64,000 nucleotides of DNA from Kribbibacterium absianum. Its GTDB lineage: Bacteria > Actinomycetota > Coriobacteriia > Coriobacteriales > Atopobiaceae. A program made the translations under genes and the position numbers. How positions within the stretch are numbered: the first letter of the stretch is position 1; each line of letters starts with the position of its first letter. The stretch is from the NCBI RefSeq assembly GCF_030067705.1, contig NZ_JASJEX010000002.1, forward strand, positions 496,001 to 560,000. Reading direction: 5' to 3'. The notes beneath the pieces were generated by a model. The model ran no database searches. It was not told where the DNA came from and saw only the letters and a program-made list of their open reading frames with translations. Below, piece by piece: positions 1 to 64,000 of this stretch.

Positions 1-218
1 TGGGAGCCTGCATCTCGCTGGCCACGATCCTCGGCTACTCGGCCATGGCCGGGTTCGTCGGGGGCGGCGGCCTGGGCGCCATCGCCATCAACTACGGCTA
101 CTACCGCTACCAGTCCGACATGATGCTCGTCACGGTGGCCCTGCTCGTGATCATCGTGCAGATCTTCCAAGAGGGCGGCCTCAAGTTGGTTTCAAAAATT
201 GACAAGCGGACCCGCTAG
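1..218 (+). CDS. metI: methionine ABC transporter permease MetI (3' end only)
   Basis: The window opens inside this gene; only the last 71 codons are present, ending TAG at 216-218. The reading frame contains GFVGGGGLGAIAINYGYYRY, the conserved late segment of MetI-type permeases, followed by a final hydrophobic helix and a short basic tail. MetI forms the membrane channel of the MetNIQ importer for D/L-methionine. The substrate-binding lipoprotein MetQ follows about 155 bp downstream on the same strand, separated by two family A repeats. Family assignment is firm; the exact substrate is inferred from the family. Confidence 0.9.
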   Translation, partial: GACISLATILGYSAMAGFVGGGGLGAIAINYGYYRYQSDMMLVTVALLVIIVQIFQEGGLKLVSKIDKRTR

Positions 219-233
219 CCGTCCTGTCCCGCC

Positions 234-293
234 CGTTCTTCCTGCTATTGCGAGAGGAGCCGCTGCGCCGGCTCCGTTCTACCTGCTGTTTCG
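234..293 (+). repeat. family A repeats, two forward copies
   Basis: Copies at 234-254 and 275-293, both reading CGTTCT(T/A)CCTGCT followed by ATTGCG or GTTTCG. They fill the gap between metI and metQ and are not paired with an inverted copy here. Confidence 0.85.
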
Positions 294-374
294 TGCATTG
301 TGGCTCCGACCTTGCGGTTTGTGCGCTCCTCGGGGGAGAGGCGCCGGAGCCCAGAAGACCTGAAGGAGAGAGAC

Positions 375-1235
375 ATGAAGAACCTGTACATCGAGCGCCG
401 CGGCGCCCTCGCCCTTGCTCTGACCGCCCTTGCCGCCCCGCTCGTCGGCTGCGGCAGCTCCGATTCGACCGCCGATGCCACGACTGGCGCCTCCGCCTCC
501 TCCGGCGACACCACCATCACGGTCGGCGCGAGCCCGACCCCGCACGCCGAGATCCTCAACGCCGTCAAGGACGAGCTGGCCAAGGACGGCTACACCCTCA
601 AGGTGGTCGAGTACAACGACTACGTGCTGCCGAACACGGCGCTCGAGGACGGCGAGCTGGACGCCAACTACTTCCAGCACATCACGTACCTGAACGACTT
701 CAACGAGGAGAACGGCACGCACCTGGCCAGCGCGGGCGCGATTCACTTCGAGCCGTTCGGCCTCTACGCCGGCAAGACCAGCTCCTTGGACGACCTTGCC
801 GACGGTGCCACCGTCGCCGTGCCCAACGACACCACCAACGAGGCGCGCGCGCTCCTGCTGCTGGAGCAGGAGGGGCTGATCACGCTCAAGGACGGCGCCG
901 GTCTCAACGCGACGGTAGTGGACATCGAGGACAACCCCAAGAACCTGCAGATCGAGGAGGTCGAGGCCGCCCAGCTGCCGCGCGTGCTGCAGGACGTGGA
1001 CCTTGCGGCGATCAACGGCAACTACGCGCTGGGCGCGGGGCTGAACGTGAGCGACGCGCTTGCCGTGGAGAGCGACGAGGGCGAGGCGGCCAAGGCCTAC
1101 GGCAACGTCATCGCCGTGAAGGAGGGCAACGAGGACTCCGAGAAGACCAAGGCCCTGGTGAAGGCGCTGACGAGCGACACGTGCAAGCAGTACATCGAGG
1201 ACACCTACGACGGTGCCGTGGTGCCGCTGTTCTAG
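375..1235 (+). CDS. metQ: MetQ/NlpA family substrate-binding lipoprotein
   Basis: A 286-residue extracytoplasmic lipoprotein that binds methionine for the MetNIQ importer. The start at 375 is chosen because GAAGGAGAG lies just upstream and the protein then begins with a charged n-region and hydrophobic stretch leading to the lipobox LVGC, lipidated Cys at residue 26. The mature protein starts with a Ser/Thr/Ala linker and then TITVGASPTPHAEIL, the usual NlpA family opening; NYFQHITYL and the repeated AAINGNYAL segment are also typical. It follows metI directly. A perfect 11-bp hairpin (1298-1328) about 60 bp downstream probably ends the operon. Cognate ligand could be another methionine-like compound. 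Confidence 0.93.
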   Translation: MKNLYIERRGALALALTALAAPLVGCGSSDSTADATTGASASSGDTTITVGASPTPHAEILNAVKDELAKDGYTLKVVEYNDYVLPNTALEDGELDANYFQHITYLNDFNEENGTHLASAGAIHFEPFGLYAGKTSSLDDLADGATVAVPNDTTNEARALLLLEQEGLITLKDGAGLNATVVDIEDNPKNLQIEEVEAAQLPRVLQDVDLAAINGNYALGAGLNVSDALAVESDEGEAAKAYGNVIAVKEGNEDSEKTKALVKALTSDTCKQYIEDTYDGAVVPLF

Positions 1236-1252
1236 CATCTGGCCTGCGGTTT

Positions 1253-1452
1253 CGTTCTTCCTGCTGTTGCGAGTTGGTGTTCTTCCTGCTGTTTCGTGAA
1301 GCGGGCGCTCCTCAAGGGCGCCCGCTTCCGTTCTTCCTGTCGTTTCGCGTTGTGGCGAACCCTCCGCTCTGCTGCAGCGGAGCTTGTGGTGGCGCACCGT
1401 TCTTCTTGCCAATGCGACGCAGCAGCGGCTCTCGCAACAGCAGGAAGAACGG
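1253..1452. repeat. family A repeat cluster, five copies
   Basis: Forward copies at 1253-1273, 1278-1296, 1329-1347 and 1398-1418 and one reverse copy at 1431-1452. They occupy almost all of the gap between metQ and the convergent elp3 gene. The 1398/1431 pair faces inward and could fold as a hairpin. Confidence 0.85.
1298..1328 (+). terminator. strong hairpin after metQ, probable terminator
   Basis: GAAGCGGGCGC (1298-1308) is perfectly complementary to GCGCCCGCTTC (1318-1328), with a 9-nt loop. The T-rich start of a family A copy (CGTTCTTCCT) follows immediately and could serve as the weak U-tract. Confidence 0.7.
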
Positions 1453-1460
1453 AAGGCGTC

Positions 1461-3362
1461 TCAATCCAGGAATCGCCGCTGGTAGAGGCCGTCGTCCTCG
1501 AAGCCGAGCGCTCGATAGTAGCCGCGCGTCCCGACCGCGCTGATCACGGCAACGGAGACCCGTCCGGCTGCCCGTGCCTGACGGCACGCCTCCTCCACCA
1601 GCTCGCGGCCGAGGCCACGGTGCTGGGACCACTGCCCCTCCTGGTCCAGCCGCGCTGCGCGTCCGTACACATGCACCTCTCGGATCATCGCCGCATCGGC
1701 TCGGGCCGGTGTCGAGGAGGGTCTCGCAACGGCAGGAAGAACGGGCTCCGTCGCAACAGCAGGAAGAACGGGGAGTGAGAGGCGCAGGAAGCCGTGCAGG
1801 GTCCCATCCTCGGCCACCCATTCGAGGAACCGCTCCTCGGACACGGTGGTGAAGTAGCGCAGAGTTCGCAGGCGCAGATCACTGGGACCCTCCGGCGCCA
1901 ACGCCACTTCTCGGAACCGGATCTCCTGCACCGGGAGGTCCCGGTCGCGCAGGCGCCGCTCGACGTCCTGTCGCAGGTTCGCCTGGCGGTTCCCCGCCAC
2001 AATGTCCTTCGCCGAGAAGTCCCGTACCATGCGGCTCACGCGCACGAACCGCGGGGTCGCTGCCAGCTCGTTGACGAGGAGCCCCACAAGCTCCTCCGTC
2101 TCGTAGGGGCGCCAACGCCCCTCTCGATAGTTCTCGACCAGGCCGGTCCCCTCGATGAGCGAGCAGGGGTAGAGCTTGACCTCGTCCGGTTCAAACCGTG
2201 GGTCTGAGACGAGCCGACGGTAGTCGTCGAGGTCCGTTGCCGGCGTCGCGCCGGGCAGGTTGGCCATCTGGTGGGCTTGGATCTTGAAGCCGAATAGCCG
2301 CAGCAGCGCGAACGCATCATCAATCGTTTCTCCTGCTATTCCGCGACTAAGTCCGTCGAGCCGGGAAACGTCGGTCGACTGCACGCCGATCTGTACTTTC
2401 GTGCACCCAAGCTCGCGAAGGGACCAGAGGGTCTCGGGGTCGACGCAGTCCGGTCGCGTCTCAAAGGAGAGTCCCACGCAGCGGCACGGCGCTGTCTCGT
2501 TCATGGTCTGCACCGCTCGTAGCGCGTTCGAAGAGCAGCGCTGCCAGCGTGACACCTCGGCCCATGGCGTCGCGGGCCCGTAGAGCTGGGGAAACGCCTC
2601 GTTGTACGTGAGCTCGCCCGCGTTCACGCGGGCTTGGAGCTCCGTGCGCAGCTGCGGGTCGCTCGGAGCCGTCCATTCCCGTTCTTCCTGCCAAAGCGTG
2701 AACCCTGCCTGCTCGTACTGCCGCCGCCGATTCCTCCGACCGAGCGTGGCCGCATCGCCGAGCCCGTCGTTGAGCGCGCGGAACAACTCGGCGGCGAACC
2801 ATCGGCGGTACGCCTCCGGGTAGTCCGTCCACGTGCCGCCAAGGACGATGAGCTCGACCTTGTCCACGGGGTGCCCAAGCTGTGCCAGGACGCGGATTCG
2901 GCTGCTGACTTGCAGGTACGGATCGAAGAGGCACTGCTCGGCGCGCTGGCAGGCGGGCTCGTCGGCGAGGTAGCTTTTGGGCATGCGCAGGTCGCTCGGA
3001 CAGAAACGGCAGGAGCCCGAACAGGGCCACGGCTTTGCGATCACCGTGACCGTCGCCACCCCGGAGGCGGTCCTTCTCGGTTTGGCCTGAAGAACGGAGA
3101 CGAGCCGCGCCTCCAGCTCGTCGTCCACGTTCCAGCTTCGCCAGAGATCGGGGCGGCTGCGTTTGAGATCCCAGTAGGCGGGGAGCAGCGCGCGTTTCTT
3201 CACATGGGCGCTCACGTCCGAGACGCCGCGGTTCTGCTCTCGGCAGAACCGCACGATCCACTGGTCGTCCATGGGGCCTTCGGCCCTCGTGCGGAGCTCC
3301 GTGACAAGAGCGGCCAGGGCGCGGGTGAGCGCCTCGCGCAGGATGTCGGGTTCTGCTGGCAT
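1461..3362 (-). CDS. elp3: Elp3 family tRNA uridine(34) 5-carboxymethyl synthase (radical SAM + GNAT)
   Basis: 633 residues. Elp3 enzymes use S-adenosylmethionine and acetyl-CoA to put a carboxymethyl group on wobble uridine of tRNA. Radical SAM cysteines C114, C118, C121 lie in PCSGSCRFCPSD; the GNAT end is recognisable from REVHVYG through HRGLGRELVEEA to VGTRGYYRALGFEDDG. The start at 3362 follows a GAGGAG motif; an upstream in-frame extension is translated repeat and is rejected. The gene is divergent from a Trm9-like methyltransferase. Odd features: two reverse family A copies (1723-1771) are read in frame as residues about 531-547 in the linker before the GNAT domain, and another copy at 2680-2698 encodes about residues 221-228. 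Confidence 0.92.
   Translation of the reverse strand: MPAEPDILREALTRALAALVTELRTRAEGPMDDQWIVRFCREQNRGVSDVSAHVKKRALLPAYWDLKRSRPDLWRSWNVDDELEARLVSVLQAKPRRTASGVATVTVIAKPWPCSGSCRFCPSDLRMPKSYLADEPACQRAEQCLFDPYLQVSSRIRVLAQLGHPVDKVELIVLGGTWTDYPEAYRRWFAAELFRALNDGLGDAATLGRRNRRRQYEQAGFTLWQEEREWTAPSDPQLRTELQARVNAGELTYNEAFPQLYGPATPWAEVSRWQRCSSNALRAVQTMNETAPCRCVGLSFETRPDCVDPETLWSLRELGCTKVQIGVQSTDVSRLDGLSRGIAGETIDDAFALLRLFGFKIQAHQMANLPGATPATDLDDYRRLVSDPRFEPDEVKLYPCSLIEGTGLVENYREGRWRPYETEELVGLLVNELAATPRFVRVSRMVRDFSAKDIVAGNRQANLRQDVERRLRDRDLPVQEIRFREVALAPEGPSDLRLRTLRYFTTVSEERFLEWVAEDGTLHGFLRLSLPVLPAVATEPVLPAVARPSSTPARADAAMIREVHVYGRAARLDQEGQWSQHRGLGRELVEEACRQARAAGRVSVAVISAVGTRGYYRALGFEDDGLYQRRFLD
1723..1771 (-). 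repeat. two family A copies inside elp3
   Basis: Copies at 1723-1744 and 1751-1771, both intact (cores GCAGGAAGAACGG on the + strand). They are translated on the minus strand as PVLPAVATEPVLPAVAR, between the radical SAM part and the acetyltransferase domain. Confidence 0.85.
2680..2698 (+). repeat. family A copy inside elp3
   Basis: CGTTCTTCCTGCCAAAGCG, identical to copies in gaps elsewhere (for example 34211). In elp3 it is read as part of LWQEEREW. The reading frame stays open on both sides. Confidence 0.8.
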
Positions 3363-3408
3363 GTCACTCCTCGGCTCGACCGGTGAACCAGCATATCGCC
3401 GCCCCTCC

Positions 3409-3474
3409 CGTTCTTCCTGTCGTTTTGAGAACATGGCGTTCTACATGGTGTTTCTCGGAACAGCAGGAAGAACG
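3409..3474. repeat. facing family A pair in the elp3/methyltransferase divergent gap
   Basis: Forward copy 3409-3429 and reverse copy 3454-3474 with a 24-bp loop. The pair occupies the 127-bp region between the two divergent start codons, where both promoters must lie. Confidence 0.85.
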
Positions 3475-3489
3475 GGAGGGGAGTTGCTG

Positions 3490-4239
3490 GTGGACGACGC
3501 GACCGCGCGGCTCTTGCGCGACGAGACGGAGCACTTTTACGACAGCTGTGCCGCGTCCTTCGGGGCCACTCGGAAAAGACCCTGGGAAGGCTGGCGTACG
3601 CTCGTGCCCCGTTTTTCCTGCTGTTTTGAGAGAGCCCAACTGCGTGGTCGTCTTCCACTCGTGCTTGATGTCGGCTGCGGCAACTTCCGGTTCGAACGCT
3701 TCCTCCGAGGAGCCGTCGACGAGCCGTGGCGGGCGCTGGGCCTGGACTCCTGCCGACTCCTCTCCGGCGACCCGCCGCTGGGGAGCGCGTTTCGAGAGAC
3801 GGATCTGACCCACTGGCGTCCGGCACGTGAGGAACGCGGGCGGTTCGACCTCGTGGTCTGCTTCGGCGTGCTGCACCATATTCCGGGGACGCCGGCTCGG
3901 GAGGCTCTGGTTCGCGACCTGGCTCGGTGTGTCGCGCCCGGCGGTCTCCTGGCTCTGAGTCTCTGGCAGCTCCAGAAGAGCGAGCGTCAGCTGCGGCAGG
4001 CGCGCGAGACGACCGCCCGGTTCCTCGCGACGCACCCGAACGTCGAATTGGACCCCGGCGACTGGCTGCTCCCGTGGCAGGGTCGCGAGGACGTCGTCAG
4101 GTATTGCCACGGCTTTTCGAACGACGAGTGCGCCCGGCTGGCCACGGTGACGGGGCTCGATCTTCTCGACGCCTTCGACGCCGACCGGGCGAATCGTTAC
4201 GTGGTGCTTAGCGCCCCGTCTGACGAGTTCTCACAATGA
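3490..4239 (+). CDS. Trm9/ALKBH8-like SAM-dependent tRNA methyltransferase
   Basis: 249 residues from GTG 3490, chosen because GGAGGGG lies 8 nt upstream; TTG 3484 or ATG 3433 are alternatives. The N-terminal FYDSCAASFGATRKRPWEGW matches the Trm9 opening (A-x2-F-x2-TR-x-KPW). The SAM loop is VLDVGCGNF, then VVCFGVLHHI and the methyltransferase post-II region APGGLLALSLWQ. The later GDWLLPW and VRYCHGF correspond to the Trm9/ALKBH8 signatures D-V-LVPW and RYYH-F. Eukaryotic Trm9 methylates the cm5U made by Elongator/Elp3 to mcm5U; the divergent elp3 gene makes the same partnership likely here. A family A copy is read in frame just before the SAM loop, and the TGA stop lies inside another copy. 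Family similarity is from memory; substrate is inferred. Confidence 0.8.
   Translation: MDDATARLLRDETEHFYDSCAASFGATRKRPWEGWRTLVPRFSCCFERAQLRGRLPLVLDVGCGNFRFERFLRGAVDEPWRALGLDSCRLLSGDPPLGSAFRETDLTHWRPAREERGRFDLVVCFGVLHHIPGTPAREALVRDLARCVAPGGLLALSLWQLQKSERQLRQARETTARFLATHPNVELDPGDWLLPWQGREDVVRYCHGFSNDECARLATVTGLDLLDAFDADRANRYVVLSAPSDEFSQ
3610..3630 (+). repeat. family A copy inside the Trm9-like gene
   Basis: CGTTTTTCCTGCTGTTTTGAG is read in frame as FSCCFE (about residues 41-47), in the connection between the N-terminal helix region and the SAM-binding strand. Confidence 0.8.
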
Positions 4240-4426
4240 CAGGAAGAACGGCTCGAGCGCCCGTGTTCGGAACAGCAGGAAGAACGGTCAGAGCGTCCGT
4301 GTTCACAATGACAGGAAGAACGGGGCGCGCCTGCTGGTCGTGGGCGCCCTGTGGAGGAACAACGCCGATGTCGTGGACCGCTCCGGCTTTCCTCCCCGGG
4401 TCTCTCGTTCTTCCTGCTGTTCCGAG
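4230..4426. repeat. family A cluster, four copies
   Basis: Reverse copies at 4230-4251, 4268-4287 and 4303-4323, forward copy at 4406-4426. The first contains the methyltransferase stop codon (TGA 4237-4239). The cluster fills the gap before the DUF368 gene. Confidence 0.85.
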
Positions 4427-4435
4427 AATCCCGCT

Positions 4436-4443
4436 GGTATGCT
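4436..4443 (+). promoter_or_regulatory. candidate -10 element GGTATGCT
   Basis: TGGTATGCT reads as an extended -10 (TGN-TATGCT) 43 nt before the DUF368 start. The same octamer recurs at 10651, 13344 and 37869. No good -35 hexamer is visible, so this rests on recurrence and position. Confidence 0.4.
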
Positions 4444-4486
4444 CAAAAAGTTTTTGCTGAACTCTCGATGAAGGGGACTCCTCTCC

Positions 4487-5452
4487 ATGAGCCAACTTCA
4501 GAACGACCACCAGCCCCGCCACGCCAAGCCGACGCCCGTGACTCAGGCCATCGCCATCAAAAGGGGCCCCCAGGTGCCTTTCGGAGGCTTCCTCATGGCA
4601 CTTGCCGACAGCGTGCCCGGCGTCTCCGGCGGGACCGTGGCCTTCATCCTCGGCATCTATGACAGCCTGCTTGCGTCACTCGACCGTCTCGTCTCGGGCA
4701 CGAGCGCGGAGCGCAAGGCCGCGGTCGCTTTCCTCGTCAAGCTGTTCTGCGGCTGGGGCTGCGGTTTCGTGGCGGCCGTGCTCGTCCTGACGCGACTTTT
4801 CGAAAGCCACATCTACGTGGTGAGCTCGGTCTTCCTCGGGTTCATCGTCTTCTCGATTCCGCTCATCGTGCGCCAGGAGCGCGCCAACCTCCGCTGGGGC
4901 ATCTCCAGCGTGCTCTGGGTGCTTCTGGGCGCGGGCGCGGTCGTCGCGATCACGCTCGCGAACACGACCGGTGGCACGACGATCGCCGAGCAGCCGGCCC
5001 TCGACCTGTCGAGCCTTTCGCTCGGCTCGGGCCTGTACGTGTTCTTCGCGGCCATGGTGGCCATTTCCGCGATGATTCTGCCGGGCATCTCCGGCTCCAC
5101 GTTCCTGTTGATCTTCGGCCTGTACCTGCCGGTCATGTCCGGGATCCGCGCCTGCCTGGGCGGCGACTTCTCGACGGTGCCGGCGTTGGCCCTGTTCGCG
5201 CTCGGGTGCGTTTGCGGCCTCTTGACGGTGGTGAAGCTCGTGAAGCGGGCGCTCGAGCGGCACCGCAACGAGACGGTTCACGTGCTCATCGGCCTCATGG
5301 TCGGCTCTGTCTACGCGATCGTCTGCGGCCCCACCACGCTCGATGAGCCGCTGCCGATGATGACGCTGGCCACGTTCAACGTCGTTGCGTTCCTTATCGG
5401 CGGCCTCGCGATTCTGGGGCTCGAGGTGCTCAGGCGCAAGCTAGAGGCCTAG
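4487..5452 (+). CDS. DUF368 family polyprenyl-phosphate translocase
   Basis: 321 residues, polytopic. DUF368 proteins (named PopT in some bacteria) are known to return undecaprenyl phosphate across the membrane for reuse in cell-wall and surface-glycan synthesis. The family signature near the start, GGFLMALADSVPGVSGGTVAFILG, is clear, as is the second motif MILPGISGSTFLLIFGLY. About eight hydrophobic segments follow, with a basic tail LEVLRRKLEA. ATG 4487 follows GAAGGGG at a workable distance. The gene stands alone, bounded by family A repeats. Family assignment is firm; direction and exact lipid are from family knowledge. Confidence 0.88.
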   Translation: MSQLQNDHQPRHAKPTPVTQAIAIKRGPQVPFGGFLMALADSVPGVSGGTVAFILGIYDSLLASLDRLVSGTSAERKAAVAFLVKLFCGWGCGFVAAVLVLTRLFESHIYVVSSVFLGFIVFSIPLIVRQERANLRWGISSVLWVLLGAGAVVAITLANTTGGTTIAEQPALDLSSLSLGSGLYVFFAAMVAISAMILPGISGSTFLLIFGLYLPVMSGIRACLGGDFSTVPALALFALGCVCGLLTVVKLVKRALERHRNETVHVLIGLMVGSVYAIVCGPTTLDEPLPMMTLATFNVVAFLIGGLAILGLEVLRRKLEA

Positions 5453-5523
5453 GCCGGCGGCGCGGGGGCCACGGCACGGGTCGTGGCATTTCGCCGGGTC
5501 GGTCCACGCCGCCGAGCCGCGGC

Positions 5524-5589
5524 CGTTCTTCATGCTGTTTCGCGAAATCGCTGGTCAGGTACCATGCTCTCGAAACGGCATGAAAAACG
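5524..5589. repeat. facing family A pair
   Basis: Forward copy 5524-5544 (TTCATGCTG variant) and reverse copy 5568-5589 (GGCATGAAAAACG). The left and right halves are complementary and enclose a 23-nt loop with GGTACCAT, a possible -10-like string. Confidence 0.8.
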
Positions 5590-5670
5590 CTCCGGGCGTC
5601 TCTCCGGTCGCTCCCCTTAGCGACGCGGCGCCCCACGCTCTGCAGCGCGTTCAACCTCAAGGAGGATCTC

Positions 5671-6510
5671 ATGGCAACGAAGACGGCCCTGGTGCTCGAA
5701 GGCGGCGGGATGCGCGGCATGTTCACCGCCGGCGTCCTCGATGTCCTGGCGGAGCACGGCAAGACCGATTTCTCCCATGTCTACGGGGTGTCGGCGGGAG
5801 CCATCAATGGTGCCAACTTTTTGGCCGGGCAACCCGGGCGGTTCTGCCGTGACGTGTTGGCCTACCGCGACGACCCCAACTTCATGGGGCCGTGGTCTTA
5901 CGCCACCACGGGCAATGTGAGCAGCCGGGAGTTCCTCTACGAGAAGGTCAACAAGTCCTACGACCCCTACGATTACGCCACTTTCAATCGCAACGAGACA
6001 CCCTTCACGGTGGTTGCTACCGACCTTACGTTCGGAACCCCCGTGTACTTGGACGTGGAAAGCCTGCCGGAGCACATGGACGCGATCGTGGCCTCCTCGT
6101 CCCTGCCCTGCCTCTCTGAGACGGTCGAGTATCAGGGGAACCGCCTGCTTGACGGCGGCACGTCGGATTCCGTCCCGGTCGAGCGGGCCCTCGCCGACGG
6201 CGCGGAACGCCTGGTGGTGGTGCTCACGCGCCACTGGGGCTACCAGAAGAGGCACGGCTACTCGCTCATGCCGATGGCCAAGCGGCTCTATGCTGACTAT
6301 CCGTATTACCTGCAAGCACTCGACACACGGGCCGAACGGTACAATGCCCAGCGCGAGACGATCGGTCGGCTCCAAACGGAAGGCGTCGCGGAGGTTGTCG
6401 CTCCGACCAAGCCGGTGGAGATGTCCGTGCTGGGGTCGGATGGCCACGGTCTGTTGGAGTTGTACGTGGACGGGCGCCGCATGGGGGCGTCGTTGCTCGA
6501 CCGCCTGTAG
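5671..6510 (+). CDS. patatin-like phospholipase
   Basis: 279 residues. Patatin enzymes are serine acyl hydrolases with a Ser-Asp dyad. The oxyanion-hole motif EGGGMRGMF is at residues 10-18, the nucleophile elbow GVSAG at about residues 37-41, and the catalytic aspartate in LLDGGTSDS. The RYNAQRETI region near the C-terminus is typical of the bacterial YjjU-like branch. No signal peptide, so the product is probably cytosolic. ATG 5671 follows a strong AAGGAGGA site. It has its own gap on both sides and is probably monocistronic. Substrate is unknown. Confidence 0.88.
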   Translation: MATKTALVLEGGGMRGMFTAGVLDVLAEHGKTDFSHVYGVSAGAINGANFLAGQPGRFCRDVLAYRDDPNFMGPWSYATTGNVSSREFLYEKVNKSYDPYDYATFNRNETPFTVVATDLTFGTPVYLDVESLPEHMDAIVASSSLPCLSETVEYQGNRLLDGGTSDSVPVERALADGAERLVVVLTRHWGYQKRHGYSLMPMAKRLYADYPYYLQALDTRAERYNAQRETIGRLQTEGVAEVVAPTKPVEMSVLGSDGHGLLELYVDGRRMGASLLDRL

Positions 6511-6532
6511 TCGCGCCAGTTCGACTCGGGTT

Positions 6533-6673
6533 CGTTCTTCCTGCTGTTTCGACGCGCCCGAACGTGACCCGTTCTTCCTGCTATTGCGAAGTGTCCGACC
6601 TCGCTCCGTTCTTCCTGCTGTTGCGACGCTCGGCCTCCGGCCGGCCAAGAGCGCGGAACAGCAGGAAGAACGG
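6533..6673. repeat. family A cluster, four copies
   Basis: Forward copies 6533-6553, 6570-6590 and 6607-6627, reverse copy 6653-6673. The 330-bp gap between the patatin gene and rplM holds these repeats and then a leader with GTGTACACT at 6756-6764 as a possible promoter element. Confidence 0.85.
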
Positions 6674-6840
6674 AAAGGGTCACCCCGCCTGATTGTGACG
6701 AGGCCCTGACGCCTGCGGAGCGGCCGAGAAACCCGTCGGCGGTCCCCGCTCCCTGGTGTACACTTCTAGGGCTTCTTTTGCTGAGCCCCGTAACCTCTTT
6801 AAAAGAATGCGATGCACGAGCACGTGGAGGAGTTTCAAGA

Positions 6841-7278
6841 ATGAAGTCGACCCAGTACGCCAAGCCCGGCGAGGTCGCCCGCAATTGGGTGCTCATCGAC
6901 GCCGACGGCATGGTCCTCGGCCGTCTTGCCACGCAGATCGCGATGATCCTGCGCGGCAAGAACAAGCCGCAGTTCACCCCGCACACCGACACCGGTGACT
7001 TCGTGGTGGTCATCAACGCCGATAAGGTCCAGCTTACCGGTAACAAGGCCGCCCAGAAGTCCTACTGGCGTTACTCGGGGTACCTCGGCGGCCTCAAGTT
7101 CGAGTCCTTCGAGGAGGCCATGGCCCGTCACCCGGAGCGTGTCATCGAGCACGCCGTGAAGGGCATGCTCCCCAAGACCCGCCTTGGCCGCAAGCAGTTC
7201 ACCAAGCTCAAGGTCTACGCTGGCCCGGAGCACCCGCATGCTGCTCAGAACCCCGTCAAGATTGAGCTGGAGGGCTAA
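6841..7278 (+). CDS. rplM: 50S ribosomal protein L13
   Basis: 145 residues, normal for bacterial L13, an early assembly protein of the large subunit. Recognisable by [19 protein letters not shown] near the start, [11 protein letters not shown], and the late [17 protein letters not shown] 6841 follows GTGGAGGAG; an upstream in-frame ATG is rejected because it lacks a site and adds non-family residues. rpsI follows after 3 nt, the standard bacterial L13-S9 operon. Confidence 0.98.
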
Positions 7279-7281
7279 CCG

Positions 7282-7677
7282 ATGGCTGAGAAGACCGTTG
7301 TTTATTGGGGCACTGGCCGTCGTAAGGAGGCCGTCGCCCGCGTGCGCATCATGCCCGGCACCGGCAAGTTCCTGGTGAATGGCAAGCCCGCGCTTGAGTA
7401 CTTTGGCCGTCAGCAGCTGGTCGACGCTGCTCTCGCGCCGTTCCGTGTGACCGACACCCAGGGTCAGTTCGATGTTCTCGCCAACTGCGACGGTGGCGGC
7501 ATCTCTGGCCAGTCGGGCGCCGTCCGTCTGGGCGTCGCGCGCGCGCTGCTCAAGGCCGGCGACTATCGCCCCGAGCTGAAGAAGGCTGGGTTCCTGACCC
7601 GCGACGCCCGTGCCGTCGAGCGCAAGAAGTACGGCCTGAAGAAGGCCCGCAAGCGCCCGCAGTTCTCGAAGCGTTAA
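7282..7677 (+). CDS. rpsI: 30S ribosomal protein S9
   Basis: 131 residues. [16 protein letters not shown] is the S9 N-terminal signature, [19 protein letters not shown] the central one, and the tail [12 protein letters not shown] reaches toward the decoding-site tRNA in the ribosome. Translated from the same mRNA as rplM; a hairpin terminator lies about 30 bp downstream. Confidence 0.98.
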
Positions 7678-7705
7678 GCCTGGATTCGATATCTGGTTTG
7701 TGGGA

Positions 7706-7737
7706 GGCCCGTTGGCAGAGAAGCCGGCGGGCCTTTT
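7706..7737 (+). terminator. Rho-independent terminator of rplM-rpsI
   Basis: GGCCCGTTGGC (7706-7716) pairs with GCCGGCGGGCC (7723-7733) allowing G-U pairs, followed directly by TTTT. Confidence 0.85.
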
Positions 7738-7769
7738 GCTTGGCGCGGTGCCTCATGCGGGCTTTCTCC

Positions 7770-7835
7770 CGTTCTTCCTGCTGTTCTGAGCGCTGTGCTT
7801 CCGGGGATGGATCGCTCGCATCAGCAGGAAGAACG
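7770..7835. repeat. facing family A pair
   Basis: Forward copy 7770-7790 and reverse copy 7815-7835, 24-bp loop, between the rpsI terminator and the next promoter. Confidence 0.85.
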
Positions 7836-7862
7836 GTAGCGGTGCCGTTCCGATTCCTTCCT

Positions 7863-7891
7863 TTGACTAGAACGACAGTTCTGTATATGGT
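7863..7891 (+). promoter_or_regulatory. promoter with LexA-like box in the spacer
   Basis: TTGACT (7863-7868), 17-bp spacer, TATGGT (7886-7891). The spacer holds the inverted repeat GAACGACAGTTC (7870-7881), which fits the Gram-positive LexA pattern GAAC-N4-GTTC. A closely similar arrangement precedes addBA at 20354. Repression by LexA and induction by DNA damage is inferred. Confidence 0.65.
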
Positions 7892-7922
7892 ACAGTCGTT
7901 CCATCAAGAAAAGGAGGGACCC

Positions 7923-9014
7923 ATGGGCGATGTGGCGGAGCGTGTCGAGAGACTTTTGGACGAGGCCGAGCAGGAGTGTCGGTGCGCGTTCGCGCGGCGT
8001 CCCCAGGAAGGTTCGCGGCTTCGGCGTCTCTATGCTGCCGGCGAATTGGTGCGCCCTCTGCGGGGCCTCTATATCCGTGCGAAGACCTGGCGGCGCCTCA
8101 GCGTGGCCGAGCGTCACCTGTCCATAGTCAGGGGGTTGTCTCGACGGCACCCTGACTGGGTGTTCTGCGACGTGTCTGCGGCGCTGTTGCTTGGCCTCGA
8201 ATGTCCTGAGGCCGAGCTGGACACCGTGCACGTTGCCGTGGAGTACGGGTCGCTGGCCCACCGCATCCCAGGGCTCGTGCGTCACGAGATTGACATCCGT
8301 CGGGCGCGCCTGGTTGACGGCGTGCCGACCCTCGTTGCTGACGATTTGCTGTTCGGATGCATCCGCCGGCTCGGGTTCGAGGACGGTCTGGCCTTGGCGG
8401 ACTCTGCCTTGCGGGTTCTCGGGGTTGCGAAGGAGCACCTGGTGTCCCTCTTCGAGCGCGGCCACAAGGGATGTCGCGGGATTCGTGTGGCTCGCGTAGT
8501 CGCGAGTCAGGCGGACGCTCGCTCGGAGAACGGCGGCGAGTCCAAGGTGCGGGCGCGGCTCTTCGAGCTGAACCGCGTGGTGCCCGAGCTGCAGGTGACA
8601 TTCGCCAATCCGGACGGTCTTGGCTGGTACCGCGTGGACTACTTGTGGCGGCTTCCGACCGGCGACCTTGTGGCTGGCGAGCTGGACGGCAAGGCCAAGT
8701 ACCGCGACTTCGAGATGACCGGCGGCCGTTCCGAGGAAGAGGTGCGGGCGGCGCAGGCGCTGCGAGACGACCGCCTGGAGCGTCAGGGGGTGCGCGTGAT
8801 GCACTTCACCTTCGAGCAGGCTATGGATCCCCTCGCATTTCCCGCGCTGCTTCGCGAGTTTGGCATTCCGATGCGAGAGGTGGGCGAGCCGAACGTTGAC
8901 GTGATTATGACCCCGAGGCTGCCCTGCATCGACCACCCGCGGAAGCAGCGATTCCGGGTCGTGGCGGGGTACCGCGATGCCGGACTCGAGGTCGTGATGC
9001 TCGAGGCTGCATAA
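7923..9014 (+). CDS. AbiEi-like winged-helix / DUF559-type endonuclease-like protein
   Basis: 363 residues from ATG 7923, which follows AAAAGGAGGGACCC. The N-terminal half (GSRLRRLYAAGELVRPLRGLYIR) resembles the winged-helix domain of AbiEi-type regulators common in actinobacteria. The C-terminal half has VDYLWRLPTGDLVAGELDGK followed by KYR and later RLERQGVRVMHFTFEQ, the D-x(n)-E-x-DGK pattern of Vsr/DUF559-like endonuclease folds. No AbiEii toxin partner is adjacent. The promoter carries a LexA-like box, which suggests a role in the DNA damage response rather than phage abortive infection. Catalytic activity is not proven; confidence in the two-domain reading is moderate. Confidence 0.65.
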   Translation: MGDVAERVERLLDEAEQECRCAFARRPQEGSRLRRLYAAGELVRPLRGLYIRAKTWRRLSVAERHLSIVRGLSRRHPDWVFCDVSAALLLGLECPEAELDTVHVAVEYGSLAHRIPGLVRHEIDIRRARLVDGVPTLVADDLLFGCIRRLGFEDGLALADSALRVLGVAKEHLVSLFERGHKGCRGIRVARVVASQADARSENGGESKVRARLFELNRVVPELQVTFANPDGLGWYRVDYLWRLPTGDLVAGELDGKAKYRDFEMTGGRSEEEVRAAQALRDDRLERQGVRVMHFTFEQAMDPLAFPALLREFGIPMREVGEPNVDVIMTPRLPCIDHPRKQRFRVVAGYRDAGLEVVMLEAA

Positions 9015-9075
9015 CGTGCGGGCTTTCGGCCGTGCGGCTCGTTGCTTTTGCCAGGCTTCCAGCCGGCGTGCCGGT

Positions 9076-9095
9076 TCACAACAGCATGAAAAACG
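9076..9095 (-). repeat. family A copy, reverse
   Basis: Single copy with the CATGAAAAACG variant. The rest of the 204-bp gap before glmM holds GGTACCAT at 9152-9159, a possible -10, 60 nt from the start. Confidence 0.75.
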
Positions 9096-9218
9096 AGAGC
9101 AAGAGATTGTCTAGAGAGGGGGCGTCGGCTCAGGAGCGCTCTTCTGCCTTCGGTACCATATAGGCGGCCGAACGGCCTCAAAACATGCCAACAACGTAGC
9201 AGGAGGAGAGCGAACTCC

Positions 9219-10553
9219 ATGAAGTATTTCGGCACGGATGGCTTCCGGGGGCGCGCCAACGAGGGGCTCAACGTAGACCAGGCCTTCAAGATCGGCCGGT
9301 TCGTCGGCTGGCACTACGGCCTCGACCAGGGCAGGAAGGCCCGCATCGTCATCGGCAAGGACACCCGCCGCTCGAGCTACATGTTCGAGTCCGCGATCAT
9401 CGCCGGCCTCGTCGCGTCCGGCGCCGACGTCTACATGCTCCACGTGATCCCCACCCCGGGCGTCTGCTACGAGGTGGTCGACGGCAGCTTCGACTGCGGC
9501 ATCATGATCAGCGCGAGCCACAACCCCTATACGGACAACGGCATCAAGCTCGTGAACCGCGAGGGCTACAAGATGGAGGAGGAGGTCCTCGAGCAGATCG
9601 AGGCGTACATCGACGACGAGTTCGAGATCCCCCTGGCGACCGCGAACCAGATCGGCTGTACGGTCGACTACATGCAGGGGCGCAACCGCTACATCGCGCA
9701 CCTGATCTCGAGCGCCAACTTCTCGCTGCAGGGCGTGAAGGTGGGGCTGGACTGTGCCAACGGTGCCGCTTCCTCGGTGGCCAAGCCGGTCTTCGACGCG
9801 CTCGGCGCGGACGTGCGCGTCATCAGCAACGCGCCCGACGGCTTCAACATCAACGTGGACTGCGGCTCCACGCACATCGAGCGGCTCCAGCGCCTCGTTG
9901 TGGAGCAGGGGCTCGACGTGGGTTTCGCCTATGACGGCGACGCCGACCGCTGCCTCGCCGTGGACGAGAACGGCCACGTGGTGGACGGCGACCTCATCCT
10001 GTACATCTGCGGCAAGTACCTCAACAAGCACGGGCGCCTCTCGGGAGGCACCGTGGTGCCCACGGTGATGAGCAACTTCGGGTTCCTCAAGGCCCTCGAC
10101 ATCGCGTCCCTCAACTACGTGACGACCGCCGTGGGCGACAAGAACGTGTTCGCCTGCATGCGCGAGAACGGCTACTCGCTCGGCGGCGAGCAGTCCGGCC
10201 ACATCATCTTCGGCGACATCGAGAAGACGGGCGACGGCATCATGACGAGCCTTCGCGTGATGGAGGTCATGCGCGCCGAGCGCGAGACGCTGTCCGAGCT
10301 CGTGCGGCCGGTGAGGCTGTACCCGCAGACGCTTGTGAACGTCACGGTGGAGGATCGCGACGGCGTGATGGCCAGCGAGGCGATCGCTCAGGCGGTGGCT
10401 GAGGCGGAGGAGAGGCTTGCCGGCAACGGCCGCATCCTGGTGCGTGCGAGCGGGACCGAGCCGCTCGTGCGTGTGATGGTGGAAGCGGAGACCGAGGGCG
10501 AGGCCTCGGAAATCGCGGCGGCGGTGGCCGATGTGGTGCGCTCCGTCGCGTGA
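9219..10553 (+). CDS. glmM: phosphoglucosamine mutase
   Basis: 444 residues. GlmM converts glucosamine 6-phosphate to glucosamine 1-phosphate, the step before UDP-GlcNAc synthesis for peptidoglycan. The opening KYFGTDGFRG, the phosphoserine loop MISASHNPYTDNGIK (Ser100), the metal loop YDGDADRC, the sugar loop GGEQSGH and the phosphate-binding RASGTEPLVRV are all present. ATG 9219 follows AGGAGGAGAG. glmS, which makes its substrate, lies 290 bp downstream on the same strand, separated by repeats and a likely second promoter. Confidence 0.96.
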   Translation: MKYFGTDGFRGRANEGLNVDQAFKIGRFVGWHYGLDQGRKARIVIGKDTRRSSYMFESAIIAGLVASGADVYMLHVIPTPGVCYEVVDGSFDCGIMISASHNPYTDNGIKLVNREGYKMEEEVLEQIEAYIDDEFEIPLATANQIGCTVDYMQGRNRYIAHLISSANFSLQGVKVGLDCANGAASSVAKPVFDALGADVRVISNAPDGFNINVDCGSTHIERLQRLVVEQGLDVGFAYDGDADRCLAVDENGHVVDGDLILYICGKYLNKHGRLSGGTVVPTVMSNFGFLKALDIASLNYVTTAVGDKNVFACMRENGYSLGGEQSGHIIFGDIEKTGDGIMTSLRVMEVMRAERETLSELVRPVRLYPQTLVNVTVEDRDGVMASEAIAQAVAEAEERLAGNGRILVRASGTEPLVRVMVEAETEGEASEIAAAVADVVRSVA

Positions 10554-10574
10554 CATCGGAGCCCCGTGCCCGTT

Positions 10575-10767
10575 CGTTTTTCCTGCTGTTTTGAGAAGTC
10601 GCAGGTCAAAGACCCTGTAGTCGCAATAGCAGGAAGAACGGTCGCGGCCGGGTATGCTCCCATGCTGCCTCCTCCCTTCAATCCTGTAGTCGCAATAGCA
10701 GGAAGAACGGTCGCGGCCGGTGCGTTTTCAGCCGACCGCCACGGTAGGCGAAACAGCATGAAGAACG
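10575..10767. repeat. family A cluster plus a 38-bp direct duplication
   Basis: Forward copy 10575-10595; reverse copies 10621-10641, 10690-10710 and 10748-10767. The middle two sit inside a perfect 38-bp direct repeat (10614-10651 and 10683-10720). GGTATGCT at 10651-10658 lies between the two. Confidence 0.85.
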
Positions 10768-10784
10768 AGAATCAGAGAGACAAT

Positions 10785-10827
10785 GGGAGACGGCCGAGCC
10801 CGACCCGGCCCACCCCGTTCGTCTCCC
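10785..10827 (+). promoter_or_regulatory. hairpin just before the glmS ribosome binding site
   Basis: GGGAGACG (10785-10792) is perfectly complementary to CGTCTCCC (10820-10827) with a 27-nt loop; AGGAGG for glmS begins a few nt later. It could affect translation. No similarity to the glmS ribozyme was recognised. Confidence 0.4.
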
Positions 10828-10843
10828 GGCTCTAGGAGGCCCC

Positions 10844-12694
<1,851 letters not shown>

Positions 12695-12696
12695 CC

Positions 12697-13284
12697 ATGC
12701 CGACGGCTGGCGTGGGGGTCGATTTGGTGTCGATTCCCCGCATGGAGCGGGCGCTCGAGCGCACGCCGCGCCTCAAGGAGCGGCTCTTCACTGCCGAGGA
12801 GCGCGCCTACTGTGACTCGCGGGCGCATCCGGCGGAGCATTACGCCGCGCGGTTCGCTGCTCGGGAGGCCGTTCTGAAGGCGCTCGGGACAGGGTTCCGG
12901 GGCGTGGGGCTTTCGGGTGTCTCCGTGGCGCTCGACGACGCGGGGCGTCCGAGTGCCGTGCTGGCAGGGCGGGCGCGCGAGGCGGCCGAGCGGCAGGGCG
13001 TGGTCGAGGTGGAGATCTCGCTGTCCCACACGCACGAGGTGGCCGTCGCGAACGCGGTGGCGGTGACGGAGTCGGCGAGGCCGCCCAAAGAGGAGCGGCC
13101 GAGCGCGGAGCAGGAGCTGAGGGCGTCGTTCAAGGAGGCCCGGGAGATTCTGCTCGACCTCGAGCGCGTGGAGCCGGACCCGGACCCGGCTCGTTCTTCC
13201 TGTCGTTCCGAACACGCGGAGGACCTGGATCGTTCTTCCTGTCGTTCCGAGAGGTCAGGTCGCGACGGGGGAGTGTCGGAATAG
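12697..13284 (+). CDS. acpS: holo-ACP synthase with repeat-derived C-terminal tail
   Basis: AcpS transfers 4'-phosphopantetheine from CoA to apo-acyl carrier protein. GVGVDLVSIPRM, LFTAEERAYC, YAARFAAREAVLKALGTGF and EISLSHTHEVAVANAV are the family motifs, all within the first 125 residues, the normal length of AcpS. Here the protein runs on to 195 residues: a charged stretch, then two forward family A copies (13192, 13231) translated as SSCRSE twice. The TAG stop itself (13282-13284) lies inside a third, inverted copy. The start lies 2 nt after the glmS stop, so translation is probably coupled. Confidence 0.92.
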   Translation: MPTAGVGVDLVSIPRMERALERTPRLKERLFTAEERAYCDSRAHPAEHYAARFAAREAVLKALGTGFRGVGLSGVSVALDDAGRPSAVLAGRAREAAERQGVVEVEISLSHTHEVAVANAVAVTESARPPKEERPSAEQELRASFKEAREILLDLERVEPDPDPARSSCRSEHAEDLDRSSCRSERSGRDGGVSE

Positions 13285-13370
13285 CAGGAAGAACGGTACC
13301 GCAGACTGGAGAGGCGACGTCACGGCGCCGGCGGGCGAACCTCGGTATGCTCGCATTGGCAGGAAAAACG
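13192..13370. repeat. family A cluster overlapping the acpS 3' end
   Basis: Forward copies 13192-13212 and 13231-13251, reverse copies 13276-13296 and 13350-13370. The first two are coding, the third supplies the acpS stop codon. GGTATGCT at 13344-13351 overlaps the edge of the fourth and may be the nnr promoter -10. Confidence 0.85.
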
Positions 13371-13412
13371 AACGCGGGGACCCGACGGCCCCGTGCACAA
13401 AGGAGCACTCAC

Positions 13413-15044
13413 ATGCAGCCGGTTCTCAACGTCGAGGACGTTCGCAGGGTCGAGCAGGCTCTGACGCTCGAGGGCGTCAGTCTGGCCGAACTCATGCGCC
13501 GCGCGGGCCACTCGGCGGCCCAGGAGGTCCTCGACCTCGGCAGCGTCACGAAGGTGACCGTGTTCTGCGGCACCGGGAACAACGGGGGCGACGGATGGGT
13601 GGCCGCCGAGCTCCTCCATCGGGCCGGTGTGCAGGTCACGGTCGTGACCCCGCAAGAACCCGACGACCTCAAGAGCTCTCTGGCGCTCATGGTGGCCAAG
13701 GGCGCCGTGGCCCAAGGTGTCGAATACTGGGTCGGCCCGAGCCGAGACGAGCTGGACCAGCTGCTCGCCGAGTCCTCCGTGGTGCTCGACGCCCTGCTCG
13801 GTACGGGGTTCCACGGCGAGCCGGCCGCGCCGTTCGACATCTGGATCGACGCGATCAACACCTCCGGCTTGCGGGTGGTCTCCATCGACGTGCCGAGCGG
13901 CCTCTCCGCACAGACCGGCCACGCGCCCGGCGCCGTCGTCTTCGCGGACCTCACGGTCACGATGATCGCGCTCAAGCCTGGTCTCCTTTCCGGCCGCGGC
14001 CGCGACGCGTGCGGCGCGATTGTGCTCGCGCCCTTGGCCGACCAGACCGACCGGCTCGTAGTCGAGGCCGATCCTGTGGCCTGGCGCTGCGACCCGGCCG
14101 ACTACATCGACGTCGTGCCGGTCCCGACGTCCGACGTGGACAAGTACGAGCGCGGCACCGTGCTCGTGGTGGGCGGGTCCAAGCGGTTCTCCGGCGCGCC
14201 GGTCCTTGCCGCACTGGCGGCCGCTCGCTCTGGCGCCGGTTATGTGACACTCGCGGTGCCCCAGTGCATCGCGACGGTCTGTCGCACGCATTTGCTCGAG
14301 ATCCCCGTGGTTGGGTTGCCGTGCAACGATGACGGCACCTTCTCGGTGGAGGCGAAGACCGAGATCGTTCGCATGGCCAAGGAGCGCGACTGCGTCCTGG
14401 CGGGCCCCGGCATGGGCGTGAACGCGGACACCGTTTCCATCGTGACCGGCCTTCTGGAGACGGACGTCCCGCTCGTGCTCGACGCGGACGCGCTCAACGC
14501 GCTGTCCCGCATGACGACGGGCCGGCTCGACAACTTCCCCGAGCTGATCCGGCGCGAGCAACCGCTCGTGCTGACCCCCCATCGCCGCGAGCTCGGACGC
14601 CTGGTGGGTCTCAGCGACACCCCTCCTGATTCGCTGACGAGCGCGCTCGAGGCCGCGCGCCGCGTGGTCTGGGCGGACGGAGGGTCCGACATCTGTGTGA
14701 TGACCAAGGGAGACACGACGGCGTGCGTCGGCGTCGAGATTGCGCTCCTGCCGAAGCCGGGCCCCGCGAGTCTTGCAACGGCCGGTTCCGGCGACGTGCT
14801 CGGCGGCGTCGTGGCGGCGTTCCTGTCTCGTGGTCTAGCCGACGAGGAGCTCCTGCCGTTGCTATGCGCGATGGCTGTGGAGACGCATGCAGTGGCTGGC
14901 TCGTTGGCGGCCGAGCAGCACGGGCTGCGGGGCGTGATGGCCGGCGATCTGGTCGATGTGCTCGGGCAGGCGGTCGACGCGTTCGAAGAGCGCGCGTCGC
15001 TGGCAGCGACGGAGGACGACGGCGCCGAAGACGCACCGGCCTAA
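13413..15044 (+). CDS. nnr: bifunctional NAD(P)HX epimerase / ADP-dependent dehydratase
   Basis: 543 residues. Nnr repairs hydrated NADH and NADPH: the N-terminal half epimerises R- and S-NAD(P)HX and the C-terminal half dehydrates S-NAD(P)HX using ADP. The epimerase motif is FCGTGNNGGDGWVAAELL; the dehydratase half has VVGGSKRFSGAPVLAALAAA, LAGPGMGVN, VLDADALNAL, LTPHRRELGRL and GSGDVLGGVVAAFL. ATG 13413 follows AAAGGAG with 7-nt spacing; an upstream in-frame ATG inside a repeat is rejected. Position after acpS is common in this group. The C-terminal about 20 residues are low-complexity acidic. Confidence 0.95.
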   Translation: MQPVLNVEDVRRVEQALTLEGVSLAELMRRAGHSAAQEVLDLGSVTKVTVFCGTGNNGGDGWVAAELLHRAGVQVTVVTPQEPDDLKSSLALMVAKGAVAQGVEYWVGPSRDELDQLLAESSVVLDALLGTGFHGEPAAPFDIWIDAINTSGLRVVSIDVPSGLSAQTGHAPGAVVFADLTVTMIALKPGLLSGRGRDACGAIVLAPLADQTDRLVVEADPVAWRCDPADYIDVVPVPTSDVDKYERGTVLVVGGSKRFSGAPVLAALAAARSGAGYVTLAVPQCIATVCRTHLLEIPVVGLPCNDDGTFSVEAKTEIVRMAKERDCVLAGPGMGVNADTVSIVTGLLETDVPLVLDADALNALSRMTTGRLDNFPELIRREQPLVLTPHRRELGRLVGLSDTPPDSLTSALEAARRVVWADGGSDICVMTKGDTTACVGVEIALLPKPGPASLATAGSGDVLGGVVAAFLSRGLADEELLPLLCAMAVETHAVAGSLAAEQHGLRGVMAGDLVDVLGQAVDAFEERASLAATEDDGAEDAPA

Positions 15045-15053
15045 TGCCGCTGC

Positions 15054-15165
15054 CGTTCTTCCTGCTGATCCGAGACCCGGCCGATGAGCTGGGATTACAC
15101 GAAACAGCATGAAGAACGGAAGGGGAGCCGGGTGGCTGGCGCTTCCGTTCTTCCTGCCGATTTGA
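15054..15165. repeat. family A cluster, three copies
   Basis: Forward 15054-15074, reverse 15098-15119, forward 15145-15165, filling the gap between nnr and alr. Confidence 0.85.
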
Positions 15166-15189
15166 GAACCGCGTGAGAGAGGCGCGACG

Positions 15190-16356
15190 ATGGCCGACAT
15201 GGTCGAGAACTGTCCGGACGACCGCTGGGCGTGGGTCGAGATCGACCGGGGCGCCCTCCGGCGCAATGTGCGCACGTTCAAGTCGCGCCTCGAGCCTGGC
15301 GTCCAGCTCATGGCCGTTGTCAAAGCCGACGCGTATGGGCACGGGGCGGCGGCGTGCGCGCCCGTGATGAGGTCGGCGGGCGCGGACCAGTTCGCGGTGG
15401 CGACGGTTGCCGAAGGTCGGGCGCTGCGCGAGAGCGGCATCGCCGAGCCGATCCTCGTGCTCTCTCAGCCTCCCGTCACGTCCATCCCGGATCTGATCGA
15501 ATATGACCTGATGCCGTCGGTGTTCGACGTCTCCTTCGGTCTCGCCTATGGCGAGGCGGCCGCTCAGGCGGGCAAGGTCGGGCGGTACCACGTGGCCATC
15601 GACACCGGCATGACGCGCACCGGGGTGGACTGGCGTGACGTCATCGATGTACGCGACCAACTCGAGTTCCACCGCGGCCTTCAGTGCGCGGGGACGTTCA
15701 CGCACTTCGCGACCGCCGACGTGCCGGGGGACTGGGACTGGGAGCTGCAGCGGCACCGTTTCGATGAGGCGGTGGCCGGGCTTCGCGATGCGGGGCTCGA
15801 TCCTGGACTCGTGCACTGCGACAACACGCCCGCCACCGTTCTTCATGCTGAAACGCACTACGACATGGTGCGCGTCGGCGTGGGGCTCTACGGCCTGCAG
15901 CCCTGCGATGCCACGGTTCCGCACCTGTCGCTCGATCCAGTCATGAGCGTCCGGGCGCGCGTGACCCGGGCCGTGTACCCACCGGTCGGTGCGGGTGTCA
16001 GCTATGGCATGAAGTGGCGTGTCACCAAGGGGAACCTGCAGGTGGCGACCGTGCCGGTCGGCTACGCCGATGGCTATAGCCGCGCGCTGTCGGGCAAGGT
16101 CGACGTTCTCTGCCGCGGGCAGAGGCTGCCGCAGGTCGGCAACATCTGCATGGACCAGTTCATGTTCGCGGTCGAGGTGAACACAGCCCGTCAGTACAAG
16201 CCGGTACGTCCGGTGCAAGAGGGGGACGTCGTCACGCTGGTCGGGCGCGACGGCGACGAGTCGATCACGGCCGACGACCTGGCGGCGCTGCTCGGCACCA
16301 TCAACTACGAGGTGGTCTGCGACTTCGGCCTGCGCCTCGAGAAGGTCTATCGCTAG
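15190..16356 (+). CDS. alr: alanine racemase
   Basis: 388 residues. Alr interconverts L- and D-alanine with pyridoxal phosphate, supplying D-Ala for peptidoglycan. The PLP lysine is in MAVVKADAYGHG (residue about 42), HVAIDTGMTRTGV binds in the barrel, GVSYGMKW carries the catalytic tyrosine of the C-terminal domain, and VGNICMDQFM is the usual late motif. ATG 15190 follows AGAGAGG. A family A copy (15837-15855) is read in frame within ATVLHAETHYD, just before the conserved DMVRVGVGLYG. The following gene is uracil-DNA glycosylase. Confidence 0.96.
   Translation: MADMVENCPDDRWAWVEIDRGALRRNVRTFKSRLEPGVQLMAVVKADAYGHGAAACAPVMRSAGADQFAVATVAEGRALRESGIAEPILVLSQPPVTSIPDLIEYDLMPSVFDVSFGLAYGEAAAQAGKVGRYHVAIDTGMTRTGVDWRDVIDVRDQLEFHRGLQCAGTFTHFATADVPGDWDWELQRHRFDEAVAGLRDAGLDPGLVHCDNTPATVLHAETHYDMVRVGVGLYGLQPCDATVPHLSLDPVMSVRARVTRAVYPPVGAGVSYGMKWRVTKGNLQVATVPVGYADGYSRALSGKVDVLCRGQRLPQVGNICMDQFMFAVEVNTARQYKPVRPVQEGDVVTLVGRDGDESITADDLAALLGTINYEVVCDFGLRLEKVYR
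15837..15855 (+). repeat. family A copy inside alr
   Basis: CGTTCTTCATGCTGAAACG, differing from gap copies such as 5524 mainly in AAA for TTT near the end. It encodes VLHAET around residues 217-222. Confidence 0.65.
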
Positions 16357-16395
16357 CCCCGTCGTGCCCGCGCTTTGCGAGCCTGGCGCGGGAGC

Positions 16396-16464
16396 CGTTC
16401 TTCCTGCTGTTGCGAGCGGGCGACGTTTCTGCGCCTCCTGCCCCGTTCTTCCGGTCATTGCGAG
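16396..16464 (+). repeat. family A repeats, two forward copies
   Basis: Copies at 16396-16416 and 16444-16464 before the uracil-DNA glycosylase start; the second has CCGGTC in place of CCTGCT. Confidence 0.8.
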
Positions 16465-16476
16465 AAAGGCACCGCC

Positions 16477-17109
16477 GTGAGCTTCGTCCAGATTCCCGGC
16501 CATCCCCAGCCCCGTCCCCGGGAGATCACGCTTCCAGAGATTCGCGCGGTGCTCGGCGACTGTCGGCGGTGCCCGCTCGGGGAGACCCGGACGCACATCG
16601 TGTTCGGTGAGGGGTCGCCCAACGCCCGCGTGATGGTCATCGGCGAGGCGCCAGGCAAGAACGAGGACCTCACCGGCGAGCCGTTCGTCGGAGCAGCAGG
16701 AAAAAAGCTCGACGCGCTCTTGGAGGTCGCCGGCCTCCGGCGACCGGACATCTACATCGCCAACGTCCTCAAGTGCCGTCCGCCGGGAAACCGTGACCCA
16801 CGTCCCGAAGAGATCGAGGCCTGCTCGCCGTTCCTGCGGGAGCAGATCAGGTCCATTTGGCCGGATGTGCTCGTGACGCTGGGGAACTTCTCGACGCGCT
16901 TCGTCCTCAAGACCGACCAGGGCATCACGTCGCTCCGGGGCCGTTTCCACCAGGCCGGCCACTTTCTCGTGCTGCCGGTGTTCCATCCTGCGGCTGCAAT
17001 CTATGATCGAACTAAGCAGGCGAGTCTGGAAGCGGACTTCGCGATGCTCGGGGCCTGGCTGGCAGAGCATCCGGACCTGCGTTTCCCGCGCTCGGACGGT
17101 GGGGTCTGA
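16477..17109 (+). CDS. uracil-DNA glycosylase, iron-sulfur (family 4/5 type)
   Basis: 210 residues. Removes uracil from DNA to start base excision repair. Four cysteines placed as in 4Fe-4S family 4 enzymes are visible: C29 and C32 (DCRRCPLG), C100 (LKCRPPGNR) and C116. The active-site motif GEAPGKNED, GEPFVGAAGKKLD and the late VFHPAAAIYD (in place of HPS) are present. GTG 16477 is chosen because AGAAAGG lies upstream; the longer in-frame ORF is translated repeat. It sits between alr and tsaE. Confidence 0.92.
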   Translation: MSFVQIPGHPQPRPREITLPEIRAVLGDCRRCPLGETRTHIVFGEGSPNARVMVIGEAPGKNEDLTGEPFVGAAGKKLDALLEVAGLRRPDIYIANVLKCRPPGNRDPRPEEIEACSPFLREQIRSIWPDVLVTLGNFSTRFVLKTDQGITSLRGRFHQAGHFLVLPVFHPAAAIYDRTKQASLEADFAMLGAWLAEHPDLRFPRSDGGV

Positions 17110-17113
17110 CGGC

Positions 17114-17264
17114 CGTTCTTCCTGCTGTTTTGACGGGATCCTACGAGATCGCTCGGCAGCCACGGTTCTCAGAACAGCCTGGAGAACGAGGGGCTCTTCG
17201 AGGGTCGCTTTCACCTCGGTTGCCCCTGTCTCCCGGTGGAGCTCTCACAATGACATGAAGAACG
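17114..17264. repeat. family A cluster, three copies (one degenerate)
   Basis: Forward 17114-17134, degenerate reverse 17168-17189 (GCCTGGAGAACG), reverse 17244-17264 (GACATGAAGAACGG). Confidence 0.75.
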
Positions 17265-17336
17265 GGGTGGAGCCCTACAATCATCCCTGCTGACGCGTTG
17301 CCGCGTCGCCTTGTCAGTCCAGCTCGAGGAGGCACT

Positions 17337-17921
17337 GTGAGTGAGACCCGTTTTGCCGCCGGGGCGACCGAGATCGAGCCGTCCGGCGCTCGCTGCGTCA
17401 TGTGGGAGGGCGACGGCCACTTTCGCACGACCGGCCCGGAGGGCACGTGGGCGCTCGGGTCGTTGTTGGGTGCGTCCCTTGAGGAGGGCGACGTCGTGGT
17501 GCTCTCCGGTGACCTGGGCGCCGGGAAGACCAACCTGACCAAAGGGGCAGCCGCGGCCCTGGGGGTAACCGAGCCGGTAACGAGCCCCACCTTCAACATT
17601 CAGGCCGTGCACGAGGGTGACAATCTGACGCTCTTTCATTTTGACCTCTACCGGCTCGACGACCCGGATCAGCTCGGCGATGCGGGCGTGCTCGACGTCG
17701 TTGGCGTCGAGGGCGCATCGCTGGTCGAATGGGGGGAGGACTTCGCGGACGCCCTCGGGGCCGACCGTCTCGACATCTCGATAACGCGCGACGTGTCGAG
17801 CCCGCCGGGCGAAGAGCCCGCGCGCCTGTTCTCGCTCTCGCCCTCCGGCCCGCGCGGCTGCGCGCTCGCCCGCTCGCTCGATTCATCCGTTCGCGCTTTG
17901 ATGGAGTTCCTCGATGCCTAA
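17337..17921 (+). CDS. tsaE: tRNA t6A37 biosynthesis ATPase TsaE
   Basis: 194 residues. TsaE is the ATPase that supports the TsaB-TsaD complex in making threonylcarbamoyl-A37 on ANN-decoding tRNAs. Walker A GDLGAGKT is at residues 58-65; TSPTFNIQ, LFHFDLYRL and LVEWGE are family motifs. GTG 17337 follows GAGGAGG. The C-terminal about 40 residues are longer than in minimal TsaE. Its last 8 nt overlap the start of the tsaB-rimI-tsaD gene, so the whole pathway complex is co-translated. Confidence 0.95.
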   Translation: MSETRFAAGATEIEPSGARCVMWEGDGHFRTTGPEGTWALGSLLGASLEEGDVVVLSGDLGAGKTNLTKGAAAALGVTEPVTSPTFNIQAVHEGDNLTLFHFDLYRLDDPDQLGDAGVLDVVGVEGASLVEWGEDFADALGADRLDISITRDVSSPPGEEPARLFSLSPSGPRGCALARSLDSSVRALMEFLDA

Positions 17922-20319
17922 CCACGAAAAGGGCCTGGTTGCCCTGGCCTTCGACACATCCACCGACCAACTGGCGTGCGCCGTGGCCACCTGGGCGCTG
18001 CGTCCGGATGGCAATGGCGCGGATGTGGCCGTCCTGGCCTCTTCCGACTTCCCCTGTCGCCGGCGCGGGAACGTCGAGCTCGTCCCGACCTGCCTTGAGG
18101 TTCTCGGAAAAGCAGGAAGAACGATGGAGGACGTGGGGCTCGTCATCGTCGGGCGAGGCCCGGGCTCGTTCACGGGCGTGCGTATCGGGATCGCGACGGC
18201 CAAAGGTCTGTCCTGCGGTCGCGACCTGCCACTTTATGGTGCGAGCACCCTCGACGCCGTGGCCTGGCGCGCGTGGCTGGGTGGCGCCCGCGGACTTGTG
18301 GGCGTGGTGGCTGACGCGATGCGCGGTGAGGTCTACCCCGGGCTGTACCAGCTGGACGATGGGGGCCCCACGAGGTTGTTCGGCACCGAGCGGGTCCTTA
18401 AGGCGCCAAAGGCGGTGGAGGAATGGGCCGCCCGCTCGGATGCGGCGTCCATCCAGCTCACGGGTGACGGGCTCAAAAAGTACCAGGGCCTTTACGCCGA
18501 AGCAGGTCTGACTGCGGTGCTCCCTGCGGATTTGTGGGCGCCCTCCGGCGAGTCCCTGATTCGCGCCGCAGCATCGCCAGCTGGTCTGGCGGCAGCCGGG
18601 TCGGGCGACCCGGCGCTCGTGCTTCCTGTGTACACGCGACTCTCGGACGCCGAGGAGAACGAGCTGGCCCGTCTGGGGATGAAGGAACCCGCGACCGTTG
18701 CAACGACGGGATGCGACGATGTGCTGGCCGACAGACATCTTCAGTTGCGCCCCATGGGTCTGAACGACGTGGCCCAAGTGGCCGAGCTCGACGTGGCGGT
18801 CTTCTCGGACTCGCCGCACACCCCGTGGTCCGCCGCGCTCTTCGCCGACGAGCTCTCCCAGTCCGGGCGCTCCTGGTGGGTCGCCCACGACCAAGGGGAA
18901 CTGGTGGGCGTGGCCGGGGGCATGGTGGTGGACGGTGCCGTGGAGATCCTCGACGTCGCTGTCGCACAACCGAGGAGGCGCGAGGGCATCGCCCGGAGGC
19001 TGCTCGCCCGTGTGACGTACGACGCTCAGATGCTCGGCGCGGAGAAGGCCACACTCGAGGTCTTCTCCGAGAATCGCGGCGCTGTCGCCCTGTACGAGGC
19101 GCTCGGGTTCTCCACCGTGGCCGTGCGCCCGGACTATTACGGGAGCGGCCGCGACGCCCTCCTGATGGACGCTCCGCTGCCGCTGGCCGTGGGTTCCGCC
19201 GACGACCGCCCGGATCCCACGGCGCAGGTGCGCCCCTGGCCTCCGATGCGGCCGAGCCGGTCTCATGAGGCCTTGCAGACTATCGCGGGCGCACAGCCCA
19301 TCGTGCTGGCCGTTGAGAGCTCCTGTGACGAGACCGCGATGGCCGTCATCGCCGGTGACGGGCGGATTCTCGCGAACGTCGTGGCGACGCAGATCGACTT
19401 CCACGCGCGCTTCGGCGGCGTGGTCCCCGAGATCGCGAGCCGCAAGCACACCGAGGCCGTGGTGGGTGTGTTCGAGGAGGCCATGGCGCAGGCGGGCGAG
19501 GCGCTCGGAACAGCGCCGCTCCAGGCAACGGACCTCGCTGCCGTGGGCGTGACGCAGGGCCCTGGGCTTGTCGGCGCTCTGGTGGTTGGCGTGGCCTTCT
19601 CCAAGGGGCTCGCGGCTATGGCCGGCATCGGCCTTGTGGGCGTGAACCATCTGGAGGGGCACCTGTACGCCAACCTGTTCGAGACTCCCGACCTCGAGCC
19701 GCCGTTCGTGGCGAGCCTCGTGTCCGGCGGACACACCATGCTGGTGCATGTGCGCGACTGGGGCGACTACGAGGTGCTCGGTCAGACCATCGACGACGCG
19801 GTGGGCGAGGCCTTTGACAAGGTGGCGAAGGCTTTGGGGCTCGGATACCCCGGAGGGCCCGTCATCAGCAAGCTCGCCGCCGAGGGCGACCCGCGCGCCA
19901 TCGCGTTCCCGCGGGCGCTCTTGCACAGCCATGACTATCGCTTCTCCCTTTCTGGACTCAAGACCGCAGTGATCACGTACATCGAGGCCGAGAACCGCGC
20001 CGGACGCCCCATCGACATGCCGGATCTGGCGGCGAGCTTCCAGGCCGCCGTGATCGACGTGCAGGTGTCAAAAGCGCTCACAGCGGTCGAGGCGTGTAGC
20101 TTGGACGACTTCTGTGTGGGGGGCGGCGTGGCGGCCAACCCGGCGCTGCGGTCCGCCTATGCCGAGAAGCTCGGCGAACGGGGCGTGCGCGTGACGGTTC
20201 CTCCTCTCTCGGCCTGTACCGACAACGCCGCGATGATTGCGCTCGTGGCGTTGCGAGACGTTCAGGCCGGGCGTCTCGCTGAGCTGTCTATGGACGCGGA
20301 GCCCAACTGGAGTCTGTGA
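17914..20319 (+). CDS. tsaD: TsaB-RimI-TsaD triple fusion (t6A37 synthesis and S18 acetyltransferase)
   Basis: 801 residues joining three proteins usually separate. Residues about 1-250 are TsaB (LAFDTSTDQLACAV, GRGPGSFTGVRIG). About 268-425 is a RimI GNAT domain (LRPMGLNDVAQVAELD, VAQPRRREGIARRLL, SENRGAVALYEALGF). About 461-801 is TsaD (LAVESSCDET, FGGVVPEIASRKH, NHLEGHLYAN with the metal histidines, SGGHTMLV, GGGVAANPALR). TsaB and TsaD form the t6A synthase; RimI acetylates ribosomal protein S18. ATG 17914 overlaps tsaE by 8 nt. A near-perfect family A copy (18103-18123) is in frame in TsaB just before the GRGPGSFTG motif. The fusion is seen in other Coriobacteriia as far as I recall. Confidence 0.95.
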   Translation: MPNHEKGLVALAFDTSTDQLACAVATWALRPDGNGADVAVLASSDFPCRRRGNVELVPTCLEVLGKAGRTMEDVGLVIVGRGPGSFTGVRIGIATAKGLSCGRDLPLYGASTLDAVAWRAWLGGARGLVGVVADAMRGEVYPGLYQLDDGGPTRLFGTERVLKAPKAVEEWAARSDAASIQLTGDGLKKYQGLYAEAGLTAVLPADLWAPSGESLIRAAASPAGLAAAGSGDPALVLPVYTRLSDAEENELARLGMKEPATVATTGCDDVLADRHLQLRPMGLNDVAQVAELDVAVFSDSPHTPWSAALFADELSQSGRSWWVAHDQGELVGVAGGMVVDGAVEILDVAVAQPRRREGIARRLLARVTYDAQMLGAEKATLEVFSENRGAVALYEALGFSTVAVRPDYYGSGRDALLMDAPLPLAVGSADDRPDPTAQVRPWPPMRPSRSHEALQTIAGAQPIVLAVESSCDETAMAVIAGDGRILANVVATQIDFHARFGGVVPEIASRKHTEAVVGVFEEAMAQAGEALGTAPLQATDLAAVGVTQGPGLVGALVVGVAFSKGLAAMAGIGLVGVNHLEGHLYANLFETPDLEPPFVASLVSGGHTMLVHVRDWGDYEVLGQTIDDAVGEAFDKVAKALGLGYPGGPVISKLAAEGDPRAIAFPRALLHSHDYRFSLSGLKTAVITYIEAENRAGRPIDMPDLAASFQAAVIDVQVSKALTAVEACSLDDFCVGGGVAANPALRSAYAEKLGERGVRVTVPPLSACTDNAAMIALVALRDVQAGRLAELSMDAEPNWSL
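18103..18123 (-). repeat. family A copy inside the TsaB part
   Basis: CTCGGAAAAGCAGGAAGAACG, one base from intact gap copies. Read as LGKAGRT, a position where other TsaB proteins have a similar AGLT stretch. Confidence 0.7.
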
Positions 20320-20353
20320 GCCCCGATAGCGGTCAAAAAAACTGAGGGATCCC

Positions 20354-20382
20354 TTGCATTGGAACGGTAGTTCTGTGTTAGG
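20354..20382 (+). promoter_or_regulatory. addBA promoter with LexA-like box
   Basis: TTGCAT (20354-20359), then about 17 bp, then GTTAGG (20377-20382). In the spacer lies GAACGGTAGTTC (20362-20373), an inverted repeat of the GAAC-N4-GTTC type. It shares GAACG-N2-AGTTCTGT with the box at 7870 and has the same placement. Confidence 0.6.
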
Positions 20383-20428
20383 CTCCTGTCAAGAACAAAC
20401 GTACTCTATCGTGAGAAAGCGAGGGGCG

Positions 20429-23404
20429 ATGGGGTTCCGTACGCTGGTGGACGAGTCCGGGCAGCTGGCCGGGCCGGTTCTGCAGGGGCACGTGGCCGAG
20501 CTACTCGACGGCGGCGTTGTCACGGTGCTCGTGCCATCGGCCCGTGCCGCCCTGGAGGTGCGTCGAGCACTGGCCGATGTGGCAATCGCGCTGCGCGTGG
20601 ATGTCGCGACCCCGCGGGCATGGTTCGAATCCCTCTGGGCACGCCACGGCGATGGGCGACCCATCGCCACCTCTTCGCAGATGCGCGCGTTGACATGGGG
20701 GCTGCTCGGTGATGACGGTCTGCTTCGGCGGTCCCCCGGCATGGTGGAGCTTGTGGCGCGCGTGGCGGAGCAGCCAGTCCCCGAGGGTGCGGAGGAGGCG
20801 CCTGGCCTGTCCGCTGTGCAGCGCGAGGTGCTCCGGCTGGCATCGAAGGTCTGTCAGCGTGCGGCTCGGCATGGCCTTGCGGTGCCTGGGCGTCTCCTGG
20901 CTGCGGATCCCAGTCTGGTCTCGGAGGCGCGGCGCATGGTGGCGGTGGGCTTCACCTCGCTCGATCCGCTGACCGAGGCGCTGTTCCGTGCGCTGCCGGA
21001 GACCGGGCTCACTCTGGTGTGCGCTGCGCCTCCGGGCGCGGCCGGCGAGGCGGCCCGGCTGGTTGTCCAAGAGCTTGGCGGGTGCGTGGCCGACGCCCCC
21101 TGCGGCTCGCGTCCCATCATGCGAAACCCCTGGCTGCAGACGCTGCTCGACACGGTCTTTACGGATGCCCCGGCCCTCAACCCGGACGGAAGCCTCGTGT
21201 TGCTCGAGGCTGGGGGACCCGAAGCAGAGGGAGAACTCATTGCTCGCGCCTTGGTGCAGCTCGCAGACGAGGGCGCGGAGCGCGTGGCGCTCGTGACGCG
21301 GGATCCAGAGCGATCCTGGCGCGAGCTGTCTCCCAAGCTCTCTTCTCGCGGCATGGCCGTGTGCGGCTCGTGGTCGCAGCCGGCGTCCTCGCTGCGGCCC
21401 GTTCGCCAGTTCCTCGCGTTCGCTCGACAGGTTTCGGACCTCATGGCGGTCGAGGAGTCCTGGGGCCCGCTCGAGACGCTCCGTCAGCTGGTGGATGGGT
21501 CTGACGATTCTGCTGAACTCGAGGGTCAGCTCCAGGAGGCCTTGTCCGCATCGGTGGAGGCGGACCGCTCGTGGTGGCCGCCCCGTGCCATCGTTGACTT
21601 CCTCATGACCCTCCCAGCGCTCGTGCCGGCGGCGCGCGTGTTTCGACTGGACGAGCAATGGCGCTCCGACCGTTCGCTCGCCCCTGGCGACGTGATTGCG
21701 GAGCTTGCGACGCTTGGGCAGGGGTCTGAGCCGTTCTCTCGCTGTCTTGAGAGGATCCGGGCTGCAGACTTCGGTGCGGCCGCAGAGGCCCTCCTCCCTC
21801 TTGCCGCAGCTGCCCGTAATCGTGACCAGCACCGAGCCCTTCTTGCGGTGGCGACGACGGCTCGCGAAGCCGAGGCGTTGGTGGACTCAGCGGCGTTGGC
21901 TCCCGTTGAGCGTCTTGACCTGCTCGGGCGCGCCCTCGAGGGGCGCTCGGTGACGCGCTCGGTCGAGCGCGGGCGCTTCGACGAGGAACCGCGCTGCACC
22001 GTGGAACTCGTCTCGCCATCCGATGCGGCGATGCTGCGCCAGGGCTCTGCCGATGCGCTCCTTATGGTCGGGGAGACGGCCGAGGAGGCCCCGGTCCCGG
22101 GCGCGCGGTTCCGTGAGGGCACTTTCGGCCAGCTCATGGAGGCCATCGGGCTCAGTTCGCCCATTCCTGCAGAAGCCACAGCCCGGGCGACCGCGTGGGG
22201 CGCGTGGGCCGTGCCGACTGGCCGTCTCGTGCTCGAACGCTCTCTGCACGACGAGAAGGCCAACGAGACGCAGCTCTCGCCCATGGCCGCCGAACTTCTG
22301 AGCGCGGTGGCGGAGGGCTCGCCCCACGAGGTCTTGGGGGAGGAGCGGATCTCGGAGAACCTTTCCGCAAAAGGCATGCGCCCGGAACCGGTCGTGACAG
22401 AGGAAGACTCGCGACCGGGGCAGCTATCGCCGGGTCATGCGCGCGTTCTCGTGGCTCGCGAGGACCTGGCCTCCGATACGCTGGACGCGAGTTCGCTGCC
22501 CGTTGTCTCGGCCACCGCCGTGGAGCGCTACCTTGAGTGTCCGCGGCGATGGTTCTTCGAGAAGGCCCTCCGGCCGCGCGAGCTCGACGCTGCGGTCACC
22601 CCGCTTGCGAAAGGCAACCTCGTCCATCGGGCCCTCGAGCTCTCACACCGTCGTGCCCGTCAGGAGGGCGGCGATGCGGGCGCCTACGTGGGCGAGTGCT
22701 TCGACCGGCTGGTCCTCGAGGGCATGGCAGGGGCGGAGGAGGGCGCCGGCGCCGTTCCGCACTCCCTGGCAGAGGAGCGTGGTCTCGCTGAGCTGCGCCA
22801 GAACCTGCAGGACGTTGCCGCCTTCGAGTCCGAGCGGTTCCGGGGGTTCGTGCCGCGCCACTTCGAGGCCGGGTTCGGTTTTGAGGGCCCGCCGGTCACG
22901 TGTGGAGGTGCCCACGTGGTAGGGTTCATCGACCGCGTGGACGCGGACGCGGACGGCCGAGCCATCGTTGTCGACTACAAGAACAAGCAGGACCAATCGG
23001 TGTTCCGAGAGTACGGTGGCCCCTCGAAGCCCGTGCCGCTCGAGGAGTGGGTGCCGCGCCACATTCAGGCGCTGTTGTACGCCAAGGTGCTCCCGCAGCT
23101 GTGGCCTGATCTCGAGCCGTCGGGCGCCGTGTACCTGATGACGGGGGCGCACCGAGGTTTGTGGGGCATCGTGAGCCCGACCGTGGCGCCGAGGGTCTAT
23201 GGCCCCTCGCTGACGAGCCGCAGGGAGGGGCTCCTCACGACGGAGAACCTTGGCGGCGCCCCCTTCTCGGAGGTGCTGGACCGGGCTGAGGAGGTCGTCG
23301 CGCAGGCCGTGCGCGCGATGGAGTCCGGGGACGTGGCTCCGCGTCCCTGCGACCCGAGGCTCTGTGACGGTTGTCCTGTGGTCGGCTGTGAAAGGAGGCG
23401 CTGA
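20429..23404 (+). CDS. addB: AddB-like ATP-dependent exonuclease subunit
   Basis: 991 residues. AddB partners AddA in resecting double-strand breaks before RecA loading. The C-terminal nuclease region starts with VERYLECPRRWFFEKALRPR and holds GFIDRVDAD and AIVVDYKNK (the D and D-x-K of the PD-(D/E)XK site); the last residues CDPRLCDGCPVVGC complete the four-cysteine iron-sulfur staple typical of AddB. The N-terminal helicase-like half is divergent and has no intact Walker A, as expected for AddB. ATG 20429 follows GAGGGG. The stop overlaps the addA start by one base. A LexA-like box lies in the promoter. No family A repeat was found in this gene. Confidence 0.88.
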   Translation: MGFRTLVDESGQLAGPVLQGHVAELLDGGVVTVLVPSARAALEVRRALADVAIALRVDVATPRAWFESLWARHGDGRPIATSSQMRALTWGLLGDDGLLRRSPGMVELVARVAEQPVPEGAEEAPGLSAVQREVLRLASKVCQRAARHGLAVPGRLLAADPSLVSEARRMVAVGFTSLDPLTEALFRALPETGLTLVCAAPPGAAGEAARLVVQELGGCVADAPCGSRPIMRNPWLQTLLDTVFTDAPALNPDGSLVLLEAGGPEAEGELIARALVQLADEGAERVALVTRDPERSWRELSPKLSSRGMAVCGSWSQPASSLRPVRQFLAFARQVSDLMAVEESWGPLETLRQLVDGSDDSAELEGQLQEALSASVEADRSWWPPRAIVDFLMTLPALVPAARVFRLDEQWRSDRSLAPGDVIAELATLGQGSEPFSRCLERIRAADFGAAAEALLPLAAAARNRDQHRALLAVATTAREAEALVDSAALAPVERLDLLGRALEGRSVTRSVERGRFDEEPRCTVELVSPSDAAMLRQGSADALLMVGETAEEAPVPGARFREGTFGQLMEAIGLSSPIPAEATARATAWGAWAVPTGRLVLERSLHDEKANETQLSPMAAELLSAVAEGSPHEVLGEERISENLSAKGMRPEPVVTEEDSRPGQLSPGHARVLVAREDLASDTLDASSLPVVSATAVERYLECPRRWFFEKALRPRELDAAVTPLAKGNLVHRALELSHRRARQEGGDAGAYVGECFDRLVLEGMAGAEEGAGAVPHSLAEERGLAELRQNLQDVAAFESERFRGFVPRHFEAGFGFEGPPVTCGGAHVVGFIDRVDADADGRAIVVDYKNKQDQSVFREYGGPSKPVPLEEWVPRHIQALLYAKVLPQLWPDLEPSGAVYLMTGAHRGLWGIVSPTVAPRVYGPSLTSRREGLLTTENLGGAPFSEVLDRAEEVVAQAVRAMESGDVAPRPCDPRLCDGCPVVGCERRR

Positions 23405-26400
23405 TGGCGGAGCTCTCGCGCGCCCAACAGGAGATTGTCGGTACGTTCGGCGAGCCGCTGTTCGTGGCTGCAGGGGCAGGCTCGGGGAAGACGTTCACCC
23501 TCGTCCGCAAGCTGGTGGAAGCGCTCGAGCCGGACGGGACCGGTGAGCCCCGCTTGGAGTCACTGGGCGATGCGCTTGTGATCACGTTCACCAGAAGGGC
23601 GGCCGAGGAGATCAAGGGTCGCGTGCGGTCGGAGCTTGTGGCCCGTGGGCGTCACGAGGAGGCGCTGCTGTTGGACACCGCGTGGGTGTCCACCATTCAC
23701 GGCATGTGCGAGCGCATTCTCCGGTCCTGCGCCCTCGAGCTGGGCATCGACCCGGCGTTCTCCGTGGTGACGGGTCACCGGGCCTCGTATCTGCAGTCCC
23801 AGGCCATCGACGAGGTGCTCACGGCGGCGCGTGTCGACGAGCGGTACCGGCTGTTGTTCGAGCGCTACGGCGCGTCGCTGGATGCCGTGTCCCTTCAGGG
23901 CGTGAACGGGCGCATGGCGGGCAGACCGGGGCGTCATGCCGCCACGGCTCCCGAGATGGCCGAGCGCCTCTTCTCACTCGCGACCACCTCTCTGAGCGGC
24001 TTCGACGGTCTGCGGTTCCCGGGGACGCCGCTCGACGCCAGGGAGCTTTTGGCTCGCGTCGGGGAGGCCTACGAGGATCTGCTCGCCATCTGGTCCCCAA
24101 CCACGCCGGCGGCAACGAGCAAGCATCAGAAAGTCGATGAGGCACTGGGTACGCTGAGACGCGCCCTCGACGGCGATGAGCTCGGGGCGCAGGAGGCGTC
24201 GTCTTTGTTGACGGCGCTGTACGTACCAGATAAGCGCGGGGCGAAAGGCGAGGTGGCCGACGCCATCGAGCGCCTCAAGGTCACGGTCGGGAATGCTCGG
24301 CTGCAGGTGGCGTACGAGCTGGAGACCCGGCCGCTGGAGAAGCCGCTGCTCGACCTGGCACGGGCCATCGGGCGCCGGTACGACGCGCTCAAGCGGGAGT
24401 CGGGCGCGCTCGACACGGATGACCTGCTACGGCTCACCTTCGACGCCCTGCGGCACGACGAGGGCGTGGCGCGGCGCTTCAGGGGCCGCTTCAAGCTGGT
24501 CATGGTGGACGAGTTCCAGGACACCGATCCACAGCAGCTGGAGATCGTGCGCCTGCTCGCCGCCTCTCCGGATGCCCTTTGCTTCGTCGGTGACGGCCAG
24601 CAGTCCATCTACCGCTTCCGCGGGGCCGACGTCACCCAGTACGAGCGCGCCAAGGATGCCGCGCCCAACGTGCGGCACCTGGACCGCAACTACCGGAGCC
24701 ACGACGACATCCTTAGGTTCGTGAGCCACTCGCTCGGGGTGTCGGGCATTCTGCCGGGCTTCATGGACCTCACTGCCGACCCCGACCGTCGGGACGCTTT
24801 TCCCGCGGGTGTAGCCCACCGTGTGATGATCGAGCACACGGCTTCCGACGGGGCGCCGCTCGATGCCCTTAAGCGACGGAACGCGGAGCAAGTGGCAGAG
24901 CGGCTCCAGGAACTCAACCGACAGGGCGTCCCTGCGGGGGACATGGCCCTGTTGCTGCGTTCGATGGCGGATGCGGACCTCTACATTCAGGAACTCCGTG
25001 CCCACAAGCTGGACGCCGTGATGACCAAGGGGTCGAGCTTCGCGCAGGCATCGGAGGTGCGGCTCGTGCGCAGCATCTTGGTCGCGCTGGCGAACCCTCA
25101 CGACACACGAGACGGCCTGATTCCCGTGTTGCAGAGCCCGGTCTTCGGTCTCAGCGACGACGACTTGGCCTCTCTCGCCCACGGCGGTGGCGGGGACATG
25201 GCCGAGGTGCTGCTGGCGGGCCCGGACCGGCTGTGCGAGTTCACCGGAGAGGAGCCCAGCCAGCGGCTCAAGGCCGCCATGGAGGTGCTCGACCGTGCCC
25301 GTGCCCGTATGGCCACCCAGTCGGTCGCCGACACGCTGCTCTCGGTGTGCGCCGAGTCCGGCTGGATCGCCCGGCTGGAACAGGAGGGGCCGGCCGGCCG
25401 CTCTCGGGCCGCGAACGTGCTCGCCTGCGTCCGGCGCGTCCGCGAGATCGTCGACGACGAGGGACTCGGCTTCAGCCACGCGCCCAAGGTGTTCGGGGAC
25501 TGGTTGACGAGCGCCAAAGAGCCGCCGGCGGCCGTCAACGCCGAGAAGTCCACGGCCGTGAGCGTCATGACCATTCATGGCGCGAAGGGTCTCGAGTTCC
25601 CCGTGGTGGCCGTGGCCGGCTGCTTTGACGACGCGGCCAAGGCGGTGAACGACCGGCTCATCGTGTCGCCTTCCGAGTCCGGCCGCGACCTTGCACTCAT
25701 GCCCGAGTCCTTCTCTCGCGACGACAAGGAGCGGCGCGCCTTCTCGGCGCTCCGAAAGACCGCACGCGAGACCCCGCGCCCGGCTCGTCCGGTGACCGGC
25801 CTCGACTGGAGGCTGGCCCTCGAGGACCGCGAGCGCGATGCCGAGACCCGAGAGGCGGCGCGCCTGCTGTACGTGGCGCTGACCCGCGCCGAGGACGCGC
25901 TGGTGCTCGGCATTGTCACGAAGGAGGCCAAGGACGGCCCGAGCCCCGCGCTGGCCGCTCGGTTCCTCGATGCGGCCGTAGGCGCCGTGCCTGTCGAGGA
26001 GGCCACCGAGGAGTTCGAGTACGGCGGCGAGTTCCCAGGGGAGGTGCGCACCACGTGGGTGGCAAAGTCCGATGGGGGCGCGGAGGAGCCGGACACAGAG
26101 GCCCCGGCGCTCGATGAGCCGCGGCGTATCTTTGCGCTCTATGAGGAGCCGCGCGTGGCGCCACCTGTGCGGCCGTGGCGGGTCGCCTGGGACGTGCGCA
26201 GCTACAGTGCGGACCGGCATCAGGCCGAGACAGAGGCCGCGCTCGCTGCGGACGGCCATGAGCACCAAGACGACGACCCGGCTTCCTGGGCACTCACGGT
26301 GGAGGAGACCCAAGGGAGCCCGGCGACGAGCTTCGGCGATGCGTTCCACGAGCTGGCACGCGAGGTCGCGGAGTCTCGCTCCCCGGTGACCGATGGGCGA

Positions 26401-26862
26401 GTGGCCGCTGCGGCGCGATTCCGCAGCCTGGACGCCCGGGCTGAGCAGCGGCTGCGCCGGGCCCTCGACGCGTGGTGGGGGAGCGACGCCCGCATCGAGG
26501 CCTGGACCTACCCACAGCTGGTGGGCGAGGCGCCGTTCTTTCAACGCCTGGAGGCCGAGGGGGGATATCTCACCGGGTCAATCGATCTGCTCGCCACTGA
26601 CGGAGACCGAGCGTTCGTTGTGGACTACAAGACCGGCGAGCGCGGCCTCGACGCGGCGGGGGCACGAGCGGAGCACGAGATGCAGGCGCGCTACTACGCG
26701 CACGTTCTCATCGCGCAGGGGTTCGCCACAGTGCGGTGCGCGTTCGTCCTGGTGGAGAACCTTGTGGACGGGCGCCCGCTGACCGTGGACTTCGAGTTCG
26801 AGGGCCCCGAACCACCACCGTTGGGAGAGCTGCCGCACGACGTCGTCGTGCCGAACGAATGA
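23404..26862 (+). CDS. addA: AddA helicase-nuclease
   Basis: 1152 residues. Walker A AAGAGSGKTFTLVRKLV near residues 22-38, motif II VDEFQDTDPQQLEIVR, QSIYRFRGAD (motif III), VMTIHGAKGLEFPVV (motif V) and RLLYVALTRAEDALVLG (motif VI) define a UvrD/AddA helicase. The C-terminal nuclease has GSIDLLATDGDRAFVVDYK. With AddB it forms the break-processing enzyme that replaces RecBCD in many bacteria. Start ATG 23404 overlaps the addB stop (TGATG), so the subunits are translationally coupled. No family A copies inside. Confidence 0.95.
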   Translation: MAELSRAQQEIVGTFGEPLFVAAGAGSGKTFTLVRKLVEALEPDGTGEPRLESLGDALVITFTRRAAEEIKGRVRSELVARGRHEEALLLDTAWVSTIHGMCERILRSCALELGIDPAFSVVTGHRASYLQSQAIDEVLTAARVDERYRLLFERYGASLDAVSLQGVNGRMAGRPGRHAATAPEMAERLFSLATTSLSGFDGLRFPGTPLDARELLARVGEAYEDLLAIWSPTTPAATSKHQKVDEALGTLRRALDGDELGAQEASSLLTALYVPDKRGAKGEVADAIERLKVTVGNARLQVAYELETRPLEKPLLDLARAIGRRYDALKRESGALDTDDLLRLTFDALRHDEGVARRFRGRFKLVMVDEFQDTDPQQLEIVRLLAASPDALCFVGDGQQSIYRFRGADVTQYERAKDAAPNVRHLDRNYRSHDDILRFVSHSLGVSGILPGFMDLTADPDRRDAFPAGVAHRVMIEHTASDGAPLDALKRRNAEQVAERLQELNRQGVPAGDMALLLRSMADADLYIQELRAHKLDAVMTKGSSFAQASEVRLVRSILVALANPHDTRDGLIPVLQSPVFGLSDDDLASLAHGGGGDMAEVLLAGPDRLCEFTGEEPSQRLKAAMEVLDRARARMATQSVADTLLSVCAESGWIARLEQEGPAGRSRAANVLACVRRVREIVDDEGLGFSHAPKVFGDWLTSAKEPPAAVNAEKSTAVSVMTIHGAKGLEFPVVAVAGCFDDAAKAVNDRLIVSPSESGRDLALMPESFSRDDKERRAFSALRKTARETPRPARPVTGLDWRLALEDRERDAETREAARLLYVALTRAEDALVLGIVTKEAKDGPSPALAARFLDAAVGAVPVEEATEEFEYGGEFPGEVRTTWVAKSDGGAEEPDTEAPALDEPRRIFALYEEPRVAPPVRPWRVAWDVRSYSADRHQAETEAALAADGHEHQDDDPASWALTVEETQGSPATSFGDAFHELAREVAESRSPVTDGRVAAAARFRSLDARAEQRLRRALDAWWGSDARIEAWTYPQLVGEAPFFQRLEAEGGYLTGSIDLLATDGDRAFVVDYKTGERGLDAAGARAEHEMQARYYAHVLIAQGFATVRCAFVLVENLVDGRPLTVDFEFEGPEPPPLGELPHDVVVPNE

Positions 26863-27076
26863 GACAAACAATGGTAGGACGGTGAATAAGAAACTATAGT
26901 CCTTTTGACGGCTGACGCTGCTGACAAACCGGATTGACGGCACCGTAGCGGAGTTCAAAGGACGCTGTCAGAGGCGTCGATCGTTGTTGGTAAGCTGATG
27001 AACGGCCACGCCGGGAGAGCGACGTGGCGATTGTCGTTGGCCCCACCGCTGGGACCCAGAGCAAAGGAGAACCACC
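26863..27076 (+). other. gap with leader of the alcohol dehydrogenase gene
   Basis: 214 bp without a gene or any of the repeat families. A weak AGGAC/GTCCT hairpin followed by TTTT (about 26876-26906) may end addBA. GGTAAGCT at 26989-26996 resembles the GGTATGCT element seen elsewhere and may be a -10 for the downstream gene. Confidence 0.4.
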
Positions 27077-28288
27077 ATGGCTCGTTTCACCCTTCCCCGC
27101 GACATTTACCACGGCCCGGACGCGCTTGAGGAGCTCAAGAACCTCAAGGGCACGCGGGCGTTCATCGTCACCGGCGGCGGCTCTATGCGCCGCGGCGGCT
27201 TCCTGCAGACCGTGGAGGAGAACCTTCAGGCGGCCGGCATGGAGACCTTCCTCTATGAGGGCGTCGAGGCCGACCCCTCCGTCGAGACCGTCATGAAGGG
27301 CGCCGCGGCGATGCAGGAATTCCAGCCGGACTGGATCGTCGCCATCGGCGGCGGCTCGCCCATCGACGCCGCGAAGGCCATGTGGGTCTTCTACGAGTAC
27401 CCGGACACTTCCTTCGAGGACCTCATCACGCCGTTCAGCTTCCCGACGCTTCGCACCAAGGCCCAGTTCTGCGCCATCCCGTCCACGAGCGGCACGGCCA
27501 CCGAGGTCACGGCCTTCTCGGTGATCACCGACTACGCCAAGGGCATCAAGTACCCGCTGGCGGACTTCAACATCACGCCGGACGTTGCCGTTGTGGACCC
27601 GGCGCTCACTTACACGATGCCGAAGAAGCTCGTGGCCCACACTGGCATGGACGCGATGACCCATGCCATTGAGGCCTATGTCTCCACCGTGGCCTGCAAT
27701 TTCTCGGACGCCGACGCCATCTGGGCCATCGAGCTCATCCATGAGTGGCTCATCAAGTCCTACAACGGCGACGAAGAGGCCCGCCGACAGATGCACGACG
27801 CGCAGTGCCTCGCGGGCATGGCGTTCTCGAACGCGCTGCTCGGCATCGTGCACTCCATGGCTCACAAGACGGGCGCCGCATACTCCGGTGGTCACATCAT
27901 CCATGGCTGCGCCAACGCCATGTACCTGCCCAAGGTCATCCAGTACAACGCCCGCGACCCGCGCGCCGCTGAGCGCTACGCGGACATCGCGCGCCGCCTG
28001 CACCTGTCGGGCGACACCACCGACGAGCTGGTGAAGTCCCTCATCGCCGAGCTGCGCCACATGAACGACGAGCTGGACATCCCGCAGGGCATCAAGAACT
28101 ACGGCGAGGGCGGCGTCAAGGCCGACGTCTCCATCATCGACGAGCAGGAGTTCCTCGAGAAGCTCCCGACCGTCGCGGCCAACGCCATCGGCGACGCCTG
28201 CACCGGCTCCAACCCGCGCATTCCGACGCAGGAGGAGATGGAGGGGCTGCTGAAGGCCGTGTACTACGACACGGATGTGGACTTCTAA
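27077..28288 (+). CDS. iron-containing alcohol dehydrogenase
   Basis: 403 residues. Group III NAD(P)H-dependent alcohol dehydrogenase, likely reducing aldehydes during fermentation. The nucleotide loop is AIGGGSPIDAAKAMW (about 90-104), followed by PSTSGTATEVT. Metal ligands lie in HTGMDAMTHAIEAYVS and HSMAHKTGAAYSGGHIIHG. ATG 27077 follows GCAAAGGAG. The closest families I recognise are butanol dehydrogenase-like enzymes of anaerobes. Substrate cannot be fixed from sequence. Confidence 0.9.
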   Translation: MARFTLPRDIYHGPDALEELKNLKGTRAFIVTGGGSMRRGGFLQTVEENLQAAGMETFLYEGVEADPSVETVMKGAAAMQEFQPDWIVAIGGGSPIDAAKAMWVFYEYPDTSFEDLITPFSFPTLRTKAQFCAIPSTSGTATEVTAFSVITDYAKGIKYPLADFNITPDVAVVDPALTYTMPKKLVAHTGMDAMTHAIEAYVSTVACNFSDADAIWAIELIHEWLIKSYNGDEEARRQMHDAQCLAGMAFSNALLGIVHSMAHKTGAAYSGGHIIHGCANAMYLPKVIQYNARDPRAAERYADIARRLHLSGDTTDELVKSLIAELRHMNDELDIPQGIKNYGEGGVKADVSIIDEQEFLEKLPTVAANAIGDACTGSNPRIPTQEEMEGLLKAVYYDTDVDF

Positions 28289-28393
28289 GCGCGAACCAAT
28301 CGTAGGAGAGTTCCGGGCGCCGGGGCGTTGGCCTCGGCGCCTTGCGCTCCGTGTCGTCCTTCCTGCTCGTTCGAGCCCTTGAAGGGGGCGGTC

Positions 28394-28915
28394 ATGAAGT
28401 TCGTCATAGCGTCCGACATTCACGGGTCCGCTTACTGGTGCGAGCGCCTCATGGAAGAGGTGGATCGCGAACAGCCGGATCGCCTGCTCCTTCTCGGCGA
28501 CATTCTGTATCACGGCCCGCGCAACGACCTGCCGCGCGACTATGCGCCCAAAAAGGTCATCGAGTTGCTCAGCCCGTGGGCCGACCGGATCGTCTGCGTT
28601 CGCGGCAACTGCGAGGCCGAGGTGGACCAGATGGTGCTGCCGTTCCCATGCCTGGCAGACTTCGCGCAGGTCTTCGATGACCAAGGCAACGGCCTGTACT
28701 TGACCCACGGCCACCTCTGGGGTCCGGGCAAGCTGCCGCCGCTGCCTGCGGGCACGCTGTTCCTGTACGGCCACACGCACGTCAAGGACGACCACGACGA
28801 GAACGGCGTGCGCGTGTTCAACCCGGGCAGCGTCTCGATTCCCAAGGACGGGTCGCACAGTTACGCCGTGTACGAGGATGGCAAGCTCGAGGCGCGCGTG
28901 CTCGACACGCGGTGA
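28394..28915 (+). CDS. yfcE: YfcE-type metallophosphoesterase
   Basis: 173 residues. Small cytosolic phosphodiesterase of the MPP fold. Metal ligands are in SDIHGS (residues 7-12), LGDILYHGPRN, VRGNCEAEVD, THGHLWGP and YGHTHVK, in the order and spacing of YfcE. ATG 28394 follows GAAGGGGGCG; the longer in-frame ORF enters a degenerate repeat (28354-28375) and is rejected. Physiological substrate is unknown for the family. Confidence 0.92.
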   Translation: MKFVIASDIHGSAYWCERLMEEVDREQPDRLLLLGDILYHGPRNDLPRDYAPKKVIELLSPWADRIVCVRGNCEAEVDQMVLPFPCLADFAQVFDDQGNGLYLTHGHLWGPGKLPPLPAGTLFLYGHTHVKDDHDENGVRVFNPGSVSIPKDGSHSYAVYEDGKLEARVLDTR

Positions 28916-28982
28916 GGAGCGGCTTGCGGCCGTGTGTGCGGGCCTTCATGAATCGTTGACTCCCGTATATGGTGTGGTCGTC

Positions 28983-29077
28983 CGTTCTTCCTGCTGTTCC
29001 GACGGGCGTGTCCTTCGTGCCAGGCGCCTCTCGCGTTCATCTTGTCGAGGCGCGTCCGTTCTTCCTGCCAATGCGAC
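28983..29077 (+). repeat. family A repeats, two forward copies
   Basis: Copies at 28983-29003 and 29057-29077 (the second with CCAATGCGAC), in the leader of the small helical protein gene. Confidence 0.85.
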
Positions 29078-29136
29078 GATTCTCTCGGTGGGGGTACCTA
29101 AGGGATGTCCCCAACCACCGAACGGAAGGAGCCGCT

Positions 29137-29409
29137 ATGGGCTTCGAGGACTTGAAGGACAGTCTGGAGGAGAGTGCCAAGGACGCGCTGAAGGGCGCAA
29201 AGGACGGAATCAGCGGCGCCGCGCAACATGTGGCGGACGAGGCGCGCAAGAAGGCCGACGAGGCGGAGCTCAAGCTCGACGCCGACAAGCTTCGCGGTCA
29301 GGCCGCAGAGGCCGCCCAGCAACTGGGCGAGCAGGCGAAGGCTGCGGGGCAGTCCATCGCTGACAAGGCCTCCCAGCTCAAGGACCAGGTGGCAGAGAAG
29401 CTGCAATAG
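29137..29409 (+). CDS. small amphipathic helical protein, function unknown
   Basis: 90 residues, no hydrophobic segment, rich in Ala, Lys, Glu and Asp. Nearly the whole chain reads as an amphipathic helix with 11-residue-like AKDALKG / AADEARKK style units, similar in composition to LEA-type or YtxH/CsbD-like stress proteins. ATG 29137 follows GGAAGGAG with good spacing and a GC-rich hairpin terminator lies 28 bp downstream, so this is a real single-gene unit. I do not recognise a specific family. Confidence 0.8.
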   Translation: MGFEDLKDSLEESAKDALKGAKDGISGAAQHVADEARKKADEAELKLDADKLRGQAAEAAQQLGEQAKAAGQSIADKASQLKDQVAEKLQ

Positions 29410-29436
29410 GGCGAACGGCTGGCGCCAGTCGCACGG

Positions 29437-29461
29437 GGGCTCGCTTCGGCGGGCCCTTTTT
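29437..29461 (+). terminator. Rho-independent terminator
   Basis: GGGCTCGC TTCG GCGGGCCC hairpin (29437-29456) followed by TTTTT. Its T-run overlaps the start of a degenerate family A copy (TTTTTCATGCTG). Confidence 0.85.
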
Positions 29462-29576
29462 CATGCTGATCCGGACGTCCTTTGGTCGAGGCGCCTGCGC
29501 GCAACGGCAGGAAAAACAGGGTCTCGCAACAGCAGGAAGAACGATGAGGCCAGGTCTCGCAACGACAGGAAGAACG
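29455..29576. repeat. family A cluster, four copies
   Basis: Degenerate forward copy at 29455-29475, reverse copies 29499-29518, 29523-29543 and 29555-29576. They lie between the helical-protein terminator and the convergent ClC gene stop. Confidence 0.8.
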
Positions 29577-29587
29577 GCACAGGCGTG

Positions 29588-31267
29588 TCACTCCGGCCGT
29601 ACGTGATCGCGCAGCGACGCCGCCTCGGTCTTCTCGGCCAAGCCCTTAAGCTCGGGATTCTCGCCAAGCGTTGCGTACAGGTGCGCCGCGATGTCCGGAT
29701 GCAGGTCGAGGCTCTTTTCGAGCGCTCCGCGCAGCGCCGGGTCTTCCTTCACCAGGGTCGCAAAGTCGGCCTGTGCCTGCGGGTTCTTTTCGATGGCTTG
29801 CGACAGCGACTGGGCCAACTTCGGGTTCTGTTCCAGGGCCTGTCCAATGCGCTCCGCCGGCACCACCTCTGCGAGCGCCCCAGACCCCCTGATCAGCGGG
29901 CTCTGCCCGCGCCCGGTGCCCAGCGTCTTGAACACTGCTGGCGCAGGGCGCCCCAGCAGCTGACAGAGCAGGGTGATCGGCCGTCCGAGCCCCGCCCGGT
30001 ACAGCATGGTGTACACGCGTTCCCGCAGCAGTCTGGTATGCCCCGCCACGTTCTGGCCGTATAGGCCGACGTCGCGGCTGCCCGCGAATGCGATGACCAC
30101 GGCAATGTCATAGAACCAGAAACCGTCCCATCCAAAAAGCTCGCAGCCCAGGAAGATGGCGGACCACGGGCACCGTGCCCCTGCGGCGAGGAACGCGAGC
30201 ATGCCGAGGCCTGCCATGAGCGGCACGTACGCGTTCGTGAGTGTCGCCAGCGAGCTGCCGAGCAGCGCTCCGACGATCAGGAGGGGCGTGATCTCGCCGC
30301 CCACGAGGCCGAAACCGAGCGACACCACCGTGAGCACCCCTTTGAAGACCCAGGCCTCGGCGGGCGCCGTGCCGGCGAACGCGCTGCTCAGCAGCTCCTC
30401 GCCGGTGCCGGCGTACAGCGTCCAGTCCAGCCCGAGCACTGCGGCGCACACGAGTATGCCGCCGACACAAACGCCCAGGTACGGTCGATGGAGCTTGGTC
30501 CGCACGAGCGAGCGGGCGCTCGAGACCGCCCAGCTGTACAGCGCGCCGCCGATCGCGCAGGCAGCGCCGATGAGCGCGGCGTGCGCGGCCGTTTCCCAGG
30601 TCAAGGTGAGGATCGGTGTCATCGGGACCACGATGGAGACGCCCGCCACGCGCGCCAGGCCGGCGGCCACGAACGCGGTGAGCAGAAGCGTCGGCACGTG
30701 TTGGGGCCGCGTGGAGTTGAGCCGCAGCAGCTCGAGCACAAACGCGACGGCGGCGAGCGGCGCTGTGAACAGGGCGGCGACGAGCGCCGTGAGTCCGACG
30801 GCCGCGCCGTAGCCGTAGCAGGGGCGCTCCTCGTTCGAGCCGGGTGCGGGCTCCGTGACGCGAAACCTTCCGACGAGCCCGCTGCCGAGCGCGGCGCCGA
30901 CCTCCATGGCGGTGGCCGTCTTGCCCACGGACGCGCCGCCGGCGAGGCTCGCGCACGTGCCGAGCAACGCCGCCGGTGCGAGGTGCGGATCCACGCGCTG
31001 GTCGTCGCGGATGTCGCGGATCACGTCGCCGGGCGTCACGTGGGCCTTGAGGCCGAGCCTTTGGAAGAGCCAGACCGACGCTGCACCGAGCGCCGGCAGC
31101 GCGAAGAGCCAGAGCGGCTGTCCTTGCCACAGCCCGTTCGCCCAATTGCATGCCAAAACGAGCACCACCGACGCTGCGGCGCCGATGATGCCCATGGCCA
31201 ACGAGAACCACACGCGCCGCCACGGGTGCTGGCCGCGGAGGTACGCGATAACTGCGGAAGCATTCAT
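29588..31267 (-). CDS. ClC-type chloride channel/transporter family protein with repeat tail
   Basis: 559 residues, 10 or more hydrophobic segments. GGASVGKTATAMEVGAALG aligns with the ClC filter motif (G-S-V-G-R-E-G-P) but the gating glutamate position is Thr; GGEITPLLIVGALLGSS corresponds to the later G-x-F-x-P motif. The membrane part ends near residue 420, then a soluble tail holds five consecutive 14-residue units each with Pro at position 4 (bases about 29624-29833). ATG 31267 begins MNASAVIAYL; no strong ribosome site is visible. The longer in-frame ORF is translated repeat. Ion specificity is unknown. Confidence 0.82.
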   Translation of the reverse strand: MNASAVIAYLRGQHPWRRVWFSLAMGIIGAAASVVLVLACNWANGLWQGQPLWLFALPALGAASVWLFQRLGLKAHVTPGDVIRDIRDDQRVDPHLAPAALLGTCASLAGGASVGKTATAMEVGAALGSGLVGRFRVTEPAPGSNEERPCYGYGAAVGLTALVAALFTAPLAAVAFVLELLRLNSTRPQHVPTLLLTAFVAAGLARVAGVSIVVPMTPILTLTWETAAHAALIGAACAIGGALYSWAVSSARSLVRTKLHRPYLGVCVGGILVCAAVLGLDWTLYAGTGEELLSSAFAGTAPAEAWVFKGVLTVVSLGFGLVGGEITPLLIVGALLGSSLATLTNAYVPLMAGLGMLAFLAAGARCPWSAIFLGCELFGWDGFWFYDIAVVIAFAGSRDVGLYGQNVAGHTRLLRERVYTMLYRAGLGRPITLLCQLLGRPAPAVFKTLGTGRGQSPLIRGSGALAEVVPAERIGQALEQNPKLAQSLSQAIEKNPQAQADFATLVKEDPALRGALEKSLDLHPDIAAHLYATLGENPELKGLAEKTEAASLRDHVRPE

Positions 31268-31289
31268 GGCGGGTCTGTACCCGCGCCGG

Positions 31290-31402
31290 CGTTCTTCCTG
31301 CTGTTTCGAGAACCGGCGGGGCGGGATGCACGGAATAGCAGGAAGAACGGGCACGATCGAAACAGCAGGAAGAACGAGCCGGTCGAAACGGCAGGAAGAA
31401 CG
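31290..31402. repeat. family A cluster, four copies
   Basis: Forward 31290-31310, reverse 31330-31350, 31358-31376 and 31383-31402, between the ClC start and the aldolase stop. Confidence 0.85.
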
Positions 31403-31416
31403 AGCGGGCCTGGCGG

Positions 31417-32268
31417 TTAGGCGCGGCCCGCGCAGCCCAGGTTCTCCATGTGGTCGCCCACGAGCTTCGTGATCTGAGCCATGCCCGCCGTGGCAGGTTT
31501 TTTCGGGTCAAAGCACTCGGGGTTCTCGGCCATGTAGCCCATAAAGCCCCGGGTGTAGACCTGCCGCAGCTCGGTCGCGTAGTTCACCTTGCAGATGCCG
31601 TTCGCGATGGCCTCGCGCACCTGCTCGTCGGGCACGCCGCTCGTTCCATGCAGCACCAGCGGCACGTCCACCCGTGCGGCGATGGCCTTCACGATGTCCT
31701 GCTCGATGTGCGGCGTGCCGTGGTACACGCCGTGCGCGGTGCCAACGCCGATGGCGAGGCTCGTGCAGCCGGTGCGCCAGACGAACTCCTCGGCCTCATC
31801 GGGGTCGGTGAAGGGGTTGCCCTGGCCGCTGTCCGGGCCGTCGTCCTCCTTGCCTCCGACTTTCCCTAGCTCTGCCTCCACGGGGATTCCCATCGCGGCG
31901 CCGACGCGCGCGACGGCCTCGGTCTTGGCGATGTTCTCCTCGAAGGGGTCGTGGGATCCGTCGATCATCACCGAGGTATAACCGGCGTGCATGGCCTGCA
32001 TGCAAAGGTCGAAGGAGCTGCCGTGGTCCAGATGCAGCGCGACGGGCACGCTGGCATTCTCGGCGGCAGCGCGCACCATGCCGTAGAAGTACTCCATCGA
32101 CGCATACTTGAGCGTGCCCGGCGTGGTCTGCATAATCACGGGCGCGCGCTTCTCCTCGGCGGCCTTGACCACCGCCATGACGAACTCAAGATTTTCGACA
32201 TTGAAAGCACCCACCGCATAGTGGTTCGTCTGGGCGCTCTTCAGCATGTCTGTGGTGGTGACGAGCAT
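31417..32268 (-). CDS. class II ketose-bisphosphate aldolase (fructose/tagatose type)
   Basis: 283 residues. Zinc-dependent aldolase cleaving fructose 1,6- or tagatose 1,6-bisphosphate to triose phosphates. ALHLDHGSSFD carries the zinc and catalytic residues, ELGKVGGKEDD the loop, IGVGTAHGVYHG and LHGTSGVPDEQV the remaining ligands. ATG 32268 follows GCAAAGGAG. The length and motifs fit GatY/KbaY as well as Fba. Because galactitol and galactose 6-phosphate genes lie 9-17 kb away, it could serve as tagatose-bisphosphate aldolase, but it may simply be the glycolytic enzyme. Confidence 0.93.
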   Translation of the reverse strand: MLVTTTDMLKSAQTNHYAVGAFNVENLEFVMAVVKAAEEKRAPVIMQTTPGTLKYASMEYFYGMVRAAAENASVPVALHLDHGSSFDLCMQAMHAGYTSVMIDGSHDPFEENIAKTEAVARVGAAMGIPVEAELGKVGGKEDDGPDSGQGNPFTDPDEAEEFVWRTGCTSLAIGVGTAHGVYHGTPHIEQDIVKAIAARVDVPLVLHGTSGVPDEQVREAIANGICKVNYATELRQVYTRGFMGYMAENPECFDPKKPATAGMAQITKLVGDHMENLGCAGRA

Positions 32269-32345
32269 GGTGGGCTCCTTTGCTGCTGACCTTAACCGTT
32301 GCCAAGACCCTAACACGGACAGAAATGCCTGTTCAGGGCAGCATT

Positions 32346-32434
32346 CGCGCAATGGCAGGAAAAACGGGGCGCGGTTGCTTGCGTTTTGCCGCACGCTGTC
32401 GCCATTCCCTCCCCGTTCTTCCTGCCGTTCCGAG
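32346..32434. repeat. family A copies in a divergent gap
   Basis: Reverse copy 32346-32367 and forward copy 32414-32434, back in the region between the aldolase and the divergent DeoR gene. Confidence 0.8.
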
Positions 32435-32538
32435 CGCCACAAGAGAAGTGCTTTCGAGAGCTGTCGTTGAGTTCCGATAATGCTTCGGTCTGAGTTACGG
32501 TATCTTCACAATCGTCCTCACGTCGAGAGAGGGGCTCC

Positions 32539-33321
32539 ATGTCCGATCACGCCTTCGCGGACCAACGCCGCTCGGCGATCCTCGCGCTCCTTGACCGCGA
32601 CACGAGCGTCCGGGTGGCCGACCTGGCGCGCGAGCTTGATGTTTCGACCGTGACCATCCGCTCGGACCTGGACGTGCTCGAGCGAGCGGGGAAGCTGCGG
32701 CGCACCCACGGGGGCGCGGTGGCGCTGGGACGGTCGGTCACGGTGTCCGTGCAGGACCGCCGGGTCAACGTGAACGCGGAGGCCAAACGGGCCATCGCGC
32801 GCGAGGCGGCGTCGTGGGTCAAGGACGGCCAGTCGATCCTGCTGGACTCCGGGACCACGGCGCTCGAGGTGGCGCGGGCGCTGGTGGACCGCGAGGGCAT
32901 CACGGTGGTGACGGCGGACCTTACGGTTGCCGACCTTATCGACAAGGCGCTTCCGGGCGTCGAGGCGGTGCTGCTCGGCGGCGTTGTTCGCAAGGGGCAT
33001 CGGTACGTGACCGGGCCGGTGACGCTGGCCGCCCTCGGCATGCTGCACGCGGACTGGGCGTTCATCTGCCCCACGGCCATGGTGCCCGGGCGTGGGTTCA
33101 TGACCAACTTTGCGCCGATGGCCGAGGTCAAAAGCGCGATGCTGGATTCGGCCACCCGCCGTGCGGCGCTGGCCGACGTCACCAAGGTGGGCGCGTCCGG
33201 CCTCGTGCGCTTTGCCGGGGCGGAGGACGTGGACCTGCTCCTGTGCGACGCGGATCCCGGCGCCGACCTGCGTGGGTACCTGTCCGAGAAGAACAGCGAG
33301 CTCAAGGTGGTTGCAGCGTGA
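32539..33321 (+). CDS. DeoR/GlpR family transcriptional regulator
   Basis: 260 residues. N-terminal helix-turn-helix RVADLARELDVSTVTIRSDLDVLERAGKL (split here only by function: recognition helix near VSTVTIRSDL) and the HGGAV hinge, then the DeoR sugar-phosphate sensor domain with LLDSGTTALEVARAL and LLGGVVRKGHRYVTGP. GAGAGAGGGG precedes ATG 32539. The HAD phosphatase start overlaps its stop by 4 nt, so they form an operon. It is divergent from the aldolase and may regulate it; effector unknown. Confidence 0.92.
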   Translation: MSDHAFADQRRSAILALLDRDTSVRVADLARELDVSTVTIRSDLDVLERAGKLRRTHGGAVALGRSVTVSVQDRRVNVNAEAKRAIAREAASWVKDGQSILLDSGTTALEVARALVDREGITVVTADLTVADLIDKALPGVEAVLLGGVVRKGHRYVTGPVTLAALGMLHADWAFICPTAMVPGRGFMTNFAPMAEVKSAMLDSATRRAALADVTKVGASGLVRFAGAEDVDLLLCDADPGADLRGYLSEKNSELKVVAA

Positions 33322-34124
33322 AACTCATCATGTCCGACATCGACGGGACCATTCTTCCCTGGGGCGACCACGTGGTCCCAGAGCGCACGCGCCAGGTGAT
33401 TCGCGACGCACAGGCGGCGGGCCATGTGGTGGGGCCGGCGTCCGGTCGCGCGCGGGAGTGGATCGCGCCCTTCTTCGCGGGCGAGGAGGACTGCTACGCC
33501 ACCTGCATCGCGGTGAACGGCCTCGAGGTGTGGTTGCAGGGCGAACGGGTGCTCAAGAAGACGATGGACCCTGCGGCCGTCCGCATGGCGGTCGATTTGC
33601 TGGAGGACGTGCCGGGCACGGGGCTCCTGTGCTTTGAGGGCGGCCATCCGGTGCTGGTTTGTGGCTCGCGCGACGACCTGGCCGTCGCTTTCCCGCGCTA
33701 CGCCGACATCTGCACGCCCGGGTCGGTGCCCGACGCCCCTGTGGAGAAGGCGAACGTGTTCGTGAACGGCGACCTGGACGAGACGCGCCGGGTGGTCGCG
33801 CTGCTCAACGACGCGGTGGACGGCCTGGATTTCGACGTGGCGCAGCCGGGGTTCTCGAACGTCATGCCGGCCGGCTGGAACAAGGGCCAAGCGCTTGTGT
33901 GGCTGCGCGACCGGTTGGGCGTGGCGCCGGAGGACGTGTTCGTCTTTGGGGACGCCGGCAACGACCTGCCGATGCTGGAAGTGGTCGAGAACTCGGTAGC
34001 CGTGGCGAACGCGCTGCCGGAAGCGGCCGCAGCGGCGAAGTGGCACATCGGGTCGGTGGAGACGGGCGCTGTGGCCGATGCGATCGAAGCACTGGCGGAG
34101 GGGGCATGGCCGTTCTCGGAATGA
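33318..34124 (+). CDS. Cof-type HAD hydrolase
   Basis: 268 residues from GTG 33318, giving VKLIMSDIDGTILPWG, the standard Cof-family opening with the nucleophile aspartate in DIDGT. GPASGRAREW (motif II), NKGQALVWL (motif III lysine) and FVFGDAGNDLPMLEVVENSVAVANA (motif IV) follow. These enzymes dephosphorylate sugar phosphates or small phosphorylated metabolites. It overlaps the DeoR stop (GTGA) and is probably controlled by it. Confidence 0.9.
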   Translation: MKLIMSDIDGTILPWGDHVVPERTRQVIRDAQAAGHVVGPASGRAREWIAPFFAGEEDCYATCIAVNGLEVWLQGERVLKKTMDPAAVRMAVDLLEDVPGTGLLCFEGGHPVLVCGSRDDLAVAFPRYADICTPGSVPDAPVEKANVFVNGDLDETRRVVALLNDAVDGLDFDVAQPGFSNVMPAGWNKGQALVWLRDRLGVAPEDVFVFGDAGNDLPMLEVVENSVAVANALPEAAAAAKWHIGSVETGAVADAIEALAEGAWPFSE

Positions 34125-34144
34125 CGGTCTCGAGCTGCGGTTTT

Positions 34145-34230
34145 CGTTCTTCCTGCTAAAGCGACAGCATCAGGTTTCGTTCTACCTGCTAAAGCGGAGC
34201 CATCAGCGTCCGTTCTTCCTGCCAAAGCGA
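34145..34230 (+). repeat. family A repeats, three forward copies
   Basis: 34145-34164, 34178-34197 and 34211-34230, all of the (CTA/CCA)AAGCG subtype; the first two are preceded by an extension (T/A)G(C)GGTTTTCG also seen next to other copies of this subtype. Confidence 0.85.
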
Positions 34231-34248
34231 CGCGTGACAAGGAGTCCC

Positions 34249-34740
34249 ATGTCCCACACCCTTCGGCCGGCCACGGTCGACGATCTTCCTGCCGTTTCGA
34301 CGGTCTTCTCGGCGGCTCGGCGGTTCATGGCCGATCATGGCAACCCAACGCAATGGGGAGCGTCGTATCCGCCCGCAGGACTGCTCGAGAGCGACGTGGC
34401 GGCCGGCCGCGCCCATGTCTTCGTGGACAAAGGCGGCCGCGTGCATGGTTACGTTTCGATCGAGGCCGCCCCGGACCCCACCTACGGCACGATCGACGGC
34501 GCGTGGCTGCAGGGCGGCCCTTATGCGACCATCCATCGCATTGCAACGGACGGTAGTTTCCATGGGGCATTGGCGATGGCGCTCGGGCAGGCGCGCTCCT
34601 TGGCGGCCGCCGTCCGTCTCGACACCCACGCGGACAACGTCCCCATGCAACGCGCCGCCGAGGTGCTCGGGTTCCAACGCTGCGGCACCATCTGGGTGGA
34701 AGACGGCAGCCCGCGCATTGCCTACGAGCTTCTCGGCTGA
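34249..34740 (+). CDS. GNAT family N-acetyltransferase
   Basis: 163 residues. LRPATVDDLPAVSTVFSAARRFM is the usual GNAT opening; WGASYP, VHGYVSIE, IHRIATDG and the late RLDTHADNVPMQRAAEVLGFQRCGTIWV are typical of small-molecule acetyltransferases. ATG 34249 follows ACAAGGAG. The codons for DDLPAVST coincide with a family A copy (34281-34301, one mismatch). Substrate unknown. Confidence 0.88.
   Translation: MSHTLRPATVDDLPAVSTVFSAARRFMADHGNPTQWGASYPPAGLLESDVAAGRAHVFVDKGGRVHGYVSIEAAPDPTYGTIDGAWLQGGPYATIHRIATDGSFHGALAMALGQARSLAAAVRLDTHADNVPMQRAAEVLGFQRCGTIWVEDGSPRIAYELLG
34281..34301 (+). repeat. family A copy at the start of the GNAT gene
   Basis: CGATCTTCCTGCCGTTTCGA, one base off the consensus of gap copies such as 32414. 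It encodes part of DDLPAVST, which is also a natural GNAT sequence, so chance cannot be excluded. Confidence 0.55.
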
Positions 34741-34747
34741 GCCCTCC

Positions 34748-34863
34748 CGTTCTTCATGCTGTTTCGCGCACGGCTCTTCTGGCCTGCTGTCTCGCAACGG
34801 CAGGAAGAACGGGAGGCTCGCAACAGCAGGAAGAACGGGGGCTCGCAACAGCAGGAAGAACGG
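34748..34863. repeat. family A cluster, four copies
   Basis: Forward 34748-34768, reverse 34791-34812, 34817-34838 and 34842-34863; the three reverse copies are nearly head-to-tail. Confidence 0.85.
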
Positions 34864-34874
34864 CCGCGCCGCCC

Positions 34875-34907
34875 CCTTGACGTTGACGTCGCGTCAGGCC
34901 TTAGCCT
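34875..34907 (+). promoter_or_regulatory. MerR-type operator-promoter
   Basis: TTGACG (34877-34882), 19-bp spacer, TAGCCT (34902-34907). The long spacer and the inverted ends CCTTGACG / CGTCAGG are the hallmark of MerR-activated promoters. It lies 27 nt before the MerR gene, implying self-regulation. Confidence 0.65.
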
Positions 34908-34933
34908 CGGGACGACGGTGACGAGGAGCGCCC

Positions 34934-35701
34934 ATGAAGACGGACTACACCATCGGCGAGCTGGCTGCCCTGTCCGGCGTGAGCCAGCGCACCCTGCGCC
35001 ATTACGAGGCAAAGGGGCTGCTGGCGCCGCGCCGCCAGGCCAACGGCTATCGCGTGTACGGCTCGAAGGACGTGGAGCGCCTGCAGCAGGTGCTGCTCTA
35101 CCGGGCTTGCGGGCTCTCGCTCGAGACCATCCGCGCCCTGCTGGACGACCCGGCCCATGACGAGGCGGCCGTCCTTCGCAAGCATGTGGCCGCGCTGGAG
35201 CAGCGCCAACGGGATTTGGCGCGCCTCATCGGCACCGTCCGAAAGACCATCGACCATCTGGAAGGAAGGCGGGACATGACGGACAAGGAACGGTTCGAGG
35301 GGTTGCCGGCGCAGTGGGTGGCGCAGAACGAGGAGCGCTACGGGGCGGAGGCCCGCGAGCGCTACGGCGACGAGGCGGTGGATGCGAGCAACGGGATGGT
35401 GCTGTCCATGAGCGCGGAGGACCAGGCGCGGTTCCGCGCCCTAAGCGACGAGGTGTTCGAGCGTCTGCGAGCAGCGATGGCGACCGGAGACCCGGCGGGT
35501 TCAGAGGCCGCGCGGCTCTGCGAGGCGCATCGCGACTGGCTGTGCATGACCTGGCCGGCCGACGCCTATAGCCTCGAGGCCCATCGCGGGCTCGGGCAGC
35601 TGTACGTGGTCGACGAGCGGTTCCAGCGCTACTACGACGGGCCGTGTGGGGCTGGCGCCGCGGCGTTTCTCCGTGACGCGCTCGACGCGTGGGAGGGGTA
35701 G
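34934..35701 (+). CDS. MerR family regulator with TipAS-type ligand-binding domain
   Basis: 255 residues. N-terminal MerR DNA-binding domain (YTIGELAALSGVSQRTLRHY, GLLAPRRQANGYRVY), a coiled-coil dimer helix around residues 75-115, then a TipAS-like helical domain (about 125-250) with RYGDEAVDAS and a late YYDGPCGAGAAAFLRDALDAW. TipA and Mta-type proteins sense drugs through this domain and activate resistance or efflux. A MerR-type promoter lies directly upstream. GACGAGGAG precedes ATG 34934. A GNAT gene follows; an MFS permease is 0.8 kb on. Confidence 0.9.
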   Translation: MKTDYTIGELAALSGVSQRTLRHYEAKGLLAPRRQANGYRVYGSKDVERLQQVLLYRACGLSLETIRALLDDPAHDEAAVLRKHVAALEQRQRDLARLIGTVRKTIDHLEGRRDMTDKERFEGLPAQWVAQNEERYGAEARERYGDEAVDASNGMVLSMSAEDQARFRALSDEVFERLRAAMATGDPAGSEAARLCEAHRDWLCMTWPADAYSLEAHRGLGQLYVVDERFQRYYDGPCGAGAAAFLRDALDAWEG

Positions 35702-35735
35702 CGCGTCGGATGGTTCGCGATTCTAGGGAGGTCTG

Positions 35736-36332
35736 ATGACGACGATCGACCCGCGTTTCGACTACTGCGAGCTGCTGCTTCAGCACGATAACCCGGCGCA
35801 GGTGCCCGCTCCGTCACTGCCCGAGGGCTACGCTGTCGCCTCCGACCCGCTGGCGTATCGCGACGCGTGGGTTGCGCTGATGGGTGAGCTTCGGTTTCCG
35901 GGCGACCTCGACGAGCACCGCGCCCACTGGGCGGCCATGACCGAGACCGATCCCGAGCTGTTCTCGCGCTACAGCGCGTTCGTTGTCGATGAGCAGGGCG
36001 ATCTGGCCGCCACGTGCAGCCTGTGGCCGGGTCGACACTTCTCGCCCGAGCGCCTGCGCATTCATTGGGTGATGACGAGCCCGTCCCACCAGCGGAAGGG
36101 CCTGGCTCGGGTGGCCGTGGCCGAGTGCTGCCGTCGCTTTGCCGCCGACAAGCCCGGCGAGCCGCTGTACCTCTCGACGCAGGCGCAGTCGTGGCCCGCG
36201 ATTCGGCTATACGAGAGCATGGGGTTCGCGCCGTATGAGGGCGCGTGGTCTGATCGCACGGCCGAGCAGTCCGCAGCGGACTGGGCCGAGGCGCGCCGCC
36301 TGGTGCGCGAAGTGGCGGGCGCGGAGGTCTAA
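35736..36332 (+). CDS. GNAT family N-acetyltransferase
   Basis: 198 residues. The acetyl-CoA loop is in WVMTSPSHQRKGLARVAVAECC and the late LYLSTQAQSWPAIRLYESMGF is the usual GNAT C-terminal strand. GGGAGG precedes ATG 35736. It follows the TipAS-type MerR gene by 34 bp and is probably in its operon. Substrate unknown. A family B repeat follows the stop within 5 bp. Confidence 0.88.
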   Translation: MTTIDPRFDYCELLLQHDNPAQVPAPSLPEGYAVASDPLAYRDAWVALMGELRFPGDLDEHRAHWAAMTETDPELFSRYSAFVVDEQGDLAATCSLWPGRHFSPERLRIHWVMTSPSHQRKGLARVAVAECCRRFAADKPGEPLYLSTQAQSWPAIRLYESMGFAPYEGAWSDRTAEQSAADWAEARRLVREVAGAEV

Positions 36333-36336
36333 CCCC

Positions 36337-36402
36337 GTGGACGCTTCGGAGAGAGCCGTTTGTCCACGGTTGGACAGTTGGCTCTCTCCGAAGCGTCCAC
36401 GC
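36337..36402. repeat. family B repeat, facing pair
   Basis: Forward unit GTGGACGCTTCGG-AGAGAGCC-GTTTGTCCAC (36337-36366) and an inverted unit (about 36371-36402) ending CGAAGCGTCCACG. Each unit starts GTGGAC and ends GTCCAC, so single units are also self-complementary at their ends. Confidence 0.85.
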
Positions 36403-36509
36403 CTCCGTGACCTGCGGTGACGAAAAACGGGCAAAGTTGGCCGGCTCTGTCGTTCTCTCCGGTGCTAGCATCTGCAAACGTTGTCACATTCCTGAACCCG
36501 GAGGAACCG

Positions 36510-37661
36510 TTGTACGCCCTGTTGCTTGCCGTGATCTACCTGGCGTTTGTCAGCCTCGGGCTGCCGGACTCGCTGCTTGGCGCGGCGTGGCCCTCGATGT
36601 ACCCGCAGCTCGGCGTGCCCGTCGGCGCCATGGGCGTCATCACGATGGTCATCTCCGGTTGCACTGTGGTCTCCAGCCTGTTGTCGAACCGGCTGATCCG
36701 CGCGTTCGGCACCCGCGGGGTCGTGATCGGCAGCGTGTTCCTCACGGCCGTGGCGCTGCTCGGCTTCTCGCTGGCCGACACGTTCTGGCTGCTCGTTCTT
36801 CTGGCTGTTCCGTACGGGCTCGGTGCCGGGTGCATCGATGCCGCCCTCAACAACTACGCGGCCATCCATCTGTCTGCGCGGCACATGAGCTGGCTGCATT
36901 GCTTCTGGGGCGTCGGCACCATCGTCGGGCCGTTCGCGATGGGCTGGGCGCTCACACACGGCGGCTGGCACCTGGGCTACCGGATTGTTGCGGCGCTGCA
37001 GCTGGCTATCGGCGTGTTCCTCGTGCTCACGCGGCACGTCTGGAAGAGCGAAACAGCAGGAAGAACGGAGGACGAGAAGAACACCGCCGGCCTCATGAGC
37101 GCCGCCCGCGTGCCCGGCGTTCCTGCGGCCATCCTGGGGTTTCTCGGCTACTGCGCCCTTGAGGTGACGGCGGCCAGCTGGGCGAGCACGTACTTCGTCA
37201 CGGTGGCCGGCATTGCGGAGTCCCAGGCGGCTGACTTTGCGTCGCTGTTCTACATCGGCATCACGGCGGGGCGGTTCCTGGCGGGCATTGTGGCGACCGG
37301 TCAGGGGGACCGCAAGATGATCCGCATCGGGCTCACGGTCGTGGGGGTGGGGCTCGTCCTCTTGGCTGTGTCGAGCGTTCTCACGGGGTTGGCGGCGGTT
37401 GCTTTTGTGATCGTGGGCCTGGGCTGCGCGCCCGTGTACCCGAGCATCATGCACCACACGCCCGAGGCGTTTGGCGCGCGGAACTCTGCCTCGGTGATCG
37501 GCCTGATGATGGCGCTGGGCTATGTGGGCACCACGTTTGTGCCGCCGCTGTTCGGGCTGCTCGGTCAGACGGTGGGCTTCTGGGTCATGCCGTGGTTCCT
37601 GGGGGCGTTCGCGGCGCTGACGGCCGTGGCGTTGCATCGCGCCGACGCCACGCCGCGCTAG
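36510..37661 (+). CDS. major facilitator superfamily permease
   Basis: 383 residues from TTG 36510, which has CGGAGGAA at ideal distance; GTG 36417 is the alternative but has no ribosome site. Twelve hydrophobic segments; LGLPDSLLGAAWPSM near the start and GTIVGPFAMG, ASWASTYFV and GFWVMPWFLGAFAALT are typical of FucP/FHS-like MFS sugar or drug permeases. The central cytoplasmic loop between helices 6 and 7 contains a perfect family A copy (37049-37068) read as ETAGRTE. Upstream neighbours are a TipAS regulator and a GNAT, so drug efflux is possible; substrate is not determined. Confidence 0.88.
   Translation: MYALLLAVIYLAFVSLGLPDSLLGAAWPSMYPQLGVPVGAMGVITMVISGCTVVSSLLSNRLIRAFGTRGVVIGSVFLTAVALLGFSLADTFWLLVLLAVPYGLGAGCIDAALNNYAAIHLSARHMSWLHCFWGVGTIVGPFAMGWALTHGGWHLGYRIVAALQLAIGVFLVLTRHVWKSETAGRTEDEKNTAGLMSAARVPGVPAAILGFLGYCALEVTAASWASTYFVTVAGIAESQAADFASLFYIGITAGRFLAGIVATGQGDRKMIRIGLTVVGVGLVLLAVSSVLTGLAAVAFVIVGLGCAPVYPSIMHHTPEAFGARNSASVIGLMMALGYVGTTFVPPLFGLLGQTVGFWVMPWFLGAFAALTAVALHRADATPR
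37049..37068 (-). repeat. family A copy inside the MFS gene
   Basis: CGAAACAGCAGGAAGAACGG, perfect consensus, in frame in the central loop between the two six-helix halves. Confidence 0.85.
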
Positions 37662-37662
37662 C

Positions 37663-37834
37663 GGACGCTTGGGAGAGAGCCGTCTGTCCATGGTTGGACG
37701 CTTGGGAGAGAGCCGTTTGTCCACGCTGCGCCCGGCTGGAGCGTGGACAAATCGCTTTGACCGAAGCGTCCACGCCCCCTGGCCTGCGGCGTCGCCACAA
37801 AGGGCAGTCGCGCGTCGCAATAGCAGGAAGAACG
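37663..37834. repeat. composite B+A repeat, left flank of MntA/HepT
   Basis: Two forward family B units (37663-37691, 37696-37725), a loop with GGCTGGAG, an inverted unit (37742-37774), then GGCCTGCGGCGTCGCCAC and a reverse family A copy (37815-37834). The same series recurs in the same orientation at 38604-38779. Confidence 0.85.
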
Positions 37835-37868
37835 GGAGGGCGCCCGGTCGGATGCAGCTGTGCACCCG

Positions 37869-37876
37869 GGTATGCT
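37869..37876 (+). promoter_or_regulatory. GGTATGCT element before mntA
   Basis: Same octamer as at 4436, 10651 and 13344, here 40 nt before the start of the antitoxin gene. Confidence 0.35.
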
Positions 37877-37915
37877 AGTCCGTAGAACGGCACTGGGTGA
37901 AATCGGAGGCTCGTG

Positions 37916-38215
37916 GTGCTGACGATTGACCGTATAACGCAGGCCGTGCACAGCGCCTGTCGCGGGCGCCCCGTCTCCGCTGCCTTTCTCTTTGGGTCCT
38001 ACGCTCGCGGGGAAGCGACGGCCGAGAGCGACGTGGACCTGCGCATCGAGTGCACTGGTTGCTACCGCTTCAGCGATGTGCTGGATATTCAGGAGGCTCT
38101 CGAGCGCGAGTTGGGGCTATCCGTGGATGTGCTGTCAAAGCCAAAGCGTCTCATGGCGCCTGAGTTCCGGGCCGCGCTCGACCGCGATGAGAGGTTGATT
38201 TGTGTAACTCAATGA
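37916..38215 (+). CDS. mntA: MntA-type nucleotidyltransferase antitoxin
   Basis: 99 residues from GTG 37916 (GGAGG six nt upstream; GTG 37913 is also possible). FLFGSYARGEATAESDVDLR contains the GSX10DXD motif of minimal nucleotidyltransferases. In MntA/HepT systems this protein AMPylates the HEPN toxin and so neutralises it. A HEPN reading frame follows directly. Flanked on both sides by the composite B+A repeat. Confidence 0.85.
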   Translation: MLTIDRITQAVHSACRGRPVSAAFLFGSYARGEATAESDVDLRIECTGCYRFSDVLDIQEALERELGLSVDVLSKPKRLMAPEFRAALDRDERLICVTQ

Positions 38216-38591
38216 GCGTGATGCCGCGCTGATCGAGGCCATTCTCCGTTCGAACCGTCGAATTCAAAGCCGTATCAACCGATACGGGCTCACGGAGGAT
38301 TCCTTTGCGAGCAGTGATGCGGAAATTATTGCTCGCTGCGATAGCGCCCTGATGCCGCTGTTCGTACTCGCGGAGGACGCCTGTCATTTGTCCGAGAGCG
38401 TTCAAAACGCTCTCGACGGCGTTCCGTGGCGAGAGATTCGCGGATTCCGCAACTTTGTGGCTCACGGTTACTGGGAGCTGGACCCTCGCGTGGTGTGGGA
38501 AGTTGCGACGGACAGCGCTCCGGCGCTGGCTGCTGCGCTTGAGGGGGCTTGTCGCAAACACATAGCTGGCGGGCCGCTCTTGGGGACATGA
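38211..38591 (+). CDS. hepT: HepT-type HEPN toxin, start codon missing or non-standard
   Basis: The open frame runs from just after TAA 38205-38207 to TGA 38589-38591. It reads NERDAALIEAILRSN, the usual opening of HepT without its Met, through to RGFRNFVAHGYW, the HEPN catalytic R-x4-H motif. There is no in-frame ATG, GTG or TTG before 38352, which would drop about 47 residues of the fold. A +1 slip at the mntA stop would fuse the two frames; CTG 38229 or another weak codon is also possible. So the toxin is intact in its catalytic motif but its expression is uncertain. Confidence 0.7.
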   Translation, partial: NERDAALIEAILRSNRRIQSRINRYGLTEDSFASSDAEIIARCDSALMPLFVLAEDACHLSESVQNALDGVPWREIRGFRNFVAHGYWELDPRVVWEVATDSAPALAAALEGACRKHIAGGPLLGT

Positions 38592-38603
38592 CGTTGCGAC
38601 GCC

Positions 38604-38779
38604 TGGACGCTTCGGAGAGAGCCGTTTGTCCACGCTCCGATCGGCTGGAGCGTGGACATTTGGCTTTGACCGAAGCGTCCAACCGTGGACAATTCGCTTT
38701 GACCGAAGCGTCCACGCCCCCCCTGGCCTGCGGCGTCGCCACGAGGGGCAGTCGCGCATCGCAATAGCAGGAAGAACGG
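38604..38779. repeat. composite B+A repeat, right flank of MntA/HepT
   Basis: Forward family B unit (38604-38633), loop with GGCTGGAG, two inverted units (about 38650-38682 and 38684-38715), then GGCCTGCGGCGTCGCCAC and a reverse family A copy (38759-38779). Direct repeat of 37663-37834. Confidence 0.85.
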
Positions 38780-38784
38780 ACCGG

Positions 38785-39759
38785 CTAGATCAGCTGCATC
38801 TGCGCCAGCGTCGTCGAGTACCAGTGACTCGCCGTCGGCGGGCAGTACTTGTTCGCGGCCGTCATGGAGATCGTGTAGCCGTAACCGCTCGACAGGCCGG
38901 CCACGTGCGCGTTGATCGCGGTGTCCCAATCGGACCAGCCGGAGCCGCCCCAGCCCCACGCGTTGCAGGGGCGGAAGCAGCAGGCGCCCTTGGAGCTCTC
39001 GGTGTTGGAGATGGCCGGAGACCAGCGTGGGTCCACCCCGTTCTCCCAGGCGGCCTCCGCAAAGGTGCGTCCGCGACCCGCAAGGGGAGACCCGGCCAGA
39101 TAGCCGTCAATTCGAGTCCCCCACTCGTCCACAAAGGCGTCGTGGCCACAGGACCAGTCCACGGCGGAGAGCTCAGGGTTGCCCTCGGACGCGGCGCGGG
39201 CCATGTTGGCCTGCATCTGGGCGTCCCGTTCGGCTTGCGCGTCGGCCTGGGCGGCGTCGCGCTCCTCGGTCGCGGCCTTCTCGGCAGCCTCAGCCTGGGA
39301 CAACTGCGCTTGTGCGTCCTCAAGGGCCTGGGCGGCGTCCTGCTCGGCGGACTTGGCCTGTTCAACGGTATCGGCGGCCGACTCGTCGGGCTTGGCGTTC
39401 ACGGCGTCAAGGCCCGAGGGGAGGGCGGCGTCGCTCTCGGCCAGCTTCGCAGCCTCGGGGTTCTGTCCAGAGCGAATCGCAGCGGCGGCCTGTGATGCGC
39501 GCGCCTGCGAGAACTGTTGGGACCACTTGTCCAGCTCCTCGGCGGCGGCTCGGGCGGCCTGGCTCGTGGCCAGCGCGTCCTGTGCCCGGCCGGCCATCGT
39601 CTGGGCCTTCTGCACGTCCAGCGTGCGGGCGTTGAGCGTGGCTTGAGCGGACGCGAGCCGCTGGGTCGCGGTGCCGGCCAGCGCGGGCGTCGGCGCGAAG
39701 AGCGCGGCGACGACGGCAACGGCGGCGAGCCGCGCGGAGATGGGAAGTCGGCCTAACAA
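38785..39759 (-). CDS. secreted coiled-coil protein with lysozyme-like C-terminal domain
   Basis: 324 residues from TTG 39759, chosen because TTGGAGGCTG places GGAGG 5 nt upstream. Signal peptide with AAVAVVAALFAPTPALA, then a long Ala/Gln/Glu-rich coiled coil (about 30-190), then a globular end with GRGRTFAEAAWENGVDPRWS and ISNTESSKGACC, resembling secreted transglycosylase or glucosaminidase-like domains (the Glu of NTESS could be catalytic). Probably acts on the cell wall outside the membrane. The domain call is tentative. The 5' leader (39760-39904) has several inverted repeats. Confidence 0.8.
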   Translation of the reverse strand: MLGRLPISARLAAVAVVAALFAPTPALAGTATQRLASAQATLNARTLDVQKAQTMAGRAQDALATSQAARAAAEELDKWSQQFSQARASQAAAAIRSGQNPEAAKLAESDAALPSGLDAVNAKPDESAADTVEQAKSAEQDAAQALEDAQAQLSQAEAAEKAATEERDAAQADAQAERDAQMQANMARAASEGNPELSAVDWSCGHDAFVDEWGTRIDGYLAGSPLAGRGRTFAEAAWENGVDPRWSPAISNTESSKGACCFRPCNAWGWGGSGWSDWDTAINAHVAGLSSGYGYTISMTAANKYCPPTASHWYSTTLAQMQLI

Positions 39760-39904
39760 ACAGCCTCCAATGCCGGGGCGGACGTCCGGCGGGCATGCCT
39801 AAGGCGGGCGAAGAAAGGCCGGACGCGGTACAAGCTGGGTACCTTAGGCCGGAAGCGCCGAGAAGCCCAGGCCCTTCACAGGTTCTTCTCAGCCGTCCGT
39901 TTTG
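39760..39904 (-). other. possible structured 5' leader of the secreted protein gene
   Basis: On the minus strand the leader contains GGTAC/GTACC and CCTAAGG/CCTTAGG inverted repeats (CCTTAGG at 39842-39848 and CCTAAGG at 39798-39804 on the + strand) and several GGCC stems. No riboswitch class was recognised. Confidence 0.35.
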
Positions 39905-39919
39905 TGTGAAGCTTGCTGG

Positions 39920-39983
39920 CGTTCTTCCTGCCATTGCGACGACACCCGCGTCTACCTGCGGCGTCGCAACGGCAGGAAGAACG
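39920..39983. repeat. facing family A pair
   Basis: Forward copy 39920-39940 and reverse copy 39963-39983; the loop contains CTGCGGCGTCGC, as in the composite elements at 37.8 and 38.7 kb. Confidence 0.85.
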
Positions 39984-39985
39984 CC

Positions 39986-40098
39986 GTGGACGCTTCGGTC
40001 AAAGCCGTTTGTCCACGCTCCAGCCGGGCGCAGCGTGGACAAACGGCTCTCTCCCAAGCGTCCAGACGTGGACAAATGGCTCTCTCCGAAGCGTCCGC
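39986..40098. repeat. family B repeats, three units
   Basis: Forward unit 39986-40016 (TCAAAGCC subtype), inverted units about 40035-40063 and 40068-40096 (AGAGAG subtype). Abuts the family A pair on the left and the PfkB stop codon on the right. Confidence 0.85.
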
Positions 40099-40099
40099 G

Positions 40100-41032
40100 C
40101 TAGCCGATCCTCTCCACCGCCGTCTGCGCCTGCAGCTCCTCGGCCACCGTCAGGTCGAACGCGCCCGTCTCGGGGGAGAGGCAGTTCGCGGTCGCGCACG
40201 CCATGCCGTACCGCAGTGCCTCGGGCGCGGAAGCCCCCCGCGCCAGCGCAACGCCGAACGCGCCCACCAGCGTGTCGCCCGACCCCACCGGGTTCACGAC
40301 CTCGATCCTCGGCGACCGCCCACGGTACACGCCCTCGTCGCAAGCCATGACCGCGCCGGCACCGCCCAGCGACACCACCACGAGGGGCACGCCCTGCTCG
40401 TGCAGCTCCTTCGCCGCTGCGACCACTTCCTCTTCGCCGGTCACGGCGTGCCCCAGCACCGCGGCGATCTCGTCGGTGTTGGGCTTCACCATCGTCGGGC
40501 ACGCTCTCACGCCCTCCAGCAACAGCTCACCGGAGGTGTCGAGCAGCACTTTCGCGCCCGCCTTCTTCACACGCTCGATCAGCAGCGCGTACACGTCCTT
40601 GGGCAGTCCTGCCGGAGCGGATCCGTTGAGCGTGACGCCGTCCGCCCTCTTCGCTAGGGCCTCCACCTTGTCGAGAATCGCCTCAAGCGCTCTGTCGCCT
40701 ACCGGGCGCCCCGGCTCTAGGAACTCTGTCGACGCACCGTCCGGGTCGAGCGCATTGATGCAGCAGCGGGTCTCGGCCTCCACCACGCAGAAGTCCTGCT
40801 CAACCCCGTCCGCTTGCAGCAGGTCGCAGAGCAGCTCGCCGTTATGACCGCCCACGAACCCCGTCGCCACCACGTCCTCGCCGCAGGTCTTCACCGCGCG
40901 GGCGCAGTTGAGCCCCTTGCCGCCGGCACGGTCGATCACGGTCGCGACGCGCTGGACCTCGTGCACCTCCAGCGGGCGTGTGAGTTGGTAGGCCTTGTCG
41001 ATGGACGCGTTGAGCGTGACGGTGACGATCAT
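40100..41032 (-). CDS. PfkB family kinase (1-phosphofructokinase / tagatose-6-phosphate kinase)
   Basis: 310 residues. MIVTVTLNASIDKAYQL is the opening of the 1-phosphofructokinase/LacC group, DRAGGKGLNCARA the first PfkB signature and VVNPVGSGDTLVGAFGVAL the second, with the catalytic aspartate in GSGD. ATG 41032 follows GGGAGGCACCC. Its promoter region carries TGTTCG/TGTGCG repeats matching those in front of the LacR-type repressor at 47.3 kb, so tagatose 6-phosphate is the likely substrate (LacC role). FruK activity cannot be excluded. Confidence 0.9.
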   Translation of the reverse strand: MIVTVTLNASIDKAYQLTRPLEVHEVQRVATVIDRAGGKGLNCARAVKTCGEDVVATGFVGGHNGELLCDLLQADGVEQDFCVVEAETRCCINALDPDGASTEFLEPGRPVGDRALEAILDKVEALAKRADGVTLNGSAPAGLPKDVYALLIERVKKAGAKVLLDTSGELLLEGVRACPTMVKPNTDEIAAVLGHAVTGEEEVVAAAKELHEQGVPLVVVSLGGAGAVMACDEGVYRGRSPRIEVVNPVGSGDTLVGAFGVALARGASAPEALRYGMACATANCLSPETGAFDLTVAEELQAQTAVERIG

Positions 41033-41070
41033 GGGTGCCTCCCGATAGGGGACTGTGAGCCTATCGGAAA

Positions 41071-41098
41071 TGTTCGTAAGTGTGCGAATGATTGTCAA
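41071..41098 (-). promoter_or_regulatory. pfkB promoter with LacR-like operator
   Basis: On the minus strand TTGACA (TGTCAA at 41093-41098) is a consensus -35. The + strand shows two decamer repeats starting TGTTCG (41071) and TGTGCG (41081), the same pattern as the three decamers at 47241-47270. Confidence 0.6.
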
Positions 41099-41146
41099 GC
41101 ACACAATTGTGCACAGCCCGTGCAACGTCTTGGGCGCACCCTGAGC

Positions 41147-41250
41147 CGTTCTTCCTGATGTTGCGCGAGCGGTCTCGAACCGACCGCCAGCGGCCTCTCG
41201 CAACGACAGGAAGAACGACGGAGCCCATGCGCGCTTTAGCAGGAAGAACG
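41147..41250. repeat. family A cluster, three copies
   Basis: Forward 41147-41167, reverse 41197-41218 and 41230-41250; the last is the CTTTAGCAGG subtype followed by AAACCGCAG. They lie between pfkB and gatA promoters. Confidence 0.85.
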
Positions 41251-41270
41251 AAACCGCAGCTCAGAAGGCC

Positions 41271-41310
41271 AGTCCAAAGAGCTTCATGCCGCTGCGAACC
41301 CCTTTGGACT
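41271..41310 (+). promoter_or_regulatory. inverted repeat in the gatA leader
   Basis: AGTCCAAAG (41271-41279) is perfectly complementary to CTTTGGACT (41302-41310), 22-nt loop, about 95 nt before gatA. No T-run follows. Could be an activator site or an mRNA hairpin; the PRD-type regulator at 45 kb is a candidate partner. Confidence 0.45.
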
Positions 41311-41405
41311 TCCTGAGGCACCCCTGAAGCACGTAACCTTTGAGCCAGCAAGAGGGGCAGCCGGCGCCCACCTCACTCGTTAGCCAAGCAACAAAGGAGG
41401 ACACC

Positions 41406-41873
41406 ATGGTCTGGGAGGAGCTCTCAGCGGCCCGTGTCGTTCCGTCGCTCGAAGCCTCCACGATGGAGGAGGTCATGGAGGGTCTCGGCACCGTGATGAT
41501 CGACCGCGGGTACGCCAAGGACACCTACGTCGACGCCCTCGTGGAGCGCGAGCGCGCCTTCCCCACCGGCCTCGACATCAACGGCGTGGGCGTCGCGATC
41601 CCCCACACCGACGTGAGCCATGTCATCAAAGAGGGGATGGCCATCGGCAAGCTCAACAAGCCGGTGCGGTTCACCCTCATGGGCACCGACGACGAGACCA
41701 CGGACGTTTCCCTCGTCTTCATGCTGAGCGTCAAGGACCCCCAGGGCCACCTGGTGCAACTCCAGCGCATCCTCGAGATCATCCAAGACAACGAGGTGCT
41801 CAAGCGCCTCATGAGCTGCGATAACGCGGCAGCCATCATCGACGTCATCAAAGAGAAGGAGCAGTCCCTATGA
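41406..41873 (+). CDS. gatA: galactitol-type PTS EIIA component
   Basis: 155 residues. Fructose/mannitol-type EIIA domain; the phosphorylated histidine is H67 in VAIPHTDV. It passes phosphate from HPr to GatB. ATG 41406 follows AAAGGAGGACACC. The gatB start overlaps the stop by 4 nt. Family assignment rests on the GatA-like sequence and on the neighbouring GatB, GatC and GatD. Confidence 0.9.
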   Translation: MVWEELSAARVVPSLEASTMEEVMEGLGTVMIDRGYAKDTYVDALVERERAFPTGLDINGVGVAIPHTDVSHVIKEGMAIGKLNKPVRFTLMGTDDETTDVSLVFMLSVKDPQGHLVQLQRILEIIQDNEVLKRLMSCDNAAAIIDVIKEKEQSL

Positions 41874-42154
41874 GCAAGAAGGTCATCGTCGCCTGCGGTG
41901 GCGCCGTCGCCACGTCCACCATCGCCGCCAACAAGGTCCAGGAGCTGGGCAAGGCCAACGGCATCCCCATCGAGATCTGCCAGTGTCGCATCTCCGAGAT
42001 TCCGTCCAACCTGGACGAGGCCGTCCTTATCGTCACCACGGGCAAGTGCAAGCGGGACTTCGGCGTCCCCCTGGTCACCGGGATGCCCTTCATCTCCGGC
42101 GTGGGGGTCGAGAAGACGGAAAGGGCAATCCTTGATGTCCTCAACGCCTCGTAA
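41870..42154 (+). CDS. gatB: galactitol PTS EIIB component
   Basis: 94 residues. Phosphocysteine is Cys9 in VIVACGGAVATST, the P-loop of lactose/galactitol EIIB proteins. CKRDFGVPLVTGMPFISGVG is typical of GatB. Overlaps gatA (ATGA), so translation is coupled. Confidence 0.93.
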   Translation: MSKKVIVACGGAVATSTIAANKVQELGKANGIPIEICQCRISEIPSNLDEAVLIVTTGKCKRDFGVPLVTGMPFISGVGVEKTERAILDVLNAS

Positions 42155-42164
42155 GTCCGCCACC

Positions 42165-42228
42165 CGTTCTTCCTGCTAATGCGACGCTCCAGGTAGATAC
42201 CCCAATCGTCGCTTTAGCAGGAAGAACG
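42165..42228. repeat. facing family A pair
   Basis: Forward 42165-42184 (CTAATGCGAC) and reverse 42208-42228 (CGCTTTAGCAGG), separating gatB from gatC; the loop contains AGGTAGAT. Confidence 0.85.
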
Positions 42229-42272
42229 GAAGCCCTCCCCAGGCAGTCAGTCGCGCCGAGAAAGGCACTCCT

Positions 42273-43670
42273 ATGTGGGAAGCAGTATCCGGAGTACTTC
42301 AATACATCATCGACATGGGCGCGTCCGTCATGCTGCCCATCGTCATCGCAATCGTCTCAATGATCATGGGCGTCAAGCCCGACAAGGCCCTTCGCGCGGC
42401 ACTCATGATCGGCGTCGGTTTCGTGGGCCTCTCCCTTATCGTCAACCTGATGAACGACGAGCTGGGCCCGGCCGCTGCCGCTATGTCCGAGCGCTTCGGC
42501 CTCACCCTGTCCGTCGTTGACATCGGATGGCCGGGCGCCTCGCCGATCACCTGGTCCTCCGAGATCGCCCTCGTCGCTATCCTCGTGGCCGTGGCCCTCA
42601 ACGTCGTGATGCTCGTCCTCAAGCTCACCCGGACCGTCAACATCGACATCTGGAACATCTGGCACATGACCTTCACGGGCGCCATCGCCTACGCGGTCAC
42701 CGGCAACTACCTGATCGGCATCCTTGGCGTCGCGGTGCACGCGGCCGTCTCCTACAAGCTCGGCGACCTCTGGGCGCCCGTCATGAACGACTACTTCGAG
42801 CTGGACGGCATCACCGTCCCGCACGGCACCTCCGCGTACATGGCCCCGATCGCCTGCGCCATCGACTGGGTCATCGACCGAATCCCCGTCATCAACAAGA
42901 TTGACTTCTCCGCTGACACCCTGCAGGAGAAGGTGGGCGTTCTCGGCGAGCCGGTCACCATCGGCTTTATCCTCGGCGCCGGTATCGGCTTCCTGGCCGG
43001 CTACGAGGTCAAAGAGGCGCTGCCCCTCGGCATCACGATGTCCGCCGTGATGATCCTCATGCCCAAGGTGGTCAAGTGCATCATGGACGGCCTGCTTCCC
43101 CTTACCGAGCGCGCCAAGACGATCATGAACGAGAAGTTCGGGGGAGAGGAGTTCCACATCGGCCTCGACCCGGCGATCCTCCTTGGCGACTCCCAGGTCG
43201 TCACCGCCGGCCTGCTCTTCATCCCGCCGTCGCTGCTGATTGCCGTGCTGATCCCGGGCAACCAGGTGCTCCCGTTCGCCGACCTCGCCACCATTGGCTT
43301 CTTCGTCGCCATCGCCGTGGGCGTCCACAACGGCAACTTGTTCCGCACGCTCTTCTCCGGCACGGCCATCATGGCCATGACCATCTGGATCGCGAACGAG
43401 ACGATCCCGTGGCTCACGGCCCTCGGCGTCCAGACCGGCTCCATTGCCGCCGGCTCCACAATCGCGGCCCTCGACCAAGGCGGCAGCCCGCTCACGTACC
43501 TCTTCGTGCAGCTCTGTACCTTTGAGAACGTGGCCGGCCTCCTCGTGATTGGCGCCATCTACGCGGTGTGCCTGCTCTTCGCCGTGCGGCACAGCCGCAC
43601 GCGCGCCAAGGCGCTGACGGGCACGGAGGAAGAGGGAATGACCGGTGGCCCGGACCTGGAGCTCGGCTGA
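42273..43670 (+). CDS. gatC: galactitol PTS permease EIIC
   Basis: 465 residues with 10 or more hydrophobic segments. The GatC family signature is visible in MLPIVIAIVSMIMGVKPDKA near the start and DLWAPVMNDYFELDGITVPHG in the middle, where the substrate-site glutamate region lies. It imports galactitol with phosphorylation to galactitol 1-phosphate. ATG 42273 follows GAGAAAGG. It is 118 bp from gatB, the gap being a family A pair, so the operon is probably continuous through it. Confidence 0.93.
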   Translation: MWEAVSGVLQYIIDMGASVMLPIVIAIVSMIMGVKPDKALRAALMIGVGFVGLSLIVNLMNDELGPAAAAMSERFGLTLSVVDIGWPGASPITWSSEIALVAILVAVALNVVMLVLKLTRTVNIDIWNIWHMTFTGAIAYAVTGNYLIGILGVAVHAAVSYKLGDLWAPVMNDYFELDGITVPHGTSAYMAPIACAIDWVIDRIPVINKIDFSADTLQEKVGVLGEPVTIGFILGAGIGFLAGYEVKEALPLGITMSAVMILMPKVVKCIMDGLLPLTERAKTIMNEKFGGEEFHIGLDPAILLGDSQVVTAGLLFIPPSLLIAVLIPGNQVLPFADLATIGFFVAIAVGVHNGNLFRTLFSGTAIMAMTIWIANETIPWLTALGVQTGSIAAGSTIAALDQGGSPLTYLFVQLCTFENVAGLLVIGAIYAVCLLFAVRHSRTRAKALTGTEEEGMTGGPDLELG

Positions 43671-43733
43671 TTCCTGGCTCCTGTCGTGAGGGCGCCCCGT
43701 CAAGGGCGGCCGCCCTTCAAGACGCTCCGCTCC

Positions 43734-43753
43734 CGTTCTTCCTGCTAAAGCGA
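43734..43753 (+). repeat. family A copy, forward
   Basis: CTAAAGCG subtype, in the gap between gatC and gatD. Confidence 0.85.
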
Positions 43754-43827
43754 CGCAACCCATGAGAGAAAAACAGTGAAACCATAAGGACCTGATTCCA
43801 CGTCAGGCCCCCGAGGAGGTCATTGCC

Positions 43828-44877
43828 ATGAAGGCCGCTCAAGTCCATGCCGCTAACGACATCCGCTACGAAGACGTCGAGAGGCCCGTCCCCAGCGCGC
43901 ACGAGGTGCTCGTCAAGGTCAAGTACACCGGCATCTGCGGCTCCGACGTCCCCCGCGTGCTCGACGGCGCCTGCCACAGCTTCCCGATCACCCTTGGTCA
44001 CGAGTTCTCGGGAACGGTCGCCGAGACGGGCCCGGGCGTCACGAACGTTCAGCCCGGCGACCGCGTTGCCGGCGTGCCGCTGGTCCCCTGCATGGAGTGC
44101 GATGACTGCCTCCGTGGCGACTACGCTCTCTGCAAGCACTACAGCTTCATTGGCTCGCGCCAGAATGGCAGCTTCGCTGAGTACGTGGTGGTTCCTGAGC
44201 GCAACGTGGTCCGTGTGGACGACTCGGTCTCCTTCGAGAAGGCCGCGTTCTTCGAGCCGGCGACCGTGGCCCTTCACGGTATCGAGCGCACGAACTTCCG
44301 CGGTGGGCACCCGGTCGCGATCCTCGGCGGTGGGACCATCGGCCTCTTCACGGCGCAGTGGGCGAAGGCCTTCGGCGCATCTGCGGTGGTCGTGTTCGAC
44401 ATCGTGCCGGAGCGCTTGGATCTGGCTCTCCGCCTGGGCGCCACGCACGTCGTGAACACCAGCGACGAGGACTACCTGGAGCGGGCCATGGCGCTCACCG
44501 GTGGCCGCGGCTATGACTACGTGTTCGAGACGGCCGGAGCGGGTCCCACGATGAAGATGGCCTCCGCTCTTGCTGCCAACGGTGGTGAGATCTGCTTCAT
44601 CGGCACGCCCAAACGCGAGCTGACCTTCTCGGTGGACGAGTGGGAGCGCATGAACCGCCGCGAGTTCACGATGACTGGCTCCTGGATGAGCTACTCGGCA
44701 CCGTTCCCGGGTCACGAGTGGCCGGCGAAGGCGGAGGCGTTTCGCACGGGCGCGCTGTCCTTTGACGATGACCTGATCTGGTCGGTGAGGGGGCTCTCCG
44801 AGGCAAGCGACGCGTTCGAGGACTTCGCGACGCCGGGCAAGGTCAAGGGCAAAGTGCTCCTGGACAGCGAGCGCTGA
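43828..44877 (+). CDS. gatD: zinc-dependent galactitol-1-phosphate 5-dehydrogenase
   Basis: 349 residues, medium-chain dehydrogenase. Catalytic zinc site in GICGSDVPR and GHEFSG, structural zinc cysteines in PCMECDDCLRGDYALC, NAD loop AILGGGTIGLFTAQ. GatD oxidises galactitol 1-phosphate to tagatose 6-phosphate, which fits its position after gatABC. ATG 43828 follows CGAGGAGG. A related polyol dehydrogenase role is the alternative. Confidence 0.9.
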   Translation: MKAAQVHAANDIRYEDVERPVPSAHEVLVKVKYTGICGSDVPRVLDGACHSFPITLGHEFSGTVAETGPGVTNVQPGDRVAGVPLVPCMECDDCLRGDYALCKHYSFIGSRQNGSFAEYVVVPERNVVRVDDSVSFEKAAFFEPATVALHGIERTNFRGGHPVAILGGGTIGLFTAQWAKAFGASAVVVFDIVPERLDLALRLGATHVVNTSDEDYLERAMALTGGRGYDYVFETAGAGPTMKMASALAANGGEICFIGTPKRELTFSVDEWERMNRREFTMTGSWMSYSAPFPGHEWPAKAEAFRTGALSFDDDLIWSVRGLSEASDAFEDFATPGKVKGKVLLDSER

Positions 44878-44879
44878 GC

Positions 44880-44902
44880 CCCCCTGGCATTCGTGCCGGG
44901 GT
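44880..44902 (+). terminator. hairpin after gatD
   Basis: CCCCTGGCA TTCG TGCCGGGG, a stable stem with one G-T wobble and a tetraloop, 3 bp after the gatD stop. No T-run, so termination is probable rather than certain. Confidence 0.55.
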
Positions 44903-44957
44903 CTCACGGCCTGACGGGTCGCGCCGCGATCCCGGGCTAAGCTAGGAACCCCCGTCC

Positions 44958-45020
44958 CGTTCTTCCTGTTGTTCCGCGCCCTCGCCTGCGCCCGGTGGGT
45001 CGCACCAGCAGGAAGAACGG
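44958..45020. repeat. facing family A pair
   Basis: Forward 44958-44978 and reverse 44999-45020 in the short leader of the PRD regulator. Confidence 0.85.
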
Positions 45021-45050
45021 GGCCCCGCCGCTCGGAGAGACGAGGCCGCC

Positions 45051-47123
45051 ATGAAGCGTCGCAGCTGGGACATCGCACGTCGGCTCGCTGCGGGCACGCC
45101 CCTCACCCTGGCTCAGCTCGCTCGCGAGAACGGCGTCAGCGAGCGCACCATCCGCAACGACCTCAAGGAGGTGGATCGGGAGCTCGGCCGTCTCGGTCTT
45201 GCTCCCGTCTCCTTCGACCACGGGCGCCTGGTCGCGCCCCCGGGCATTGTGGCCCTGCTCCCGACGCTCGATGGGATGGACGCACAGAGCTACCAATTGG
45301 CACCGGAGGAGCGCGTCGCCGCCGCGGCCGCGCTGCTCGTCTCCGCAACGTCGCCGGTCACGCTGGCCGAGCTCGCCGACCGTCTCGCCGTCAGTCGCAA
45401 CACCGTGATCAACGACCTCGACGCCATCAAGGCCTCCATCGCCGCAGTCGGGCTTGCTGTGGATTCGCTCCCCGGCAAGGGGCTGCTCGTCGTCGGGCTC
45501 GAGTCGCTGCGCCGCACGCTCCTGCTCGACATCGCGCTCGGGGCGCTGCAGCAGGGCGCGCCGCCGCTCGTCTCGTTGCTGCCCTTGGGCGGGGACCCGC
45601 GCATGCTCGCCACCATCGTTACCGAGCAGGAGGGCCCGCACGGCATCCGCCTGACGGACATTTCTTTTGACGAGGTGCTCACCTACCTGCGGGTCCTCGT
45701 CGGGCGCTTGGAGCGCGCCGCCTTCATCGAGGAGCAGCCTCCGGTGGACGGCGCCCCCTTTGCGATGGCGCAGGACGTGCTCCGCTACGTGGCCCAGAGC
45801 TGCCACGTGCCCTGCCCCGAGAGCGAGGTGCGCTTCCTGGCGTGGCTGCTGGCCGGCGCCCGTCGGCTCTCCGGCGACGAGCGGCGCACCGACGTGCCAC
45901 AGATCCAGCTCGTCACCCGCAAGCTGGTGGAGCGCGTGAGCGAGGAGCTGGGCGTCGATCTCAACGACGACTACGAGCTGTTCCAGAACCTCTCGAACCA
46001 CTTGGAGGCCGTGCTGCGCCCCGAGCCGGTGACCTACCCGGACACGGATCTGATCCGCGAGGTGCTGGCAGAGAACGACGAGGTCGTGGCCGCCGTCCGT
46101 AAGCGCGACGCCATCGTGCGGGCCTACGTGGGGCGCCCTCTGGACGAGCTGGAGGAGGGCTACATCGCTCTGCACCTCTGCGCCGCGCTCGAGCGGCGCC
46201 GCCTGCGCTCGGGCACCATGCGCGTGGCGCTCGCCTGCAACGCCGGGGTCGGGACGTCGCAGCTCCTGGCGGCCAAGTTGCGCCGCCACTTCAACTTCTC
46301 CATCGTCGACGAGCTGGGAGCCCATGAGGTGCGCCTCTTGGATCCGAGCGAGGTCTCGCTCGTCATTTCGACGGTGCCCCTCGAGGGCTGCCCGGTGCCG
46401 AGCGTTGTCGTGACGCCGCTTCTGACGGACGAGGACTTCGTGCGCATCGGCGCGGCCATCGACCGCCTGGAGCCGTCGAGCGTTCCCGGAGACGAGACCG
46501 CCCAGCGGCTGTGGCGGCGGTTGGAGCCGGTGGTGAGGAGGCACGTGGAGGCGCCGGACGAGCTCTTGGACGAGCTGCTCCGCGAGCTCCGGGGTTACTT
46601 CCGCGACGCCGAGCGGGGCACGGGCCCGCGCGGTGACTTCGGTGCGCTGTCGCCGTCGCTGCGCCAGCTGCTGCCAGCCTCTCGGATTCGGCTCGACGTG
46701 GCCGCCCGCGACTGGCGTGCGGCCGTGCGCACGGCGGCGGTGCCGCTCTTGGAGGAGGGCCTCATCGAGGGCCGCTACGTGGACGCAATCCTCAAGAACG
46801 TGGACGAGAACGGCCCCTACATCGTGCTGTCGCCGGGGTTCGCGCTGCCGCATGAGGGACTCGACCAGGGCACCGTGGAGGCCGGTCTCACGCTGGTGCG
46901 GCTGTCTGCACCGGTTGAGTTCGGCGCCGACGAGCTGGATCCGGTGCGCTATGTGTGCTGCCTCTCGGCCGTGGATCACTCGACGCACCTCAAGGCGCTG
47001 TTCTCGCTCGTGAACCTCATGAAGGACGAGCGTGCCCGGGCGGCGCTGGACGCGGCCGAGAAGCCCGAGGACGTAGTGGCCGTGCTGAAGGACTGGGAGG
47101 CTCGGGAGCCTGGCGGCGCGTGA
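45051..47123 (+). CDS. MtlR/BglG-type PRD transcriptional activator with EIIB and EIIA domains
   Basis: 690 residues. Two N-terminal helix-turn-helix units (LAQLARENGVSERTIRNDL and LAELADRLAVSRNTVINDL), two PRD domains in the middle, a GatB-like EIIB domain (VALACNAGVGTSQLLAAKL, with the phosphocysteine) at about 400-480 and a C-terminal EIIA domain (LPHEG). Such activators are switched by PTS phosphorylation so that an operon is expressed when its sugar is transported. Directly downstream of gatD, so it probably activates the gat genes. ATG 45051 follows GAGAGACGAGG. Confidence 0.9.
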   Translation: MKRRSWDIARRLAAGTPLTLAQLARENGVSERTIRNDLKEVDRELGRLGLAPVSFDHGRLVAPPGIVALLPTLDGMDAQSYQLAPEERVAAAAALLVSATSPVTLAELADRLAVSRNTVINDLDAIKASIAAVGLAVDSLPGKGLLVVGLESLRRTLLLDIALGALQQGAPPLVSLLPLGGDPRMLATIVTEQEGPHGIRLTDISFDEVLTYLRVLVGRLERAAFIEEQPPVDGAPFAMAQDVLRYVAQSCHVPCPESEVRFLAWLLAGARRLSGDERRTDVPQIQLVTRKLVERVSEELGVDLNDDYELFQNLSNHLEAVLRPEPVTYPDTDLIREVLAENDEVVAAVRKRDAIVRAYVGRPLDELEEGYIALHLCAALERRRLRSGTMRVALACNAGVGTSQLLAAKLRRHFNFSIVDELGAHEVRLLDPSEVSLVISTVPLEGCPVPSVVVTPLLTDEDFVRIGAAIDRLEPSSVPGDETAQRLWRRLEPVVRRHVEAPDELLDELLRELRGYFRDAERGTGPRGDFGALSPSLRQLLPASRIRLDVAARDWRAAVRTAAVPLLEEGLIEGRYVDAILKNVDENGPYIVLSPGFALPHEGLDQGTVEAGLTLVRLSAPVEFGADELDPVRYVCCLSAVDHSTHLKALFSLVNLMKDERARAALDAAEKPEDVVAVLKDWEAREPGGA

Positions 47124-47132
47124 GGTCGCGAC

Positions 47133-47207
47133 CGTTCTTCCTGTCGTTTCGCACGTCCCCGTTCTTCCTGCCAAAATGAGCGCGGTCCGTTCTTCCTGCT
47201 GTTTCGT
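47133..47207 (+). repeat. family A repeats, three forward copies
   Basis: 47133-47152, 47160-47180 and 47188-47207, head-to-tail between the activator and the lacR promoter. Confidence 0.85.
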
Positions 47208-47234
47208 GACGGCTCTGTGACGCTCTGCCCCTCC

Positions 47235-47270
47235 TTGCATTGTTCGAAGATGTGCGTTACTGTGCGAATA
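47235..47270 (+). promoter_or_regulatory. lacR-like promoter with decamer operators
   Basis: TTGCAT (47235-47240), 17-bp spacer, TACTGT (47258-47263). Three head-to-tail decamers starting TGTTCG, TGTGCG and TGTGCG (47241, 47251, 47261) cover it. Two matching decamers lie at the pfkB promoter. Confidence 0.7.
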
Positions 47271-47290
47271 GTCAAGAACGAGGAGGCGCG

Positions 47291-48055
47291 ATGCTCAAGA
47301 ATGAGCGCCAGGACGCAATCGTCACGCTGGTGGACGACCAGGGCGCCGTCACCGTTAAGGACGTGGCGCAGACGCTCGGGGTCTCCGAGATGACCATTCG
47401 TCGCGACCTGGAGGAGCTGGCCACGCAGGGCCGCGTGCTGCGCGTGCACGGCGGGGCCCGCAGCGTGGCGGGCGAGCGTGACCATCTGGTGCCGCGGGAG
47501 TTCACGCACTCCGAGAAGCACCTGCTGCACGAAGCGGCAAAGGCGCAGGTGGGCGCGCGCGCTGCGGAGCTCGTCGCGGCCGGGGACACCGTGTTCCTCG
47601 GCGCCGGCACCACCACGGAGCAGGTGGCGTTGTCGCTGCTCGACGTCCCATTGCGCGTGGTCACCAACAGCCTGTCGGTGTTCGATATTGTGCGCCAACG
47701 GCCAAACATCGACGTGTGCCTGATCGGGGGCACCTATCGGCCGTCGACAGACGCGTTCGTGGGCTCCATTGCCGAGCAGTCTGTCGCCACGCTCGGCGTG
47801 GACAAGGCGTTCATCGGGGCGAACGGCGTGTTGGCCGAGGGCGTGAGCACGTCCAACCCCGAGGAGGGCCGGTTCCAGGCGCTGGTGCTGGACTCGAGCG
47901 CCGAGCGGTACCTCGTGACGGACGCGAGCAAGCTGGGGCGCCGGGACTTCTTCACGTTCTACGAGCTGGGGTCGTTCGACGGCCTGGTGACGGATCCGAG
48001 CATCACCGAGGAGCAACGGGAGGAGCTGTCCGTCTCGACCCGGGTCCTCACCTGA
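47291..48055 (+). CDS. DeoR family repressor, LacR-like
   Basis: 254 residues. KDVAQTLGVSEMTIRRDLEEL is the recognition helix region, VHGGARSV the hinge, and FLGAGTTTEQVALSLLDV and LIGGTYRPSTDAFVGSIAEQ the sensor domain. It sits directly before lacA and lacB and its promoter shares operator repeats with pfkB, so it probably represses the tagatose 6-phosphate genes and itself, with a sugar phosphate as inducer. ATG 47291 follows GAGGAGGCGCG. Confidence 0.9.
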   Translation: MLKNERQDAIVTLVDDQGAVTVKDVAQTLGVSEMTIRRDLEELATQGRVLRVHGGARSVAGERDHLVPREFTHSEKHLLHEAAKAQVGARAAELVAAGDTVFLGAGTTTEQVALSLLDVPLRVVTNSLSVFDIVRQRPNIDVCLIGGTYRPSTDAFVGSIAEQSVATLGVDKAFIGANGVLAEGVSTSNPEEGRFQALVLDSSAERYLVTDASKLGRRDFFTFYELGSFDGLVTDPSITEEQREELSVSTRVLT

Positions 48056-48063
48056 TCAAAAAC

Positions 48064-48159
48064 CGTTCTACCTGCTCATGCGAGAGACCCTTCTCGTTTT
48101 TCCTGCCAAAGCGCCGCCGCAGGTAGATGGCCAAAAGTACGGAACAGCATGAAAAACGG
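48064..48159. repeat. family A cluster, three copies
   Basis: Forward 48064-48084 and 48095-48113, reverse 48139-48159 (CATGAAAAACGG), between lacR and lacA. Confidence 0.8.
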
Positions 48160-48192
48160 GAGCCAGTCGGGGCCCCGGGAAAGGGAGCATCC

Positions 48193-48621
48193 ATGCGCAT
48201 CATCATCGGCTCGGACGCGGGCGGCATGTCGCTCAAGGAGGTCGTGAAGGCCCACCTCGTCGAGTCCGGCCACAACGTCGTCGACCTCTCCGTCGAGCCG
48301 GCTGCGGACTTTGTGGACTCCGCCGTCGCGGTGGCCCAGGAGCTGCTCGCCGACCCGGACGCCCTCGGCTTCGCGTTCGACGAGTACGGCGCCGGCAGCT
48401 ACATGGCCGCCTGCAAGGTGAAGGGCATCGTGGCGTGCGAGTGCTCCGACGAGCGGAGCGCCTTCATGACGCGCCAGCACAACAACGCGCGCCTCATCAC
48501 GATGGGCGCGGGCGTGACCGGCCCTGTCATCGCGAAGGGCATCTGCGACCAGTTCCTGCAGGAGGCCTACGCCGGTGGCCGCCACCAGGTTCGTGTGGAC
48601 ATGCTCAACAAGATGGCCTAG
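48193..48621 (+). CDS. lacA: galactose-6-phosphate isomerase subunit LacA
   Basis: 142 residues. RpiB/LacA fold: MRIIIGSDAGGMSLKEVV at the start and FDEYGAGSYMAACKVKGIVA in the middle. With LacB it forms the isomerase that turns galactose 6-phosphate into tagatose 6-phosphate. ATG 48193 follows GAAAGGGAG. lacB follows 85 bp later with a family A pair between. Confidence 0.93.
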   Translation: MRIIIGSDAGGMSLKEVVKAHLVESGHNVVDLSVEPAADFVDSAVAVAQELLADPDALGFAFDEYGAGSYMAACKVKGIVACECSDERSAFMTRQHNNARLITMGAGVTGPVIAKGICDQFLQEAYAGGRHQVRVDMLNKMA

Positions 48622-48630
48622 CTGCGCTTT

Positions 48631-48681
48631 CATTTTTCCTGCTATTTCGAGGCCCTTCCTGTCGCCTTGGCAGGAAGAACG
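48631..48681. repeat. facing family A pair
   Basis: Forward copy 48631-48651 (CATTTTTCCTGCTATTTCGAG) and reverse copy 48661-48681 with only a 9-bp loop. Confidence 0.8.
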
Positions 48682-48706
48682 AGTCCTGATATAAGGAGCA
48701 CACTCT

Positions 48707-49225
48707 ATGAAGATCGCCATTGGCTGCGACCACATCGTCACCGACGAAAAGATGAAACTGGCAGACCACCTCAAGGCGCAAGGCTACGAGGTCATCGACT
48801 GTGGCACGTACGATCACGCACGCACCCATTACCCAATTTATGGCAAGCGCGTGGCCGAGGCCGTGACCTCCGGCGAGGCCGATGCCGGCGTTGTGATGTG
48901 CGGCACCGGCGTGGGTATCACGAACTCCGTCAACAAGGTGCCGGGCGCCCGCTGCTGCCTGGTGCGCGATATGGCGACGGCCGTCTACGCCCGCGAGAAC
49001 CTGGCCGCGAACGTCTGCGGCTTTGGCGGCAAGATCTGCGGCGAGTTCTTGCTGCACGACATCGTGGACGCGTTCCTTAACGCCGAGTATCAGTCCACGC
49101 CCGAGAACGACGCGATGGTCGCGAAGATCGACGCCGTGTGGCAGGGGGACGCCGAGGCGCAGGCGAGCCCGGACTTCTTCGACGAGTTCCTCGTCAAATG
49201 GGACGAGGGCTACTACCACGACTAG
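48707..49225 (+). CDS. lacB: galactose-6-phosphate isomerase subunit LacB
   Basis: 172 residues. [36 protein letters not shown], and [16 protein letters not shown] are LacB/RpiB motifs; the catalytic cysteine is in MCGTG. Length fits LacB. ATG 48707 follows TAAGGAGCAC. Together with LacA, the PfkB kinase and a class II aldolase it completes the tagatose pathway. Confidence 0.95.
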
Positions 49226-49228
49226 CCC

Positions 49229-49266
49229 GGACGCTTGGGTCAAAGCCAGTTGTCCACGGTTGGACG
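49229..49266 (+). repeat. truncated family B unit
   Basis: One forward unit (TCAAAGCC subtype) starting 4 bp after the lacB stop, followed by the first bases of a second unit that is cut off at the start of the family C element. Confidence 0.75.
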
Positions 49267-49269
49267 CAC

Positions 49270-49350
49270 CCGTTCTGCCGGCCAAAACGAGCACAACGAG
49301 CAAGCCCCTGCCGGAAGGGGGCTTTGCTCGTTTTGGCATGAAGAACGGGA
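49270..49350. repeat. family C palindrome, copy 1
   Basis: About 80 bp. Outer stem CCGTTCTGCCGGCCAAAACG with GGCATGAAGAACGG, inner stem GAGCAAGCCCC with GGGGGCTTTGCTC. Ends 4 bp from the relE stop. Looks like a bidirectional terminator for lacB and relE, and its outer ends are family A-like. Confidence 0.8.
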
Positions 49351-49353
49351 ACC

Positions 49354-49662
49354 TTACAACACGAGCTTCGCGTAATCCTGGGATCCGTGGAACACGTGCG
49401 CGACAAAGATGCAGTCCGGTTTGATCGTGTACAGCACTACGTAGCGGCCCACCGTGAACGCGCGGTAACCGAGGGCCGCCAACTCCGGCAGGATGCTCAC
49501 ATCAAAGAGTTCGGGGAACGCGCAGACCTGCTCCATCGTCTCGTCAATGCCATCGGCAAGGTCGTCGAACACAGAGGGGCCGCCCGTCCGCTCATCGAGG
49601 TAGCTTTGAATCTGCTCCAGTTCGAGCGCCGCGCTGTCGGCCAGAACCCACGGCTTAGCCAT
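49354..49662 (-). CDS. RelE/ParE family toxin
   Basis: 102 residues. AALELEQIQSYLDERTGG, LFDVSILPELAALGYRAFTVGRYVVLYTI and the late VFHGSQDY are typical of the RelE/ParE fold (the F-x-VGRY-VLY strand). Its start overlaps the antitoxin stop by 8 nt. Probably an mRNA interferase or gyrase poison held in check by the Phd/YefM protein. Confidence 0.9.
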   Translation of the reverse strand: MAKPWVLADSAALELEQIQSYLDERTGGPSVFDDLADGIDETMEQVCAFPELFDVSILPELAALGYRAFTVGRYVVLYTIKPDCIFVAHVFHGSQDYAKLVL

Positions 49663-49921
49663 GACGGTTCTTCAGGCGCGCCAGGAGCGCCTTGCCGTTG
49701 ACCGTCGCTCCGCGCTCGTACTCGTCCTCGGCGAGCAACACGCGAGAGAGGAGCCGCGCCTTGGCCGCCTCCTGCAGCAGCGCATCGTAGTCCTCGGGTC
49801 GCATGGTGACCATGGCCTCACGCCCGTTGTTCGTGACGAACACGGGCCCGTCGCTGTGCTCAACCAGTTCCTGGAACTTTGCGGTGTCTTTCATCTCGCG
49901 CACGGGTGCCATGGTGGGCAT
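49655..49921 (-). CDS. Phd/YefM family antitoxin
   Basis: 88 residues from ATG 49921, which follows AAAGGAGGCCCC; the longer ORF is rejected. APVREMKDTAKFQELVEHSDGPVFVTNNGREAMVTM is the Phd/YefM DNA-binding domain; the C-terminal helix binds the toxin. The pair is bracketed by the two family C palindromes. Confidence 0.92.
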   Translation of the reverse strand: MPTMAPVREMKDTAKFQELVEHSDGPVFVTNNGREAMVTMRPEDYDALLQEAAKARLLSRVLLAEDEYERGATVNGKALLARLKNRHG

Positions 49922-49966
49922 GGGGGCCTCCTTTGGGTGTGGCCCCATTGTACCCCGTTGGGCTGC

Positions 49967-50047
49967 TCGTTCTGCCGGCCAAAACGAGCACAACGAGCAA
50001 AGCACCTGCCAGAAGGGGCTTTGCTCGTTTTGGCATGAAAAACGGGA
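49967..50047. repeat. family C palindrome, copy 2
   Basis: Same structure and orientation as copy 1 (CGTTCTGCCGGCCAAAACG to GGCATGAAAAACGG), 697 bp away. Ends 4 bp from the stop of the next minus-strand gene. Confidence 0.85.
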
Positions 50048-50051
50048 GCGG

Positions 50052-50654
50052 TCACTCGGTGCGTCGGCGCAGCGCCAGACCGCCCATGCCCGCTGCGGCG
50101 CCCGCCAGAACCAGCGGGGCAACGCTGACAGTGGGGTCGCTCGTGTCGGGCGTGGTCGAGGACGTCGTTGTCGCGCTGCTCGATGTGGACGCGAGCAGCG
50201 AGCTGAGTGACAGCGCGCTCGTGCCGGTCGTGCTCGTGTCCGCTGCCAGCGCCGAGCTCATCAGCAGCGACGAGAACAGGCCCGAGACGTCGCCCGAGAA
50301 CAGGCTCTTGAGCATGGCCTGGAACGCCTCGATGAACGCGCTGCTGCCGAAGCTGAGCGCGCTGCCGAGCAGGTTGTCGAGGGTCTTGAGGATGCCGGTC
50401 TCGATGATTTCACAGGTGATATCGGCCGTTGCGGGCTTCTCGGTGTCCGTGGTGTCGCCGCCGGTCTCGTCGTCGGCCGGCTCGTCGGTCTCCGTGTCGG
50501 AGCCTTGCGTGTCGTCGCCGGGGACCTCCTCGGCGGGCGTGTCGTCCGTGGCCTCGTTCGCCCACGCCGGAACCGGCGCAATGGCGAGCGCGGCGACCAC
50601 TGCCACGAGCAGCGCGAGCAGGCACCAACGGTGACGAGAAGACGGTGCGACCAT
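50052..50654 (-). CDS. secreted surface protein with divergent sorting tail
   Basis: 200 residues from ATG 50654 (GAAAGGACGCCC upstream; the longer ORF is repeat translation). Signal peptide CLLALLVAVVAALAIAPVPAWA, then an acidic Thr/Glu/Asp linker, a helical middle with one cysteine, a Ser/Thr-rich stretch, and the tail TPDTSDPTVSVAPLVLAG ending RRRTE. This has the layout of a sortase signal (compare MPETGDP in the broken protein at 59.4 kb) but with Ser for Gly. I do not recognise the family. Confidence 0.75.
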   Translation of the reverse strand: MVAPSSRHRWCLLALLVAVVAALAIAPVPAWANEATDDTPAEEVPGDDTQGSDTETDEPADDETGGDTTDTEKPATADITCEIIETGILKTLDNLLGSALSFGSSAFIEAFQAMLKSLFSGDVSGLFSSLLMSSALAADTSTTGTSALSLSSLLASTSSSATTTSSTTPDTSDPTVSVAPLVLAGAAAGMGGLALRRRTE

Positions 50655-50699
50655 GGGCGTCCTTTCGAGCACGTCTCTCCGGAGAATTCCCGGCAGTCC

Positions 50700-50935
50700 C
50701 TTTTTCATGCTAATGCGAGAGGCCTGAAACCGTCCGATAATTTCGACCCGGATCCTTCCGTTCTGCATGCTGTTTCGAGCACAGGCGCGTTGGCCTGGGG
50801 TCTCGCAGCAGCAGGAAGAACGGCGCCTCTCGCAACAGCAGGGAGAACGGCCCGCCTCTCGCAACAGCAGGAAGAACGGGCCTCCTCTCGCAATGGCATG
50901 TAGAACCGTTCCCTCTCGCAGCGGCAGGAAAAACG
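50700..50935. repeat. family A cluster, seven copies
   Basis: Forward 50700-50720 and 50759-50779, reverse 50802-50822, 50827-50850, 50856-50879, 50886-50907 and 50913-50935. This is the densest array in the window and fills the 286-bp gap. Confidence 0.85.
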
Positions 50936-50940
50936 ACCTG

Positions 50941-51705
50941 CTACTCAATCACCGGCGCGTACTGCTCCACGGCCGCCTTCGCCTCCGCCGAGAACCCCGA
51001 CCCCGCCACCACCGCGTCCACGTCCGCCAGGTCGTAGAAGCTGTAGAAGTCCCGGCGGTCGAACTTGCTCGGGTCCGCCAGCAGGTACCGCTGGCTCGCC
51101 TGGTCCAGCGCAATTCGTTGCACGTCGCCCGCCTCGGTCGTCGACGTGTACGCATGGCCGCCAGCAATCCCGTTCACCCCGATGAATGCCTTGCTCACGC
51201 CGAACCGCTCCATTGTCGCCTCGGCTACCGAACCCACCACGGCGCCCATGCGCCGCCGGAAGAACCCGCCCAGCAGGTAGAGGTCCACGTCCTCGCGCTG
51301 CTCCAGGAGACTCAGCACCGGCAGGCTGTTCGTGATCACGCGTAGGTGCACGGGCGGCAGCTGCGCGGCCATGGCCTCGACGGTGGTTCCCGTGCCGAGA
51401 AACAGCGTGTCGTTCGCCTCGACCAGCGTCGCCGCCAGCGCCCCGATGGCCTGCTTCTCTGCTACATGCAGGACGCTCTTCTCTCGCTGGCTGCGCTCAC
51501 GCTGCAGCACCGGGCTCTGCCGCGGCTTCAACGATTGAGCGCCGCCGCGCACGCGGGCCACGCGCCCTTCCTCTGCCAGGTCGTCCAGGTCACGCCGTGC
51601 GGTCATCTCCGAGACGCCCAACCGCTCCGCCGCCTCTTTAATGGAGAGGTTCTGCAGCTCGTCGGTGAGTTCGACCATCGCGTCCTGTCGCTCTGCCTTT
51701 AGCAT
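50941..51705 (-). CDS. DeoR family transcriptional regulator (AgaR-like position)
   Basis: 254 residues. KEAAERLGVSEMTARRDLDDL is the DNA-binding helix, VRGGAQSL the hinge, FLGTGTTVEAMAAQL and LLGGFFRRRMGAVVGSVAE the sensor. ATG 51705 follows AAGGAGGCCCC. It is divergent from the mannose-family PTS and sulfatase genes and is their likely repressor. Two AAACATTCC repeats lie in the shared promoter region. Confidence 0.9.
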   Translation of the reverse strand: MLKAERQDAMVELTDELQNLSIKEAAERLGVSEMTARRDLDDLAEEGRVARVRGGAQSLKPRQSPVLQRERSQREKSVLHVAEKQAIGALAATLVEANDTLFLGTGTTVEAMAAQLPPVHLRVITNSLPVLSLLEQREDVDLYLLGGFFRRRMGAVVGSVAEATMERFGVSKAFIGVNGIAGGHAYTSTTEAGDVQRIALDQASQRYLLADPSKFDRRDFYSFYDLADVDAVVAGSGFSAEAKAAVEQYAPVIE

Positions 51706-51742
51706 GGGGCCTCCTTGACGGTGGATGTGACTTCACCCTAAC

Positions 51743-51762
51743 AAACATTCCCAAAACATTCC
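51743..51762. promoter_or_regulatory. direct repeats in the deoR/PTS divergent gap
   Basis: AAACATTCC at 51743-51751 and 51754-51762, 11 bp apart, one helical turn. The rest of the 331-bp gap holds GGTACACT at 51976-51983 (possible PTS -10) and no repeat-family copies. Confidence 0.5.
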
Positions 51763-52036
51763 AAGATTAGCGAGCATGCTCTGGGAGCTTCTCGCAAAAT
51801 CTCACAATGAAGGGACAAGAGGGCAACGGCGGACCCGAGGCCGGCCGGTCGGCTTCCGCCAAGGGAATAACTCCGGATCATGGTGCCGTTAGGCTCCCTG
51901 TATCGACCGTTCGCCGAGCCCGGTCCGCCGACGTGGCCTCCTTTTTCTCCTCTCGCCTAATTGAAAGAAGTTGTTGGTACACTTCTCACAGAAAGTAACA
52001 AGACGTGACAAAGAGTCGCAATGAAGGGAGTCGGCC

Positions 52037-52468
52037 ATGCGAACCGGAGTCATCCTTGCGAGCCACGGGGAGTTCGCGCGCGCGGCGCTCGGCAGCGCGG
52101 AGATGGTGGCCGGTCCCCAACCGGACATCTGCGCGCTCGCGCTGCAGGCGGACACTTCGCTCGAGGACTTCGAAGCGGCGTTCCGCGACGCCTATGACCA
52201 GCTGTCCAGCCAGTGCGACCTGGTCGTCTGCCTCTGCGACATCCTCGGCGGTACGCCGTTCAACGTCGTCGCCCGCGTCAAGGCGGCCGGCCTCGAGCTG
52301 CTCGCCTACACCGGCCTCTCGATGCCGGTGCTGCTGGAACTGCTCATCACGCGCGGCCAGTACAGCACGGAGTGGGAGCTGGCCAACGTCATCGAGGCGG
52401 CGGGCGCGTCCGCGCTCCAGCGCATCGACATGGCACCGGTGCCCACGGAAGACGGCGAGGACCTCTGA
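52037..52468 (+). CDS. mannose-family PTS EIIA
   Basis: 143 residues. Phosphohistidine is His10 in VILASHGEFARA; CDILGGTPFNVV is the second conserved motif. ATG 52037 follows GAAGGGAG. First gene of a four-gene mannose/fructose/sorbose-class PTS. The sugar is not fixed by sequence; the sulfatase downstream points to a sulfated or amino sugar. Confidence 0.92.
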   Translation: MRTGVILASHGEFARAALGSAEMVAGPQPDICALALQADTSLEDFEAAFRDAYDQLSSQCDLVVCLCDILGGTPFNVVARVKAAGLELLAYTGLSMPVLLELLITRGQYSTEWELANVIEAAGASALQRIDMAPVPTEDGEDL

Positions 52469-52503
52469 GCCTCCCCTCACATCAGCCCTAAAGGACGAGT
52501 TGC

Positions 52504-52518
52504 GTCGCAGGAAGAACG
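52504..52518 (-). repeat. half family A copy
   Basis: GTCGCAGGAAGAACG then AAACCGCAGGTAG, the extension seen beside other copies. Only the conserved core side is present. Confidence 0.6.
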
Positions 52519-52552
52519 AAACCGCAGGTAGCGTTAGCAGAAAGGAACCACC

Positions 52553-53035
52553 ATGTCGGTCAAGCTCGTGGACATCGACGACCGCCTCATCCACGGCCAG
52601 CTCGCCACCACCTGGATCCCGGACTACCGCATCGAGTCCGTGATCATCGTCGACGACAAAGTCGCCAACGACCCGATCCAAAAGTCCGTCGCCGGCCTCG
52701 CGGTGCCCAAGGTCAAGGTCAACGTCTTTGGCGTCGACAAGTTCATTGACGTCCTCACCAAGACCACCATCAAGAAAGTGACCATGGTCCTTTTCACCAA
52801 CCCGGTGGACGCCCTCAGGCTCCACGAGAACGGCCTCCCTTTCAACTACCTCAACGTCAGCGGCATGCGCTTCAACGACCAGCGCCGCCGCCTGCACAAG
52901 AACATGTCGGTCACCGAGGACGAGAAGGAGGCGTTGGAGCAGCTCATCGAGATGGGCGTGGAGTGCTGGATGCAGCCCACGACCCGCGACCCCAAGGTCC
53001 GCGTCTCCGAGCTGCTCGAGAACTACGAGGCATAA
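52553..53035 (+). CDS. mannose-family PTS EIIB
   Basis: 160 residues. VDIDDRLIHGQLATTW carries the phosphohistidine His14. The fold continues with VIIVDDKVANDP and a late NYLNVSGMRF. It receives phosphate from EIIA and phosphorylates the incoming sugar. Confidence 0.93.
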   Translation: MSVKLVDIDDRLIHGQLATTWIPDYRIESVIIVDDKVANDPIQKSVAGLAVPKVKVNVFGVDKFIDVLTKTTIKKVTMVLFTNPVDALRLHENGLPFNYLNVSGMRFNDQRRRLHKNMSVTEDEKEALEQLIEMGVECWMQPTTRDPKVRVSELLENYEA

Positions 53036-53072
53036 CCCCCGGGGCGCCGCGCCCCACCTGTGAGGAGCATCC

Positions 53073-53885
53073 ATGCTGCAAGCGCTCTTGCTCGCCATCT
53101 GGGCGGGCCTCTGCACCTGGGACCAGTACGGTCCCCACCTGGGCTTTCGTAAACCGTTGCTCGCGTCCGTCGGCGTCGGCGTGATCATGGGCGACATGAC
53201 CACCGCGATCATCATCGGCGCGACGATGGAGCTCATGTGGCTCGGCGTCAACAACATCGGCGCCTATGTCCCGCCCGACGTCATCTCCGGAACCATCGTG
53301 GGCGCCGCGCTCGGCATCATGAGCGGCGGCGACGTCGCGAGTGACACCGCCCTCGCTGTTGCCATCGGCATCCCCACGGCCACGCTCGTCCAGCAGCTCA
53401 ACATCCTCGTGATGACCACCAACATCACCTGGCTGCACAAGGCGGACAAAGTGGCCCTGACCGGCGACTTCGATGCCGTGAACCCGTGGTTCTGGTGCGG
53501 CGCCTGGTCCTTCTTCGCCACGCGCGCCATCCCCACGTTCATCGCCTGCGGCATCGGCTCCTTTGTGATCGAGGACATCATGAACTTCCTCGAGAACTCG
53601 GTGCCCTGGGTTCTCTCTGGCTTCTCCACTGCGGGCGGCATGATGCCCGCTGTCGGCCTCGCGATGCTCCTCACGATGATGCTCAAGGGCAACATGTGGA
53701 TCTTCCTCATCGCCGGCTTTGTGATGAGCGCCTACCTCGGCGTTCCGACCATGGGCATCGCGCTTGTGGCCGTCGCGGTGGCCGGTTTCTACGACTACGT
53801 CTCCGAGAGCCAGAAGAAGGCCGCCGCGCAGCCGGCCCTGGAGGCATCTCCATCCGCAGACGATGACGAGGAGTACGATCTCTGA
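53073..53885 (+). CDS. mannose-family PTS EIIC
   Basis: 270 residues, polytopic. AGLCTWDQYGPHLGF, GATMELMWLGVNNIGAYVPPD and the G-x-ALG repeats are EIIC-Man signatures. ATG 53073 follows GTGAGGAG. The EIID start overlaps its stop by one base. Confidence 0.94.
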   Translation: MLQALLLAIWAGLCTWDQYGPHLGFRKPLLASVGVGVIMGDMTTAIIIGATMELMWLGVNNIGAYVPPDVISGTIVGAALGIMSGGDVASDTALAVAIGIPTATLVQQLNILVMTTNITWLHKADKVALTGDFDAVNPWFWCGAWSFFATRAIPTFIACGIGSFVIEDIMNFLENSVPWVLSGFSTAGGMMPAVGLAMLLTMMLKGNMWIFLIAGFVMSAYLGVPTMGIALVAVAVAGFYDYVSESQKKAAAQPALEASPSADDDEEYDL

Positions 53886-54715
53886 TGGCCAAGGTTTCCA
53901 AGCACGCCCTCAACAAGGTGCTGCTCCGCACCCAGGGATGCCAGTTCGCTCACAACTACGAGCGCATGCAGAGCCTCTCGCTCACCTACTGCTTCGCGCC
54001 GGTGCTGAAAGAGTTGTACGGCGACGCCCCCAAAGAGGACCGCGTCCGCGCCATGCAGCGCCACCTGGAGTACTTCAACACGCACCCGCTCGCGATCCCT
54101 TTCATCCTCGGCATCGCCGCGGCGCTCGAGGAGACCACCGACGAGGACCAGAAAGAGACCGTCGTCGCCGTCAAGACCTCGCTGATGGGCCCCTTCGCCG
54201 GCCTTGGCGACTCGCTCCTCAACCTCACCTGGACGCCCATCTGCGGGTCCATCGGCGCGTCGATGTGCATCAACAACGGCAGCCTCATCGGCCCCCTCGT
54301 GATGCTCATCATGATCAACGCCCTCTACTGGCCCATCAAGATCTACGGCCTCTACGGCGGCTACTCCAAGGGCATGGAGGTCATCGAGAAGTTCGGCGTG
54401 CAGGTCTTCGACCGCCTCAGCTCCCTTGCTAATGTGCTCGGTGTGATGGTGGTGGGCGGCCTGATCCCCACGACCGTCAAGCTCGCCTGCGCCATCGAGA
54501 TTCCGCTGGGGGAGGGCGACCCGCTCGTGATCCAGGACCAGCTGGACAAGGTGTTGCCCTATGCGCTGCCCGTGCTGCTGACGTTCATCTGCTACCGCCT
54601 GCTCAAGAAGGGCCAGGGCAAGAACTCCGCGCAGCTGATCGTCGGCTTGATCGTGTTCGCGCTGGTCTTCGCCTGCCTGGGCTATTACTTCCCGGGCCTC
54701 AAGATCTTCGCCTAG
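53885..54715 (+). CDS. mannose-family PTS EIID
   Basis: 276 residues. NYERMQSLSLTYCFAPVL, FNTHPLAIPFILGIAAALEE, SLMGPFAGLGDSLLNLTW are EIID-Man motifs; C-terminal hydrophobic segments follow. With EIIC it forms the membrane channel. A 10-bp perfect hairpin follows the stop. Confidence 0.95.
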   Translation: MAKVSKHALNKVLLRTQGCQFAHNYERMQSLSLTYCFAPVLKELYGDAPKEDRVRAMQRHLEYFNTHPLAIPFILGIAAALEETTDEDQKETVVAVKTSLMGPFAGLGDSLLNLTWTPICGSIGASMCINNGSLIGPLVMLIMINALYWPIKIYGLYGGYSKGMEVIEKFGVQVFDRLSSLANVLGVMVVGGLIPTTVKLACAIEIPLGEGDPLVIQDQLDKVLPYALPVLLTFICYRLLKKGQGKNSAQLIVGLIVFALVFACLGYYFPGLKIFA

Positions 54716-54722
54716 GCTCTCG

Positions 54723-54757
54723 TGGCCGGGGCGCTCGCGTTCGCGGAGCCCCGGCCA
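54723..54757 (+). terminator. hairpin after the PTS operon
   Basis: TGGCCGGGGC (54723-54732) pairs perfectly with GCCCCGGCCA (54748-54757), 15-nt loop. No T-run; it may attenuate read-through into the sulfatase gene. Confidence 0.55.
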
Positions 54758-54780
54758 TGACGCCCGATGGCATCAGAGTT

Positions 54781-54801
54781 CGTTCTTCCTGCTATTCCGA
54801 C
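54781..54801 (+). repeat. family A copy, forward
   Basis: CTATTCCGACA form, immediately before the sulfatase ribosome site. Confidence 0.85.
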
Positions 54802-54812
54802 AAGGATCCCTT

Positions 54813-56345
54813 ATGCGCACCATCCTCGTTCTCATGGACACCCTGCGCCGCGACGTGCTCTCCTGCTACAACCTCCAGTCGCCCGTCGTCACGCCGAACC
54901 TCGACGCCTTCGCGCGCGAGTCATGCGTGTTCGACGAGCACTGGGTGGGTAGCGCTCCCTGCATGCCCGCTCGCCGGGACATCCTCACCGGTCGGCTGAA
55001 CTTCCTCGAGCGCGGTTGGGGCCCCATCGAGCCCTTCGACGTCACATTGCCGCAGGTGCTCCGTGAGCACGGCTACTTCTGCCACATCACCACTGACCAC
55101 TGCCACTACCTGCGTACTGGCGGCGAGGGCTACCTGCAGCAGTTCAACACCTGGGACTACCACCGCGGCCAGGAGGGCGACCCCTGGGTGAGCGCCATCG
55201 ACGACCCCTCGAACATGCCGCGCGATTACTACGGCCGCGTGCGCCGGCAGTACCAGCTCAACCGCACGCAATGGCCAGAAGAAGCGCAGATGCCGTCGCC
55301 GCTCACGTTCCAGAGCGCCTGCGACTGGCTCGACCGCAACGGTCAGGCCGAGGACTACTTCCTGATGGTGGAGGCCTTCGACCCGCACGAGCCCTTCGAC
55401 GTGCCCGACGAGTACCTGAGCCTCTACGACGGGCCCGAGCTCGACCGTGACTACTACGAGATCCCCTGCTACGCCCGCCAGAGCGAGAGCGACGTGACCG
55501 ACGACGCGGTGGCCTACCTCAGGCGTCGCTACCACGCGCTGGTCACCATGACGGACCGGTGGTTCGGGCGTCTGATGGACAAGGTGCGCGAACTGGGCAT
55601 TTGGGACGACGTGCTGCTCGTGGCCACGACGGACCACGGCTACTTCCTGGGCGAGCGCGACTTCCTCGGCAAGAACTTCATGCCGCTCTACAACGAGCTG
55701 GCGCACCTGCCGCTGTTGGTTCGCTTCCCGGGCGGCGCGCGAGCCGGACGGCATGCCCAGCAGCTCACGCAGAACATCGACCTGATGCCGACGGTGTTGG
55801 ACTTTGCGGGCATTGAGATTCCGGACGATGTGGCGGGCGTCTCGCTGAAGCCGCTGGCGACGGACGCGGACGCGCCCACCAAGGACTACGCGCTCTTTGG
55901 CTACCACGCGATGGACGTGAACATCACCGACGGTCGCTACGTGTACTTCCGCGCGCCGGTGCCGGGCAACCAGCCGTGCTTTGAGTACGCGGCGATGCCG
56001 ACGACGATCCGGCGCGTGCTGGGCACCGACAATCCGGGCGCCATCGAGTGCGGGCGGTTCCTGCCGCGCACGGACTACCCGGTGTTCAAGGTCCCGGTGA
56101 CGAAGCCCGGGATTATCGACCAGAGCGACGATCCGCTGCGGGAGGTCTCGAAGACGCGGCTCTTCGACCTGGCCGTGGACTATGGAGAGCTGGACGACCT
56201 AGCCGGAGGCAACGACCCGGCCGAGGACCGTATGGTGGGCCTGCTGCTTCGCGCCCTGGACGAGAACGACGCGCCGCCCGAGCAATACGAGCGCCTCGGC
56301 CTCGCCGCCGCCCGTTCTGCCTGCCAAAGCGACGCCCGGCCATGA
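54813..56345 (+). CDS. cysteine-type sulfatase, cytosolic
   Basis: 510 residues. MRTILVLMDTLRRDVLSCY gives the metal aspartates; the formylglycine motif is C50-M-P-A-R within SAPCMPARRDILTGR. TTDHGYFLGERDF is the second metal-site region. Anaerobic maturases convert this Cys to formylglycine, and one is encoded directly downstream with a 4-nt overlap. There is no signal peptide, so it acts inside the cell, probably on a sugar brought in by the PTS just upstream. Family A bases (56313-56332) form its last codons. Confidence 0.9.
   Translation: MRTILVLMDTLRRDVLSCYNLQSPVVTPNLDAFARESCVFDEHWVGSAPCMPARRDILTGRLNFLERGWGPIEPFDVTLPQVLREHGYFCHITTDHCHYLRTGGEGYLQQFNTWDYHRGQEGDPWVSAIDDPSNMPRDYYGRVRRQYQLNRTQWPEEAQMPSPLTFQSACDWLDRNGQAEDYFLMVEAFDPHEPFDVPDEYLSLYDGPELDRDYYEIPCYARQSESDVTDDAVAYLRRRYHALVTMTDRWFGRLMDKVRELGIWDDVLLVATTDHGYFLGERDFLGKNFMPLYNELAHLPLLVRFPGGARAGRHAQQLTQNIDLMPTVLDFAGIEIPDDVAGVSLKPLATDADAPTKDYALFGYHAMDVNITDGRYVYFRAPVPGNQPCFEYAAMPTTIRRVLGTDNPGAIECGRFLPRTDYPVFKVPVTKPGIIDQSDDPLREVSKTRLFDLAVDYGELDDLAGGNDPAEDRMVGLLLRALDENDAPPEQYERLGLAAARSACQSDARP
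56313..56332 (+). repeat. family A copy at the sulfatase 3' end
   Basis: CGTTCTGCCTGCCAAAGCGA, one base from consensus. Read as SACQSD in the last ten sulfatase residues and lying where the maturase ribosome site should be. Confidence 0.7.
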
Positions 56346-57421
56346 GGCGCGTCAGCTTCCTGGTCAAGCCTGCCTCGTCGGCCTGCTCGATGGCCTGCGC
56401 CTACTGCTTCTACCGCGACGTGGCCCAGGGCCGCGCGCCCCAGGTCATGAGCGACGCCGTGGCGGACGCCCTCATCGACCGCGCCCTTGCCCTGGCCCCG
56501 GACGCCTCCATCGCCTTCGACTTCCAGGGCGGCGAGCCCACGCTGGCCGGGTTGCCCTTCTTTGAGCGCTTCGTCGCCCGCGTGGCCGCGCAGCGCGACC
56601 GGCAGCATGTCTCGTTCGCGATCCAGACCAACGGCCTCGCCCTCGACGACGCCTGGTGCGCGTTTCTGGCCGAGCACCGCTTCCTGGTGGGCGTCTCGCT
56701 CGACGGGTACCGCGAGCTCCACGACAGGCTGCGGCCGGACCTGCACGGCGCCGGCACCTTCGATTGCGTCGCGGCCGCCATCGCGCGCCTGCGCACCTAC
56801 GGTCTAGAACCAAGCGTCCTCATGGTCCTTTCGCAGCCGTTGGCTGCGCACCCGCAAAAGGTGTGGCGCACCATCGAGCGCCTCGACCTGCGCTATGTCC
56901 AGTTCATCCCGTGCCTGGGGCCGCTGGACGGGGCGGCCGGTCGCCACGCGCTCACGCCCGATGCGTTCGCGCGCTTCTACCTCACACTGCTGGGCCTCTG
57001 GGAGCGCGGCGGCCGCACGGTCCACGTGGGCCTCTTTGACGATCTGCTCGCGCTGACGTCCGGCCGACACCCGCAGACCTGCGGGCTGCTCGGTCGGTGC
57101 GCGCCGCAGTTTGTCGTGGAGGGGGACGGCTCGGTGTACCCGTGCGACTTCTATGCGCGCGAGCCGTGGCGGCTCGGGAACGTGACGGAGCGATCACTTG
57201 AGGAGCTGGCAGTGTCGCCGGTGCTCCGAGAGTTTCTGATGCGCCCGCGTTCCCGGTGCGCCGAGTGTTCCTCCTGTCGTTTCGAGAGCCTCTGCCACGG
57301 CAACTGCCCGCGCATGGCCTCGGCGTATTTTGACGAGCGGGCCTGCGGTTATCGTCGGTTCTTGGAACAGGCGTGGCCGCGCCTGGCCACTCTCCGGAAA
57401 GGAGCCCCCGCATGGATGTGA
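56342..57421 (+). CDS. anaerobic sulfatase-maturating radical SAM enzyme
   Basis: 359 residues. Radical SAM cysteines C15, C19 and C22 in SSACSMACAYCFYRD; FDFQGGEPTLAG and QTNGLALDD are anSME motifs. The C-terminal SPASM region binds two further clusters (CGLLGRCAPQF, VYPCDFYA, CAECSSCRFESLCHGNCPR). It converts the sulfatase Cys50 to formylglycine. ATG 56342 overlaps the sulfatase stop (ATGA). The SSCRFES segment coincides with a near-consensus family A copy (57266-57288). Confidence 0.93.
   Translation: MRRVSFLVKPASSACSMACAYCFYRDVAQGRAPQVMSDAVADALIDRALALAPDASIAFDFQGGEPTLAGLPFFERFVARVAAQRDRQHVSFAIQTNGLALDDAWCAFLAEHRFLVGVSLDGYRELHDRLRPDLHGAGTFDCVAAAIARLRTYGLEPSVLMVLSQPLAAHPQKVWRTIERLDLRYVQFIPCLGPLDGAAGRHALTPDAFARFYLTLLGLWERGGRTVHVGLFDDLLALTSGRHPQTCGLLGRCAPQFVVEGDGSVYPCDFYAREPWRLGNVTERSLEELAVSPVLREFLMRPRSRCAECSSCRFESLCHGNCPRMASAYFDERACGYRRFLEQAWPRLATLRKGAPAWM
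57266..57288 (+). repeat. possible family A copy in the maturase SPASM domain
   Basis: TGTTCCTCCTGTCGTTTCGA, two bases from gap copies such as 47133. It encodes SSCRFES including a cluster cysteine; chance cannot be excluded. Confidence 0.4.
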
Positions 57422-58020
57422 AGATGGTCGGCGCCACGCTCGTGGTCCTGGCGGTGCTCGGGTTCCTGTTCTTCGAGTACGAGAAGCGCTCGCTCACCCG
57501 GCGGCTCGAGCGCCTTATGGAGGCCCAGGACTTCCGCGGCTGCCTCGCGTTGCTGGCTGAGCCGGTCACCCGTACGGTCTTTCCGCGCTACAACCGGCGG
57601 TTCCTCGAGCTTTCCTGCCATCTGGGGCTCGACAACCTGGCCGAGGCCGAGCGCCTCTGCAGCGAGATGCTCGCCATGCGCCTCACGCCCGAGCAGCGCA
57701 CGGTCACGCTGGCCAAGGCCTTCAATGTTGCAGTAGAGCGGGAGGACCGAGAGACGGCGGCTCGGCGGCTGGCCCAGATTGAGGAGCTGGATGACGGGGC
57801 TCTGGCCCAGGAATCCCGCGAGACGTTCGACGTGCTGCTCAATGGCTCGTCGGCCTACGTGGAGTCCATGAAGCGGCGGCTCCGTAACGCCGACCAGGGC
57901 ACCGCCGCGCGCCTGTGCTACCTGCTGTCCGTGCAGTACGCCAATCGCGGGGATGACACCGCGGCCGAGCAGTACCTGGATCGCGCCGGTTCCTGCTTCG
58001 ACGCGCCGGTGGAAGGCTAG
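57412..58020 (+). CDS. membrane-anchored TPR-like protein, function unknown
   Basis: 202 residues. One N-terminal membrane helix (VGATLVVLAVLGFLFFEY) and then a helical region with TPR-like periodicity (RLMEAQDFRGCLALLAE, HLGLDNLAEAERLCSEMLA, EDRETAARRLAQIEELDD). ATG 57412 follows GAAAGGAG and overlaps the maturase stop by 10 nt, so it belongs to the sulfatase operon. Role unknown; perhaps a scaffold. Confidence 0.8.
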   Translation: MDVKMVGATLVVLAVLGFLFFEYEKRSLTRRLERLMEAQDFRGCLALLAEPVTRTVFPRYNRRFLELSCHLGLDNLAEAERLCSEMLAMRLTPEQRTVTLAKAFNVAVEREDRETAARRLAQIEELDDGALAQESRETFDVLLNGSSAYVESMKRRLRNADQGTAARLCYLLSVQYANRGDDTAAEQYLDRAGSCFDAPVEG

Positions 58021-58022
58021 TT

Positions 58023-58808
58023 GTGGAGTGGGTTGCCTTCCTTGTGAGCTTTGGCGCGTCGACCATCGGCGCCATCTGCGGCGTCGGCGGCGGCATCGTG
58101 ATCAAGCCGGTGATGGACGCACTCGGCGCGCTGAGCGTCGCGCAGGTGAACTTCCTGGCCGGTTGCACGGTGCTTGCGATGACGGCGTACTCGGTGGTGC
58201 GCGCTTTGGCAGAAAAAACAATGGAGGGCGACCTGGGCCGAGACGTTCCGCTCGGCGTGGGAGCGACCATTGGGGGAATGGCGGGGAAAGCGCTGCTCGG
58301 GGCGCTGGCGACGGCCGTGGGTCGACCAGAGCTGGTAGGCGCAGTGCAGGCGGCCGTGCTCGCGGTGGTCACGCTCGGGACGCTGCTTTATACCGTGTTC
58401 AAAAACCGCATTACCGGCTATTGCGTGCAAGGGACGGTGCCGTGCGCGCTGATTGGGCTCGGCCTTGGGGTGTGTTCCTCGTTCCTCGGCATCGGCGGCG
58501 GCCCGATCAACCTGGTGGCGCTCTACTTCTTCTTCTCCCTCGACACCAAGCCGGCCGCGACCAGCTCGCTGTTCATCATCCTCCTGTCGCAATCTGCGGC
58601 CACGCTGTGCACGCTGGCAAGCGGCGCGCCCGACGTGCCGGCGCTGGTTCTTGTGCTCATGGTGGCGGGCGGCGTCATCGGCGGCATGGTGGGGCGCCGC
58701 GTCAACCGGGGTCTCGGTGGAGCCACGGTCGACAAGCTGTTCATCGGGCTCATGGCGGTGATCATCGCCATCTGCCTAGGCAATCTGGCGAAGTTCGCCT
58801 GGCTGTGA
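58023..58808 (+). CDS. TauE/SafE (TSUP) family anion exporter
   Basis: 261 residues, eight hydrophobic segments in two halves, each with the G-x-GGG motif (GAICGVGGGIVIKPV and SSFLGIGGGPINLVALYFFF). TSUP proteins move sulfite, sulfoacetate and related sulfur anions out of cells. GTG 58023 follows GGAAGG and is 2 nt after the preceding stop. In this operon it would remove sulfate or sulfite released by the sulfatase; that role is inferred. Confidence 0.88.
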   Translation: MEWVAFLVSFGASTIGAICGVGGGIVIKPVMDALGALSVAQVNFLAGCTVLAMTAYSVVRALAEKTMEGDLGRDVPLGVGATIGGMAGKALLGALATAVGRPELVGAVQAAVLAVVTLGTLLYTVFKNRITGYCVQGTVPCALIGLGLGVCSSFLGIGGGPINLVALYFFFSLDTKPAATSSLFIILLSQSAATLCTLASGAPDVPALVLVLMVAGGVIGGMVGRRVNRGLGGATVDKLFIGLMAVIIAICLGNLAKFAWL

Positions 58809-58833
58809 GGCGGGCCCTCGAGAAAGGATCGTT

Positions 58834-59319
58834 GTGGACGCTGGGACGTTGGGCTCGTTTCTCCCCGCGGTGTGGCTGCTGGCCGTTGGGGTCGCCGGGT
58901 ACGCGGGATGGCTGGGTGTGAGCCAGCGCAGCGGGATTTCCCGAGGGGTGCCCCGGCGGCGTGGCACGTGGGTGGTGGCCGCGCTGCTGGTGCTCGCTGG
59001 GGCAGCCAACTTCTGGTGGCACGACCACACGTGGAGCGGCCTTGCAGTGGCGGCCGTGCTGGCGGCGTTCGGGCTGTTCTGGGCGGTGCAGCGCAACGGG
59101 GTCGGGCGCGGTGGGCTGTATGTTGACGGCGTCCGGTACCCCTGGGGACGCGTGGCCGATGTGAGCATCACGGGCGGCGGGCACCGTGCGGTGGTGCACT
59201 TCTCGGCGGGCAAGGCCGAGAAGGACCTGGCGCTGCCGGGCACCTCCCGAGAAGCGGTGCAGCAGCTAGTGGATGAGATGCAGCGGGCCTATGGCGCCAC
59301 TCCGGCCGAGGAGCGCTGA
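58834..59319 (+). CDS. small membrane protein, function unknown
   Basis: 161 residues from GTG 58834 (GAAAGGATC upstream). Three hydrophobic helices in the first 90 residues, then a soluble end with GLYVDGVRYPWGRVADVSI and a short beta-rich domain. Last gene of the sulfatase operon by strand and spacing (25 bp). Reminiscent of small bacterial PH-like or DUF5673-type membrane proteins, but I do not assign it. Confidence 0.7.
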   Translation: MDAGTLGSFLPAVWLLAVGVAGYAGWLGVSQRSGISRGVPRRRGTWVVAALLVLAGAANFWWHDHTWSGLAVAAVLAAFGLFWAVQRNGVGRGGLYVDGVRYPWGRVADVSITGGGHRAVVHFSAGKAEKDLALPGTSREAVQQLVDEMQRAYGATPAEER

Positions 59320-59327
59320 GGGCGCCC

Positions 59328-59391
59328 CGTTCTACCTGCTGTTCCGAGCACCGGGCCTCTGACCTGAGGCGTCACACTGGCAGGAAGAACG
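59328..59391. repeat. facing family A pair
   Basis: Forward 59328-59348 and reverse 59371-59391 between the convergent ends of the sulfatase operon and the broken surface protein; the loop has GGGCCTCTGACCTGAGGC. Confidence 0.85.
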
Positions 59392-59420
59392 TTTCCGCAG
59401 CTCGGGGGCTGTGTCCGCCG

Positions 59421-60670
59421 TCACGCCTCCCGACGTCGTAGCGCCCAGCCGCCCAGCGCAATACCGCCGGCCACGCAGGCAACCGCACCCGCATCCACTA
59501 CCGGGTCGCCGGTTTCAGGCATCTTGCTCGAGCGGCTCTTGAATCGCGTCGCGCTTGTCGACGCGCCCCGTTTTGTGCCCGTGGCCGTCGGCGACTTCGC
59601 GCTGCCGGCGACTGATTGCTCGACGCCCGTGCTCACCGTGCCCGCAGGGTCGGTCTTGTCGTGCGCGTCGCCCGTCGTGCCGTGCTCGCCCGAGTCGCCC
59701 CCGGTCGTCCCCGGTCGTCCCCGAACCCCCGGCGCCCGTGTCGCTCCCGGGCTCGTCGGTCGCCGGCTTGCTCGGAGCCCGCACGATCGTCACGGTGTCC
59801 GCGTCCGAGTCCTCCGCCGTTAGCTCGTTGCGCTGTCCTCGGACCGTGGCCACCACATCGGCGTCCTTGTCATCGCTCGACGTCAGCCCGCTTGCCGGGA
59901 TCACGGCGGTCCCCGTGACCGTCTCGCCTGGGGCGAGCGCCGTACCGTTGCCGTCCCAGACCAGCGCGTTGCCGTCATGGCTCGTGAGCTGCAGGTTCGT
60001 GAGCGTTACATTGCCCGTGTTGGTCGCCGTGACGGTGGTCGGGACGTCGGGCGTGGCGTGTGTCCCGTCCACGGTGACCTCCGCCGGCGCGTCAATCGTG
60101 AGGCTCACCATCAAGTGGCCAGAACTTAGGGGGGCAAATCGTGACCTCCGCCGGCGCGTCAATCGTGAGGCTCACCTGCGGGTTCTGGGCGATGGGCACA
60201 TGCAAGCTCGTCGACCCCGTCACCGTGGTCGAGCCGAGTGTGCCCTGCGCGTCGAACGTCGCGTCCACGCGCCCGCGGTCGATATCGGCCTGCGTCAGTT
60301 CGTAGCGACCGAAGGTCAGAGCTTCCTGTCGAGGTTCAAGATGGGTGTGCCACGTGCCGTCGTCGAGCTCCACGCCCAGGTTGTTGGTGATCGTGATGTT
60401 GCGGATGGTCTGGCCAGCCGCGGTCGCGTCGTTGGAGATCGACAGGTAGAGGAGCACGTTCGTGCCGGGCACGGCTTTGGCCAGGGACACGGACGCTGGG
60501 TTCGCTTGTGCGTCGAGGTCCAAGATCGATGCGTCGGTTCTCGGGGCGGCGACGTCACCGGTCGCGCCGTCGCCCTCGGCCAAGGCCGGCGTGGGCGAGA
60601 AGAGCGCGGCCACCAGGGCCAGCGACAGAGCAATCAGGGCAAAGAACCGGGTGGACCGGAAGTCGTTCAT
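59421..60670 (-). pseudogene. broken sortase-anchored surface protein
   Basis: Reading on the minus strand from ATG 60670 (GAGAGGA 6 nt upstream): signal peptide ALIALSLALVAALFSPTPALA, then beta-sandwich-like repeats (ASVSLAKAVPGTNVLLYLSI, VSLTIDAPAEVTV, TNTGNVTLTNLQL) resembling DUF11-type adhesin modules, and at the end KMPETGDPVVDAG, a helix and RRREA, a sortase signal. The frame is broken twice. A 67-bp segment (a 36-bp duplication plus 31 extra bases, 60074-60176) shifts the frame, and a tandem 10-bp GGTCGTCCCC duplication near 59705 shifts it again. Removing both restores one open frame. It could be a dead gene or phase-variable. Confidence 0.8.
60074..60176. repeat. 36-bp direct duplication with a 31-bp insert
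   Basis: Copies 60074-60109 and 60141-60176 are identical. The 31 bases between (60110-60140), including AAGTGGCCAGAACTTAGG, look foreign to the gene and resemble an insertion-sequence end. Confidence 0.8.
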
Positions 60671-60806
60671 CGGCATCCTCTCATGTGGGGTAAACATGCT
60701 TGGTCTGTTCCCTCGTCTTGCCGGCCGCCCGCCCGCCCCCGCACAGGACCTTGGCACTGTTGCCCGCAGGCTGAATGCCGGGGCTTGTGGCAACGCGAGC
60801 GGCGCG

Positions 60807-60827
60807 TCGCAACAGCAGGAAGAACGG
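60807..60827 (-). repeat. family A copy, reverse, plus half copy
   Basis: Intact reverse copy here; a half forward copy (CGTTCTTCCTT, 60904-60914) lies just before the murI ribosome site. The 254-bp gap holds nothing else recognisable. Confidence 0.75.
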
Positions 60828-60924
60828 GTAGCCCCCGACAGGCCTTGCGCCCCACGTTCGCTCCAAACGCACCGGCCATACTGGACGTGCACCTGACCGC
60901 TTCCGTTCTTCCTTGGGAGCCCCC

Positions 60925-61803
60925 ATGCCCAGCGACCGTTCCATTGGCGTCTTCGACTCCGGCCTCGGCGGCCTCACCGTCACCCGCGCGATCGCCGCCG
61001 AGCTTCCGCAGGAGTCCATCACCTACCTTGGCGACACCGCCCGCTGCCCCTACGGCGAGCGGCCTCAGGAAGAGGTCCGTGACTTTTGCGCCCAGATCGC
61101 CCGCTGGTTCTCGCAACCCGAGCACGACGTCAAGCTGCTCGTCGTGGCATGCAACACGGCCACGGCGGCCGGCGTCCCGCTCATGCAGCGCATGCTGCCG
61201 ATCCCGGTGCTCGGCGTGATCGCCCCCGGCGCCCGGGCGGTCGTCCAGGCCACGCACACCCGTCGCGTCGGCGTCCTTGCCACCGAGGGCACCGTCGAGT
61301 CCGGCCAGTACCCGCGCGCCATCCACGCCCTCGATGCCGGGGTGCAGGTCTGGCAGGCGCCGAGCCCCAGGTCCGTGCGCATCGTCGAGGAGGCCGTCGC
61401 GAGCCCGCACGCCTTCGGCCGCGATTGGATGGAGGACCGCGCCTTTCTCGACACCGAGGCCGCGCGCGCCGTGGCCGAGGAGGACCTCGCGCCCCTCATG
61501 GGCCGCGGCATCGACGCGCTCATCCTCGGCTGCACGCACTTCCCGCTGCTGAAGCCCGTGTACCAGGCCGTGATGGGCCCCGGCGTCACCATCGTGAGCT
61601 CCGCCGAGGAGACCGCCCGCGAGGCGCGCCGCTACCTCGAGCGGGGTGGCACCCTCGCGCCGGCCGGCCACGAGGCCCGGTACCGCTTTGCGACCACTGG
61701 GGACGAGCTGGCGGCGTTCGCCGTGGCGGGGGAGTACATCTTCGGGCGCCAGCTGGCCTCGGTCGCGCATGTGGACGTCTCGACGCTCGAGGGTCTCGCG
61801 TAG
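60925..61803 (+). CDS. murI: glutamate racemase
   Basis: 292 residues. Makes D-glutamate for peptidoglycan. IGVFDSGLGGLTVTRAI and VVACNTATAAG carry the first catalytic cysteine region, LILGCTHFPLLKPV the second Cys; YLGDTARCPYGER is the third signature. ATG 60925 follows GGGAG; TTG 60913 is rejected. Stands alone, followed by a 500-bp repeat-only region. Confidence 0.96.
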   Translation: MPSDRSIGVFDSGLGGLTVTRAIAAELPQESITYLGDTARCPYGERPQEEVRDFCAQIARWFSQPEHDVKLLVVACNTATAAGVPLMQRMLPIPVLGVIAPGARAVVQATHTRRVGVLATEGTVESGQYPRAIHALDAGVQVWQAPSPRSVRIVEEAVASPHAFGRDWMEDRAFLDTEAARAVAEEDLAPLMGRGIDALILGCTHFPLLKPVYQAVMGPGVTIVSSAEETAREARRYLERGGTLAPAGHEARYRFATTGDELAAFAVAGEYIFGRQLASVAHVDVSTLEGLA

Positions 61804-61820
61804 CTGCCGGGCCGCCTCCG

Positions 61821-62192
61821 CGGACACTCCGGTCAAAGCCGTCTGTCCGGGCCTGGACGCTCCGGTCAAAGCAAAATGTCCACGCTCCAGCCCGCGACAG
61901 CGTGGACGAACGGCTCTCTCCCAAGCGTCCAGCGATTCCCCGCAACGGGCGCCCCTCTTTTGCGGGGAACCGCTTCCCCGCAAGGGCGCCTTCCCGGGCT
62001 ATGCGCGCACGGGCGGCATGAGGCCGCCGTTTCCCCGCAACGGGCGCCCTTGTCTTGTGCGGAACCGTTTCCCCGCAAGCGGCCGCGCGAGGAGCGTGGA
62101 CAGACGGCTCTCTCCCAAGCGTCCAACCGTGGACAGATGGCTCTCTCCGAAGCGTCCAGGCGTGGACAAATGGCTCTCTCTCAAGCGTCCAG
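61821..62192. repeat. family B and D repeat island
   Basis: Family B: forward units 61821-61850 and 61854-61884, inverted units 61901-61932, 62095-62125, 62128-62158 and 62161-62192. Between them two direct copies of family D (about 61935-61990 and 62029-62090), each with TTCCCCGCAACGGGCGCCC, a mirrored TTGCGGGGAA and a second TTCCCCGCAAG. No gene fits the 505-bp gap between murI and 62309. Confidence 0.85.
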
Positions 62193-62308
62193 GGACCTGG
62201 CTCGCGACGCACAGAAACGTAAGGTTCGGGGTGTCAATCCTGTGGGATTATAAACCCTTAGATTGCTGTCCTGATGTCACTGCCGTTCGTCGTCACGAGA
62301 GGGTCTCC

Positions 62309-62560
62309 ATGAGCAACAACGACAACTTCGCCATCGCCGGTTTTGTGCTCAGCATCGTGGGTCTCTTTGTGGGCGGCTGGGTGGGCACGGTCGTGTGGAT
62401 CGCCGCCCTTGTCTTCTGCATCCTCGGCCTCAAGAGCAGCCGGCACCACGGGCTCGCGGTCGCAGGTCTCGTGTTCGAGTTCCTCGGTCTCGTGCTGCTC
62501 GCGCTCATGATGGCGGGCTGTACGGCGCTCGTGGGTCTCGGGACCCTGGCGGTTCTCTAG
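62309..62560 (+). CDS. small DUF4190-like membrane protein
   Basis: 83 residues with two to three hydrophobic helices; FAIAGFVLSIVGLFVGG, ILGLKSSRHHGLAVAGLV and LVLLALMMAGC give the two-helix DUF4190 pattern. GAGAGGGTC precedes ATG 62309. TATAAA at 62249-62254 in a near-palindrome (GGGATTATAAACCC) may be its -10. Function unknown. Confidence 0.75.
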   Translation: MSNNDNFAIAGFVLSIVGLFVGGWVGTVVWIAALVFCILGLKSSRHHGLAVAGLVFEFLGLVLLALMMAGCTALVGLGTLAVL

Positions 62561-62586
62561 CACGAGAAAACCGGCGGCCACCTCAC

Positions 62587-63636
62587 TCACCACTTGTTGT
62601 GGACATGCTCGGCGAAGGCCATCTGACCGTCGAGCGTCACCACCCGCCCACCGTCCAGCGTCGCCGTCCCGTACCATCGGCCGAACACCTGGTGCGGAAT
62701 CATGCACACCACCCCGAGGTTCACCGGGTCCTCGCGGTCCAGCACGGGCTCCATGCGTAGGTCGAGCCGGCCGTCCTCGTCGGTGAAGCGCCAAATTCCC
62801 AGGTAGTCGTAGGTGCCGTCCTCGCGCTGTGGGATGTCGAACCTCACGTCGCCCAGCTTGGACGCATGGCCGTTCAGGAACAGCATGTTCTCGCTCGCGG
62901 CGCTCGTGTCGCCAAAGCCGTAGCCCAGGTTGAACCCGAACGTGTCGCCGCTGGCCAGCCGCATTGAGCCGCTGCCCCAGTACCACGTGTTGTTGTAGGT
63001 CCAAACCCCGCGGCCCCAGTCCAGCACCGCCAGTGCGGACTCTGGTGAGAACTCGATACGGCCGTCGCCCCAGCTCACCCAGCCAGAGGCGGTGAGGCAG
63101 TTGATCTTTTGGTTGTAGTAGAAGTGCCGCTCCTTCTCAAAGGGGGTCGCGATGGCCATCGTGTCGCGCGGCACGTCTCGCAACAGCAGGTCGAATGCCA
63201 ACTCGGATTCGGTGCGGGCGTAGTTCTTGATCGTGCCGGCCAGATGACGCGCGTTCCCGTCGTTCGCGAACGAGAAGTCCGCCGCGCCCACCCGCGCCGC
63301 TACGTCGCCGCGCACGCTCGTGCTCGGCAGCCCCAGTTTGCCGAGCGGAAACAGCCCCAGCGCCCCGCCGTTCAGCTGGAACGGCTCCGGCTCCTCCACG
63401 CCGAAGCCGAGCACGGATGCCGACAGGCTGCTCACGAAGCCCGCGTCCGACAGCGTCACCGCGAAACCGTGGGCCTGGTCGCCGACGTAGTAATAGTCCC
63501 ATTCTTTGATGCGCCAGCGCGGCGCCTGGATCAGCGCGCGGTCGTACTCCCATACGAGCGACGTGGCGTAGCCGGGCTCGCGGATGTTGCCGTGAACGTC
63601 CAACAGGGGCTGGGGCGAGACGACCTCGTGCTGCAT
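62587..63636 (-). CDS. DUF2804 family protein
   Basis: 349 residues from ATG 63636 (GGAAAGGCGCGCC upstream). EYDRALIQAPRWRIKEWDYY and GWVSWGDGRIEFSPESALAVLDWGRGVWTY are strong DUF2804 signatures; the D-WGRG-W motif is the family hallmark. Cytosolic, no signal peptide. These proteins are thought to be beta-rich and related to hydroxyneurosporene synthase-like folds; no activity is known. Confidence 0.85.
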   Translation of the reverse strand: MQHEVVSPQPLLDVHGNIREPGYATSLVWEYDRALIQAPRWRIKEWDYYYVGDQAHGFAVTLSDAGFVSSLSASVLGFGVEEPEPFQLNGGALGLFPLGKLGLPSTSVRGDVAARVGAADFSFANDGNARHLAGTIKNYARTESELAFDLLLRDVPRDTMAIATPFEKERHFYYNQKINCLTASGWVSWGDGRIEFSPESALAVLDWGRGVWTYNNTWYWGSGSMRLASGDTFGFNLGYGFGDTSAASENMLFLNGHASKLGDVRFDIPQREDGTYDYLGIWRFTDEDGRLDLRMEPVLDREDPVNLGVVCMIPHQVFGRWYGTATLDGGRVVTLDGQMAFAEHVHNKW

Positions 63637-63669
63637 GGCGCGCCTTTCCGCTGGCATCGATTCTCCTGA

Positions 63670-63836
63670 ATATTAGCATGAAGAACCGACGCAAACGCGC
63701 CCATTGCGACGTTGATATTACGGCGGGACACGGGTGTCCGGCACTCTTGTCCCGTCGCCCTCCGTTCTTCCTGCTGTTCCGCACATCCCAAGAAACCGCA
63801 GGTAGGAGGCCGGTTCTCGCAATAGCAGGAAGAACG
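63670..63836. repeat. family A copies, three (one degenerate)
   Basis: Degenerate reverse 63670-63688, forward 63763-63782, reverse 63816-63836; the last pair encloses AAACCGCAGGTAG. Confidence 0.8.
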
Positions 63837-63853
63837 GCGCGGGCGCGGGGACG

Positions 63854-64000
63854 CTACTCCACGTCCTCCGGTACCTCGTTCGTGAGCACCGACCCCACAA
63901 ACGCCAGGACGCAGGACGCGAGGGCCCACCAGATCTCGGCGGCCGGGGACGCGAACACAAACGCCGCGCACACGATGCTCGCCGCCACGCACGCGAGCGC
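63854..64000 (-). CDS. partial membrane protein, C-terminal end
   Basis: 48 codons run from the window edge to TAG at 63854-63856. The residues are two hydrophobic helices (ALACVAASIVCAAFVF and IWWALASCVLAFVGSVL) and the acidic end TNEVPEDVE. Codon use matches the neighbours. Too short to assign. Confidence 0.6.
   Translation of the reverse strand, partial: ALACVAASIVCAAFVFASPAAEIWWALASCVLAFVGSVLTNEVPEDVE

Follow-up and report, generated by a model that had tools for sequence, protein, structure and literature searches.

A mannose-family PTS operon with a predicted cytosolic sulfatase in Kribbibacterium absianum: a candidate route for sulfated galactose

The desulfation of mucin sugars is ascribed for the most part to Bacteroides and Akkermansia, which carry it out outside the cell or in the periplasm. 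In Kribbibacterium absianum, a sulfatase gene lies in one block with the genes of a sugar phosphotransferase system (PTS), and this raises the question which sulfated sugar, if any, is taken up by the PTS and desulfated inside the cell. The first-pass annotation of the window, i. e. the whole analysed stretch of 64,000 nucleotides, had listed DeoR, EIIA-EIIB-EIIC-EIID, a sulfatase, its maturase (anSME), a TPR-like protein and a TSUP exporter, and each of these was located as described, on the forward strand with the exception of the deoR gene:

50941..51705, reverse strand: DeoR-family regulator, divergent from the operon (PF00455, 153.6 bits; PF08220, 62.5 bits)
52037..52468, forward strand: PTS EIIA, mannose family (PF03610, 62.7 bits; phospho-histidine in ASHG)
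52553..53035, forward strand: PTS EIIB, mannose/sorbose family (PF03830, 140 bits; phospho-histidine motif RLIHGQ)
53073..53885, forward strand: PTS EIIC (PF03609, 228 bits; nearest NCBIfam model AgaW, under its cut-off)
53885..54715, forward strand: PTS EIID (PF03613, 268 bits)
54813..56345, forward strand: Cys-type sulfatase, predicted cytosolic (PF00884, 114.6 bits with a cut-off of 25; SGSH_C, 59.8 bits; formylglycine site C50-MPAR)
56342..57421, forward strand: radical-SAM sulfatase maturase, anSME (TIGR03942, 297 bits with a cut-off of 349; CX3CX2C)
57412..58020, forward strand: TPR-like protein with one N-terminal membrane helix (one hydrophobic segment; homologues in relatives)
58023..58808, forward strand: predicted anion exporter of the TSUP/TauE family (PF01925, 85 bits; seven hydrophobic segments in a simple scan)
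58834..59319, forward strand: small membrane protein (two hydrophobic segments; weak homologues in L028, L102 and L033)

The domains DeoRC, EIIA-man, PTSIIB_sorb, EII-Sor, EIID-AGA, Sulfatase, Radical_SAM, SPASM and TauE all exceed the Pfam gathering score. The overlaps that had been ascribed to the genes exist between EIIC and EIID (1 bp), sulfatase and anSME (4 bp, ATGA) and anSME and the TPR-like gene (10 bp); gaps separate EIIA from EIIB (84 bp), EIIB from EIIC (37 bp) and EIID from the sulfatase gene (97 bp). The block as delimited up to position 59319 also includes the small membrane protein, which was absent from the earlier parts list and is probably encoded by the last gene of the operon. 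The divergent deoR gene is kept in most actinobacterial relatives. A DeoR operator common to the window and a group of related genomes, g33, was sought and dismissed: the alignment of the intergenic regions gave an AACA-rich conserved block in g33 and no clear operator that matches the window.

All four PTS components thus belong to the mannose family by their Pfam scores, and the phospho-histidine motifs of EIIA and EIIB are present. The equivalog cut-offs of the AgaPTS/GamPTS models for transporters of GalNAc or galactosamine were not reached (AgaF 71/130, AgaW 174/300 and AgaE 150/500 bits, score/cut-off). The sulfatase is a type I (formylglycine) enzyme of family S1, as judged from the C-x-P-x-R site and the sulfatase domain. 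It had been described as lacking a signal peptide, and this holds: the catalytic strand starts at residue 1, and the upstream frame contains no signal-like segment. The N-terminus MRT[IV]LVLMDT is conserved, stop codons close the upstream frame in several orthologues, and no signal peptide was found in any of the orthologues examined. The closest solved full-length homologue by profile is BT1918 (PDB 7OZ8; S1_46; 119.8 bits), a 3S-GlcNAc sulfatase that is distant in sequence, and its specificity is not transferable to the enzyme of the window. An AlphaFold model built from a six-sequence alignment was unusable (mean pLDDT 39). No clear signature of a sugar-phosphate pocket emerged. Residues H43, E66, R101 and R282, specific to the PTS-linked clades, were suggestive at first, but BT1918 and SULF2 share Arg101, an MFS-linked Streptomyces enzyme likewise carries Arg at position 282, where one PTS-linked orthologue has His, and the PTS-linked clades form a single branch.

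For the maturase, the radical SAM motif is accompanied by a SPASM domain, and TIGR03942 was the best match of the scan, under its cut-off. The gene is present in single copy in the genome of the window, as in 14 of the 14 genomes examined, and this genome probably encodes one formylglycine-type sulfatase. As to the TPR-like membrane protein, the hydrophobic segment was confirmed, and support for the TPR label is weak: the protein has no Pfam match, and a weak TPR_6 match (E = 4e-4) was obtained in the relative L022, on a read-through ORF. Most actinobacterial relatives encode a homologue with 33-41% identity at the corresponding position.

The arrangement of these genes is conserved. EIIABCD is located directly upstream of an orthologous sulfatase (at least 60% identical) in 17 of 17 genomes of Actinomycetota and Erysipelotrichia-type Bacillota; relatives are under-sampled here, since the contig scan started from one sequence and not from an alignment. 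Moreover, of the 140 genomes of the family, 10 encode this EIIC, and precisely these 10 encode the sulfatase. The common gene order and the identical phyletic distribution indicate that the neighbourhood is not due to chance. Less closely related sulfatases of this type adjoin other sugar importers, i. e. ABC transporters together with FGE in Rhizobium, MFS transporters together with FGE in Streptomyces, and Gat- and Lac-type PTS in Firmicutes.

The genes in the vicinity of the operon give a hint to the sugar:

40100..41203, reverse strand: PfkB-type hexose-phosphate kinase, candidate tagatose-6-phosphate kinase (TIGR03168, 309 bits, above 216; TIGR01231 lacC, 215 bits, under its cut-off)
47285..48055, forward strand: second DeoR-family regulator, upstream of LacAB (best NCBIfam models GlpR/AgaR, under their cut-offs)
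48127..48621, forward strand: LacA, galactose-6-phosphate isomerase subunit, in a nearby operon (NF006380, 200 bits, above 164; TIGR01118, 181.4 bits, above 181.1)
48707..49225, forward strand: LacB, galactose-6-phosphate isomerase subunit (NF006381, 276 bits, above 234; under the TIGR01119 cut-off)

Both isomerase subunits pass the equivalog test, LacA with two models and LacB with NF006381 only. The distance between LacAB and the PTS-sulfatase cluster is 2.8 kb in the genome of the window, about 10 kb in G018 and 7 kb in Merdibacter, where GatZ is found on the other side of the cluster (a 525-aa ORF of Merdibacter L033 without a family, 15105-16682 on the forward strand, was rejected as antisense to GatZ). 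In eight g33 genomes, all of one genus, LacAB is adjacent and divergent. In G1089, the operon reads EIIABCD-SULF-anSME-SULF2-TPR-TSUP-LacA-LacB-kinase-lacC-like kinase and is followed, past a deoR gene, by a GatY-like aldolase of the tagatose-bisphosphate type. A close LacB is encoded in 10 of 10 genomes with the PTS-sulfatase pair vs 25 of 140 genomes of the family overall. This linkage of LacAB and tagatose-phosphate genes favours sulfated galactose as the substrate. Several observations count against it: the LacD family had no match in the 13 genomes searched, Dielma possesses the PTS and the sulfatase and no close LacAB match, and LacAB is absent within about 7-10 kb of the cluster in G1011 and G1157. 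In addition, LacAB of the window also adjoins a galactitol-type PTS, which it may serve.

Based on the gene content, we propose, with about an even chance of being right, that the operon serves the utilization of sulfated galactose. The sulfated sugar would be released outside the cell by other organisms or by secreted glycosidases; 3-O-sulfogalactose from mucin would be the most likely substrate, followed by 4-O-sulfogalactose. The mannose-family EIIABCD would import sulfogalactose and phosphorylate it at O6 to galactose-sulfate 6-phosphate, the co-translated anSME would oxidize Cys50 of the sulfatase to formylglycine, and the cytosolic sulfatase would remove the sulfate to yield galactose-6-phosphate. 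This compound could then enter glycolysis via the tagatose-6-phosphate path, by the action of LacAB, the PfkB-type kinase and an aldolase of class II, and the TSUP protein may export the freed sulfate. Since a PTS normally phosphorylates O6, a monosaccharide sulfated at this position would be a chemically improbable substrate, which points to galactose sulfated at position 3 or 4 rather than 6. It is tempting to speculate, more tentatively, that phosphorylation by the PTS precedes desulfation and is required for it: galactose-sulfate 6-phosphate would then be the true substrate of the sulfatase, and gut Gram-positives without an exported sulfatase would have direct access to sulfated mucin galactose. 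We infer the substrate, the sulfation site, the order of phosphorylation and desulfation, the exported ion and the regulation of the operon by DeoR. The coupling of PTS import, internal desulfation and anion export that the first-pass annotation had suggested is supported, at the level of sequence, by conserved synteny, co-occurrence and the absence of signal peptides. The linkage to LacAB and tagatose-phosphate genes narrows its substrate range, a sulfated mono- or disaccharide, in favour of sulfated galactose; a chondroitin disaccharide is disfavoured. Its examples of GalNAc or GlcNAc sulfates keep some probability, because genes of the NagA/AgaS type occur close to the clusters in some relatives.

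The same machinery might instead handle a sulfated N-acetylhexosamine (GalNAc-4S, GalNAc-3S or GlcNAc-3S) from mucin or chondroitin, with the desulfated GalNAc-6-P or GlcNAc-6-P passing to NagA and AgaS or NagB. We regard this as rather unlikely. In its favour, EIIA and EIIC match best, under cut-off, to the Aga models for GalNAc, the closest solved sulfatase structure acts on 3S-GlcNAc, and the clusters of G1089 and of several g33 genomes have nagA together with genes for AgaS-family or SIS isomerases in their neighbourhood, as would fit N-acetylgalactosamine. NagA is also present in 14 of 14 genomes, and is uninformative because it is near universal; the one over the cut-off in the genome of the window is located on another contig. 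The recurrent neighbour is rather LacAB, which acts on galactose-6-phosphate and is part of the operon in G1089.

Quite improbable is the import of a sulfated disaccharide, e. g. from chondroitin, keratan or LacNAc, that is split later inside the cell, even though a streptococcal PTS imports an unsaturated hyaluronan disaccharide (PMC9067506), a GH35 beta-galactosidase and a second PTS of the mannose family are encoded beside the cluster of G018, and a more distant Dielma locus joins the same type of sulfatase with a PTS EIIC and GH1. Among the annotated ORFs, the block contains no glycosidase, GH88 or uronate gene and none is conserved with the clusters; with no lyase either, a chondroitin disaccharide is unlikely. 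A 987-aa PL8_N/transglutaminase-like ORF of Merdibacter L033 was rejected as evidence for glycosaminoglycan degradation, as it runs antisense into SULF2. Finally, PTS and sulfatase could act on unrelated substrates under one DeoR regulon, the sulfatase scavenging sulfate esters for sulfur or detoxification. Promiscuity is possible, from general knowledge, in this superfamily of sulfatases, but the strict co-occurrence of EIIABCD and sulfatase in fixed order in 17 genomes and the presence, in the same genomes, of paralogous sulfatases paired with PTS of other types make this very improbable, and the TSUP exporter disfavours sulfur scavenging.

If the sulfogalactose pathway is correct, such a PTS-coupled route would allow Gram-positive gut-type bacteria without exported sulfatases to use sulfated sugars that others release, and sulfate release would shift into the cell. 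EIIABCD-sulfatase-anSME-TSUP with LacAB would then be a gene signature to find such users, and the question left open for the PTS-sulfatase island of pneumococci could be put directly to the test.

This comparison extends to several known systems. BT1918 of Bacteroides thetaiotaomicron is part of an exported mucin system of Bacteroides. The sulfatase clusters of Bifidobacterium breve UCC2003 are not known to use a PTS and are served by another type of transporter. According to the account of Egan et al. 2016 in PMC7326374, these clusters desulfate GlcNAc-6-sulfate intracellularly; as far as this account goes, they share with our proposal an intracellular sulfatase for a cross-fed, mucin-derived sulfated monosaccharide, whereas the substrate proposed here is sulfated galactose. 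The streptococcal cluster for hyaluronan and other glycosaminoglycans likewise imports a host glycan fragment by an EIIABCD-type PTS, but uses a lyase, an unsaturated glucuronyl hydrolase (GH88) and uronate genes (PMC9067506), none of which was found in a search of the block. As in the known LacABCD pathway, LacAB and a lacC-like kinase are linked to the operon; the aldolase, in contrast, is of class II (GatY/KbaY type) in place of LacD, and the block encodes no phospho-beta-galactosidase. A parallel in gene content is the Streptococcus pneumoniae island SPH1922-1930, which combines a PTS, a sulfatase, a sulfatase-modifying enzyme and a TauE/SafE exporter, as does the operon of the window; its authors raised the cooperation of PTS and sulfatase without settling it, and found no activity or substrate (PMC3283741, PMC3302838). 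That island has a Lac-family PTS with two EIIC, a ROK/MarR regulator and a ComA-like enzyme, whereas the operon described here has a mannose-family EIIABCD, DeoR and LacAB. Thus, the general design has precedents, in the pneumococcal island of PTS, sulfatase, maturase and TauE and in the intracellular desulfation of B. breve, whereas the mannose-family variant and its connection with galactose degradation seem to be new.

The gene block proved to be arranged as the first-pass annotation had claimed, with a DeoR gene facing an EIIABCD-sulfatase-anSME-TPR-like-TSUP run:
50941-51705, minus strand: DeoR regulator, opposing the plus-strand run.
The plus-strand genes encode EIIA, EIIB, EIIC and EIID of a mannose-family PTS, a sulfatase, its radical-SAM maturase (anSME), a TPR-like protein with a single membrane helix, a TSUP/TauE exporter and a small membrane protein. 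The sulfatase and maturase genes overlap in the ATGA at 56342-56345, which contains the stop codon of the first and the start codon of the second, and the start of the TPR-like gene lies within the 3' end of the maturase gene. The catalytic sites are intact (ASHG in EIIA, RLIHGQ in EIIB, C50-MPAR in the sulfatase, CX3CX2C in the maturase). Sequence inspection placed a ParE/RelE-like toxin gene and an antitoxin-like gene at 49354-50122, between lacB and the DeoR gene.

The window also carries a short, mostly intergenic dispersed repeat at about one copy per kb. CCGTTCTTCCTGCT[AG]TT.CGA has 60 matches with at most three mismatches (0.02 expected), and CGTTCTTCCTGC occurs in 58 exact copies. One copy immediately precedes the sulfatase start; no copy turned up in the loci retrieved for the relatives G018, genus g33 and G1089. 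Example sites are:
54783-54802: dispersed repeat
50801-50933: dispersed repeat
29522-29541: dispersed repeat

The sulfatase is predicted to be cytosolic. In the 17 orthologues the N-terminus (typically MRT[IV]LVLMDT) is the strand that carries the metal-binding Asp. In several of them a stop codon closes the frame immediately upstream of the start, leaving no space for a signal peptide; the lack of such a peptide, as annotated earlier, is thus borne out. The K. absianum genome (99.8% complete) encodes a single anSME and only two sulfatase-domain proteins above the cut-off, the second being presumably an LtaS-type enzyme.

At a threshold of 60% identity or more, the orthologues occur in G000, in G018, in eight g33 genomes (a single genus, with the weight of about one vote), in G1089, G1011 and G1157, which belong to another family of the same order, and in four genomes of Erysipelotrichia type (Candidatus Merdibacter, Dielma, Massilimicrobiota, G357). 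EIIABCD lies immediately 5' of the sulfatase gene in all 17, and within the window's family close EIIC and sulfatase relatives occur in an identical set of 10 of 140 genomes. A different, PRK13759-type sulfatase (SULF2) is present in the cluster of most relatives but absent from those of G000 and G018. In Merdibacter, a 987-aa ORF (L033:1042-4005) joins a PL8 N-terminal domain to a transglutaminase-like one; this gene model is doubtful because the 3' end of the ORF overlaps SULF2 in antisense. In several g33 genomes a third PTS-sulfatase pair lies at a distance of a few kb from the main cluster; its sulfatase (SULF3) goes with a distinct PTS of the mannose family:
L022:16137-19899: SULF3 pair
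L027:16167-19900: SULF3 pair
L028:53-2422: SULF3 pair

The likely fate of the sugar is suggested by LacA and LacB, which exceed NCBIfam cut-offs for galactose-6-phosphate isomerase (LacB passed one model and missed two). Close LacB relatives occur in 25 of the 140 family genomes, including 10 of 10 with the PTS-sulfatase unit. The lacAB genes lie 2.8 kb upstream of the block in the window, adjoin the cluster divergently in g33, and are found about 10 kb upstream in G018 and 7 kb upstream in Merdibacter, where GatZ is also encoded downstream. In G1089, a single operon without strand change continues from TSUP to LacA, LacB, a further protein and a lacC-like kinase (358 bits against a cut-off of 410), with a GatY/KbaY-like class II aldolase past one DeoR gene; the further protein resembles one behind the aldolase of Massilimicrobiota, in which LacAB, GatZ and a class II aldolase share a separate contig. 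No close LacB was found in Dielma, and no LacAB within about 7-10 kb of the cluster in G1011 and G1157. Descent from a single ancestral order would not by itself readily account for the varied layouts of these partners in separate lineages. Ahead of DeoR-LacA-LacB, 41340-48055 encodes a galactitol-type PTS (EIIC-GAT with small EIIA-/EIIB-like genes), a dehydrogenase resembling GatD and a fusion of a PRD regulator with EIIA.

Mannose-family PTS normally phosphorylate their sugar at O6 on entry. Since LacAB require galactose-6-phosphate, the substrate would therefore be a galactose sulfated at a position other than O6, which the PTS would import and phosphorylate at O6. The PTS coupling suggests that phosphorylation comes first and desulfation second; the sulfate freed inside the cell would then be expelled by the TSUP exporter of the same operon. 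The proposed coupling of PTS import, internal desulfation and export is well supported. The LacAB link narrows the earlier proposal of a sulfated mono- or disaccharide, with moderate confidence, to a sulfated galactose. The first candidate is 3-O-sulfogalactose, as two mucin-acting sulfatases of Bacteroides, BT1636 and BT4683, are directed against it (PMC10154620); 4-O-sulfogalactose comes second.

Sulfatases about 35-40% identical adjoin other importers: in Rhizobium an ABC sugar transporter and in Streptomyces an MFS transporter, each together with FGE, and in Firmicutes PTS permeases of the Gat and Lac/Glc types, one of them alongside GH1. In G086, G088 and Dielma, a paralogous sulfatase (50-53% identical) goes with a different PTS of the mannose family, likely a sister system for another substrate:
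L021:3966-8857: paralogous sulfatase accompanied by a mannose-family PTS and a DeoR gene of its own
L028:3608-8495: the same arrangement
L076:8816-13762: the same arrangement
Because sulfatases pair with such varied importers, importer-coupled cytosolic desulfation seems, as judged from gene neighbourhoods, to be a recurrent design. A plasmid of Subdoligranulum variabile (OY725881.1; L072) bears a cluster of several sulfatases, anSME and a TSUP exporter.

In B. breve, cross-fed GlcNAc-6-sulfate is handled by an intracellular sulfatase (PMC7326374). In the pneumococcal island SPH1922-1930, a PTS of the Lac type stands together with a sulfatase, a modifying enzyme and a TauE exporter; the island gave no sulfatase activity on 4-methylumbelliferyl sulfate, and its authors did not settle the PTS-sulfatase link (PMC3302838; PMC3283741). 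A literature search that covered few subscription journals found no published description of the EIIABCD-sulfatase-LacAB combination. The block is a variant, apparently undescribed, of a PTS-sulfatase design that is already known but functionally unproven.
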